DNA of 64,000 bases, from assembly GCF_037975245.1 (NCBI RefSeq), contig NC_092577.1:35146898-35210897 (forward strand). The letters are read 5' to 3'. This DNA comes from Apostichopus japonicus. Its lineage: Eukaryota; Echinodermata; Holothuroidea; Aspidochirotida; Stichopodidae. The position numbers were made by a program, and so were the translations under genes. This document shows, piece after piece, positions 1 to 64,000 of this stretch; the stretch's first letter is position 1, and each line of letters opens with the position of its first letter. The notes below the pieces were generated by a model that was not told where the DNA came from, did not search any database, and saw only the letters and a program-made list of their open reading frames with translations.

Positions 1-337
1 TGTATACAGGAATCCTTATGTAGTAGGACTGGACGTTGTACGTACAAATGTTGTTCTCACAAAAATTGCGCAAGTTCCGGGCAGTTCTGTTTAAATGGCT
101 TGGAGGGGATGGGGTGGGGGGGAGAGGGGTGTGGGATGGAAGAAGGAGGGTAAGAAAGAGAATAAGAGGGTGAGAATAACAAAAAGGGTAAAACATCTAT
201 CAGAAAGATTACTTGCCTTGTCGAGAAACAAAATATACAGTATGGTGTATACAGGAATCCTCATGTAGTAGGACTGGACGTTGTACGTACAAATGTTGTT
301 CTCACAAAAATTGTGCAAGTTCTGGGCATTTCTGTTT
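1..337. repeat. Direct repeat of about 92 bp flanking a G-rich spacer in an AIG1 intron
   Basis: Positions 1-92 and 245-337 are nearly identical, with only a few substitutions (for example CTTATG versus CTCATG, TTGCGC versus TTGTGC). The copies start about 244 bp apart, and the first runs off the window edge. The spacer carries a purine-rich run (GGGGTGGGGGGGAGAGG). It lies in the intron before exon 387-488. This is either a tandem duplication of about 244 bp units or a pair of dispersed repeats. Confidence 0.85.
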
Positions 338-386
338 TACATATTAATCCATTCATTGTTTCTCTGTGTTTTTCCTTTCTCAACAG

Positions 387-3300
387 TTGGTCGTTATAAC
401 CTTTTGGGCGATTTATGGTATGAACAGGGAGCTCATCTTTCCGGCGGCACTTGACGAATTCTTTCCAGCCTGGTTAAATCATGCTTTGGTAAGTCATGCA
501 GTATTTCTATGAGGGAATCTAAAGGCACCAGTTCAAGAAATGTCTAATGTTTAGATCATGTAACTTCAAGAATCTTGTTGATGCTATCGACCAGCCTCTC
601 ACCCGATTCTATCAAGATATGAAATTATTGACATTTTGTGAATTTTATCGGGGAACGTACAAAGCCCAACTATTGATATCAGTGAAGAACAAGACTTCAA
701 AAATGCTTTTGTAATTCTTTGGGCACTTTGCCGTATGCAGGCTTGCTAAGAATCTTATCAGGGTTAATTTTGAACTGTACCAGACAAAGAGACAATTGAC
801 AGCCAGTTGAGTTCCTTTTTGGTGGATCTTTTTCCACCTTAGCCTTAGGGAAGTACCGCCTTGCTTCACTCCATACCCTGTATCTTCCTTAACCTGGGCT
901 GCACTCACCCCCTGAGGGTGCAAGGCAGGGCTCCATGGGTGCAGATTTATAGACATAAACAACAAATTTATGCACAAAACAATAATAGACAGCAGGTGAA
1001 GTTTTTGCAAAATTATGTTTCCATCGGTTAGGGATGTGCAAGTAGTAGAAAAGATAAAAAAAATCCTGCCCTACAAACACCCAGGGCAAGAGCTTTCAAT
1101 ATTTGTCAATGTTTTTGCTATTTGGACAATCTCAGAATATCCTTCATAATTTTCTAAAATAGATAAACAATGTCTCTTTGTTGTTCCTTAAGTGATTGTT
1201 CCCTTATGTTTTCTCTTTCATTTCACAGCATACCTTTGTTCTCCCGTTGCTTCTTATCGATATGTTGCTGGTGAAACATAAATATCCTTCTCGGATAAGT
1301 GGAATCCTCGGTGCTGTAGGCTTTGCTCTTTGTTATCTAGTATGGTAAGTGTATATGTCTGTCAAAGGGATATCCTGCTGGCTGTAGTCCATCGTTTTTA
1401 CCAAATTTGTTGGAAAATTTCCCTTTTTTCTGTATATATACATAATCTCATAGTAATTTGGATGGAGAAGTTACAAATTTGCAATTGTTTGTGAGTGTAT
1501 ATGGCAACAAATGTGAATTATGTCAGAATGGCAATTGAGCTGAAAGTATTGTCTTTTTTATTTTTTATTTATCCAGACCAGAGGAAAAAAGTATTTTTAC
1601 ACACAAAAAGTTGCATTGTGACAAAATTCTAAGTACAAAGACCATGGACAGCTAAGCAATCATTCCAAATGTATCACATTACAAGGGTGAATCAACAAGA
1701 ACATTTATTGGAAAGTAAAGCTTTTTTAAACAAAAAACCCTGCCTTGATGACATCACAGACCAATAGATCACTAGAGGAACAGAGGGTGTGGCTATAGAG
1801 ATAGTTGGTCTTGATGTAAGGGGGTAGAGAGTGGACCAAGTGGTTTGGTTGTTGTGCCCAGGCTCAATCAGGAGTGACTTTTCTTTAAAAGCATCTAGTT
1901 GTCTTCTTCAAATGAACTTTACGTCTTGAGAAATTAATAATTCTGTATGATTTTAAAAATTTGTCTACGATGTACTTTAGTATCATAGTCTTATTCACAT
2001 ATTAAACAACAGGTCATTAATGTGTAAGCATGCAGGCATGTTTGTCATTCATTATTTCGAGTGAAACTTGACTAGTCGAGCTAATGTATTTTAGTATTGC
2101 ATAAATGCTTTATACTCATAGATGGCCGCTTCAGTCAACTTTAGGAAGCCCATCAGAATTATTCTAAAAGTAAAAAAAAATAAAATAAAAATTGGTAAAA
2201 CCTTCAAGCATTGACAATATCATTTGGAGGGTGCAGATACATCCCAACAAGACATAAGTTATCTGACATTTCTTGATTCCTTCACAGAGTGTTCCCTTCT
2301 CTAATTTCTGTCTGTTTTTTCCATTTCTTCAGGATTCTATACCTGGGCTTTGCTAAAGACATCTGGGTCTACCCCTTCTTAAAAGTCCTAGAAGGCCCCT
2401 ACTTTATTCTCTTTTTTGCCGTTATGACTGTGGTGCTCATCATCTTCTACATCATTGGGGAGAAACTCAGCAGTGTTCTAGGAGGTAAGCTCAAATGAAG
2501 GAAAATTATCACCAGTAAACACACATGGACAGTCTTACTACCAAATACACATGTACATTCTCACCTTCAAATAAACATGAACAGTCTCACAATCAAATAC
2601 ACAACAATAGTCTCACGATCAAAATCACATGGACACATTTCACTGTCCTGTATGTTAGACTAAGTAGTCCAGTCACTTTCATTGATGAACCTTAGTTGTC
2701 TAGACGGTCGTAAGTGTTATAGAAATACAGTCTGGTCTAATAGCAGTGTTTTGAGCCATTACCAGTGATACTAGTGACTACAGCCGTTGAGTCACTAGCT
2801 ATACACCAACTATTTGAAGTAGCTTCACTGTTGAAATTGTGCGTTCTGTTGTAACTCATGATCACTGTTTCTTGCATCGTAGAGTAGTCAACCAGTGTTT
2901 TTATGGTGAATGCTGATTGATACCACCAGCAAGAAAAATAAAAGAGAAAAAAAAATACCAGGAATTTGTAATTTAACACGTTAATAACCCTTACAAATTG
3001 AACAATCCATGAAAGTATTGTGAGAGCTAAGATGGAAGCAATGTTCTTGAATGTGTGGAAGATTTTTAATAATTAAATTAACTTATCAATGGTAACGTTG
3101 GTTAGTAGTACACTTTTGTCTGCTGGTTGTGTCTGCAGTGGAATGTTTTACATATCATGCTAAATACAGTGCATAAAACTCTAAATACATTATAGTTCTG
3201 TGGCATTCTCGTCATTTAATAACAGGTGTTGATTTTCGGTGGAGGAAGTCGTGATACCACATGTCCATTGGTAGATTAAAGTATTAAGTTAAAAGTGGAA

Positions 3301-3873
3301 CCAATGGTACAGAAACATAAAATCAAAGGGTGTGATGGTTCAAATGGACAACATTGGTGAAATGCCCTCCATTGAAATAAATGAAAATTGAAATTTCATG
3401 TATCCCAGGCCCTACTTATGCTGTCTCTGATATTATAACCACACCTTGATTATAGCTAATTTATACTTTGTGATTGTAAAAAATCTACAATCGACATTTT
3501 GGGCACTTATTTGTCGGTTCTTAGACCCGCAATCGGAGTTAAAAGCAAGGCACAAAAGTACCTCAATAGCAGTTTTATGTAAAGTGAATCACTTGGTATT
3601 CGCAGAGATTGAGTGTCACAATTGATTATTTTATAAACTTATTACACAAAGACTAACCATTTGTTGAGTACAATGCAACTGAATGTATGGTGTAAGCCTC
3701 TGTACCTTTTGGTGATCTAGTTTGGAATTTAAGACGGTATATTATGGTTTGATATACTCGTTTGCAGAATCTTGCAAAAACTGAAAAGATAAACACTCCT
3801 TAACATAAATTTATTTCTATCTTCATCTATTTCAGGTTCTGAGAAGAAAGTTAGCACAGCGAAATTTGACTAG
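387..3873 (+). CDS. AIG1: AIG1/ADTRP-family multipass membrane hydrolase, 3' part of gene (4 coding exons)
   Basis: Coding exons are 387-488, 1229-1344, 2333-2484 and 3836-3873 (stop TAG). Each is bounded by AG and GT and the phases agree throughout. The spliced piece gives about 135 residues. It opens in a hydrophobic segment, then has NRELIFPAALDEFFPAWLNH, a second segment with LHTFVLPLLLIDML, KYPSRISG, W.YPFL and a final membrane segment ending in a short basic tail with KKVSTAKFD. This order matches the C-terminal two thirds of the androgen-induced gene 1 / ADTRP family, ER or plasma-membrane Thr/His hydrolases that cleave fatty-acid esters of hydroxy fatty acids. The family's essential His lies in the NH..HT..LP stretch, which is present. 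The catalytic Thr would be in an upstream exon outside the window. Family assignment is firm; AIG1 versus ADTRP is not resolved, and an invertebrate co-orthologue of both is likely. The gene is convergent with the one at 7504-9987. Confidence 0.9.
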
Positions 3874-6800
3874 ATGTATTTTGTACTGGAACCGAAGTTG
3901 GATAATTTTTATCCAAAAATGAACCACCGTTTTTAGTGAAGGCATCCTGAGCCATACAGCCTTCTCATATGCAGTACCATTTCCATATCTTACACTAATA
4001 TTGCTGTCATGTGGACTGTTAATTATGCCTGTGTTAATTGGTCATTAAATGTAGTCATAATTTTTCCATTCAATTCACTTGGCGATTTCTTAATTGTAGT
4101 CTTCAGTTCAACAGAACCTATGTTTTGTTTTTTCTTTACTTCCCACTCCTGCACCTTCCTCCTTCCCCTCCTCCCCCTCTTAGCACCAAGTGTTTTATGA
4201 ATATGACTGGAATTGGCCAAATTAAACATTCCGTCCTAGTTAGTTTTTGTCACAAAACACTGTTGGGCAGATTGTGATAATGGTTCCCATCACTCCTTGC
4301 CTCCTCCCAACTCTTTGGGACAAAACACCTCCCCCAACCCACCTGTGGTAAAACTACATGAATGCTCAATGAGTCAACTTACAGTCTCATGCACCTGTGG
4401 TATCTGTAAAAAGGAATTTTAAAGTTTAATATTCCTTTTAATACTTCAATCCTGCTCAGAAAGTCTTTTAGCTCTAGTAAAGTACTGTGTGGTATGGAAA
4501 CGTTATCCTGTGTGGTATGGAAACGTTATCCTGTGTGTTATGGAAATGTTATCCTGTGTGGTATGGAAACATTATCCTGTGTGGTACGGAAACATTATCC
4601 TGTGTGGTATGCTAACGTTATCCTGTGTGAAAACGTTATCCTGTGTGGTATGGAAATGTTAAGATGCCATCAAACTGTCAAGACCAAAATATTGATAAAA
4701 TTGATCATTTAATAAATCTTGTGAAATTATTATCTTGCTGCAAAATGATGAATTGTAGCAAAATAACCTTAACATTTTGATGGTGCCTTAATGTTTCTGT
4801 AGTGTGGTGAAAGCCAGAAGCATGAATAATTATTACTATTCTGGGTAATTTTCTCTTCTTTGTATTACAATATCTTATATAAAAAAGAATCCCTTTTTCC
4901 TTTGCAGTAAAAGTAGAAGTGAAATGACCAATGACAGATTCAAATCATGTTCTTGTGTATTTCCTCTATTGAAGGACAACAATTTGAACTTTTAAATTTA
5001 GCAATTTGTTTTTTCCCTAAATACTATTTTTCTCAGTTTCATTTTTTGTTTTAAGCTCTGAATAGTGAGAGTGCAAAGAGCGTGTGTTGTTGAGTATTGG
5101 ATCACAGTCAGGCTACTAGTTAGCTCGTCCAAGGGCAAGTTTGTATGCATATGTATATGTATGCACTTGTGTGTATATGTCTATGGACATTTCCTGTTTA
5201 CATCCATTAAAGGGGTGGTCAGCTCATACTCCCAGCAGGCCCGGTGAGAAGAATTGGTCGGCGGTTATACAGCTATGGATTGGGGAGACATGGAAAGATA
5301 AATGAATTCTAATTTTCATGCTATACTTAAGGAACTTTTGAAGACTTCCAGGTAATATAAATGCCCCTAGGGCCCAATCTGGCCCCTGGATGTAAATATT
5401 TTGCAAAATAAATATGGTTTTACTATCAGTTGTTGTTCAAGGGAGGAACAAAAATATTAGAGATTTGTTAGTTTCTCTTTGGTGATATTATGATCAGGGA
5501 TTATTTTAGTCAACTCACGGCCCATTTACACTCAACGTTTTTCTTCTTTCTTTCTGGGTAGGGAAGAATTTCAGGGGTGGCAGGTGTAAAGGTCTGTGCT
5601 GAACACCTAGAGATTGAATTATTAAACCTTTGTTCTTTAATATTTGAAGTATGTAGATTAATGATTAGAAAAATTCAATAAATATAATCAATACTGTCAT
5701 GATAACAATTCTATTTTGTACCTTTAATGCCTTTCATAATGAATAATTTTGCAGGATTGAGGAAAAGTTCATGCGACATGCAAATATAAAATTATTAAAA
5801 AAGAATATATTTGACTCTTTCTTGTTTTTCGGCAAGTTTTCCTGTTGAGTTACTTGCAGAGATTAAAAAGTGTAGTTTTTATTTTCTATTTACTTTGTTT
5901 CCAAAATCATGTTATTTTCCTGATGAAGTGATAGGAATTAGCAGACCTCTCTAATTTGCTTCATCTTTATGGCTCCAAAAACTAGCAAGCTAAAAATTGC
6001 TAAACGTGTTAAGAGCTACTTTCCCCGATGCTCTTGAACCAAAGAGTCAGACTTGCTCGCATGATTTCCTATGAGTTGGCACGTTTGCTGAAGATGTGGC
6101 ACTTTTCATTAAACACTCTCCCTGTGAGAGGGGGGTGGGGTCTAGTTTTGTACAATTATGGGTACTTAGAGGCAACACATTGCTACATGAAAATATCTGT
6201 AGTCCCTTGGGAGCTAACGTCTGACTATGGCGACATGTTAATAAATAAATCCCTGAAAATTAAGGTTAATTACTAGCAAAATTACAAATCTCAGGGAATA
6301 AATATATACATCATAATATTCTTGTAAATAATGTTTGCATGTTAGTCATGAAATACAAATCACTACAAGGTGGAGGGTAAAATAGACTTTCCTAATGGTA
6401 TACTAAAATAAGAGTGCAAATTCCCCAACTGATGTAGGTAGGGGTATGAGGTAAATCAAGGACTTTATAAAGGAGGGGTTAGTTCCGGGGTCATTACGCG
6501 GGGGGGGGGGGGGAACATCCGTAGCAGTGGTCAAATTCTTCCTTGGCTGAAAGTAATTATTGTCATTGTCCCAACTGAGCCATTCCCCCTGACTAATGAT
6601 GGGAAGTGGCCCCACTTCCCATCACTTTCCCGGGGGGGGGCAAAGAGGAGGGGTTGACCCCTTGCCTCCCAATTCAAATGGCCACTCAGAAATGTTCACA
6701 AAAAGCACAAGCTATTGATCATCATAAGGAAAGAAAAAATCAAACAAACAAGAGAACAGATTGAAATGCTTCATTTTTGCTGTAACTTTTAAAGCATTGT

Positions 6801-7020
6801 TCCTTGTTAGTATACATTTGAACCCCAGCAATTTGAGATCCCTTATGTAAGGCTCTATGTGGTGTTGTAGTCTCATGAAATGCTCCTTTAAAAAAGATCA
6901 ACTTTTCAAAGCACACGCTGTCGGTGAATATAAAACATTGTTGCCATGTTTAATGGCTCATGTCAGTTTCATAGCTTTGAAAGGCCCTCATGTAAGGCAC
7001 TATGTGATGCTATGGTCTCA
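3874..7020. other. AIG1 3' flank and intergenic DNA, no supported gene
   Basis: No coding exon was recognised. The stretch holds the likely AIG1 3' UTR (AATAAA hexamers near 4692 and 5408), the 23-bp minisatellite at 4485-4651 and G/C homopolymer runs near 6500 and 6632. A short imperfect repeat (core ATGTAAGGC.CTATGTG) occurs near 6840-6890 and again near 6983-7027. The second copy is the one interrupted by the MITE at 7021. Confidence 0.6.
4485..4651 (+). repeat. 23-bp minisatellite, about 7 units
   Basis: The unit is close to CTGTGTGGTATGGAAACGTT plus ATC, repeated about seven times with point changes (AAACG, AAATG, AAACA). One unit has lost GGTATGG. The ORF that crosses it (repeated METLSCVV / ILCG words) is a by-product of the repeat and not a protein gene. 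Confidence 0.9.
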
Positions 7021-7208
7021 TTAAAGGGTGTGAAGACTCACACAAAAAGAAACGTCTAATGCCGGTAATTTGACCTAGTTTCGAATGAGGTGTAACAGAA
7101 GTGTAAGACACCACCATTGATCCCAGAAAATACACAGCTTGCTACCATCAATAATTAACTTTATCAGATGGCCGCACGCGGTTAGGGACAAGTCTTCAAT
7201 GCCTTTAA
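7021..7208 (-). mobile_element. TTAA-flanked MITE (piggyBac-like), copy 1, internally deleted
   Basis: Bounded by TTAA at 7021-7024 and 7205-7208. Terminal inverted repeats read AAAGGGTGTGAAGACTC on one side and AAAGGCATTGAAGACT on the other. Read on the minus strand it aligns to both ends of the copies at 17672-18042 and 62887-63258 but lacks about 180 bp of the middle. It sits against the 3' end of a LINE fragment, at its TTAA. Confidence 0.85.
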
Positions 7209-7400
7209 ACAAATGGATACGCATTCATGAATAAGAACGTCTCGAGTTCTTTCTGGAAAGTTGACACATGTGGGATTGTTTTCAGATGTAAGGGGAGACT
7301 GTTCCAGAGCTGTGGAGCTGATCTAGCAAAGCAACGTTCCCCATAGGTGAAAGCTATGGTCTCGTTACATGCTTCTTTAATGAATATCAACCATTCAAGA
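7205..7400 (-). mobile_element. Degenerate 3' end of a non-LTR retrotransposon (RT C-terminus)
   Basis: The minus strand encodes YGERCFARSAPQLWNSLPLH, followed by a stretch ending LETFLF. This is the conserved C-terminal tail of CR1/L2/Rex-type reverse transcriptases (consensus YGDRAFS..AP.LWNSLP, then S.FK..LKT.LF). The fragment is short with no upstream RT motifs, and lies just beyond the 3' UTR of the Pinocchio-like gene. Confidence 0.75.
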
Positions 7401-7503
7401 ACTCCATCTTAATGAATTCTCAAGACCACTGTTCTATCGCTTCTTTCTTCAGTGTTCAACAATAAAAGCAAGTTTTATTCGGATCTCCATCAAGGAACTT
7501 ATA

Positions 7504-9987
7504 TCATCTCTTCCCTAAGTCACCAAATGCTTCAATCAAAGTATCTTCCTTATTATCAACAAAATTCTGGAGAATAAAGTGGGTCTGTTCACTCTCTGGT
7601 AGATTGCATTTTCCATTCCAATATCCTTCCTTCATTCTGTGACTCTGCAGGAAAGAAAGAGATTCTATATGACAAGAACAAAATAATAATTTAAGAACCC
7701 AAGATGTCACTGGAAAATTTGTCTTGTCACATGGATAGGATGTTATTTCCCTTAAATATTGCATTTATATCTGTGATACCTCAACAAGCAACTTAAGGTC
7801 CCCCCAGATGACCCAACCGAGTTCTGAGATAGGAGGGGCAAGGCACAGACCAATCTTCAGTCTTGTTGAAATTGTTGCCTGTCTAACCAATGCACCCACA
7901 TGTAAATATAATAATAAAAATGATAATAAAATAATGAAAATGATTGCTGTGAAAATTACTGGAGGGAACACGGCACCCCTACCCATCTCCTCCAACAACC
8001 CCTCCTCTCCCACTCCACTACACCATTGCCTGGTAATATTACCAGCAATATGTACATTTCTGACGAAGTGCTTCATAGTATGCATTCAGAATGTTTTGGG
8101 GTTTTGTATATTTTTTTGAGACCTGAAAATGCTAACAGCTGTTAATGAAAGTAGAGCCAAGTATACTGACCATATCTACATCCCGGTACCATGTTGAACC
8201 ACAATGTCCATTACAAATAGCGCATGATCTGATCATTGAAAAACCACCACATTCACGACATTGACTTGACCACTGGCCGTTAAACCAAGAGCTGCCACAT
8301 CTAGAGATTATAAATGGAGAAACAGAAACATTAACGGTACTTCTTTGATAATCCATTAGTCTAGAAGGGTGCACTAGTAATAAACAATAATAATAAAAAT
8401 AATACTTATATAGCGCGTTCATCAGCAACGCTGCTCGAAGCGCAATACAGGAATTGAAACAATTAATATACAGGAAACATTCAAAAACAAATAGTAGAAA
8501 AGTATCGCCTCAAAGGTTTACACCATAAAACCTATAATAGGATAGAAAAATACATTAAAGCTATGGTGATACAAAAATACTGTACAGTTCAAACATCAAA
8601 GGCAATTCTAAAATAATATATTTTCAGCGATGTTTTAAAACTGGCAAGGCTTGCGCAGGTACATACTGAATTCGGCAAGGCATTCCATAGCTTGGGCGCA
8701 CATACTGAAAATGCCTTGTCCCCAGTGTTTGTCTTTGTTCTCCTTTCTTGAAGCAAAAGTAACCCCGAAACCTGTTCACTATCCCTCGTCTTCCAAGCAA
8801 TGAATATATACAAATGATATATGCAAGTGAATATTCAAAATGAGAGGACTAGACATAAGTTGGTTTTCACTTGGGATCAGCATACACTGATCTCATGCAA
8901 AAAAATTAAAGTATTACAATTTTGAAATATTTAATATTTCAGCAGAAAAAGCTAACAAACTGGGAGTTTCAGTCCAGCTCCAACCATCTCCCTGGAAAGT
9001 AAAACTTACGATGAACATCTTTGGTGCCATTCTTTATATTCTTTGCTTTTCTGAAGGTCTGATACGGCCGATTTTGTATAGACTCTCTTCTGTGTTTCAA
9101 ATGCCTCTTGTGATATTTGTTCAGCAAATTGTCCTAGTAATGGAATGAACAAAATGTGAAAATGTAGTGTACAATATTCTTATGTGGTATGAAGTTTCAA
9201 GTAAAGATAACAGATGAAAAGCTAAATCAAAGTAACATACGAACTTAGGTTCTGAAATGGCTGAAACATTATGAAACATAAGGTAAGAAGAATAATTGAG
9301 CCAAACCCAAGTTGTGGCACAAGAAATATAATGAAAAACTTAACTCTGGAAGAAATCTAGTGACAACTAGGATACTAAAATTAGTCTACACATCAAGAAT
9401 GATTTAGATAATTCCACAGATGGAATAAAACAAATGTTTCTTGATATTCCTTAGAGTTAAATAAATGCAATGCTCAATTAGAAGAGTTGTCTCCTCGAAG
9501 AGCATCGTGGTCAAAATAGCTATTAAAGGCAATTGACTTGCGACCTAAAGAATGCAGGTTTGTGTCCTGGCCACATCATTTACCTAGTTGTGTCCATGGG
9601 CAAGGCACTTAGATCTCCATTGCCTCTCTTTACCCAGGTGTATTAATGGGATCTACGAGGTAACTTGTAAATAAAGTTGGGTGCGTTGGTTTGTGGCTGC
9701 AACCTATTGGGAGTCCTCCAAGGGACCAATCATGTGGCGCAATCTATTGCCCCGCAGTTGTTTGAATTGTGCGCATTTGGGTGTGGCAGGTTACCAATAA
9801 CCAGGGATTAATAACTGTTGCAAAAGTCGTGTGAGAAAGCCTTGCCATGATACAAGACTGTAAACCTTGAAACTTCAACTGTTAAATTTATGTTACAACA
9901 GTTATAATTTAAATACCACAAATTTTCATCAAGATTCTTACTTGGTATCGTGTTAAAATCCTCTTCTTCTGAATTGCCTTCAAACAT
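7504..9987 (-). CDS. Small cysteine-rich protein, Pinocchio-like, complete
   Basis: Minus-strand coding exons are 9942-9987 (ATG), 9010-9133, 8171-8300 and 7504-7644 (stop). All junctions are AG/GT and phases join exactly to give 146 residues. After an acidic N-terminus (MFEGNSEEEDFNTIP) and a helical charged stretch come paired cysteines in the order C..CG.SW, C.ECGGFSM, C.IC.G.CGS.W.RDVDMSH, then W.G.C..PE.EQTHFIL. These zinc-finger-like pairs resemble the Pinocchio (smi21F) family known from insects, whose biochemical role is poorly defined. The gene structure is firm. The family name rests on my memory of the cysteine pattern and is less certain. The 5' UTR exon acceptor is at 10012/10013, with further noncoding exon(s) probably near 10.7 kb. 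AATAAA-type signals on the minus strand lie near 7472. A LINE tail is inserted in its third intron-side stretch (8380-8770). Confidence 0.8.
8380..8770 (-). mobile_element. Degenerate LINE 3' end with ATT-rich tail, in an intron
   Basis: The minus strand encodes TKTNTGDKAFSVCAPKLWNA followed by LPNSV and a segment SLASFKTSLKIYYF, the reverse-transcriptase C-terminal tail. It ends in a GCGCTATATAAGTATT motif and an (ATT)n-like tail near 8380-8405. The same GCGCTATATAAG plus AAT-repeat ending is seen in the plus-strand fragment at 43850-44300, so both belong to the same or a related family. Confidence 0.75.
9497..9810 (+). mobile_element. tRNA-derived SINE-like element
   Basis: The head resembles a decayed tRNA: an A-box-like TGGTCAAAATAGC region and a B-box-like GGTTTGTGTCC about 35 bases later. 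The body (CCATGGGCAAGGCACTTAGA, then CCATTGCCTCTC.TTACCCAGGTGTATTAATGGG) is of a kind common in tRNA-type SINEs of marine animals. No intact cloverleaf and no clear target duplication were seen. It lies in the first coding intron of the Pinocchio-like gene. Confidence 0.65.
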
Positions 9988-10015
9988 CTTGCCTGGGAGC
10001 TGGAACAAATTCCTA

Positions 10016-12160
10016 AAATAAAATATGAAAGGAAATACTTAATTAATCATCTCAAAGAAAAAAATCAGTTCTTAAGAATCAGACACAAGTCACAAAAATA
10101 AGGTCATATTGTACAAATTCCTATACATTAAATATGCCTTCAAGTTGGCATGACAACCTAAAGATTTCAAATGGCTATACTGATCAACAAAAAACTGAAA
10201 TAAAAAGAAACTGTGTCTGAGAAGACAGTACACATGTTCTTGTGAAACTGATTGGAGTTGATCATGATAGGTAAAAATGTACTGCATAACAACATAATTG
10301 ACGTAAAGACCACATTCTCAGCCCACTCACCTTATATTTTGAAAGTGACCGTGACAACGTTATGTCTATAGCTAGCACTATAGTTACAATCCTGAAATTA
10401 GACAGGGCATAGTCGTATTTTGCCAAAATATGACAGAGATGCGAATTTTGATGTCATAAATCGAAAGTAAAGAACGTCCTCGAGGTAGAAATAAAACTTT
10501 CAAGGCCTAAGTTCATTTTTAAAGTGAAACTCTTGCACCATAGACAAACTATTAGTATTGCTATAGTTCTAGTAGCATTCACAATAATCTGAAGAAAATT
10601 ACGCAAACACTTCCGGGTTTACTTCGTGGTGATAACATGGATATTTCTCGATATAAATTGCTTTTATACGTACATGCATTTAAGGAAATACAAAATCTAA
10701 GCAATGGGTAGGCTAGTTCCTTACCTCTTCCTGATACCAGTCAATAAAAACACATTTATCACGCCGTGGTGTAAATTTTACTTTGTCTCTGTTTTGTTGA
10801 TGTAAACATTGGTCATCGTACGCGTACTGGACACGCCCACAATTGCGAAATCATAAGCTGGTTAAATCAGTCAGAAAACGTTGGAAATGACCTTACTGAA
10901 TGAGTCAGTTAGTGGAAGGTCGTATTCACGTTGTGTACAAATAAACCATACCGGCAATGCGTGTTCTGTATACAGCAAAAGCTTGGTGCAACCTGGGACT
11001 TGAATCAATCTTTAAAATCTATCTACTTTCAATTCAACAACACATGTACCCGTTGGTTTCCTTCTAGTTTTGTAGAACAAGTTTCGTAATTTATCGATTG
11101 GATTTAAAACGGTATTGAATCCTCCATTTGTTTCAATTTGACCATTTGGTACTCGTCCGAGTTCTGTCGACGTTACTACTAATAATACTGGCCTAGTATA
11201 TAAACACACGTTGTTACAGGTTACTTGCATCATCCATGCCTTTCCTTGTCAATACTGTAGTATCATAATAACAACTGTGTAGGCCTAACAATTTTGAAGC
11301 AAAGCATATCGATGACCTTGTAATATTTTTTTGGCACGATGTAAGTCTCAATTTCCACAGTTGGAACAAGTAGAATGTAGGGCCACTTGAGAAATGTATT
11401 CTAGGTTAGCATCTGGATGGAAGGATGCCCAGTTCGCACATACAAAAACAGTGTAGTAACTAGTAATGATATATACAGGATACTAGAAAAAAATATAAAA
11501 TGTTTATCAAAGCTAGTAACCCTAAAGAAAAAGGAAGAAAATAACAGAACAAAGTAAGAGTTGACTCATTCCCCTAGCCACTTGGAAGTTGGAGCATGAT
11601 ATAGGCCTAATGTTGGGTAGTTTGCAACTAAAATTCTTGGACTTGGCCTAGATTACTCAATTCTGCATCATAGCATCCACACAGACATTTTCAAGATATT
11701 AGTCTTGGACTTTGGGATAGGAGTTTCTTTTATATGTACACATGAATGAAAAATTACAAATCACAATGTTCAGTCATTCTCAAATAAAATTATTGGACTT
11801 CGATTGACCCACTTTGTTGTTTTGATTTGTGAGTGTAACTTTGTGGTTTGCTGTTCATTTTATAAGCATTCAGGCCATATCCTTCCCATGTATGGCCACA
11901 CAAATATACTTGAAATTATTCAGGGCTTAAATTTCTGCTGAATTGTAACTCCCTAAGTTAGGAAAACTTGAAACACAAGTTGATGTTTCTTGCAAATTTT
12001 TGTCAGTGAGGAGTGATTTTGTTTTGGAGTTGAAAACCTTGGCTTGTGTTTCATCCCATAACAGTTTTGTCTCTACATACTTGTTGGCAGGTGTTTGACT
12101 GTTTATTTTCTCCTCTGGTCCCTCCCCCTCTACATTCTTAAATTAGCTCATTAGGTATTC
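10016..12160. promoter_or_regulatory. Divergent upstream region between the Pinocchio-like gene (-) and EIF2B4 (+)
   Basis: No coding exon is visible between the two divergent genes. A CpG-containing patch at about 10800-10860 (CATCGTACGCGTACTGG and neighbours) stands out from AT-rich surroundings. It is a candidate shared promoter or upstream noncoding-exon area. A likely 3' splice site (TCATTAG) just before the EIF2B4 start codon suggests its 5' UTR is split. The rest holds nothing I recognise. Confidence 0.4.
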
Positions 12161-15100
12161 ATGTCTGAAGCTGGAAAGACATTCACACCAGGGGCAGGAG
12201 GCAAGGGCAAGAATAAAGATGTCGCATCTCCAGAACAACCCAGTCAGAAGAAGAAGCTGTCCAAAGCAGAGAAGAGAAAGCTGAGGATGGAGAAACAGAA
12301 GGAGCAAAAACCTGATGCTAATCAGCCTGATGCCCCATCAGTTAAGCAGCCTGAGAAGAAGAGTGATGTACCTCAAAAGTCAAAAGCAGAATTGAAAGCA
12401 GAGAGAAGAGCAAAGCAGGTCGGTTGATTTATTTTGTGTCATGTACGGGTGGATTTGACCTCTGACATAAACATACTGTACATTTATGGTCGCATATTCC
12501 ATATACTTTCCTCCATTAACTTACAGCTGTACACACTTAATCGCTAAACCAATGTGGTCTATAAAGCCTCAGAGAAGTTTTCATTTTGTCGATGTTACCT
12601 TTCATTCCATATCTGACATGAAGGACATACCATGACCCTTAGACTGTCAGCTAGGATAGCATAAAATACATTCCTTTAACACTCATGGTTGCTGAATCTG
12701 ACTTATTGAGCCTGTTAACTAAAGCCTAACGATGATATTGTGCATTTTAGTGTCAACATTTACATTTTATCTTTGTAATATGAAAAACGCACCACCAAAG
12801 AGAAAGTGAAAGATATTTAGATCCAAGTGGGACTATGACATAAAAGATTTATAAACCTTTCTGCTACCAGATATGACATTAAATTTAGAATACCTTCCAA
12901 GCGGAGAAAGACTTGTCTTAACTGTTTGTGGAGTTGTTCTTCACACAGATCTCTGTCATAAAAGCTAAAGATGACACTTTGGGTTTGCTTTCCCCTTTAA
13001 AATTGAACAAGACAGAGGAGTCCTGTTGGTGTTTTGGAAACATTTATTTGTTCAATAATTTACCCTGAGTTTTCTTTGCACATTTCATCACTGTGTCTTT
13101 CTTATTCCTCAGGAGGCAGAAAGGGCTGCTAAGCTGGCACAGAAAGGTGAAACGTCTTCTACAAATCAAGGGTCAACTGGAGGTCAGACTAAGCCTCGGT
13201 CAGAGAGTATGTATTAATTGAAATGTGCTTTTCTTTTGTTAGGTGCTTTAATCATGTTGTGTATTTCCCTCTATAAGAGCAGTATGTACAGTATATTAGA
13301 TTGCTGAAGATGTACTAGAGTTTGCTTTCTTATCCATAGAGTATATTTGTATGTGATGAAGAATTGATTTGCTTTCTCATGCGTATAGTATATTTGTATG
13401 TGATGTGATGAGGCTATGTACTTTATTACAGTCATCAAGAAGGAGAGACCAAGGGTGAGTGATGATATCAAAGTAGACGACCCAAGCGTTCTGAAGAGGA
13501 GAGCAAAGAAGCTAGAAAAACAGCAGGTTAGTACTAATTATGTCTCAAGATTGATTGTTTGTTCTTGTCAATAAGTTGTCATCTTCTTGGTGAATACTAA
13601 TTTTTTCTTTGACAACCTTTTAAATTTTTCGTCAGATTTGTTCGTAAAAAGCGTGACCAAAATAGATGTGTAGTTAAATATCAATGAGGAGTTAAGGTGG
13701 AGTGCAGAAGAAGGTTTGCTCCACAAGATATCAGTGCTTCACAAACAGGATATAGAAATTCGATAGTCATTGAGGTCAAGAGGTCAAAGTCTGAAAAAAT
13801 TGCATGAAACATGATAAACTGTAACAGTAGAACTGGAATGAACTTCATATGTGGTATGTACAGTAGATCCTCCAATAGTGAATTCAAGAAACTTCTGTTG
13901 CCTTGGATGTGATGGGTCATTTGAGGTCAAAACATTAAAAGAAATGGAAAAAAAAAAGTTAAAAAAGTTTGTAAACAGACAAACTTCTTAAGTAAAGGGT
14001 GAAGGAACTTGCTGTTTTAGGTCTGCATTAGTGCAAGAACCTTGCTAATCACTTGAAGTCAATAGTGTTGTCAAATAAAATATGGCATGGATCACTAAAA
14101 GCTCATTGGCTTTCACATCTTACTCAAGGTTAGGATAGGAATCACTGCTAAAAACTTTCCCAATTTCAACCTATTAGGTCAAGTTAGATCGTTTATTTCT
14201 ATTGTTGCCAAACCCTCCATCCGTCCACTCCATCTATCTGTCCTCTCATCTCTACCCTCACCCACCATGTCACCCCCCCCCCTCCTCCGAACTAAAGACC
14301 AGCACTGCAGAACGAAAACACATGAAAAATGAACCATGAAAACCTTTCATTTTCTTAAAAAACTCTCGTGTAGGTACCACAAAGGATTGACAGTGAAAAG
14401 AAAGTCAATTTATTCAACCATCTGGATCAGTTTGAAAGAAGTATATCTCTGACGAAGGAACTAAGTTTCTCCAGCGGAGGAATACACCCTGCCATTGTGA
14501 TGCTAGGTCTGCAGTACGCCGAGGGATATATCTGTGGAGCCAACTCAAGGTAGGTTCCAGGCATTTTGCTGATTTGAGGGTGTCCGGAGACCTCCCGTCG
14601 GTTTGTAGAATATATGTCAAATTTCAAGAACATTAATCCCTCAGTTCAACTAATGGTTTCAGTTGTTCCAGATTCTGACCTGAACCCTCCCTGTCTCACA
14701 GGAGTCTGAAATCCTGCAGCCTTGTTCTTTTATTTTGAAGAACAGAGCTGTTTTCAATTTTATTCTTGGCTCTGAATATCATTCTGTGGTATGTTTGAGA
14801 ACTGCAATGTATGTAAAGCTCTTCATTTACAAGAATTGGTTTGCTTAATGTCCGGATTTCCCCGAACATATCATCTTCTTCCCACCTTATGTGAGCATCC
14901 TGGTGAATTTTAGAGAATCTTAAAACATCTAAGAACAGCCTTACTGAGCCTAGCCTACTTAAATTGTACTTTGTATATATAACTTTGTAGAGTTTTTAAC
15001 TGTGTTTACTACATCTGGTAGAAAGTGGCAGCAGGGTCATGAGAGCAACAAGTCACAAGTTTTAATTTTGTGTTTTATTTTGCATTCTCCTCTAACTGTA

Positions 15101-18100
15101 GATGTATAGCAATGCTGCACGCATTTAAGAGAGTTATAGAAGACTACACCACACCACACCATAAAGAACTATCCAGGGATTTGGACAACAGAATGAAACC
15201 AAATATAAGGTATACTATGGAACTGAATCAGCACTTTTAATGAAAAATGTTTCATTTCAGTTTTCACCGGGTTGTAGTCGTTACAGAAAACTACTGCACA
15301 TCGATTGGCAAACGGCCAAATTTACTGGTATTTTGTCAATAACTGACCCGATATATCAAAGCCTGAGTGTTACACAACATCCTATCTTTCTATCAAGATT
15401 TCATGTTGTCTTTATAATACATTCATGTTTGACCTACATTTCAGTATTATTGTTCTTTTGCATTGTTCTTTTGGGGGGGGGGGTAGGGGAGGAGGAGGGG
15501 GGTATGAGTTTGCTGAATGTTAGACCAAGTTTAATATGCTGTCACTGGGTCTTCATTTACATACATAACAAAAGTCACTATAATACCTTCTTCGTTACAG
15601 TTTCTTGAACCAGTGTCGACCCAAGAGTGTTAGCATGGGGAATGCTATAAAGTACGTCAAAATGCAGATAAGCAACATACCACAAGACAAGTCAGATACT
15701 GAGGTATGATTCTCCATATTTTTCATTCTTTCACACAGCAGCCCCCCCCCCCCCTCCCCACTCTTCAATCAATTGCAAAACCAAATTTGCTCTCCATCAA
15801 AGGATTTGGTGAATATGAGATGCCCACCACCACCTCAAATTCCTATTTCAGTGCAAAGAAATTTCTCCTATCATTTATTTCCTCTGAAGAAAGCAATTAT
15901 CCTTTTGTGAAAAACATAAGTAAAGATGAAGAGAGAGGCATTATTGGAACAATCAAGATTAACTAGTTACTTTATAGGCAAAAAGTCCAGGCATAAATTA
16001 AGATCTTACCTTCCTTGTTGAAAATTTCTCCTGGTTTGAGAATTTCTTCTGGTTGAGTAATTCTCCAGCTTTCTTGTCTGATCTAAGTTTCTAATTCTCT
16101 GTGATTTTTACAATGATGACATAGGTATTAGGTCTGACCCTTTGAGTTAGTTAGCAAGTTTAGTTTATAGTAAGATTAAAGATTTACATGTACCTAAATG
16201 CCTTCAAAGCATCTTGCCCTTTACTCTCATTATTAAGTTGATCTTTAAGCTTGAAGTCTCCTTGAAGCAGTTGCAATAGCTAAAATACAAAATAACACAT
16301 TATTTAGTCATCTTTTCGTCGATCTGTAAGTGTCTTTCATCTTCATGTAGCATTTGTAAAGATTAACAGTAGGAACTGGAATATTAATGTTCAAATAATG
16401 TTCCCCATCTTTACAGGCTAAATCATTACTTTGTGAAAGTATTGATTCTTATATCAAGAAGAAGATTTACCTGGCTGATGATGCAATATCTAATATTTTG
16501 ATTGGGAACAAGAAAATCAAGGACAAAGATGTCATTATGATATATGGATGGTAAGTTTGTGTCTGTGCCTCTGGCATCTAGGCATAGCCTGGACAGATAG
16601 GGTCCGGTGAGGGGCATGGGTGGGCCGGGCCCTCTTTTGAAATTACATATTTGGGGCAATGATAATTAGATGGAAGGGAGAGATGGATGAGAGAGGATAA
16701 GAGGATGGGAAGTGGACGGGAGGAACAACAGGCTGTTAATCCGGTATGTGTAATTTTCCTGTGATAATATCCAAGACGGATGGGGTCCGGTGAGGGGGAT
16801 GGGTGGCCCCGGGCCCTCTATTGAAATTTCTTATTGTAGCCACTGAAAATTAGCTACAAAAATATTTTGTTTCAAAATTAGGAAAAATTTAGCAAGCCTC
16901 ATTCACAGGCCTTCATTACCTTTTCCAGATAGTATCTTATGAACCCCTATTTAGATAGAAATTTTGTTATTTTAACTGATACTTGTCCTGTCGAAGCCTA
17001 CTCCTCCAAGAAACCCCAGATCTGCTCCTTATATCAACTCAACAAACAAGTAGACTTAGTACTTTAAAGGTGATCAGAGTTGTTCCCAAATATGATAGGA
17101 AATCAGGCAATAGCTACTGAATTGGGTTGTTTCCTACTTGAGGTCAAAGGTCATGATCCACATGTGTTAGAATGTGAAAACTTGTTACTCTAGGAGGGTA
17201 ACTCTTCACTTCTCAGATTTGACAAGTTACGTCACGGAAGGCATATATTTGCCTGGTTCATTTTCTCACTTATTAAAGTTCTAATGGACTTTCTCTCTTT
17301 CTCCAGTTCCTCTTTAATCGTCCGAATTTTATGCGACGCTCACGAGAAGGAAGAGATTAAATTCCGAGTGATAGTCGTGGACAGCAGGCCGAAGCAGGAA
17401 GGGAAAGAGGCTGCGAAGAGACTAATCAGATGCGGGGTCAAATGTTCATACGTTCTTATAAATTCAGTCTTCTATATGATGCCCGAGGTGATTATTACAT
17501 CACAATGTTCATACGTTCTTATTAATTCAGTCTTCTATATGATGCCCGAGGTGATTACAATGTTAACGGATGTGTCAAATTTATAATCCAACCTCCCAGC
17601 TTTGAAATAAGCTAACCATATATTTTATATTTAAAATCTCTTCATGTCTAGAATAGTACAGCACATTTTGTTTAAGGCATTGAAGACTCGCCTCAAACCG
17701 CGTGCGGCCATCTGAAAAAGTTAACTTGCTGTTGCTTGTAAGTGACATTTTGTTCGTGTCGCTACAAAATGCAGACAGTAATGAAACGGGATATCTTGTT
17801 ATCTTTAGCTGGACCTGAGATGTCCATCGCTGTATCGTTTATACACTGTGCTGTGGGTATTGACCATAGCTGTACAGTATGTAATGACTGTACACTAGTG
17901 TCTAATTACCGACGGTAGCAAGCTTTGTGTGTATTTTCTGGGATCGATGGTGGTGTCTAACACTTCCATTACACCTCATTCGAAACTAGGTCAAATTACC
18001 GGCATTAGACGTTCTTTTTGCGCGAGTCTTCACACCCTTTAAGAAAGGTGGAAATTGCAAGAGTTGAGTAGGAAACCAATCTGGCAATCCTTTTCCTCTC

Positions 18101-19570
18101 CATTTTGTGGAGCCCTTTGATGTTTGTTCCATTACATGAATAAGGTTGTTAATGTCAATATTTTGTTATTTCTTCCGCAGGTCACAAAAGTTCTTCTAGG
18201 AGCCCATGCACTGTTAGCTAATGGATATATCATGTCAAGGGTCGGTTCTTCTCTCATCGCCATGGTAGCCAAGTCACAAAATGTGCCTGTTCTTGTTTGT
18301 TGTGAGACGTACAAATTTAGTGAAAGAGCACAGACTGACAGTTTTGTCACCAATGAATTAGGTAAGTCTGACAATAGACCAAACTTGTTCCCCTCCCCAC
18401 CCTCTATATCCCCACCCTCTTTATCCCCACCCTCTTTATCCCCACCCTCTTTATCCCCACCCTCTTTATCCCCACCCTCTTTATCCCCACCCTCTTTATC
18501 CCTACACCTCTTTACTAGTTATGTCTCCCTCCTTCCTTCTCCCTCTGTACCCATCTTTTGTACACCATGCTCCTTACTTTTCACTTTTTTCCCCCCTTCC
18601 TTTTTAATCCTCACACATCCTGTCCATCCACAACACCCACTTAGTTCTGTTTGGCTTCCTAATCCCTACCTTCATTCCTCCTTTCATTCTTCATACTCGT
18701 CAGCAGTCTATCTTCATAGCCCTCATCTCCTAATCTGTTTCATCGCCTTGGTTCAGTCTATTTCATTTGTTCATTGGTCCAATTTAGTTGTCTGTCCAGC
18801 TGTCTAGGTTTAATGTGTCCTTCATTTTGTTGTCGTTTTCCTTAGTAACAATATGTCAAGCCCTCTTGACTTCATACATTGCTATACAAAATTATCAGAT
18901 TAGTCTCTAAATATGCTAGAAAAGTCTAGAAATGGTCAGCTCAAAATTCAATAAGCATTTTTGGTTTCCCTAGAAGGAAAACTATGAAGTCCCTCAAACC
19001 GACCTTACACAATTGTGAGGGGGACCGCGGATTGCATATTCGGCAATGACTATAACACGGATCGCAAATCGGTAATTACTATTTCGGTTAGATGTGTCCA
19101 ACATGGGAGCATACAGAAACATACTCAAAGTCGAAGCCAAAGTGAATTAATCAGGTCACACATACAGAGTCTATGCATGCTAAGTTCTTCAATACCGCCC
19201 TCTTTACCTAAGCTTTGATTACCTCCCTGAGACATTTAGTAGTCTAATGAAACACTTCTCAATGTATAGATATATTTTGGAGGGGTCAGCTCAAAAAAGA
19301 TTCTCTAGAAACCTTCAAGCATGTTAAGGAGCAATCCTGATGACCATTGATCTTTTAAAATTCTTCTCAGGGGACCCTGATGACCTGGTTCATAGCAACA
19401 GTTCTGTGGACTACCTGCGTAACTGGAGGTCCATTAAGAACCTTACCGTTCTCAACCTGGTCTACGACGTGTTCCCCCCAGAGCTGGTATCCATGGTGGT
19501 CACCGAACTTGGGATGATCCCATGCACTTCCGTACCGGTGGTCCTAAGGGTTAGGAACGTTGAGGGATGA
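12161..19570 (+). CDS. EIF2B4: Translation initiation factor eIF2B subunit delta, complete
   Basis: Ten coding exons: 12161-12418, 13113-13206, 13432-13526, 14374-14549, 15102-15209, 15601-15703, 16417-16550, 17307-17487, 18181-18361, 19371-19570. Phases join to give 509 residues (vertebrate protein about 520). The subunit belongs to the regulatory subcomplex of eIF2B, the cytoplasmic guanine-nucleotide exchange factor for eIF2 and sensor of phosphorylated eIF2. The N-terminus (about 28-120) is Lys-rich and low in complexity, as is usual. The Rossmann-like eIF2B domain follows, with [51 protein letters not shown] (exon 9), NELGDPDDL (about 441-449) and YDVFPPELV (about 475-483). Exon 8 ends in a 63-bp tandem duplication offering a second in-frame donor at 17551. 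The last exon's end is also duplicated past the stop. Exon 1 has a weak donor (GTCGGT). Confidence 0.96.
16587..16855 (+). repeat. Direct repeat pair in EIF2B4 intron 7
   Basis: Two copies (about 16587-16650 and 16776-16850) share GGGTCCGGTGAGGGGCATGG versus GGGTCCGGTGAGGGGGATGG, then GGGCCCTCT.TTGAAATT. Between them lies a segment (about 16688-16772) with GATGGGAAGTGGACGGGAGG and GGTATGTGTAATTTTCCT. That segment recurs in degraded form at about 24806-24895 in an AK2 intron, so this is a dispersed repeat family. Confidence 0.75.
17441..17557 (+). repeat. 63-bp tandem duplication across the EIF2B4 exon 8 donor
   Basis: Copies begin at 17441 and 17504. Over the duplicated stretch ending GATGCCCGAGGTGATTA they differ at one base (A at 17460, T at 17523), and that change is synonymous (both Ile). 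Each copy carries the end of exon 8 plus a GAG/GTGATT donor. Use of the second donor would insert 21 residues without shifting the frame. Confidence 0.95.
17672..18042 (+). mobile_element. TTAA-flanked MITE (piggyBac-like), copy 2, full length
   Basis: 371 bp between TTAA at 17672-17675 and 18039-18042. The left end reads GGCATTGAAGACTCGCC and the right end GCGCGAGTCTTCACACCC, imperfect inverted repeats of about 20 bp. It is nearly co-linear with copy 3 (62887-63258) and has no transposase ORF. It lies in EIF2B4 intron 8. Confidence 0.88.
18395..18515 (+). repeat. 15-bp pyrimidine-rich minisatellite, about 8 units
   Basis: Unit CCCCACCCTCTTTAT (first copy ends TATAT) repeated with little variation, starting about 33 bp after the donor of EIF2B4 exon 9. 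The long ORF at 18124-18807 is exon 9 read through its donor into this repeat. Confidence 0.92.
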
Positions 19571-19637
19571 GGCTTGGGATGATCCCATGCGCGTCCGTAC
19601 CGGTGGTCCTCAGGGTGAGGAACGTTGAAGGATGAGA
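19508..19637 (+). repeat. 65-bp tandem duplication of the EIF2B4 C-terminal coding end
   Basis: The stretch starting CTTGGGATGATCCCATGC at 19508 is repeated from 19573, including the GTACCGGTGGTCCT and GAACGTTGA.GGATGA segments, with several substitutions. The genuine stop TGA is at 19568-19570, so the second copy is 3' UTR. Because the period is 65 bp, not a multiple of three, it could not have been added in frame. Confidence 0.92.
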
Positions 19638-21670
19638 CTTGCAGCAAGTTCAAAGCACACCAAGGGTTTCTCTCCGACTTGAGCAGCAAAATAATTTTTG
19701 AATTTGCTAACTTTTGGCCAGTATTTGAGATTGGTGACTTATTAAAGAATCAATTTCCGAAAGCTCATTCGAGAAGACTTTTTATCTCGGAGGCGTCGCA
19801 CCAAATTCCCCCACTCCATAATCGTAGAGACGAGAAGGTGACAGTTTTGATGACAGACCTTTTGCGAACCTTTGAAAATTCAATTTTTACTGGTGCATTG
19901 TCGATGCCTTAAAGTAGTAACACATGTTAAATGATTTGTTGGATATCTTATCTATTCTTTAACCATTTGAGTGTGGTGATAACTTTGCCTTCAGTTATGA
20001 AGCTGAATCTTGATATTGTCACAAATTATTAAAGAAATACTGAATTCAGGGCTTCCCAATAGGTGGCTTACAGGCCAGAATCTGGCCAGGAAAGATTCAA
20101 TCTGGCTTGTGAAAGAGAAATTGGCCCACGATCGTGCTTTTATTAAGATATGAGTGTCGATAATGCTTTAGGTTTGAGCATTGTACCGGCCGAGCCTGCA
20201 CATTGTTCAATCTACAGTAGGTATTGCGAGATTTTGCTCCAATCACTTTTTTTCTCTCAGGTCCTCATTGAAATTAATTGAGAACTTTTGGATGTAATGA
20301 AGAGGAATTTTATGTAGTGTATATCACAAATTGGTGATTCAGTCTTCAATAAATGTATTTATACAAATGGAAAATTGAGTTTATATCATCAATTTGCTCA
20401 CAGATTATTAATTTCAGGTACATATGGAGAACTGCAGTGATGTTGTTTATTTAAAAAACTGCCTTCCATGCCATTGAGAACTTAGATCAACCCTCTATAG
20501 TTCTTCAAAAACAAAAATCTTTCAACAACAAAAGGAACGCTTCACCCAACATATTTTACTAAAAAAAAGAATCACGCGATTAGATACATAAAGAATATAT
20601 CTCTGTGTATTTTTCTTCCTTGTTTGACTGCACTCTTATCGTAAAAAAAAGAGACAAAATGTTTAGACTGTAGACTTTGATGAAACCCGGTTGCGACTGA
20701 TGATCACTAATGGATGGCTAACAAATAAATGCCAGGCAAATTAGTAGAACAGTTTCTCTTCCATTACTCATTAGTGCCACCATTACCACTGAATACTTTC
20801 TTCTACATGATTCAAATTTGATGGAAGGTCGCAATTAAAATTAAACATTTTCACAAATCAATTTACCCATGGAACCACCATATTGTTGAAATATACCTTC
20901 AGCCAACCATGGCCGATTTCCATTTTAAAATCAGAGTGTTAAATCTGATTTATGTTGCAAATTTATCTAAATGATATTTATTGCAAAGGCCAACTTCATA
21001 ATGAACCAAATTATTTGTAGTTCAACTTTGATACATTACTGCATACAGTGGTGTTAAAGTATCATGTAAGTAAGCAGGCATGTGCTCACGTCAAGCGGCT
21101 GCCCCCAGCCCCACCCCGGCAGTAACAGTATTTTAAACAGTATTTTAAACATTTCTGCCTGGCACATTTTCTTGTGTTTAATTTAACAAATTTATCAAAA
21201 TGTGGGTGAATACTTGGCACAGAAGTTTGCGCCAGAATAGGAAAAAGACCATTTGCCATCTTAGCATACTTCATTTGGGAGGGGGTACCCCCTCCACCAG
21301 GACATGGATCACACTACTGCTCAAATCCGCCTGGCACTCACATATTCCTCAGCACATCCCTGGTTAAGTCATTACCATTTAATTTGTTTCCTGAGGTTTC
21401 AAAGTTAATATATGTAAACAACTTTTTTCAGGAGAAGAAATCTTCCAGCTTCTGTAAGAACCAGACATTAACTAAATTTAATTAAGAAAAGATAAACTAT
21501 AGTTTTGATGCAAAGGTACAGTTCATCAGGTTTCTGTAAAACCTACCCAACCGGTCAATTTTGACATTACCCACACATACACAAACACAATACCATAACA
21601 TATCTCTATTTTTTTATTTAGTTTTGTTGCTATTATTTGCTAAAGGTGTATCTATTTCTTTTAGCCTTCA
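19638..21670. other. Tail-to-tail intergenic region between EIF2B4 and AK2
   Basis: Contains 3' UTRs of the two convergent genes: AATAAA for EIF2B4 near 20348, and a minus-strand signal (TTTATT on the plus strand) near 20970 for AK2. A GC-rich patch at about 21085-21120 and 21275-21300 (GCTGCCCCCAGCCCCACCCC; GAGGGGGTACCCCCTCC) resembles ends of the G/C-rich MITE type seen at 43236-43599 but is too degraded to delimit. No further coding sequence is supported. Confidence 0.5.
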
Positions 21671-24600
21671 TTACACAAACATGACTTTATCCTTCTTAGC
21701 CTGTGCAAATACTGCTAAGATACTGGAATATACACTGCCTGGTTCTCTTGCTGCGTCTATCTTAGCATGAAGACCCTGTTTCTTGTAGTAGTCTACTAGG
21801 GGTACCGTCTGTGTGTGGTACGCCGTCAGCCGTTTCTTCAGCGTCTCTTCGTTGTCGTCTGATCTCTTGATCAGTGGTTCCCCGGTTACCTAGACAACGT
21901 CGGAAAAGTGAAAGTGTTATTATGAGGTTAAATCGTCGATCTCAAGTTAAAAACGATGACATTAGGATGTATATTTGTGGATTTGAACCATTTCAGACAG
22001 ACTCGATTGCAAAAGTCCCTTTCTTCTTTGCATCTGGTACGAGGAATTATGGCACATGTACAAAGACTCTACTTTTACCGGTGGTACTTCAACAACTCGG
22101 CAGTGAATGTCCGACCATTGCGCATCAAAATATTATTTTTCAATATTCATAGTAAACTTCCCACAATAACAAGTAATGGACTGGTTGGCAACAATGCATT
22201 GCAACATTAAAATTCAGGGTTTATTCGAAGTGAAAGTGTACTTCCACAAAGTTCAAAAGGATACATTTCCTTAGCATACTGCATATATGTATCACAAGCA
22301 ACAATGTTTCCTATAGAAGTTTTGAGAAAAGATGTGAGTAATTGGGTGAGATCATCTTATCACTTTTGAATTTTCATAGGGTTTAATAGATACTCCAGAT
22401 ATGACATGAATATTCATGATAATTACTCACATCATCCTTCATGTGTTCCTTTGGCGGACTGAACTCTTCGTGGTACGACCTTCCGCTTGGTTTGTGGATC
22501 AGCCTCCCTGTGATCCTCTTTATAAGGAGTGAATCGTCGATGCCAAACTCAACCACCGCATCCAACTTTGCATTTCTCTGCTTCAGCAGGCCATCCAGCT
22601 GTGAAACAACAAAACAAAAGATGAAGAGGAGAAAAAAGAACCACTTTAAATACTGATTACCATGGAAACGAGAGTCAACTATCATTAAATGCTTGGGGCT
22701 TGACGGATTGGAATTTGTTTACCGGTTGGAAAAATCAAAAATATTCTGTATTAGTTTTCATCATTGTAGAGCTGATACAGATATGTTCACATTTTCTATA
22801 GCCAGATTGAAGGCTCCAGGTTTGTCTCATATACAGTAGGGTTCTACATGACTCATGTGTACACAAGCTGCTATGTATACTTCTTTCTACTCGTGCTTGT
22901 ATAGCAATTTACCCCATTCCCTGCAAGGCTTCAGAGTGAACAGAGGCGGAAACCTTATAATCATTATATCTCAACAAGCTGCAGGCTGCCACACCCTAAT
23001 ACTGGAACATGTGTAGCTTCCCTCTAATGAGCAGAAGAACCATATTGTTTATGGTGGAGGTCAAAGGTCAATGTGCTCTTTAGGCGATAAATGATTATTC
23101 CCTTTTCAAGTGAAAAATTGCAAATTTTCAAATATCAATAATGGTCAGTAGAGATGAAGAAAGCAATCCCTCACACTCAATGTCTTTTGGAAGGGACATG
23201 TTGCAATCTCTTGTAAACAAGTTTTTTTTAATTTGCTTGCCTCCAACGATATTGCAAAATACACATGCTGTAAGTTACTCTATATTTCTGTACTATGCAA
23301 AGGCATATAGTACAATACAGCTTTATCCCTCCACCTACGCTGGAATGTAATTGCTCACAACTATACATCAAGTAATTTTGAGGTTTATGAAATTTCCTTC
23401 ACATGAAATGATCCAATGTAAATCAAAGTATATACAACGTCTTTTCACTGGTGTAGTAAGTTGGCCATTTTGCTGTTATGCAATACCTACCTTTACACCT
23501 TTTATTTATAATACCATACACCTGGTATGACATAGATATTGGGATATATATGGTACTGCCTATATCTAGTAATGGCAGTATAGTCTGTGTATTGACAATG
23601 ATTACATATTACATATTGCTGTAGCTTCTGTGATGGACTGACAATACACAGAATCATAGCCACTGTGTGAACTGTAAACAGTGTACAGGAATTCGTAAGT
23701 GAAGGTGTGCTGCTGTAAACCTACCCAAAGGCCAAGTAATCATCACCAACTTGGAACCAAATGAAACCTTAGAAGTGAAAACACTTCCTGTCAAACAAGA
23801 ATCTTCTGATTTCAGGAAGTTTCTATATGATAATTCTATTTCCAGAAGACACAAACAAAACCAGGACAACTGGCTTAATATGACAGAGATCTTTGTGAAA
23901 GACAACTCCCCTAAACAGCTAAGGATAAATATTGATCCATTGGGGAGATATCCTTGTTGAAATGGTTTAAGGTCATTTTCCGGAGGTTGTCATTTTTAAA
24001 TCTATGATGACATGTCAATAGTTCCACATAGTGGAATATTTTTCTTTCTCTTTGTTTTTTTTGCTTTTCATATTTTCAAAGTAGAATGTTTTGAACTGAA
24101 ACCAATGCTATCATTAGGTCATGATACAAGGTTCAATATTTTAGATTCAACATTTAAATTGAGGAATATAAACAAGGTTCCCCCTCTAAGATGATTACTA
24201 TCTCTCTGCAATTTTCTGGAGATTTTTGTGGTAGATGAGGGGGTTAAAGTGAAAGGCATAGAATGTGAAGTACCTACAGACTGCATAATTCAGATTACCA
24301 ACCCGCAACCCCCCCCCTTCCCCCTTCCGTGCAGCCATTTTACAGAATAAAGAACATCCAATGGGCGTTTTACCAAGAATTGTACAGTTTGCTTGTTAGT
24401 TTTACCTTCTCTGCTTGGACAACTGTCCTTGGAAACCCATCAAGAAGAAATCCATTTTTGCATTCTGGGGAGTCCAGTTTATTGTCAATCATCTGTACGA
24501 CCAGCTCGTCGCTGACCAACTGACCGGCATCCATCACCTTCTTCACTTTCTTGCCTAGCTCTGATCCAGATGACACTACTGCCCTCAACATGTCCCCCGT

Positions 24601-27600
24601 TGCTAGGTGACAGACACAAAACTTCTCCACCAGTTTAGGTGCCTGTGAAGAGTCAATAGAGAGACCTGATTATAAAAATCAAACTTGAATCAGAACATTA
24701 ACCTTGTTTTTTGCTCCTTGCTTTGACTAATAATACAGATTCAGTTCAGCACCCTGTGCACTCTCTTTGAAAGTTACAATAACTTGCTTCCATTTCATCT
24801 TTCATGGGAGGTGGATGGGAAAGGGAAAGAGGGTGGGAAGTAGACAGGAGGCATTACAGGCAGTTGATCTGGTATGTGTAATTTCCTATGATAAATTTGG
24901 TATTAATTACAGTACAGAGTACTCTAAATGTTGTGTGTCGCAAAAACAATTTATATATATATATACTGTATATGCTACCAGGATTTTAAAAATGTTTGCA
25001 TTCTCTCAGAAAACCTTGCCTCCCTACAGTCTTTCATGAAAACATGCACTTTAAAATACCTCAACAAGTACGCACAATACTTAGTTGTACAGTAATGACA
25101 CCTGACAAAGCATTGGCTTGGGCGCAACGGAAGCCTATAGTGATAGGTCTATATTGTGCACGGAAAAATAATAATCAAATAATGAAAGCTGTAACTAGTA
25201 CTGGGGACAGTTACATTAGAAGTACTGTACTTTGCATTTAAACAATACACTTTTTGTTCATTGAGCATTGCAGTATGGGCGGCCTTTTGGGCAAAAAATA
25301 CAACGATGAAACAAGAGACAAACAGACAAGAACAAAGATGAAAAGGAACAATGATAAGAATGTAGATAAACGACATTTACTGCGCGAACTAAATGAAAGA
25401 TCGCCCCCACGATTGAAATTTTCCCATAGATCAAAACGAAAGTTGGGACAGAATCAAAAGGAATAGCGGGCAAAAACAAACGGCCGTCAAAACAGACGGC
25501 GATATTCTAAGCATGCCTCTTTTTCTTAGAAATACCCTCAGCATACGGCAATGGCGCAGCTCGAACCGGATCTTGCTGCATAGAAATTTTGTGTCTTAGC
25601 GTTATAATTATCAGGTCGATATGTACTTGGTCACGGTGACAAGGCCTGTCTATGATAACCATTATGACAGTGTCCCTCGTCTGCCTCTGCCCTGGCTAAA
25701 ACATTCCCTTGTGGGCACAATGACAACACGACAATAGTCCAAACAGTTCACTGACCTTGTAAAGCACTGTGCAGCATGGTAGGACAGAAGTGTCGTGCAT
25801 ACAAGATGTCGTAACTACATTTCGTAATATAACACAGTCAAGGAAAACCAAAACAGCGGAATCTGTCCCTTTTAGTTCATAGGCATTTGTTCGTTTCGCA
25901 TGAGAGCGTTTGTAATAGATTTCATGCGAATGTCCTTTTGCTTACAACATCTTCATTTTTATGGTGGCGATTGATCTTTTTGTTCTGAAATGTGGATCAA
26001 TTTTGACTTCCCTGTGCTCCTTGTTTATCCTTCAGTGGCATGTGTTTGATATGTTTCGCTAAATGATTGGTTTTTGTTTCTCTTTTTAACTGTGCCTTTC
26101 ACAATTTTTAGTATTACATATGTTTGTTTCATTTTGCCTATTTCTTCTTTTCCAATTTTCTTTCTTGTTTATTTGTTTCATCGTTGTATTTTTTGCCAAA
26201 TGGCTGCCCATACTGTAGATGCAAGAATGTTTGCAGACAATGGTTATAGGTACTATTAGCCAATCAAATCTCAGGAAATTTGGAAATGCACCATTGACTA
26301 CTGTAGTTTCAGAATGAAAATCTTTGTAACAGGAGTCTTGTTAGCTCTGTACTTGGCAGTTTTTCAAACAAATTCAATCATCTATACAAAGGATTGGAAG
26401 AAATTTCAGTTCTTTTGACAAGTTGTGGTGTTTTGAAAAGAAAGAAAGATACTTAAAAAAAGTGTTTGTTATGCTTTGCATGGACCTAGATGTGAGAGTG
26501 TGTACTACAAAAAGTTTGCGTCCCCTGGACGCAAGCAATTTGAAGGTTTGGCAAACCCTGGCTAAAAGATTGCGTCCCAGACGCAGAATCCTGCGTTTGT
26601 AACAATGCTGTATATATCTTTATATATATATAAATATATCAATATATATCTATATATATAAATATATCGATATATATATATATATACCATTTTATGGCAC
26701 CAATGATCCTAAACCTAAAAAACTTGCAATGACAATTGTAATCAGTAGATATACATATAATTCCATGTACTGTGTATTGACCATAAACTAAACTAACCAA
26801 AGTATATATACAGAATAGATCTGATGGTCCTCATCACCTCCCCCCTCTCCCCCACCCCTTCTTTCCACACCCTATTTTGTCAGATACTGTACATGATGAT
26901 GCTGGATGCCTGCTAACAAACTCCCACCCAAGAACAAAATGACTAACCCCTTGACTTTCCTTCCTAGATGATATATTTTCATCCATGTTTATTTGAATTC
27001 AAGATCACACTTTAATATTCTTTACCTGCATTCCTTTACCAGCCCCTGGTGGTCCTAAAAGAATAGCATTTATACCAATTCCAACCTCATCTTCATTGAC
27101 TTCCTCAACTGGACCACTTCCTTCTAGCTCAGCGGCCATTTTCTGTTTTTTTTCCTTCCAAAATTGTCAAAATTATTTTGAAATTGAAATAATAATCAAG
27201 ATCCCACTGTAGTAACGCAAAGACTAGTCTGCTGTGTGTACTTCTTTGGTTATTAATTTCCTTGCCTTTCCTTCAAAATTGCAATTTCAACTTTTTAAGA
27301 CTAGAGAAGGTTTAGCTTCAACGATCTATAGCCGTAACAGTCGGGAAATAGACAGTGAGGTGAGACAAACGTTGTCCAAATAATGGTTTCGAAAAGTCTG
27401 TGAACAGATAATATCTAGCACGACAAGGACAATTTCACTGCAGCCCAAAATTAATTACTCCAGATTTGTGTGACAGTCTGTACGAACAAGGAAACACTAC
27501 TGTCCGTCTGTTATAAACCTGTATAGTACCACAGCACCATAAGCAACTTCAGATCAATAATCCAAACAGTGCAATGTTGATTAAATCTTCCTCGGTACTT

Positions 27601-30600
27601 TTAACGACCAAAATCCCACGATATCACGACAGGCCTCAAGGTTAAATTGAACACTCTCTCGCTCATGAAACCTTTCGTCCGATGATTCCAATTAATGATG
27701 CTATAAACGTTAACACTACTGTAGAAGCACTTAGGTACTTTGAAATTAGTAGTACTGAAAAATCCAACACACATCTAGATCCACAGTAGGAGTATGTTGA
27801 CAAGTCTGGCTTGCAATATTTGCTATTTTTTTTATGACACTCCCTTAGTTATCTACAGGCCTGCATTTTTAAGAACATGACGTCAATTTGCTATATGGTA
27901 GGAACTGTTAATACCGTCTGCAATATCAATCAATGATATGTGCATGTGGTAATATTAAACAGATTCTTTACAGTTAGTAATAATGTTACGTTGCTAGCTG
28001 GTTATGAAATACAACGCATTTTACAACACACTAGTCCAAGCACAGCTAGAGTAGTATAAAAATGTCCCAGGACAGTGGATGCTATATCCTGGTGTATACA
28101 CTACTTTTCCTGCAATCGAAAAATGTTAACCTTCCCTCGGAAATTTCCTGGTACTGAATGTATCAAACAGGAAATGTATAGTGTGGTCTGCATAGAGCTA
28201 GTACAGCCCTATACTGCAGATATCTGTGAAAATAAATATGCTGATCCGATCTATGGAGATCCTTGCCTTACTAACACTTGAGCGTTTTTGAGTGTCTTCG
28301 GATTCACGGTAGAATCTGGTATGTACTGTGTACTGAAGGGTAATAAATGACAAGCATAACAGCTGGTCCCTGGTATTCAATACGAGTACAGTGTACTGTA
28401 TATACTGTATATTACAGTGCTTCAGATGTGCGTCAGTTGTTCACTATGGAATCCCAGGGCAAGTAAAATTGTTTTGTTGTATGTGACATGTACACTAACT
28501 ATATATGGGTATGCTTAAGTACTGATTCCCAGATCCCAGGGTACTAACAATAATGGTAGTACTGTATAGTTGTAGCACGGTGTACTACTATGCATGGCTA
28601 ACTAGTACAAGTCTAAATTGATTGGTCACACGTACCTACCAGGGCAGTTTTACCTCCAAGAGATTGGAATGATGAAAACTGATTGCAATTAAGAGTGATG
28701 TGGATGTTTTAAATATTTATGGAGCATAACGGGGGGGGGGGAAGGGGGAGGGGTTGCCTGAGGATGAGTAATGGGTATCACAAGCTTTAATAAATTAAGA
28801 GACAGATGAGATGACGATTGATGTGTGGGATGGGTAAATTAAATACAAACAGGGGACTGATTGTGAATTGATCTGATTCAGCATGTGTTTGAGGGGGTTT
28901 GTAGTACTATTGAAGTGCTAATGACCCTGCAATTTAGTGTGGCCCTTCTTTGGTTTATATGCATAGGAAATGTAATTATGTTGTAACTTTTGTAGAACAT
29001 ACAGTATCTTTGTTTAAGAAGATGGAGAAAGAAAGGGGGTGGGGTGGGGGGGGGTATGGAGAGTGTCAGGGAGAGAGAGAAGCCGGAAGGGGAGTGGAAG
29101 GGATACTTGTATACTGTTGTTAATGTGCACAGTATGGGTTGTAATTACTACAACTGCATACCTTTAGGGAGGGGAAAGGGGAGGGGAGTGATGGGAGAAT
29201 ATAATATATTGTTACTGCTAATGTGTATTGTATTCATGTATTGCAAATTACAACTACTGTAGGGTACTAGGGTTGAAGTATTTATCTTTGATTACACCGA
29301 CACTATTACTGTATATTAATATGGCAGAGACGGGGACCATGTTGATGCAGGATCGGGGAGGTGGAATTAGAGGAATGGGATGAGGTTGGTTAGGTAGGTA
29401 GGACTGATATAACAATACCTCACTTAATTTAACTGTCCAAACGTACCTGTCTCCCCCATACTGTACATGAGCACTCCTATTGTACCCACTGTACTGTGCC
29501 AAGGTAAAAACCTGTTGTAACATTTACCACTCCCCGACCCCAGCAAGGCCATTGCCCACATTCTCTTTCTTGAATATAATTCAGAACCCCTATAACCCCC
29601 TCCCCCCCTACCAACATGTACACTGCAAGGAGTTTAAATCAGTCTGTTCCTTCTACAACCCCACACAGTCAAATTAACTACACCTGTACTGTACTATACA
29701 TACAGTATGTATATAATACATACTGCAATATATATACAGTATAATAGTGTACATACATACAAAAACTGCTCAAGGAGAACCACATGATGAAACGCACATA
29801 GTTTTCTGACACAGTGAACACTCAGTTTGAATGCAGCATTCCAGTATGTCTTCAATACAGGACCTTCAGAAACTGATGTGTTTGCATAATCTTTGAAAAT
29901 ACTTGTGAATTTGTGAAACAAGGCTTAAAATACAGTGATGCTAACCTTTGTGTACAGTATAAGCCTTTTCCCTTGAGGGAACATTACTAATTCTACATGT
30001 GGGAGTTCATGGAAAAACCAGTGCTTAGTAACAAGCATACTGCAAAAGTAGTGGAAAGACATGTGAGGTAGTTTCAAAGTATCTAACAACCATTTTCAAA
30101 GAAGTTTTGTGCTAATTATCTAAAAGTACTAATAATGCAAGGCTAGAATTTTTCCATTTTAGTAATCAATTTTCTAAATGAAAAAACAAAGCTATGGGGC
30201 AGGGATACAGTAATTTAGGCTACTACAACAAAACTAATTTTTTGTCTAAGGTAAGTTACCAGACCTTGGAAACTGCAGGGGTAAGGGAGAAGATGTCACC
30301 CAATGTCGCCCCTTTTCAGCGATGGAGGCTGGGTGGGATGGGGGATGGGGAGGGGTTAGGAATACAACAATGAATAACTTTTATACAGGGTGAATACATG
30401 AGTATAATGTTACAGTGAATGGGAAGACAAATACTGGAAGGAAAAAACATAAGAAATGCTTTTAACAACTAGAACTCAATACTGGTTTTTAAACACTCAA
30501 CTGTCCAAATGTTATAAACACTACTGTGCATGTCTGCAATGTGTACAACACATTATGTGCAGACAATGCAGTTGGGTTTTGGTTCACTAGGTGAGGGGTA

Positions 30601-33600
30601 AAATTGAACATTTATAATTTTTAATAAATTCATAGGTAAAATATTTCTCATGACCTTTGTTTTTATCTTCTTCTCTTATTTCTCCTCCAAGGGTACAGTA
30701 TATCACTGAACTGTATAGCATTAGCTTGTTCCATACCCTTTGTGGGACCTTTTATCTGATTGGCAAACTATCTTGTTTGCTTAGATAAAATGGCAGATAT
30801 ACAGGATAGTGTGTAGGATGACTGTGTGAAAGGTGACACAGTCATGTCAGTACAGAATACAGTATGTAATTTACTATCTGCATAATGTTCAAATCAGTAT
30901 TAAATCTAATTTGCTTGGTTTGTTATGCAAACAAATTCATAATGTACAATTTAAAAGCTCTTCACTACGGTAGATCCATCCCATATATAGATTCTGTGGT
31001 CTTTCTACAGTGTCTCTGCAAGCACAATGGATGTGTTGTACATTAAGGAATACGAAAATATTTTAGGGTCCAAAATTTTGTAAAGTGCTTTTTGAGGTTG
31101 ATGAATATTCTTTCACGTAACATATTACGACTAATTTTATCTTTACATGACCTAGTGATACAAGATACTGTATGTTAACATTTTACCTCGAAAATATAGA
31201 AAGGAAAACAAACAGAAAGTTACATATATATATTTTGTATCTTTTGTGGCACTATGACATCACAGATTCACAGAATTCACAAAATGACAACTCACAAACA
31301 TGAATTCTTAAAACTAGGATAGAGCTCTCCCAAATTAAACTCTAGGAGATAGAGCTCTCCCAAATGGAAAAAATTTTCTTAGCTGTTTGAGTGAGTTGTA
31401 CATCACACTACAAGCTAAAATGGTGGTTGGGTTTGTACTACTTTGTAATAGCTCACCATATAAAGCCTGTGGTATAGTAAGTACACTGCATGTACTACTG
31501 TAAAGCCTGCCAGGGTTTACCTTTACAAAGTAGTTATATGTAGCATACACAGTTGAACATTTCATTCATGAACAATAACGTACATGATACGCAACTAGCT
31601 GCATGTCATACACAATTTTTTTGTAGTTTCTGGCAGCGATATTACTTAATTTCAAATTTTACGAACTTATGAAACTTTGTACTGACATGATAATGGAAAT
31701 GACTGTAGGTAATTTTTAATCATTGATTAAAAATTAGCTAAATATTAACTGAAAGATACCAAGTGCAGGGTTGATTTTATGCTATTTTTGGTCACTACAA
31801 AATGCAAACCTTGCCCACACTGTGCTTATTTATAAATGGTACTGTATGGCGTCTTCACCTTAACTTTGTTAAATTATCACATGTTGAAGGCATGACTTTG
31901 ATATCATATTGCAATGTTCTGATAGGAAGGAGGCATGGAGGTTGTGAAACAGGGAATTAAGATGGTGGAAACACTCCAACATGATGGAAAATTTATGATT
32001 GTAGCTTAGATCACAGATTGCAGAGTGCCTCATGTGGTGTGCAGAATTAAGGTTGTTGCTACGTACAGTACATGCATTAAAGAACAGAATACAGATACAG
32101 AATGCATTAAAATCTGTTAACTGTCACTGGCATTTAGCCAGTACAACTTTAGCACAAATTTCGAGGCAGGTCTGTGTACATCCACACTACAGTATTGTGA
32201 CTCAGATACACAGTACTGTTTATCATACGGCTGTTAGGAGAGAGGAGAGGGGAATTGGAAGGAAATAAGGAAAAAAATCCTTTTTCTTCATCACCATGGC
32301 AAAATCCTTGTTGTCCCACTTATTTTACACTGAATGCAACTTTTAACATTGTTCAACGTCCACTGGGATACATGTGTTTGTTTGTGTCAGTATTCTCAAC
32401 AAAAATTTGAAGTAGAAAATTTGTAAAGTGAACTATATATAATAAGCAACATGAGCATTGATGGCTGTTAGCCTTTGGGGTTTTGCTACCAAAACTCCAA
32501 CTGTCCTCTCCACCCCACTCATACAAATTAAGTAAAATTATTGGTTTGTTACAACATTGTGGATATACAATAAACCGGATCTGAGAAGTAATAAAGTTAC
32601 ACAAACTTTCCAACAGCCACTTCAAAAACAAGAAACATTTACTGTGAAACATGCTTCAAAGTCAATACATTTGAAAACTTTGAAAAGGTCATCAAAAATT
32701 CCTTTGCATTCAAAATTTTAATAGTGCTCACATGAAGATTCAATCCTCCAAAATGGCTTAGAGGTTGTTTCGGCAAGGTTATAAGGGTGGTAATTCGAAA
32801 ACGATATGAACAGTTGGTAAAGATAGAATTTTAACTGTTTACAAATGTCTAAATTGTAGCATATTGGGACCAGTATCACTGTACTTGGCATTATGACATA
32901 AAAATGTAGTTGCATACATTTGCCTGGCTTTCTGAGGAATATAACATTAAAAGACATGTCATGCATAAATATCCTTAAGATTCTTCCAAGAAGTAAAGTG
33001 TTATCCCCCTAAGCTTCAGGATATGTATTCCAAATGAATATAGATTAGGTTACCCTAAAAAACAACAACAAAAACATTGAAAACTTTGTACAACCCTAAG
33101 TTAGGCATTAGAACTGTTAGTGTTACTATGCTACTAGATCTAGGGGCCTAGAACTTGTAGTACTAGTACTATAGCCTAAGCCTAGGTCAAAATGGTTTCA
33201 GCTATTCTCCGCACACGGTACTTTCCGCTGAAAAATTTCAACAAATTGTAACTGCTGGATGAACAGTGGGGTAATAACAGTTGCTTTTCGCATGTCTGTT
33301 TGGTCGATAACCATGATGTAAAATTTCAAAGAATATGTTCCCCAGCAGTCAATATTCTTGAATATAGGTAGGGCCTAGGCTAGGTCTTGGCAGAATTCCC
33401 AGGCCACAGTAATATTACTTTATTAGACCTCATGAGGCATACGCCAAGGTTAGTCTACATGACAATTTCTGCAACACAGACTTGCCACTGAGGATTCAAT
33501 GATAAAAGTTCACAACTGTCATTTGAACCTTGGCAATTTGTCAAACTTACCTGGGTGCCTTTTCCTGCTCCTGGTGGTCCAAGTAGGATAGCATTTACAC

Positions 33601-33649
33601 CATCGCTATCGTCAGCTGTAGCAAGTTTAGGAGCTGCCACAGGTGCCAT
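21671..33649 (-). CDS. AK2: Adenylate kinase 2 (mitochondrial intermembrane-space type), complete
   Basis: Minus-strand exons 33551-33649 (ATG, first exon a), 24406-24642, 22431-22598 and 21671-21889 (stop TAA) join in phase to 240 residues, the normal AK2 length. It catalyses ATP + AMP = 2 ADP. The P-loop [10 protein letters not shown] is at 24-33, the AMP-binding stretch [12 protein letters not shown] at 42-53 and FLLDGFPRT at 98-106. The LID region with [12 protein letters not shown] and [18 protein letters not shown] falls in the third coding exon, then [12 protein letters not shown] and a C-terminus KDKVMFV. The LID and the short tail are those of AK2 rather than AK1 or AK3. A second first exon (27026-27139) can replace exon a. 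The intron between exon a and the common exon is about 8.9 kb. The gene is divergent from the PRPP synthetase and convergent with EIF2B4. Confidence 0.96.
24806..24895 (+). repeat. Dispersed repeat copy in AK2 intron
   Basis: GGTGGATGGGAAAGGG ... GGTGGGAAGTAGACAGGAGG ... GGTATGTGTAATTTCCTATG matches, with gaps and substitutions, about 16688-16772 in the EIF2B4 intron. It has no coding potential. The class of repeat is unknown. Confidence 0.6.
25271..26215. mobile_element. 945-bp nonautonomous element with ~44-bp terminal inverted repeats
   Basis: The left end starts CAGTATGGGCGGCCTTTTGG and continues with GCAAAAAATACAACGATG. The reverse complement of the right end starts CAGTATGGGCAGCCATTTGG and continues with CAAAAAATACAACGATG. 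About 44 bp match with three differences; beyond that only scattered AAACAA/GAAAA similarity remains. No transposase ORF is seen inside and no clear target-site duplication at the edges, so the superfamily is not assigned. It lies in the AK2 intron between first exon b and the common exon 2. Confidence 0.75.
26520..26690. repeat. GCGTCC palindromic cluster followed by AT microsatellite
   Basis: TTGCGTCCCCTGGACGCAA is a near-perfect inverted repeat, followed 50 bp on by TTGCGTCCCAGACGCAGAA and TCCTGCG. Immediately downstream (about 26610-26690) is an impure TATATA/AAATATATC microsatellite. It lies in the AK2 intron. Confidence 0.7.
27026..27139 (-). CDS. AK2: AK2 alternative first coding exon b with its own P-loop
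   Basis: ATG at 27139 on the minus strand opens 38 codons: [20 protein letters not shown], then [18 protein letters not shown], followed by a donor GTAAAG. Phase 0 matches the common exon at 24642, so splicing yields a full AK2 of 245 residues. The sequence just upstream is purine-rich with no pyrimidine tract, so this is more likely a first exon with its own promoter than an internal exon. Compared with exon a, the P-loop codons differ at most synonymous sites but the protein is the same, except that Thr after GKG is Met. The N-terminus is more acidic than in isoform a. Confidence 0.9.
27140..33550. other. AK2 intron between the two first exons
   Basis: 6.4 kb with no further recognisable exon. 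It is rich in short TACTGTA/TACAGTA words (dense at 28387-28425 and 29690-29755). It also has G-runs near 28730 and 29040 and a short direct repeat ATAGAGCTCTCCCAAAT near 31319 and 31350. The part next to 27139 should contain the promoter of first exon b; no TATA box or CpG island is obvious. Confidence 0.5.
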
Positions 33650-35109
33650 TTTTATAGTATTTTTCAGATGCAGTCGTTATACCTTACCACGACAATACTG
33701 GTGATTTATTCACACAATAAGAGAATGATGACTTCGCACAACTGATTGAAAGAAGGAATATAAATGGAGACAATATACCTGTTTGCTTGGCAATATACAG
33801 GTCGAATCGTGTGTAAAATACCACACTAAGAATTGCTGCAGTAACGTAGTGTAACTGATTTGTATGACTGTTTACACAGTACAGACACCGCTTGTCCACG
33901 TGGTGTATATGCGTTTAGTGTAGAAGCGAATACGGGTCCGAAAGAGTTACATTAACAACTTTATAAAAGATAGAACTTTGAAGCTGCCGTTGGAATTTCA
34001 ACATTGCTAACTCATTAAACATGAAATTAGATACGGAAAATTGATTACTTAGACCTACTTAGCCAAACGATGAATTCTCATTCCTATTTCATTTACCATA
34101 TAAGCTTCCTTACTTTAGTGTCTGTGATTGCCAAAGTACGATGAACTTTATAGAGGTGACGGTAAAATATTGACCTGGAATTGATGCAAAGGACTGGTGG
34201 TAAACATTATTCAGCCCAGCCAGCACCCGTCCTGAGGATTATTAACAAAAACTTGGCTGTAACATAACCATCATTTCAGTTTCGCGAAGTACCCAAGAAT
34301 CTTCTAATAAAGGTAGTAGTAACCAGAATTTTAGTTTGACTAAGTTAGACCTAACGTTAGGATCTAGTATATGGTATACTTACGATGTTCAGATCAGCTA
34401 GTCTACGTTATCGCGTAATCAGTTCCAATGATATATCTGTACTTGAAAATGGATTCTCAATATTTTACTAACATCGACCAAAGCTCACTAGGGCCCGAGA
34501 AGCTAACAAATACTTGTAACAGACCTATTATTATTATTTAGGACTTCCGTGACTTGGGCTTAGGCTATGCCCAAATTACTTCTAAGTTCTATACACTAGT
34601 TATATTAGTTAGGGCTTAGACAGTTAAAGTTAGACAATGCAAATACCTTTTCATAAGCATGATTTGTAATTGTAAATATGATATCGTATAATTTAAAATG
34701 ATTTTAAAATTTATCATAGCAATTATTTCAATTAGGTGCCTTTGCCATCCAATTGCCAATGTATCAGAATTTTAGGTAACTGCTAATTCTGTGGTAAATT
34801 CTTAATAATGTCGTAGTTGGTTTTAACTTATAATTGAATTAATCTCTTTCTGCCTTTAATTTTTCTGAATATCCTAAAAGGTTGGAATTATATTTGGCTA
34901 ATTTTTTTTACACATCTACATCCTTCATAGATCTTTAAAAACTTTCTTGAATTCTCATTAGGATATAAGAACAAGTAAAACAAGATGGTATAATAATATT
35001 ACAAGTTTAAGTCCCTGTGTCTGGCTATCCTGGTCAATACTTACTCATAAGTAACTCCAGATGGCTTATGTTTCTGATTCAATAAAGGGACCTAATATAG
35101 GTGTCAGTC
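33650..35109. promoter_or_regulatory. Divergent intergenic region between AK2 exon a (-) and the PRPP synthetase (+)
   Basis: 1.46 kb separates the two start codons, which point away from each other. No ORF of note is present. A TATAG followed by GTGTCAGTC directly before the PRPP synthetase ATG could be a 3' splice site, implying a noncoding first exon within this interval. A shared promoter is an inference from geometry only. Confidence 0.4.
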
Positions 35110-38100
35110 ATGGAGGAACCTAATAAACACCCGGCCCTGCTATTTTGTCACCCATCAATGGAAGACTTAGCTAAAGCTATTGCTAAGAGATGTTCTCACA
35201 CACCTTCATCAGAGACTTCAGATTTGTCAGCCAGCTGGGGAAAGTCTCACCTAGGCAGTGGAGACCTGACCTTTCTTCAAGTAAGGAAACCGTTTTAACT
35301 TTAAAGCACCTGTTTGCAGTTTCCTTTTAGCCTTTCGTTGGCATTTAAATTCATTACTTTTAATCAAAATAATGAGCTGCGTAATTTGTTACATGTTCCT
35401 TGTAGGTGTCCTAATCCCCAGGTACTTAAAAGCTTTTGCTGGTGACCCCATTTTTCACCTTCATCATGTTGACAACCCACCAGTGGGGGATGTTGAAGGC
35501 TGTGGCAGGGGGGGGTGTACAGGGAGGAGATATACCCCACTCCTTTGATAAATTTGTTATGTGATTATGGGTGCCTAGATGCACAACGGTGTTATATTTT
35601 GCATCCTTTGGAGTAATTTATGTTCAAGAATTTTCTTAATTTTTTTTATATCATCGTCTCCCTTCCCCCTCCCCCCCCCTCTCCCACATACCTGTCAACT
35701 CAAACAGGAAATAAAATGGTTCTGGCTTGACCAAACTTAATCTCTGAACATTCATAAACTATTTGTTACATCAACTGTGACTATTAACTAGCACATGGAC
35801 ACATTTAAACAAAGAAAACAATCTTTGCATGAATCCATTGTTTCATTTATTTTGTAGCGTCGTATCAGTCACCAGCGCCTCATGTGTCACCAGCCTGTCA
35901 AATTCTCCAAAACAATACAGTGGGAGAAATTCAAGGACGGATGGCCAAACCTCTTCATAGAAGATGTACACGAGATAGCTGGAAGAGATGGTAGATACTC
36001 TCCTCTAAAATACCTGGAGTCCTCTAAACATATTCTAAAAATGTTCAAATGTGCAACTTGTGAAGGTGAAGGCATGGTGTTGCAGTTAGAGTGTCTGCAC
36101 TCCCATTAGGGTCCTGGTTCAAAAGCAGGTCTGAAACCAAGTTCTCTTTACCTTTTCAAAATTGCTTCCATACATGTTGTTGAGTGGTGCAGTCTTCTGC
36201 AAATTTGCTACTGGTTTCTCAGTTGAGATGTTCCATAGGGTTTGGTTCTGTTCTTTATATGGTCTAGCAATAACTTAATGCCCAATGAATGCACTGCAGT
36301 GATGATCAATAGGGTACCCATGAGGTATCCTCTAACCCTCCCAACCATCTGATGGGGATGTTAATTGTCTTTCCAGGGAGCAGGAATGGTTATGAAAAGT
36401 ACATGCCTGCTTCATAATTCTCTGAACACTCATTGAAAAGAGGAAGGATTCTTGATACAGACCTGTGTTCGTCATCAATCAGCAGATATTATCGTTGCAA
36501 TTGAGCTTCTGATCGTTTGACTAATAGCTTAACGAAACTAATATCACTGCTAGAATGTTGAAGACGTTATTGTTAGAGACTATTTTTATGTTTTCACAAT
36601 CTTCAAGCAGTTGACTGTAAGAAGATTGTCTATCATCTATTATCAAGAGTTATGTAAATGTAATTAATTTTATTCTATACAACTAAAACTGAACCTTGAT
36701 TCAACTAGGTGCTTTTAGATGGCAACAACTATTTTGAAACCGTTTCTGTTTGAAGGGGGAAAAAATGTAAATAACATTTGTATGGTCTTCAAACTGTACT
36801 AGAAATATGATTTTGTTTTTAAGCTTAAATCCCAGATTCATCCAATCACAATTAGTTTCAAGCTTTGAAAGTATTACAACTACATTGTGAAGAGCATTCA
36901 ATTATTAAACTGAATTGGCATGATCCAGTTTTATTGTTTTCATTTGTAGATGTAAGTTAGAATAATCTCTCGTTCCAGGAATGTTCAATTTATTTCACAA
37001 TCTCTTCTCTTTTGTTTTAATGATAGTCATTTTTCTGGGTAACTTCCAGTCGACTGATATCATCTTTGAGCAGCTGTCCATCTTGTACAGTATTCCAAGG
37101 TACTTTGTTATATTAAAATTGAATCAAACAAAAGACTTGATTGTGATTCATTAAGAGCAAATATTTTACTTAACTTTGATAAAAACAAATATATGTTGTT
37201 TGATGTTCAAATTCCATAACAATGAGGTTCAGTTAGATTGGCTAGAGAAGTTTCATTTAAAGAAAAATAATTAAAGAGTCAAAAGTTTTCTTTGTAAATT
37301 CTAGTTTGGTTCTTAGATTTACTTAATAATAACATGAAAGAATACGTTTGTGTCACAAAATGTTGAGGATTGAATCAAATTTTTTAAGCACTTGCCCATT
37401 AAGCTCTCGGATGGTGTCTTAGTTTGATCAAATGCAATCTCTTCTGAAGAAATAATATTCAGCAGGTTTTGGTAAATTGCTGATGAAATACAAGCAGCTT
37501 AATTAAAATTAGATATGGTATTTAAAGTTCAAGTTGTGCTTGTTTCTTTCTTGTTTCCTTTTTAGAAGTGGTAACCTGCTCTCCCGAGAGTTTAAGCAAT
37601 TGCTATATCATCAGTGCAACAAAGTTCAATCTATAGTCATCTTTCTAGCATATTTTTATGATGTTGAATTGCTCTAAAAAGTTTTTATTTTATTTTATTT
37701 CTTCAGGTATTTGGCTCGGTCTTTCAAGTTTATTCTGCCCTTCTTTCCAACAGGAACGATGGAAAGAATAGACACTGAAGGAAAAGTTGCCACTGCAAAG
37801 GTAAAAGCCACATCTTATAAATTCATGGTTTGATGCTACTTCACTAATCACTTTTCCCTTATCTGCCTCTGTTTCAAAGATGCACTCTAATTACCCTAGT
37901 CTACACAAGGGTGTGATTTTTACTCCCCCTACCCTCCCCCATGTCTTGCTTCAGAGTCACCATCAATTTCCTCTTGCTCCAGAATCTACCATTCTGAAGA
38001 TTTACAAATATGTTTCTGGGGGTTATCTGATTCCATGATGTTGTCTAATTGACAGGGAGAAAAAAAAGAAGGAATTTCAAGGAATATTAAACAGACTAAA

Positions 38101-40029
38101 TTAAATGTACAACAGAGTAGTGAATGAGATTGTTCTATAAATCATGGGGGCTAAACAGAGTAGATAAAATACCAGGAAAGGAAAAACAAATGAAAACAAT
38201 AAAATTACTTTGATGACTTCTTTTTTATCATATTTTTTCCTTGACAGACTCTGGCCATGTTGCTGTCTGCTATTCCATCTACAGCCAGAGGACCATCGCA
38301 GATCGTGATTTTTGATATTCATGAACTCCAGGAGAGGTTTTACTTCTCGGATCATGTGATTCCAAGGTATGTTTCCTACTCCCCCCTCCCAATCCTACAC
38401 ACTTATTCCTATTTACCTGAAAAATAAAACTTTTGCATCTGAAAATGTTTTAATATTGCTCTATTGTTTCATTGATGTTTTCATCAATTAATTTCATCCA
38501 TGAATCAATCAATAATCAATCAATTAATCAATTAATGCTTCAACTGTTCAATATACTGTCTCCATAAAATCTCATCCTGGGTAGAGCAAACATAGCGTGG
38601 ACTTGATGCTCCAACCAGAATAAAACAAAAAACAGAGGAAAAGGACTTGTTCATGCTCCAAAAAACAGACCCCCCCCCCCAAACAAAAAATGGGGAAAGG
38701 AGGGGGGGTAAATTGGGCAAAGGATTTGGTTAGTCTCTAAAACAAAGTAGTTTTGGGTTATCTTTCACAGGTTGGAGAGTGCATTACCTCTCTTAGTCAG
38801 AGAAATGATAAGTCTACCAGAAGATATGCAACCACACTTGACAGTGGCTTTCCCAGACGAGGGCGCTTTCAAGAGATTTCACAGCATCTTTGAAGGGTTT
38901 CGAACGGTCATCTGCACTAAAGTCAGAGAGGGCGACAAACGGATTGTAAACGTAAAAGAAGGTATTCACCTATGATAGTGCTCTGTAGTTTTTTGTTTGT
39001 TTTTTATCTTCACGCTTTGAGCCTAGCAGCAGTTGCTACTTAGCCAAGTAAAGTATTTGGTTTTTATTTGTTTTGCATTTGTCCAGACATGAGGCTTTTA
39101 AACAGGTAGGAAACTGATCCCAAAAGTTAGGTCAACGGGGAATGCGTCAGAAAAGTAGATTATAAGACCCCTAAAGGGTGAACATTCATGGTAAACAAGT
39201 TTATATTTTTATTCCAATTTGCTAGGTGATCCAAAAGACAAGCATGTGGTGATCGTTGACGATCTCGTCCAGACTGGTGGCACTCTTAAAGAATGCTGTA
39301 AGGTGAGATTATTACTGATGAAGATTTCGCCAATTTTAAGTCGGGTTGGCTTCAGTCTGGAAAACTGAACATGTTACGTCTTGCCCCATGGGTTGTTGAC
39401 GGAGTGCAACGGTTCACGGCAACAAATTGTCCAGCCTTGACGAATGTAACCAATCATGGGAGAGTAATTTTGCATGTGACCTAAACGAGCACCAGTCATT
39501 AGTAGAAAGCCATCGTTTTGTGTGCTTATCAGTCGTTCCCTGCGCAAGGATCAGTTGCACAACTATGAGGTCTTAGCAATTATCAAAAGCTAGGTTACAA
39601 TGATGGAGTTGAGTTAGACTGCGGTAAGTCGGGCAATGTTCAGATAGCTTTAGATTTCATTTACCTGTTTGGACTGAAACTTGAAGTAACTCTTTTCTTA
39701 TGTTTGCTACCGATATTGTCTAAAAATATCCTTTCTATTTCATTAAATACGTTTCCACTTTTTCATCCCAAATTTTCTTTCAACAGGCCCTCCTCTCCCA
39801 AGGAGCGAGGTCCGTGAGTGCCTACGTCACCCACGCGGTATTTCCCCAAGAATCTTGGAAGAGTTTCACGACCGCTTTCAAGGAACCGTCTGATCCAGAT
39901 TTCAGATATTTTTGGATAACCGATTCAATTCCTCATGCCAAGGATATTTGTAACCATCCTCCTTTCAAATTAATTTCCCTCTGCGATATGATTTCTGAGG
40001 CTTTACTTGGGTATGACCTCTTACAGTAG
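35110..40029 (+). CDS. Class II (plant-type) ribose-phosphate pyrophosphokinase (PRPP synthetase), complete
   Basis: Eight exons: 35110-35280, 35858-35990, 37027-37099, 37707-37800, 38248-38366, 38771-38961, 39226-39302, 39787-40029 (TAG). Phases agree throughout; 366 residues. The enzyme makes PRPP and AMP from ribose-5-phosphate and ATP for nucleotide synthesis. Key segments are WEKFKDGWPNLFI (about 79-91), LPFFPTGTMER (136-146), FDIHELQERFYF (179-190), KVREGDKRI and the PRPP-binding loop VVIVDDLVQTGGT (268-280), then SAYVTHAVFP and YFWITDS. These phrases match the plant class II isozymes (rice/Arabidopsis PRS3/PRS4 type: PFFPTGT, VTHA.FP, WITDS) rather than the class I human PRPS1/2 type. 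Class II enzymes are described as independent of inorganic phosphate. An N-terminal insert (about 20-75) is longer than in the plant proteins. I start at 35110 because the upstream in-frame triplet is GTG. Confidence 0.92.
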
Positions 40030-42204
40030 TGATATGAGTCCACGTGTCGTTAAATACCAACAATCTAACAAATTAATATATAATTCGGTTTATATAATTC
40101 CTTGAAGAAATGAAAACTTCAATTGATTTTCTCACCGTTTTTGAAAAATATAAATCAGTTTAGAGTATATAGACACTGAAATTGACAATTGTTACTTCTT
40201 CAGTTAAAATTAGCAAAATGCACTCTGTTGTTGAAAAATTAAAATCAACCTTAGACTCTTGCTTTAATCTATCAATCAATTCTCTAAATTGTTACTGTTG
40301 ACAAAACATTGGATGCAATTCTATTAAATCATTCTTTTGATCCCAATCTTTAGTTTTGAAGTAGGAAATCTGAAAGTTCTAAGTGTTCTCATAGCAACCA
40401 ATCTTTGAAGAATTCGTCAAAATTGTTTGTTGCATGAAAGTGTCACCTTTCTTACATTTATTCACATCCAACATAAAATATGCAAATTAAAATAATTACG
40501 GAAAGTGTTTTTCTAAATTGTTCAAACTACTATTGACCTGCCATTAGAACACTTGAAAGTAGCAATAAGTTATGATTTGTTCTACGAAGCTTTTCAATGA
40601 AGTTTATCTTTCTTTTATCATTTTTGTTAGTCATTTCCAGATGTAAACTTTCCACCAAAAATCTTGCCCAGTTTGTGAAAATATTATCAATTTTAAGAAC
40701 CTAAATGTAGACTAGTAATATGAGTACTCTTTAAGAGGCTGTAGTTAGTTAGGCCTGTCTAAGATACCTGAGATAATCTTAAATAGTGCTTAACAAGTTT
40801 AATTATCTCTTTTTTTATTTCCATCTTTTTTGGAGCAATGAAGGAAGAATTTGATCCAAGCATTCTTGTTGAAATTGGCATTTCATACCTACATGTTGTT
40901 TTCCAAGTTATTTTGATACCTAAAGTAGATACATTATACCGAAAGATGCATGTTGATGATGAAAAACTTAATTGACTGTAGCTTTAAAGCAAGAAAAAAA
41001 CCAATGAATCACCAACCAGTTTGGCATGTTTTCATCAAATGGTTTATTCAAAGATAACATAACAGGTAAACAATTGTTTTAAATTTCAAAACGATATTGC
41101 TGCAAAATTCCATTTTCTGAGGCTTTTTAGGTTGTATAAATTGAAAGCTGTTGGTCAGCTGGGGTTATGATGCTGAAGATATTAAATCAGTTTGGGAAAT
41201 TGTAGAATTTTGTTTGACCCTATGATGTCAATTTACCAAATTTCAGATGGAAACAAAAAGAAATGTTTTTTTATAAAATATTTATCACATATTCAAATTC
41301 ACTGTTGTCATTTTTTTTGTAGCCAAAACCTTTTTCTTTAAAACAAGCAGCATCTAACTTTTATTTCATTTTCCTATATTGGCTTATTCTGCAAAATATG
41401 TCAAAACTATCTCGAATATTTTCTCGAAAAATCTTCAAAGAGTTCTATCAAAACAAGGACTAAAATTTTTTAAGTGTTTTCAATCGTCAAAAAATGGAAT
41501 GATTTTTGGAATCATCTTAAAAGGATGCAATATTTCATTTTTAGTGCAACGTATAAACATATTCAGCTGTATCAGCTTTAGATATTTGTATTTTTTTTTT
41601 ATGTTCAGTGTACTTACTTTTTTTCACTTTCTCAATTTTCACCCTTCATTTAATTCAAATTTCTCTGAATGCAATACAAATGAACTAGTATATTATCAGT
41701 ACAGGGTAGATTATCAAAGTTTTGATATCAAGTTGAATATAAATATCTTTGCAATAGGTTTTTGTTTCTGCATACTGAAACTTTATAGGCCACTCGATTA
41801 CATTTTAGTTGACATGTTCTGCTACAACGATCCTCAACATTTTCATCATGTAGTGAATTACCCCAAAATTCACATTTTTCAGTAGTTTAAATTGTCTCTG
41901 TCTTGAATCATTTTAACTTTTAATTCAATTGATTCAGATTAATTAAGATTTATTCATAATTTTAGACATTTTCAACATTCCAATCTTGTTTTTCATTGCC
42001 TTTTGCTCACAGGCAGAATTTAAGTGAGTCCATACTGGTAGTGGTATTCTTGCATAGTTATCTGTACTCATGCCCATTCTGGTACTCATCCTCATGGGTT
42101 TTTACTCACACTGGTACCCTGGCATATCTTGTACAGATAATAGTGCACATTAAGTACCAGTACTCTCGGGTAGAGACTTTTACTGAAGCTGTTAGTCATA
42201 TCAT

Positions 42205-42233
42205 GGAGGTAAAAACAGAGTGTTTTTACCTCC
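42205..42233. repeat. Perfect 12-bp stem hairpin
   Basis: GGAGGTAAAAAC, loop AGAGT, then GTTTTTACCTCC. A third partial arm follows (TTTACCTCCATGG with TCATATC), mirroring the GTCATATCATGGAGG on the left, so two overlapping hairpins can form. Confidence 0.85.
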
Positions 42234-42717
42234 AGTTTACCTCCATGGTCATATCAAGCTAAATTGTACTTGTACTCATGTTACTCTGTAGGTTTGTTGA
42301 TACTTCACTAAAGATTTAATAGTGTAAAAACAGTATTCTTTTTTATTAGTATATTCTTTTTCATCAGTATTTCTGAGAGTTATGTGTATTATCTGATTAA
42401 ATATGTGGTATGTAAGTCAATGAAAGTTATCAGAATTATAGTTACATTTTTATTTTGTTTTCAATTATGTAATTATTGATTCCAGTGCTAAATAATTGGT
42501 GTACCATTGAATACTGTTGTGTTGCTAGAAATATACTTTCAGATAAATAACTTTACTTTAATGTCTGTTTGCTTGATTTCTTCCTTGTTCTTGGCTGCTG
42601 CCACTGCTTTTCTCTTCCCATCTTTTGCTGGGGGGGGGGAGGTGGTTAGGTTAGGGGGGGTGGAATGTTGGTTGGTATGTGTGTACAGCTAGGATGCTAG
42701 GGGGGGTGGAGGATATG

Positions 42718-42724
<7 letters not shown>

Positions 42725-42770
<46 letters not shown>
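42725..42770. repeat. (TA)n microsatellite
   Basis: About 23 uninterrupted TA dinucleotides. Confidence 0.98.
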
Positions 42771-42771
<1 letters not shown>

Positions 42772-43227
42772 CCTGCATCATCCTTTGTTGACACTGCTAA
42801 ATAACATTATTTAAACCCGAAAACTATTATTATTCTCTCATAGATAGTAGGTTCTTTCTTGCTATTGAAACTGCATTACGATGTTCCCAACTTTGTAAAC
42901 AACTTTACCATTATCCTAAGTTGTAAGGCTGTTGTATTAATCGCATACAGCTTAGTATTCTTATTCTCTAAATCTATCTTATAGTAGCGTCTTTTATGTT
43001 GCTGAATTTGTAACATTGTTTAAACTCGCAACTGCCTTTTGCGTGCTTTGGCATCAGCAAATAAGTTAATAACATGATCAAAGACAAGTTAATGTTGTCT
43101 GCTTCATCGCGCTCAATACTAAGGAGTGCCAGAGCAGATAGTCTCGCTCGACGTCGTGGTATATGTTTCCACCTTTCGAAATCTTGGAACTGTATACTGA
43201 AATACCCGAAACTTCCGTGACATGTAG

Positions 43228-43607
43228 TCATTACACAGTGGCGTAGGAAGGTACTTTTGAGTGGGGGGGCTGAAGATTGACTGCCGGCCTGGGGGAGGGG
43301 TCTAAGGGGAGGGGGTTCCCCCTCCCCTTTGGATTTTTTTTGCATTTCCAGGTGGCCTAAGATGCAATTTGGTGCAATATAGCACACTTCAACACCCACT
43401 CCATTTTGTAAACTTAATTTTGTATTTTCACCTGGCCTTAGATGCAATTTGGTGCTCCAAATGAGATTTTTTTTCTCATTTGGAAATGAAAAAGGGGTTT
43501 TCTGACTTGCGAAGCGGGGGGGCGGAATGATACTTCCGCCCCTCCACATTTTTCACTGGGGGGGCTGGCGCCCCCAGCCCCCCGGTTCCTACGCCCTTGT
43601 CATTACA
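43228..43607. mobile_element. hAT-like MITE with 8-bp target-site duplication
   Basis: The element spans 43236-43599 (364 bp). It starts CAGTGGCGTAGGAA and ends TTCCTACGCCCTTG, 14-bp inverted repeats with two mismatches. The flanking octamer TCATTACA occurs at 43228-43235 and 43600-43607, a perfect 8-bp target duplication as produced by hAT transposases. The interior has G/C-rich palindromic blocks (GGAGGGGGTTCCCCCTCC and GGCGCCCCCAGCC) and no transposase. The 191-residue minus-strand ORF here (42974-43549) is an artefact of the element. Confidence 0.9.
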
Positions 43608-43849
43608 GAACAGGATAAAAAAGGAGAAAACGGTCGAAATGGATTGAAAGGAAATCACAATCTATAAATTTACAAATAAAAACAACTACATTCAGATTCT
43701 TATTAGGAAAATATTCATGCCTGACGACATACATCATTTTCGTCATGTTTTTCTAAAAAGTGCTTATATTTTTTTACTCTCATTCTCCCATTTCAGCGAC
43801 CCAAACCCGGCGTCCTGGGCACGTTCCCCCTCCCCCTGACCCCCCACCT

Positions 43850-44300
43850 CTAGCCACGGCACTGCTGCAGCTCCACTGGATTCCTTGCCATCTCCGCATA
43901 CCATTTCGCATCCTCACACATTTATACGAATGCCTTCATTAATTGTCACCAGTTTACTTGCAGGAAATAATCCATATCCACAAGCCTTCTCGCATCCTTC
44001 GGTCATCCTCTGAAACTTCTGCTCTCACAACTCGTAGATCAAACAAGCGAGTCTGAGAGGAAGCTTTTAGCCATGTCGCACCGTCGTTGTGGAACAAGTT
44101 ATACCATCAGAAATACGAAGCCTTATCTCTATCAGCACTTTCAAATCAACGTTAAAGTCGTTTGATTTCAAACAAACCTATGGTTAAGTGTATTCAATTG
44201 TATATTTGTATTTGCTTTTTAAAGCGCATTGAACTCTGGGATTTTGCGCTATATAAGCACCGGTGTAATAATAATAATAATAATAATAATAACAATATCC
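43850..44300 (+). mobile_element. Degenerate LINE 3' end with (AAT)n tail
   Basis: The plus strand reads LQLHWIPCHLRIPFRILTHL then YECLH, matching the reverse-transcriptase C-terminal LHWLPV..RI.FKIL..T.KCLH motif. After frameshifts come the FSHVAPSLWNKL box, then GCGCTATATAAGCACCGG and (AAT)n at about 44266-44292. It is a CR1/L2/Rex-type non-LTR remnant. Confidence 0.82.
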
Positions 44301-45450
44301 GTCAACTGAAAGTAATCATCAAATTCCGAATTAGGAAACGTTCCGAAATCCATAAAAGCCGCATGGCGCCATCGAAATTAACTACAGTTGATAATAAATG
44401 CCATAATGTTGTCTTTCAGTTCCGCAAGTTGCTGTTAGGTTTTTCTCGCCAACCGGGAGCTAAGAAAGCAACACTTTGCGAACAAACTTCTTTTAATGAT
44501 TATTATGCATTTCATTATATACCATTTGCTATTACAAAATGTCATGGGTGTCTTTTAGAATATTTATGAACTTCACAACGTATTTATGAACACTGATGTG
44601 TAATGTACGTCTAAGTTTGTCATGCAGCTCATTCATTCATTGTAAAGATTTATTGGCATATCCTCAGTTAAAAGGAAAGAAGACTTTATTAAATATGAAA
44701 CTATGAAAAATACATCTAGTGTAACAGTTTTATGAAGCTCATATTTGGAATATACCTTACGCCAAACGAGTACCAGCTTCGATCTATGCTTGATCGAAGG
44801 GTCAAATTATACATACGTATTTCGACCGTGTCTTACCAGAACATGTGTTTAGTGTGAACATATCTGTAGAAATTGGATCGTCACTTCCGGTGTACAAAGA
44901 ATTGAAAGGACACACTTCTTTCTCATGAACTTTTCAGAGATCTTAACTTTGAAATGAACCTAACTTACAAAATAGTGCAGTCCAATATTTGACCTAGAAA
45001 TTCGGAATCGATCCATGAATAAGACGATCGGAACAGTTTGCTATATGTTTGGCAATCAAAGAAGAATGTTCAACCAGATATTAGTAAACCGCTTGAAATA
45101 TACATCACATTATAAGAATGGTTGTAGTTTGATGGCTTGTTCCACTTTTAATTAGGGATAACTTTCCAAAGAACGAAGGATGTTCCCCCTCCATGTCGTC
45201 TGTTCGGTAGCCACACGCTACCGATGTATACCATCAGTCGCATATCCTCTACATTTGCAATACGTACTACGTGTACTCATCATTTGTAGTAAGTGTAGTC
45301 ATTATATTATGTGTGTGCACAGTGAAAATGGCGACCACCAGTGTAAGGTCGACCGTCGATTTCTTATGATCTTTTTGGATTAATTTGGAATTAATCATCT
45401 AATCGTGCTAGTTACTATGGATCTATGTCATTAATGTGTTTGAGAGAATC
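44301..45450. other. Upstream region of EXT1
   Basis: No recognisable exon apart from the probable EXT1 5' UTR directly before 45451. The interval is AT-rich without clear repeats. A small CpG-richer patch around 45200-45240 could mark the promoter or 5' leader. Confidence 0.4.
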
Positions 45451-46355
45451 ATGCAAGCCAAAAAGCGATATGTTTTGGTGACGTTTGGAGGAGTTTTATT
45501 GTTTTTGCTGTATTATGGGGGATTACACATGCTGCATACAGTTGGACCAAAAAACCACAACAATGTACGTTCGTTGTTAGAAGTGAGCCTACCATTAACG
45601 TTAGATATTACTGGGGAAGAATTATCCACTAAATCATTGAAACAAATGAAGTCAGAGAGAGATAGTATTTATAATAACCGAAAGTGCCGCATGGAAACAT
45701 GTTTTGATTTTAACAGATGTAGAAAAGGTTTTAAAGTTTATATTTATCCGTCTTCACAGACGGATCCCATCAGTGCAAGCTACAGCAAAATTTTGACATC
45801 AATAAGAGAGAGCAAATATTACACAACAGATCCTGATGAAGCCTGCCTGTTTGTACCTTCTGTAGATACCATAGACAGAGACAAGCTTAGTACAAAATAT
45901 GTTCATAATGTAAAAGAAAAAATAGAAAGTCTCCCATATTGGAATATTCACGGTAGAAATCATTTAATATTCAATTTGTATTCAGGGTCCTGGCCTGATT
46001 ATTCAGAAGAATTAGGATTCAATGTTAATCAAGCCATTTTAATCAAAGCAAGCTTTCCAGTAGAAAATTTCCGCAAGGATTTTGACATTTCTTTACCTTT
46101 ATTTGGAAAGACACATCCACAGAAAGGTGGTTCCAAGGGAGATCTTCAAGCAAATAATTTTCCAGTGCAAAGGAAATATTTGCTAGCCTTTAAAGGGAAG
46201 AGATACCTTTCAGGTATAGGATCTGATTCTAGGAATGCATTGTATCATATACACAATGGAAACGATATCATTCTATTGACAACTTGTAAACATGGCAAAG
46301 ACTGGCAGAAACACAAAGATGCCAGATGCGATAAAGACAATGCAGAATACGACAG
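45451..46355 (+). CDS. EXT1: Exostosin-1 (heparan sulfate co-polymerase), first coding exon
   Basis: ATG at 45451 starts MQAKKRY, the same N-terminal peptide as vertebrate EXT1; the reading frame extends upstream only to a GTG. The exon encodes 301 residues and ends in GACAG/GTAAG (phase 2), where the vertebrate first exon also ends. A type II signal anchor spans about residues 7-28, followed by a variable stem, then CRMETCFDF (79-87), GFKVYIYP (93-100), ACLFVPSVDTIDRD, GRNHLIFNLYSGSWPDY, FKGKRYLSGIGSDSRNALYH and LLTTCKHGKDWQKHKD. These are the start of the exostosin GT47 domain, which acts with EXT2 in the Golgi to elongate heparan sulfate. Later exons (second half of GT47 and the GT64 domain) are not in the window. 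Confidence 0.96.
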
Positions 46356-49300
46356 GTAAGTGGTGACTGTGATTACCCGTAGGTCGTGATCTTTGACACT
46401 GAATTTAACCCAATTTTATTTTTTCACTTTTAAAATTTTACAGATAATTAATGGCATAGGTTAAGTGTCACAAAGATTGGTAGGAGTATAACATATTATG
46501 TAGTTTATACCTCTAATTTAAAACACAAAGCAAACACTTCTTGAAATTGCCATTTGGTTGAAGGTAGGAAATCATCCAAAAGTAGCCGCAGATGTTCTGT
46601 TCATTGCCCGGCCATTACGTTTATGGCTGCAGGCCGTTCCAGGTTAATGCAAGGTTTATTTGTGACAACCATCATTAACCTGTAAAGATTGCCAAATGGA
46701 TTAACAAAATTGATTTGCAACGGCTTATTGCCTACTTACAACATTATGTTATTTGGCATTGGCCTATCATTTCTTGGATGACTAAATTGTCATTCAGACT
46801 GGGTGAGAATGTTTTATAGTTTGCACCTCTAAATGCTCAGATGTGGTACTCTCTGGCTTTCTCTGTTGAGAACGACGATCTCAGTTGAATTCTCATTTTG
46901 GTGGGTATCGGGAGAGAACTTGAAGAACTGTAGTGAACGGTATAGTATTTACTAATAAACTTAATATACTGAATAAAATCATCTGATTGAAAAACTCTTC
47001 TTCAGCAATTGGTGGTCATATATTCGGTCATTGTCACCGGGCCCACCCACTGACCGGGCCCATGTAGTTTGCACTGACATCACATCAAGTTAAGTTGCAT
47101 ATTTTCACTGGTTCAAAGATTCAGTGTGTGATGCCTCTGCCCCTTGCCCCCAAGGGCGTATTGAGATGGGGTGGGGGTCGAGGGGCAGAGACGACCACCG
47201 CCACTTTATGGAAATGAGAACAAATAAAAATAACCAGATCTGAATCACACAAAATGCCTGACATTTAGGTATATAGGGTACTGTACAATGAGGCATGTGT
47301 AATGAGCTCAGTTCAACAGAAACTGAATCATATCTGGTGTACCAACTGTAAGGAATGGGTGCTCAATTAAATTTTGAGTTGACAAAATACACACGTACTG
47401 TACCACCAATTGAACTGACAAGCAGTATACTGTACTGTAGATAGCTGGCTGATCTGATCCATTGTGAATGTGTGATAGAATGCAAAGTAGAGAAAATATA
47501 GGCATTCTAAACATGTAGCATTAAATGGGGAGGGGTGGGGAATGGGGTTTGAGGGAGCGATTGAGAAATAAATATTTGGTGGAATTGTAGGGTCAGTTGT
47601 AGAAAATAGGAACTTGACCCACCACCCCAGACAGCCTGAAATCATGCACACATTACTAATGTTTTTAACTTTTAGTTTTTATTATTGAGAAAATATATTA
47701 CTGATTATTAATTAGTGAAACTTATTGATATGCATAACACTTGTTTGAGGCAATAAATGAACTTAGGCCTATCTAAGAGAGTGTCATTCCATAGGTCGAC
47801 TCTATAGGCTTACACAGGTCTCTGTAGTTCATAGGTTGTAGGTGCAGACCTACTTTTCAAAGCCCCCCTCCCCATTTTGTGATCCCAAATCCACCAGACC
47901 TCTGTGATAATGGTCAGTTGAACTCAACAGTTGTGTACGGCACTTTGACCAATACAAAATTTAGACACCCAGAATCCCAGATGATGAAATTATCTAGTGG
48001 GCGGCTTGGGCCAGAGAAATCTCTTTCATTAAACAAAAGGGAGGCAATTGGCAAGAGAAATGATATGCGTTTTGCGACCACTTCTGGTATGAACTACTGA
48101 ATGACCTTGGCAGAGTTGTCAATTTATAGAACCTTTGGCAAAACTTTCCAAATAGTCGTAATCAATGTACTGTAATTATGTTCATTTTAGAATTAGAACA
48201 ATATCCTGTTTCCAATTAGGTAGCGTGAGATACTGATGTGAACTTTTGTGTAAATTTGAGTAACATCCTGCACTTCAGGTGGGCTGTCAGTTAATTGTAA
48301 ACCTCTGTCCACTGGAAAGCACCCCTTGCTGCCTTGCAACAGTCACACGGATATTCAGAGTTCAAAAAGGAAGGGACGACTGCTCCTTTCTCCTCAACTC
48401 TTGGGGCACTTTAAAACTAATTTCTGTGTTCAAATTGTCGCATATTGCGATGGCTGCTGAGGGAATCACTCTCTGGGCCCCTACAGAGGCTGTGCCTTCT
48501 GTTCACTTGCTTTGCCCCTCCCCCATTACAGCAATTGCTGGATCTGTTTTCCCCAGAGGCCCAGATCCTTCTGAGCCCCTTCCCTCTGGATAAAAGTTTG
48601 TTTTTAGTTGACTTTGCCAAAACCTGTTTAAGATGGAGCTCTTAAAAACAAGACTATGGAATCTATGTGCTGGTTAGAAAGTATAGCATAAATTTACTTT
48701 TTTTCTGGTACAACCTGTGAACCCTCTGACTCTTTCCTAGACCCTTCCCTTATCCACTCTCCTCCCCTCACCCACCCTTTGTCGCTTACCCACTCTCCTG
48801 CCCTCACCTGCCTTACAGCAATCATGTAAAGTACTACAGTGTGATAACAAAATCCCATAAAAATATGTATTGTGACAATCAAATCTCATAAAAATATTAA
48901 CTGTGTGATGAACGAATCCCATAACAATGTGAATAGGTATCTGGACAATGTCAATGTAAGTTTAATATCAAATAATCAAGAAAAATTTAACACAATGGAA
49001 ACTGTCTGAACTCTGAAAAGCCTTTTGCATGTCAGTAGTACAGAACAGGAATTTAAGTGCCTGGATTGACATTATCGACATTATCTTTTAGAATGGAATG
49101 AAATCATTAGTCACTTGATTATTAAGTTTCATTTCATGACAAAATCAGCTAATTCTGTCTTTGACTTGAACAAATTCTAATCTTCGTGTAAGCTGAGCTT
49201 CTAGATGACATCATTTGGTGTAGTGTGGTGGGACTGCTGACTGTGAAGAAACCACAAAACTTTCACATCATGACAATCTATTCCATTATCCAACTGATAT

Positions 49301-49629
49301 AACTCTTGTTTTGATTGAATGATTACCACAGTTTAAACATCCTTCCTGTCAGTGTCTAGTCTTTTTTTGCTCATAGTACCAATACTACTGTATGGCTGTG
49401 CATTTATGTGTTTGTCTGTCTGTCTATCTCTGTGTCTGTTTTCTGTCCAACTGTGTATATATATATATGTTGGTCCATCTATGTGTCTGTTTGTCCATAT
49501 GTGTCTGTTTTTCAGCATTGTACAGTACAGTACTACTACCATATCTACTGTACCTTATGCCCTTCCATAAAGAGGTGTTCTATTCACCAACATTACCTTT
49601 CCCTAGAGCTGTTTCAACTGTAAGTTAGC

Positions 49630-50160
49630 ATATTTATAATAATAATAATAATACTAGTTAAAATACTGTGGATTTATATAGCACCAAATCAGAGACAAGC
49701 AGTACTGTAGCTGCTCTAGGCGCTTAACAAAACAAGTCAACCGCAAATCAAATGAACAAGTAACGAAGTGAGTCTTTAATGTAGAAAGCTTAGTTACAAA
49801 ATCTGATATGGTCTGGTAGCTGGTTCCACAGATAAAGAGCAGAGTATGCAAAACATCACATCAGTATCCATTTTTAAAAAAAAATGTGTTTGGGAAGAGA
49901 AAGTTCTGCCTTGGCAGAGGAAGGAAGACAACTGGTAGGATAATTGGGAGAGAGTAGTTGAGAGATATATTCAGACTGTTCCACATGATGAGCATGGAAA
50001 GTGACTAGGAGTATTTTAAATTTAATTCGGTCGCTAACAGGAAGCTATTGAAGTTCCTTTAAGAGTGGACTTGCATGGCAACCTCTCCTCTTCCTTTTCA
50101 CAATGTGTGCCTCAGAGTTTTGAATTTTCTGAAGTTTCTGTAGAATGTAGGAAGTCGACA
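49630..50160 (-). mobile_element. Degenerate LINE 3' end with (ATT)n tail
   Basis: On the minus strand successive frames read KLQKIQNSEAHIVKRKRR, LLKELQ-stop-LPVSDRIKF with KILLVTFHAHH, YISQLLSPNYP, and FAYSALYLWNQLPDHIR. This is the C-terminal third of a CR1/L2/Rex-type reverse transcriptase with an in-frame stop and frameshifts. The 3' end shows GGTGCTATATAAAT and an (ATT)n tail at about 49636-49652. Confidence 0.85.
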
Positions 50161-52411
50161 TGACTAAAATTGAAAATATTTAAGTAAGTGCTGACAAAGC
50201 ATTTGTCTCCAACAGGATTGAAAAGATTTGTAAATATGGGGCAAGAACCGTACGATATTCTTTAAAAGATTTGCCAGCACCCTTTCATGTTACATTTTTG
50301 TGATACAGTAATGGCTTGTTAATATTGGCATATATTGATCGAGGCAGCCTGCTTCGTCCTTCTCGCCGTATGTTGCTTGTCTTGTTGTACTGTGCAAATA
50401 GGTAAGTCCTGTAGTCTCTTTAACAATGTACTATATCCAGTAGGATTTGAAAATTATTGTGTTTATTAGACTAAATGCCTTGGCCTTTGGCAATAAAGCA
50501 CAGCAGGTTGGTAATACTATGGCCCTCCCCCCACAGGAAATGTGCCACCAGATAGTCTGTATTGTGTGGTTGCACAGTAAATGTCAATGCATAGACAGTG
50601 ACTTACTGTCAGTATAGCATTCAGTACTGACACAGTTCACAACAGTGCAAAGTCAAGGAGTGTTTAGCCACATACAGTAGTAGCAACTAATAGGATAGTT
50701 TTGTCCTTTCATCGGGGGAAGGCACTGTTCTGATGCGTACATCACGCATGGATTGGTTTTGGTCCTTCACTCTCCCACTAACTTAACAAGCCATGTGTGA
50801 AACATTTTGTGACAGTGCCTGTTTAGCAAGCGGTTGCAAATAGGTTGCATAGTTGCATTGCATCTGTACAATAAGTTTACACAATAGTGAAATTCCTGTT
50901 GACTGTACTAGCAATGGCCACAGTGGACAGTTGCAGTGAGTGGACATGTGTGACCAGTGACCACTGTAGTGTACATACTGTAACCACACAAATGTAATTA
51001 TGGGCATTCTTGGACATTAACTGTGTAGAGTGTGTTTATATCTAGATCTATTACACTAGGGCAGTTGACTGTGTGGTGATGACATACTGTACGTAGTGTT
51101 ATTCATATCACAAATTAGGGGCCTATCAACCTTAAAAGTATCACTGTAGGAAGGATTCTAATATGCAGGGTGTTAAAAGAATGACTTTCTGAAGAATGTA
51201 GAGCGGCTAAATCTATATACTGTACCGTGTTAAATATTAGTGTGCATAGTGTCAGTAGAACAAGCATTCTATCAATTCCAGGTTGCTATAAATCAATACA
51301 TTGGGAATTGATAAATAATTTTGAACGGTATCATTTATGTGAGTCTTGATTTCCCATATATTCCACTTTTTTAATATTATAAACATAATTTGTTATTCTT
51401 TATCATCAAAGCGATATCAGAAAAGATCAAATTACTGTAGGCTAAAGTTTGCAAATGAATAAATGAAAGAGTGTAAGACATGACGTAAATCTGCTGGATA
51501 TAAAAAATTCCTTCTTTCTTTACTTGAATGACTGATAATCTGGTAATAACTACAGGAGAAAAATGGTTGTATCCACAAAAATATCTTAAAGCTAAGGAGA
51601 GTTATTTAAGATTTGAACATCTCTCCTCCCTTTTCTGTCCCCAGTCTTCTGAATGCACTTTCCCATGTTGAACATGTATACATGCAAAATACTAGACTTG
51701 TTATCATTTCATCTCTGCTCCCCACCCCCCCCCCCCTTACCTCATAACATCTGGGCCTGTGCCCACATTCTCAGGACCATCTAACCTACCATCCATGTCG
51801 TAAACTTACATGGACACTACTTGAAAAAAATCTTTCTGGGAAAATCTACCCTAATTTTTACATTGCAGTGAATTCCTTGCATCAAGCAAGCAACATGCAC
51901 TTAGAAATGATCACAAACATGATAGACAATGGTGTGAATACCAGAAAAGTTACAATTGAATACCACCAATAAACAGTGCAGCTGTAGGGAACAATACAGT
52001 AAATGCTGGATGTACCATACAGTGTTTTGTAGAGAGAGAGGAAAAAAATTAGCTTTGGGATGTCTGTCAGCCATATCTTTTCATGTCCCAGTATAATGCT
52101 TCTGTTGAAAGCCTTTCACTATTTTGTTTGGACAGCTATAGTCAGAAGATAACCTGAAAGAGAAGCTTTAAGTCTTTTTGTCAGAGGTTCTAGTCTTAAA
52201 TTGCAAGACTAACCATACCATGATCCTATTACAATCAAGCTTATCAGTTATATCTTTAAAGCATTCAATTTTACAAGAACAAAGAATCAATGAATTTATG
52301 TTGGAATTTTGTTGCAGTAGCTTGTGCATGCATATACTGTACACTATGCTCAGTATGTATATACTTGTACTGAGGTTTGTCTCAGACTTAAATCATGATG
52401 ATTACAGGAGA
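50161..52411. other. EXT1 intron stretch without recognised features
   Basis: AT-rich noncoding DNA with frequent TACTGTA/TACAGTA words and a C-run at about 51727-51739. No exon or defined repeat is supported. Confidence 0.5.
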
Positions 52412-52760
52412 GTGGGAGACACACATCCAATACTCATTATTGGTCTATTTGGTAGAGATAACTGTCATGAACAACCCCCCCCCCCTCCTCTTGCATACAC
52501 CTCATCCCAACCAGGAGACACACATGATCCAACAATCATTATAGGTCTATGTGATAGAGATAACTATCATGAACCCCCCCCCCTCCCCTCCTGGCAGGCT
52601 ACTGCATCATACCCTATCCCAGTCAGGTTTTAGGAGACACACCCAATAATCATTATTGGTCTATAATTTGATAGAGATAACTGCCACCCCCCCTTGCATC
52701 ACACCTCATCCCAACCAGGAGACACACACCTAATAATCATTATTGGTCTATATTCTGTCG
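52412..52760 (+). repeat. Tandem repeat array (~95-120 bp units) with C-runs, about 4 copies
   Basis: Each unit contains GGAGACACAC, then AATAATCATTATTGGTCTAT, GATAGAGATAACTGTCATGA, a run of 7-10 C and ATCACACCTCATCCCAACCA. The last copy continues into GAAGAACTTCGCCAAACAGC. The same GTCTATGTGATAAAGATAAA..TGTCATGAACAGC string appears once at about 60910-60955, tying the array to the dispersed repeat family further downstream. Confidence 0.85.
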
Positions 52761-54879
52761 AATGAAGAACTTCGCCAAACAGCTAAGATTCAAAAGAACA
52801 TTTTGAAGAAATTTGCAGATTTAATGTTCCCTGACATTGTATCAACAAATTCTTGATGAATATGGCATCATTCAGCTACTTGTGCCTCAATTTTTTTTTT
52901 TTTTTTAAGTGATTTTATTTCAATGTTTATGTTCGTAATGGAGATGAATTTTGCAAATTACTGAAACTGAATTTATTGAACCTCTGAACATGCCCAGATA
53001 TTGATTGCATTGGTTTAGCGAAAGAGAATGTAAACTGTTTCAGATCCTAGTGACAACATGACATCGAAGAGTTTACAAAATGGCAGTAGATCACAGACAT
53101 GACTTTTAAACTCATTTATGATGTTCCCAGAAGGAAAAAGATTATTGGTGTTTGGGCAGGGAGAGAGGAAGGGGGGGCAGGAGTTGTTCATCAGAAAGAT
53201 CTCTTCCATATGAGAGCTACAGTATGATGTTTGGGCCTATGTTATGTCCTCTTTCTAAAGTTGGGGGCTTAAGCAGTTTTATAGCTTAAATATTCCTCAT
53301 ACCTGTCATACTGTATATTCACTCCCATTTACCTTGCTCTTACAATGTTTTTATCGACATTCAGTGTCAAATCATCATGTGTGAAATTTTTAAAAGCTCA
53401 TTTCCAATTGGTTACTTTATACTGTTACGACAGTAGGAGAGTGCAATGCTACTAAAGATCCACAACATTATGCGCTGAATCCGCTGATGTCAAACATTGT
53501 AAATCTTATAAATATAAAGTTTTCTCCCATTGGGTTTAAAATGCCTCTCAGTGAATCATTGTCACTTGGAATAGTAAGTTATGACTTTAAATTTCCCATG
53601 TCATTGCCACTTCAAAATAATTGTTTAGCATTTGAAATCCTGTTCAGCCTCCTCGGGGATTCCAAGCCCTGATCTCTGCGCTTCCATTCGAGAAGACATG
53701 GTTTGTGTGAAGGCTTTGAATTATGATAAAAATAAAGCTTTGCATTACATAATTCCCTCTTCCATTTAATGTTAAATGTCTCTTACATATTAATGGGAAA
53801 ATACAAACTGAACAGTTCACTGTACATATTAATAAGGAGGTTCTAAGTGTTGTCTACAGTATTGATTTTTACACTGTAGCACTGCTGTAGAATAATTTGG
53901 ATTCATAAAAGCTCAATGTTAAAGCACTTTCATGCTGCCAGGCTGCCAGCATCAGATATTTGAAACATACATTACTGGACTGGAGTGTCTTTTCTCAGCA
54001 TTGGTTGCACAACTGTATGAACTCGACTTCATTTCATGAATTTGAGACGAGCCGAAAATCAATAAGATAGTACACTCATCGGAAATGAAGGCCCTTTCTT
54101 TGCATGTTGCTCATAAGATGTGTGTGAGTACAGTATGAAAAAGAATGCATCTAGTTTGTGGAGCTCCTATAGAGTAATATTAATGATGGTTAATAGAAAA
54201 CAAAAGAACAACTAGTCATTAATGGTGAAGCTCCTTTCTAGCAACGAGAGCAATAAGAGGAAACAAATTGTGTTGGGGACTGGTAGTGGAAGTGGCCAGT
54301 GGAAGTTTTGATTGTGTATACGCTGAAGGGTAATTCAAATTTCATACTCAAAGCGAAATGTGTACAAATGATTGCAGGTTGGAGCTGGTAGTGGAGTTGG
54401 GATTGGGGTGGGGAGGGGGCTGAGGTTGGGGTCAGGGAGGGTGCACAAATCTATTATGGAATTCAATGGTATGGAATGCGAGAAGGGTCACAATGATGAT
54501 AATTACACAATGATGTCAAAAGTTACCAACGTTGAAAGAGAATACAAAGTACACGTAAGCAAGATGGAGTTATATTTTAATATAAGGTGACATTGATGTT
54601 CAAAGTGCAGTTTGTACCGTTTCCTGTTTGGTTTTATCAGTTTATCACATCATACAGGATGTTTACCATTGATATCAAAAGAACCGTACATGTATTAACA
54701 TCACATTGTGTGCTCAATTTCGTTTTATTGTTGCCTTAATTATATGTTTTTCAAAAATAAACATTTTTATTATCTCAACTTTGGAACAATGAAGAGGTGA
54801 CAAGTCAGCTGTAATGACTGTAAAACTGTAAGCTCCAGAGAGATGAGGTCTTCTTTCAGTTTCTTTCTACCTTTACTAT

Positions 54880-57800
54880 ACATCTTCACTTACATGTCTC
54901 CTCACAACCCCTGCACACTCACTGTACCTGGTCTAGAGTGACCTGGTGACCTTGTCACTGACCTCCCCCCACAGTGATGCATCACCTCCTGTCAACCTAC
55001 ACCATACTGTTCTTTCATTCTATCACACTAATTGTCTAGCTATTCTAAATACTGTAGCTTTCAGAGAGTTGTATCAAAGCAGACAAACATTTTCAGAACC
55101 CTGGCCGATTCCTTGCCAACAGTTGACAGTATTTACTATTGCAATTTACAACTACTGTACTGTACAGTTGAGAAGAGTGACGAGACCCGTGTACTGTAAA
55201 GGAGCTACAAAAATATACAATAATCATCTGCAAACCAAACCCATCCATGAGGCTCAAAACACATTACAAAGGAACCCCAGTGTTTCAATTATAAATATGT
55301 TTTTACCTGAACATAGAATAAAGAGCGACAAAAACATGAAATGCACCAAGACATGAGTTCAGAATAATCGGTTAAGAGAACTGTAATACACTGGAATGTA
55401 TAAGTTGCGCAGTGTCTTACCTGTCCTTATTTTCAGTACATCACAAATGTCAGATGGGGCTGTGGGGGGGGGTTGGGCGAGGGGCAGGGGTTGGGTGGTG
55501 CGAGTCGGGGGAGTGCACCAGGGACGCACAAGTAAATGGGGAGGGATACATGACCCTCCATGTCCTCCCTGGCAATGCCACTGCTGGTATTAAGCAACAG
55601 GATTCCTAGACTGAAGCTTTGCAATTCAGATCTATTCAGTGTTATTTTCTTTTTCATGATTACATTCATATTGTGACTGTACTGTGTAAGTTCGGTCATA
55701 TGAAGTGGAAGTGGTGAAGTGAAGTCCTGGAACATCTAAAATGGTTAACAGATGTGGAAAAGAGTTTAATAAGGCTATTTAGAGATGCAAAAAACCAACT
55801 TTGGCCTCTTTAGACGTACTGTGACTGTTGGCGTTCAGGAAAACATGAATTTATTACAGGTGTTTGTCTGTTAGAGAGGTCAGTCCAATGAACAAGATAT
55901 CACACAGGTACTGTACTGTACTGTGTAATGACTGACAATGAAGTACAGATGGTGGTAACATTTGAAGTCACCTGCGGCTGTATTCCCGTCTCCCACTGTA
56001 TACAGTTCTATAGTCCCTGAACTGTTCCCTTAATATCTCCTGTTTATAAATGGCCTTTGGGTCAGACAGGGATTTAGCGGGAAAGGAAACGTAGGGAGTT
56101 CAATTTGGTGTCTGATTGAAGGGTCCAAAGTTGAGGTTTCTGAGTGGATAAAGTAGCCTGGTGGAAATCCCCCCAAATTTGTTGTTTTATTGAGAATGCT
56201 TGGATGTAAAGTCATGACACGTTCTCATTTTTTTGCAGACAGATTAATCACCCTCCATTTCCCTTCAGTGTATTGTCTTGTGAAGGTTATTTTTTCTTTC
56301 CTTTCTGACAACTAGGTACTTTGAAATTGAAGGCACTTTGTATATTGGGCAATGTTGAAAATTTTTCAGACACCAAAGAAAGAAAGAAATACAAGAAGGA
56401 AAAGCAAAATAAATAAAGTTACAAAAAAAAACAAAACATGAACAGCGGTATCACTTGCACAGGAAAAATGACAAAATTTGCTTTTTCCCCCCATGATTCC
56501 ACCCAACCAGTTACCGTAGTTAATTGAATTTACTTCACTCCTCTCTTACTGTACCTGTCTCCTACAACACTAAGGCATATTTCCTAGTCTACCTAGACAT
56601 CACTGGTATAATTTTAGCACTGCGCCCAGGTGACCTCTCCCACAGGTCACCGCGCACTCTCTCTCCCTTCCGAATTTACCATTCCGAAGGAAAACGCATG
56701 TTTTTCGGACTCCGTTTTCACTTACGCCAAACTGACGTTTTCTTGCTGGAATTCTGTTGCTTGTGACCGATTCCACCCAACCAGTTACCGTATGTACGAG
56801 TTAATTGATTCTATTGCAGATCTGTACTGTAGTAAGCAATGGGGTACATGCACAGTGTAGTGGCTGTTACACCTAGTTGAATCTCGCATGATACAACAAC
56901 AATTGTGATGAAAAATGTTAAACCTCTCTCCTCGAGCCCCCCACTCCAACTTTCAGTTAAATCATTCCCTTCCCATCCAGACAGTATCGTAAATAATTTA
57001 GATCCACACTTGCTCATAGATGGATGAAGAAACACCTCCTAATCACTTAGAGATATGAAAGTATTCCCGCTGCTCGAGACGGCAATAAATTTACCTGTCA
57101 TTTATAGCTTTGACTACAGGAAAATAACAGCCGTTAATCACCCCGAGCAGCAGTGGTGACAGAGAGAGGATGAAGTCCTCCCTGTAAAATAGCTTTGGAA
57201 ACTCAAGATTCTGATGATATTAAAATCACTATTCAATGACATTACAAATTACAGTAGGACGACACTCTATACATGCATACAAAATCCTGAAGAATTGACC
57301 TCGCTCCTCACTTACCTGTCTCCCCACAACCTTAGCACCCTCGTTCTACCATGCCTAGAATGAACTGGTAACCTTTAAACAGTGCGCCCTCTTTGACCGT
57401 CCACTTCTGGCCTAAGCCCCTCCTCATTCTACCACCCAAAATCACAAGTTCGTAGGGAAATAACCATTGCTGACCACTGTACGTTAAAGTTATGCAATCT
57501 ACCTCTCTTAAGCATTTGAATTCTGTTTGAAGTGAACGAAACCTCTGTTTATATTAATTTCGTTTGGACTCACTATAATAAAATTTTGGTGAACCTTGTT
57601 TAATACCCAAAGTCAAATCTGGAAAATGCTATGAATACAGAATAAGTATCACTCCTCTCTCGCTGGTCTCATATAGAGATGGCACTCTTCCTACAGTAGC
57701 TCACGATGATGAGGGACCTGAGGTCTGATATAGAGATCTACAGTACATGCACTCCTAAATAACTCCTTTCTACCTACAGTACTGTAGCTCACAGATGATA

Positions 57801-60800
57801 AGGGATGCCTGAGGGTCAAGATCTGAAGAGGTCAAGGTCAATTAAATAGTGATATATATACAGTATTTTTCTTAAACAAAGTCTTGCATTTATTTCAACC
57901 ATTATAACTGAAAGAGGATAGTATTCATAGTCATTATTGTATTCAACAGAACAGTCAAATTTAAACTTCATTTTCAATGTAGTTATTATTTATTCTATAA
58001 AGATTATTATTTTCTGACCTCGGAATTTGGAAGGATACAGTACAGTATGTATCAGGCTCTTCAGCACAGTTTATATAATACTGTAGGTAATTAAGGACAA
58101 CACTGTGAACACAGAACAAATGTCTTGATGGTTATTGCAATACGTGGGTTCGATAAGAAAGGATGTCACAATTCTAGGAACTTTAACTGGTAGAATGAGA
58201 AGTATTGCCATGCCCAGAAGTGACCAGTCATAGGTCATAGGTCATACATGTGTTTAAATAAGTTTAATCCAGGCGAGGTAGAGTGAAAGTGCTGAGATTT
58301 TGAGGGAACAGGTAAGCTCTCTCGCTGATCGCAAACATCCAGTCTCGATAACTTTTGGGATTTAAAATGCTGTTATATCCATTGCACATGTTGCACAGTA
58401 AAATGTTACTGTAGGCATGTCATATACAGTGCATGGAGTGTGACTAATTATTTATTTAAGTAGCTTGCCAGGAAACTGGTTGAAAGTCTGTCCGCTGCCT
58501 ATACCGAAGATTGGTACGATCTTAACGAATCGTGAATGAACCAAAAATACCGTAGGTCTCTGTATCGGCAGGGCATAACAGTTTAAGTGCTATGCTAACT
58601 TAGTACACAGTGTTTGCTACTACTGTAGGTACAGTAGCAGTCTTGAATTAAATTGAAACCTGTGTTTAATTAGGAAACGTTTTCACAGTAGATGGTGAAA
58701 TTATGCCAAATTTACATTATTTTGTTAAAAGTTATGTGAATTTGACAGAAAAGTAAGGGATACTATACTTCACATACAGTAGCAGTTTCTTGCCAACTGT
58801 TGGAAGGAATTCAGTCTGACTAAAATCAATTTTCCTTCCCAAATTATGGAACAGACTACTTACAGTACCTAAATGCATAATTTTATATTGTCTGAGCAGT
58901 TTTTGTCTAATTTATGATTCTAGTTTTTCTTTAGACTAATGGCCTCTTTGAAAATTTAAATGCATGTTTCCTTGCTCTAAGGAGCCCTTTCAATCAAGGA
59001 AATACATGTTCACTTTTCCCCCTCAAACTTGTGTTTATCCCTTGAGCTTTAAACACATTAAAGGTTTAGTAGGTCGTCAAGCACTGCCATTGTGTGTCTC
59101 CCTGAGCCTTTCAGCACTTGTGGTTGATTGCAAAGCTAATGATATTCGTACTTGTATTTTCTCATTAACAAGAAACATTTTCGACGATGTTCCTTATTTG
59201 GTAACTTGAGGTCTCTGTGGCCTCCTGAGGTACTTACAGTTACCATCCTGTCAGACTTTTGAGAAATGGTTCCATTTTTTGTGGATCTTGTTTATAATAT
59301 TAGCTACTGAATCACTAAGTTGACATCTCTGTGTAAGGGCAACTGAAAATGAATTTCTTTCTTTCGATTGCGACAGCTTTTCTCCATTAAACCCACCTGT
59401 TCAGAGTGCATTTAGAATAAGAAACATTGAATCTGCTTCAGAAGTATGTTTTCCGAAATTCTTCAGCAAAGACGTATTGAGACTTTAAGTAAAATCTAAA
59501 CTGTTGTTGAAATGAGGTAGGCAGGATTGGGGGGGGGGAAATGGGGGGTGATCAACTTAACCATGGGGTAAGTGAAGACTACCAAAGAGACAGGAGAAGA
59601 TGACCTTTCTTGAACTGAGCTGGTTGATTGTTATATGTTGTTTTTCTCTGACATTCTTCCTCTCTCTGTTCCACCTACACAGCAGTTGGGCCTGAATAGA
59701 GAAGGTATGTGACCTTTGAACTATGGAAGACTTGGTATAAATTTGAGCAAGTTTCCATGTTTTAAGATGTCAGTTTTCATTTTGAAAATCAAACTATCAG
59801 GAATCAGGTGACAGAAAAAGTTGAGGAGAAAAGCTGTTTGAAGAATGGGAAAGAAACATACATGCCTGGATTTACCTTTAGGGATATGGGGGCATGAGTT
59901 ACTATTAAACTGGCTCTTTGTGCATTCAGTGACATTAATAACAAGTCCTGTGAATTCAATGTTTCCATCAAGTCAGCAATTTTAAGATGCATTGCCATGG
60001 AAACTGCCACTTCATAATAATAGTGCTTTCTATTGCAAAGATATGAAGGAGTCGTTTTGTCCTCACTTTTTCAAATCCTGCCAAGTTTTCTCTAAATCTG
60101 ATATAATTTGTCAAAACTTCAAGATTGCTGAGTAATCATTTATACCCAAATGGACAGGGGATTGATTTTGAGGAACATGAATTTCCTCTAAGTTTGCTCT
60201 ACCTGTCTCCTCACAACATTAGCACTTTTCCTCTACCGTAGTTTTTTTTTTTTTTTTCTTTTATTCTTCTACCATACTTTTCTTCTTACTAGTAAGATTC
60301 TAGTCCTGTATGGTATACCAGGTTTATCGTTTGATTAAAAGACAAAAATGTGTTCATGCACTTTTCCACAATGTTTATCAGCTTCTTGGGAAGTTTATAT
60401 ACAAAAAAAATGTTATTTCCTTGCTTGCAAAATAAAACTTGCAGCCTTCAATCGTGCTAACTATCCAAGTTGAACTTTTCAGTGTCAGCGTATTGTTACC
60501 AATTCCATACATCCTGATTGTGTTGTATGGCAACAGTCGTTATTAAAGTTTATGGTTTGCCCATAAAATTCTGACAAACGGGGCTTGACACCTGGACTGA
60601 CATTATAAGTCTGAAATTGACACCACTGATATGGGTTTTGCAAGATTCATAACAATGTCAACTTGAATGTTCATGTTTCTATGCCTTTATATTACTTCCT
60701 CATCTGAAGGACACAGCAATGCGCCTTCCTTACCCCTGAGGCTACTATTTGTTCTGGTTCTTTTGCAAATCCTGTTCAGAACAGAGGAATTTACTTCACT

Positions 60801-61650
60801 CATCTCTTACTATATCTGTCTCTATTCTACTTTTGCAATTAATCTATCTACCTAGCCTCTGTTCAGAACAGAGGAGTTGCCAGGATTGAAGGAACCCTAA
60901 CCAGCATAATAAGTCTATGTGATAAAGATAAACTGTCATGAACAGCTTTCCCAAAACAGCTGAGAAAAATCTTATGCCGTATTGCAGAATTTACTTCGCT
61001 CCTGGCTTACGTGTCTCCTCACAACCTTAGCACCACATTCTACTATGCCTATAATGTCCTGGTAACCCTTTAACACTGTGCACCCTTTATGACCGGCTCC
61101 TCGGTCATCGCCCTTCCTTCTCATTCTACCATTTTAAGTGCCTACATGTGTTTTTCGATCAGAATATTTCCGTCTTATTTTGTCCTTTCGTAGCAGAAGT
61201 TTATGGAGTTTTTACTTCCATTAGATTCAAGATATCTTAGACATTTTAATGTTTAAATGTGCCTGAACACATAAGGCTAAAGACTTGAGCAAGTCTATAT
61301 ATGACAAAATTGGTCAATCTACATAGACTGTAATTGTTAATGGTATTTGTTAATAATTATTACTATGTACAAATATATGGCATTTACTTCAGTCCTGTCC
61401 CACCAGCCTCCAAAAATTTGTTCTCTGATCTACCTAGGCCTTCACAACTGGTAACATTCTGCACTTTGCCCTCAGTGGCCCAACATGGATCTCTGGCCTC
61501 TTCCTTCCAAATATAACAATTAACTTCACTCCTCTCTTACCTGTCTCCCACTCCACATCTGCACTTTCCCATGTACCTAACTACACATTGGAACATTGTA
61601 GCACTGCGCCCTCGCTCCCTGGGCAACACCCACTTTTCCTTCTGGATCTA
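54880..61650 (+). repeat. Cluster of at least eight degenerate copies of one dispersed repeat family
   Basis: The core is TTTACTTC.CTCCTCTCTTAC, then CTGTCTCC.CACAACCTTAGC, AC, a TCTACC..GCCTAGAATG stretch, CTGGTAACC, CACTGCGCCCT, and a C/T-rich TCTGGCCT...CCTTCC tail. Copies are at about 54880-54975, 56525-56690, 57297-57440, 60188-60240, 60788-60860, 60985-61150, 61381-61520 and 61522-61650. All are in the same orientation. Where tested, copies are preceded by a segment like the 52.4-kb array. No ORF, RT or pol III box is obvious. Confidence 0.75.
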
Positions 61651-61769
61651 TCCCCAATAGGACTGGGAAGGGTAAGTATTGTCACTCATAAATCCTCAAA
61701 CCAGTAAGTTTTGGGGATTCCTTAGCATACAGCATGTTTCTCTGGTTCCAAAGTTCATTTCCCCAATTA

Positions 61770-62366
61770 AGCAATTCACAGCGCGTACTCCCTCACCTCA
61801 TATAACCTATGCATTACCGTATTAACCTCGCTCTAGCATCTGGCAATTTGTCTGTATGTAAGTGTGGCCATCTCCCTTCCGTAATTGCCAGCTGTTACGC
61901 AAGTATCGCTCTCTTATTGCTCTCACTAAATCCTAAGATTTCAATTACTTCGTCTAAAGTTTATCGTTGTTTTTGTAATTCTTTTTCATCTATTCAACGT
62001 CCTGCACGTTTGAACTGCTTTTTGTCTTTGAAACGTTTTTTCTTTCGTGATTTTCGAACGTTTTTTTGGTTTACCTCGTGAACGTGGTTCACGTAGCGTG
62101 GCTAGGCCCGCACCTTAGTGTAGCGTTCCCCTAGCGTTTATTTACTTCCACGTACAGCAGTCGTGTACGTGGGCTTACTTGCAGTTAAGTAACTGCTTTG
62201 TTTAGTTCTTCATACTGTTTTCGTACAGCAGTCGTGTACGTTTTCCCTTGGCAGTAAAGTAACTGTTTTTGATTTAGTTTTCACAGCTTCAGGTCTCGGA
62301 GATTTCTCGAAAAAAAAAAAAAAAATTTTTCGGAGATTTCTCGGAAAAAAAAAAAAAAAAAAAAGG
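61770..62366 (+). repeat. CpG-richer leader with tandem repeats, upstream of the gag-like ORF
   Basis: Composition changes to CpG-rich words (ACGTTCGAACG-like, CACGTAGCGTGG). Two ~70-bp units start near 62150 and 62221, each with GTACAGCAGTCGTGTACGT and CAGT.AAGTAACTG. Two CGGAGATTTCTCG plus poly-A units follow at about 62296-62365. It looks like the 5' untranslated or terminal-repeat part of a retroelement whose ORF starts at 62367. Confidence 0.55.
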
Positions 62367-62858
62367 ATGGAAAACTGCCGTTCTTGTAAGCAGTTCCGTC
62401 CGTTCAAAGCATGGGATAAGCATGATTTATGCCCAAAGTGTCGCCCATGCGGGAGTAAGCAGACCTGCTCCATTTGCCAGGACTGGACCCAGGAGCGCTG
62501 GGATTTGATCGGTACCTGGCTGGCGGATAAAGCCGCAGAAAAAAGAAAGAAGGCGGCTTCCTCAAAGCAGGGGAAAAAGAAGCCGCCGGCGAAGGAACCC
62601 CAGGCGGCCATAAGAGATGGCATAAGCCCTAAACATGGGGGAACGGAGGGCGCCATACGAGATGGCTCAAACCCTCCTCAGGAACGGGTATCCATACGAG
62701 ATGGAGCTAATTCCCGTGCGGCGTCAGCTCAGCCACGGCCGCGACCCCAGGAGGGTCCGTCCACTTCAGGCCACGTGGAGTCCAGAAGCCCCCGAAGACA
62801 AGCGGTGGCGGACTTATTTACTTCAAAGTATTTTGTATTGGCCAAGGTATTGAATTAA
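62367..62858 (+). CDS. Gag-like zinc-finger ORF of a retroelement (DIRS-like suspected), probably truncated
   Basis: A 163-residue ORF. Cysteines at 4, 7, 22, 25, 28, 34 and 37 form CRSC, CPKCRPC and CSIC pairs, followed by QDWTQERWDLI. This C..C / C..C..C / C.IC..W...W pattern is what I associate with the N-terminal ORF of DIRS-type or related elements. A Lys/Ala-rich stretch (54-80) and three spaced IRDG motifs (82-85, 97-100, 110-113) follow, then a Pro/Arg-rich segment. The last residues run into an A-run at 62859, and a TTAA MITE starts at 62887, so the original C-terminus is probably lost. No RT, RNase H or tyrosine recombinase is found nearby. The DIRS assignment is tentative; the retroelement origin is more secure. 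Confidence 0.55.
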   Translation: MENCRSCKQFRPFKAWDKHDLCPKCRPCGSKQTCSICQDWTQERWDLIGTWLADKAAEKRKKAASSKQGKKKPPAKEPQAAIRDGISPKHGGTEGAIRDGSNPPQERVSIRDGANSRAASAQPRPRPQEGPSTSGHVESRSPRRQAVADLFTSKYFVLAKVLN

Positions 62859-62886
62859 AAAAAAATTGGGGGGGTTGTTTGTCTCT

Positions 62887-63258
62887 TTAAAGGCATTGAA
62901 GACTCGCCCCAAACCTCGTGCAGCCATCTGAAAAAGTTAACTTTCTGTTGCTTACAAGTGACGTTTTGTTCGTGTCGCTACAAAATGCACACAGTAATGA
63001 AATATGATACCTTAATTGTTATCTTTAGCTGGACCTGAGATGTCCATCGCTGTATCGTTTGTATACTGTGCTGTGGGTATTGACCGCAGCTGTATGTACT
63101 GACTGTACACTAGTGTCTAATTACCGACAGTAGCAAGCTGTGTGTGTATTTTCTGGAATCGATGGTGGTGTTTAACACTTCTGTTACACTTCATTCGAAA
63201 CAAGGTCAAATTACCGGCATTAGACGTTTCCTTTTGCGCGAGTCTTCACACCCTTTAA
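62887..63258 (+). mobile_element. TTAA-flanked MITE (piggyBac-like), copy 3, full length
   Basis: 372 bp between TTAA at 62887-62890 and 63255-63258. Ends read AGGCATTGAAGACTCGCC and GCGCGAGTCTTCACACCC. It aligns along its whole length with copy 2 (17672-18042) at high identity, including the central TGGACCTGAGATGTCCATCG and ATCGATGGTGGTG stretches. No ORF. Confidence 0.88.
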
Positions 63259-63628
63259 TAAAAACTTTTTTTACATTGTCTGCAATCATAATATCCATTG
63301 ACGGACCAAGAATCCATAGGCCCCTCACTCTTTTGATTCATTGAGGATTCCACTTTCTTTTCTTCTTTTACTCCTTTTACTTTTCAGTCCACACTTAAAG
63401 TATCTCAGTTTTCATATGTGTTTTTATTGATTTCTTTGTTCTTGATATTTGAAAAACTGAAATAAGTGTCAATTTAGGTATAGGTTTTGAAATGAGAGTG
63501 ATAACAAAAACATGTAGCAAGAAAAGAAAAACAATAAATTTGAAGAAAAAAGATAAAAAGATGAGAGAAAACTTAAAACTTGGTAGAAAGGTTTGGACCT
63601 TTTTGCATATAAGAGAAAAAGACTGACA

Positions 63629-63648
63629 CCCACACACACACACACACA
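63629..63648. repeat. (CA)n microsatellite
   Basis: About ten CA dinucleotides in EXT1 intron 1. Confidence 0.95.
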
Positions 63649-64000
63649 TACAGATATATTTACTTTACATTCAGGCCAACAAATCATGCGGAAGGGTCAT
63701 AAGACTGTAAAGTAAATACATAGTACCAACTGAAAGACCTTTGGTTTCCTCGAATTGTCGAAGACCGGATTTGTACACCGAATGGCACCATTTGAGAGAA
63801 CACAAAAGGGGCATTTAGGGATAACAGAGATGGTTCTGAATGTCGTAAGAACCATTCCATTAACAAATTGGAGTTCTTTTCATTTTAAATTCTTTGAGCA
63901 TATATGTACACTCAGTCTCAAAGTTCTTCTTTAAGGGTGTGTAAATTGTAAATGTGTACTTGGGTGGAATGGTAATCAATATAATGGGTATGTTGCAATT

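Follow-up and report, generated by a model that had tools for sequence, protein, structure and literature searches.

What happens to an enzyme when the exon that encodes its nucleotide-binding loop exists in two versions within one gene? A locus of Apostichopus japonicus raises this question. The window (the whole stretch of DNA that was analysed, 64,000 nucleotides long) holds a gene for adenylate kinase 2 (AK2) that has, in addition to its first coding exon (exon a), a second copy of that exon (exon b) in which the P-loop threonine is replaced by methionine. To judge from the sequence, the duplication of the first exon is probably old, and exon b has probably been kept and put to use as an alternative first exon of AK2.

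Gene structure and AK2 identity

The AK2 gene lies on the minus strand and has four coding exons (1a, 2, 3 and 4), with exon 1b sitting within intron 1. The coding part of exon 1a (33551..33649, minus strand) starts at a methionine and that of the duplicate first exon 1b (27026..27139, minus strand) encodes an acidic N-terminus; each ends in the P-loop with a phase 0 donor, in phase with the exon 2 acceptor at 24642. Exon 2 (24406..24642), exon 3 (22431..22598), which holds the start of the LID domain, and exon 4 (21671..21889), the last coding exon and the one that carries the stop, are on the same strand and common to both models. Joined to exons 2–4, exon a gives a protein of 240 residues and exon b one of 245 residues, with no internal stop; all exon joins are in frame and both models end at one stop, at 21671. 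An earlier note on this DNA had described two exons ending in the P-loop in phase 0 and leading to a common downstream exon, and its coordinates, strand and frames are borne out.

Both models carry the domains of an adenylate kinase in order, with Pfam ADK (210.7 bits in the a model, 206.6 bits in the b model) followed by ADK_lid (53.5 and 52.7 bits). Of the 97 PDB sequences matched by the a model, the top four bear the name AK2 or isoenzyme 2 (E 1e-107 to 3e-105). Searched alone against 177635 PDB sequences, exon b finds a mitochondrial AK2 chain (9fl7_D, E 0.0023), and each of the 29 matches listed up to an E value of 10 carries the name adenylate kinase. Compared with a hand-entered human AK2 sequence, exons a and b reach similar scores (36.6 and 35.4 bits, respectively), and exon a is labeled “canonical” because of its GKGTQ rather than a closer overall match to the human protein. 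The P-loop pattern GxPGxGKGT is satisfied by exon a and departed from by exon b, in which, as the note had read, Met replaces Thr directly after GKG; isoform b would be an AK2 gene product that differs at this point. The window contains a single match to the degenerate pattern GxPGxGKGMQ, whereas none of 100 shuffles contains one, and the exon b P-loop is not a product of chance. No other adenylate kinase-like sequence was seen in intron 1 when the 81 stop-to-stop frames of at least 45 residues between 24700 and 33540 were inspected by eye.

Several further features lie in the window outside the AK2 gene. A dispersed repeat is present at 17671-18046, at 62886-63262 and, in parts and in the other orientation, at 7020-7213, the copies being ~90% alike. 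An open frame at 18121-18804 (plus strand) matches a portion of the IF-2B domain (Pfam, E 1.1e-21) and is probably an exon of an eIF2B subunit; a short tandem repeat occupies 18394-18514. A long open frame at 45412-46359 (plus strand) encodes the greater part of an Exostosin GT47 domain (E 2.7e-36), and a cysteine-rich open frame at 62193-62858 (plus strand) resembles CEP104_ZnF only weakly (E 0.024, short of the curated threshold).

Start codon, splice donor and upstream sequence of exon b

The start codons of exons a and b both have an A at -3 and a G at +4, and an in-frame stop lies 10 codons upstream of each. The donors read CAG/GTAAGT (exon a) and CAG/GTAAAG (exon b). On a hand-entered donor matrix, applied to the 1430 GT sites of a 25 kb stretch of the minus strand, the exon a donor scores 8.7 bits and is equaled by no site other than itself (1 of 1430), and the weaker exon b donor scores 3.9 bits, a value reached by 1.3% of the sites.

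Just upstream of the exon b start codon we looked for an AG behind a clearly pyrimidine-rich tract and found none. This absence of a good acceptor fits a first exon. It also bears on a reading in which exon b is an internal exon spliced in behind exon a, so that the protein would contain the P-loop twice, or serves as a decoy that lowers AK2 output. Two in-frame AG dinucleotides, 3 and 15 bases upstream of the b start codon, could in principle serve such an exon, but pyrimidines make up 19% and 56% of the tracts that precede them, poor for an acceptor, and a second P-loop would probably upset the folding of the protein; we consider this reading very improbable.

A raised CpG observed/expected ratio like that found near these exons is what a promoter would show in an animal whose gene bodies are methylated. 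The ratio is raised 5' of both. It is 0.76-1.01 on the putative promoter side of exon 1a (33650..34500, minus strand), and on that of exon 1b (27140..28000, minus strand) it is 0.78, 0.88 and 0.70 in three windows of 500 bp that begin 0, 100 and 300 bp upstream of the exon, against an intron 1 median of 0.29. These three values are reached by 8.9%, 4.7% and 13.6% of intron 1 windows, respectively, and the rise near exon b is not unique, since the part of intron 1 at 25.0-26.0 kb is higher still (up to 1.12). As evidence for a promoter of either exon, the CpG ratio is only suggestive. This CpG-rich part of the intron is bounded by inverted copies of ~90 bp that are 80% alike (25265-26222), and it could be a mobile element, perhaps of a small foldback type.

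Origin and selective history of the duplicated exon

The assembly from which the window comes (671.6 Mb in 35 contigs) was searched with exon a plus most of exon 2, which gave seven matches, namely exon 2 (98% identical), exon a (97%) and five others (30-49%), and with exon b, which matches only itself and exon a. The idea of a second AK2 gene elsewhere, of which exon b would be a stub, was rejected because exon b, like a strong match to exon 2, is found only once in the assembly, as searched with exons a, b and 2. We can give hardly any credence to an error of assembly or sequencing by which exon b or its Met codon would be absent from the real genome: a single assembly is the source, but the features of the exon are intact and it has a single place in that assembly.

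Between the 1.6 kb stretches around exons a and b one alignment of 56 nt stands out, which is mostly coding and stops shortly after the donor; four more alignments are 10-16 nt long with E above 1, and over 200 bp of 5' flank, compared without gaps, the likeness is no greater than in shuffles. The two exons are homologous, in the same phase and directed to the same downstream acceptor, and they are best read as belonging to a single AK2 gene with a duplicated first exon, the duplication appearing old enough for flank similarity to have vanished. A once larger tandem duplication that later shrank is a possible origin. In the extreme form of this origin, the AK2 gene was once duplicated in tandem and the second copy has lost all its exons but the first, exon b, which has no present function. 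Such a history accounts for the copying of a first exon together with its own 5' flank, although the extent of the duplication is not readable because the flanks of a and b are unlike. We nevertheless judge it unlikely, as no second strong match to exons 2–4 is present among the 25 best matches in the window and the assembly, as searched with exons a, b and 2, holds exon 2 as a strong match just once; taken as an origin alone, a tandem duplication is compatible with present use of exon b.

The last 16 codons of exons a and b differ at nine positions, seven of them synonymous and two affecting the amino acid (V/I and T/M), the core reading VNAILL in exon a where exon b has INAILL. Where the earlier note had counted at least seven synonymous codons over a protein unchanged apart from T/M, the seven are confirmed and the second part is corrected by the V/I difference. 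Over 17 codons dN is 0.10 and dS 0.94 (Nei-Gojobori), with five of the ten fourfold sites differing, and a bootstrap of the 16-codon core (300 replicates) gives a dS of 0.46-2.60 where defined and saturated or undefined values in 14% of replicates, rates that are rough because the core comprises only 16-17 codons. In all replicates with defined dS, dN is below dS. When about half of the a-b divergence is assigned to a neutral exon b (a branch of 0.45 substitutions per site), simulation predicts ~9 changes in 16 residues, and two or fewer arise with a probability of 0.0004 (5000 trials). These results argue strongly against neutrality of exon b over its whole history and do not speak against a recent death. 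The note’s claim of an old duplication with both copies under protein-level selection would accordingly be strongly upheld for most of the life of exon b by dN, dS and the neutral simulation; with so short a core, recent relaxation on exon b is compatible with the same data.

A recent death deserves the most attention among the alternatives, and we hold it to be possible, if considerably less probable than present use. It supposes that exon b once worked as an alternative first exon but is no longer used, its methionine and its weaker donor being the first signs of decay. In 41% of simulations a neutral period of 0.1 substitutions per site leaves two or fewer changes in the 16 residues (5% at 0.2), the exon b donor is the weaker of the two, and Met is rare at this site of the P-loop (see below). 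The start context, frame and donor of exon b are, on the other hand, all intact, the rest of the loop is unchanged despite seven synonymous changes, and the ATG of the methionine requires two changes from the ACC of exon a, or one if the ancestral codon was ACG.

Upstream of the core the N-terminal peptides differ in charge: that of exon a has 3 D/E and 1 K/R in 18 residues, and that of exon b has 7 D/E and no K/R in 23. The contrast and the acidic character of b agree with what the note had claimed; the a peptide, described there as neutral, is mildly acidic.

The P-loop methionine and known systems

The methionine of exon b occupies the position of Thr23 in adenylate kinase 1 (AK1), two residues after Lys21. 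In a study of human AK1, the T23V mutant is active (specific activity 250 versus 110), and fits to its kinetics raise Vmax from 142 to 1850 and Km(ATP) from 1.9 to 12.9 mM, both values being extrapolated because the fitted Km exceeds the 0.5-4 mM ATP tested; its response to ATP is almost linear and kcat/Km is hardly altered (PMC3537612). The P-loop Thr hydroxyl is lost at the equivalent residue in both cases, with the difference that the AK1 change is an engineered Val in the human enzyme and the present one a natural Met in AK2. The idea that the Met form must be crippled is weakened by this active mutant with higher fitted Km and Vmax. Because T23V is active with an altered ATP response, isoform b is more likely retuned than dead, provided that what holds for Val in AK1 also holds for Met in AK2.

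Methionine at the P-loop Thr position appears to be rare. In 84,980 prokaryote species genomes the pattern GxPGxGKGMQ has 21 matches, a raw count and not a proportion of P-loops. Four of the 21 (L001, L006, L010 and L020) are adenylate kinase-like and confirmed by Pfam ADK, L006 being truncated at a contig edge; the remaining 17 were assessed by visual inspection of their translations. All four also depart from the LDGFPRT motif, reading SGLPRN, DGIPRN, SGSPRT and SGSPRT, respectively, where exon 2 of the window has DGFPRT; L010:1390-2055 (Patescibacteria) and L020:6898-7566 (bacterium) combine GKGM in the P-loop with SGSPRT. Isoform b, in contrast, would have all its other exons in common with isoform a. 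The narrower pattern GPPGxGKGMQ has no match in the prokaryote genome collection, and in viral contigs the Met (ATG) pattern has none, the threonine pattern being found in at least 40 stretches. Among the other GxPxxGKG loops of the same genome, those of loci L064 and L067 carry Thr, and a pattern search found no such loop in L065, L066 or L068. Three of these adenylate kinase-like places (L064, L065 and L068) lie within ~9 kb (G000:C22:15910436-15919475), one of them with a stop inside the match, and the row is possibly a multi-exon, multi-domain or tandem adenylate kinase.

Among known variants of adenylate kinases, AK2A and AK2B differ at the C-terminus and are not known to differ in the first exon, and AK1beta, which adds a myristoylation region, is not known to have its P-loop replaced. 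These variants nonetheless offer two parallels: AK1beta, a p53-inducible variant of AK1, is an adenylate kinase gene variant with an added targeting part, and for the splice variants AK2A-D of the very gene considered here different kinetics are reported (PMC2680645). In coq-2, the mutually exclusive exons 6a and 6e remodel the core of a quinone-synthesis enzyme and change its product, although they are internal exons that govern substrate choice and not ATP contact (PMC7434440). A precedent is the muscle myosin heavy chain of scallops and Daphnia, an ATP-using enzyme whose gene has mutually exclusive exons (cluster 2) for the P-loop; these are, however, internal exons picked by splicing, the protein is a myosin and not a nucleotide kinase, and in scallops the main variation is in loop 1 (PMC3912159).

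A literature search that covered few subscription papers found no alternative P-loop or duplicated first exons in an adenylate kinase and no text with AGKGMQ or SGKGMQ, and the silkworm AK2 paper PMC3583204 contains no word beginning with isoform, exon, variant or splic. The earlier note’s suggestion that exons swapping the P-loop of an adenylate kinase are undescribed survives in that none was found; its novelty is lessened by the muscle myosin exons (PMC3912159). Alternative P-loop exons are known as a kind, and the adenylate kinase case would appear to be new, pending expression of exon b.

In the reading that we favor, the first coding exon of a single AK2 gene was duplicated long ago and gave rise to two alternative first exons, each of which would be transcribed from a start site of its own and spliced through its phase 0 donor to the shared exon 2. 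The cell would then make either AK2a (MAPVAAP..., GKGT) or AK2b (acidic N-terminus, GKGM), and since the P-loop is part of the exchanged exon, the choice of promoter would alter the N-terminal tail and one ATP-contacting side chain together. AK2b would most likely be an active adenylate kinase with an altered ATP response (weaker saturation), perhaps in a different location or tissue. We infer the transcription of exon b, its promoter, and the kinetics and location of its product; the weaker donor, the 4 bits less in Pfam ADK and the rare Met are points against its use. More tentatively, AK2 in this lineage may be a two-speed enzyme governed by promoter choice, in which the exon b Met has long been selected for a high-Km, high-capacity form that, unlike the saturating housekeeping enzyme, works in proportion to ATP and has a different address; we think this stronger version rather unlikely.

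If exon b is used, the locus would be a natural experiment on a highly conserved part of a universal enzyme, with one gene yielding two adenylate kinases that vary in the P-loop. Promoter choice would then be tied directly to ATP kinetics, and AK2b would be the natural counterpart of the AK1 T23V mutant.
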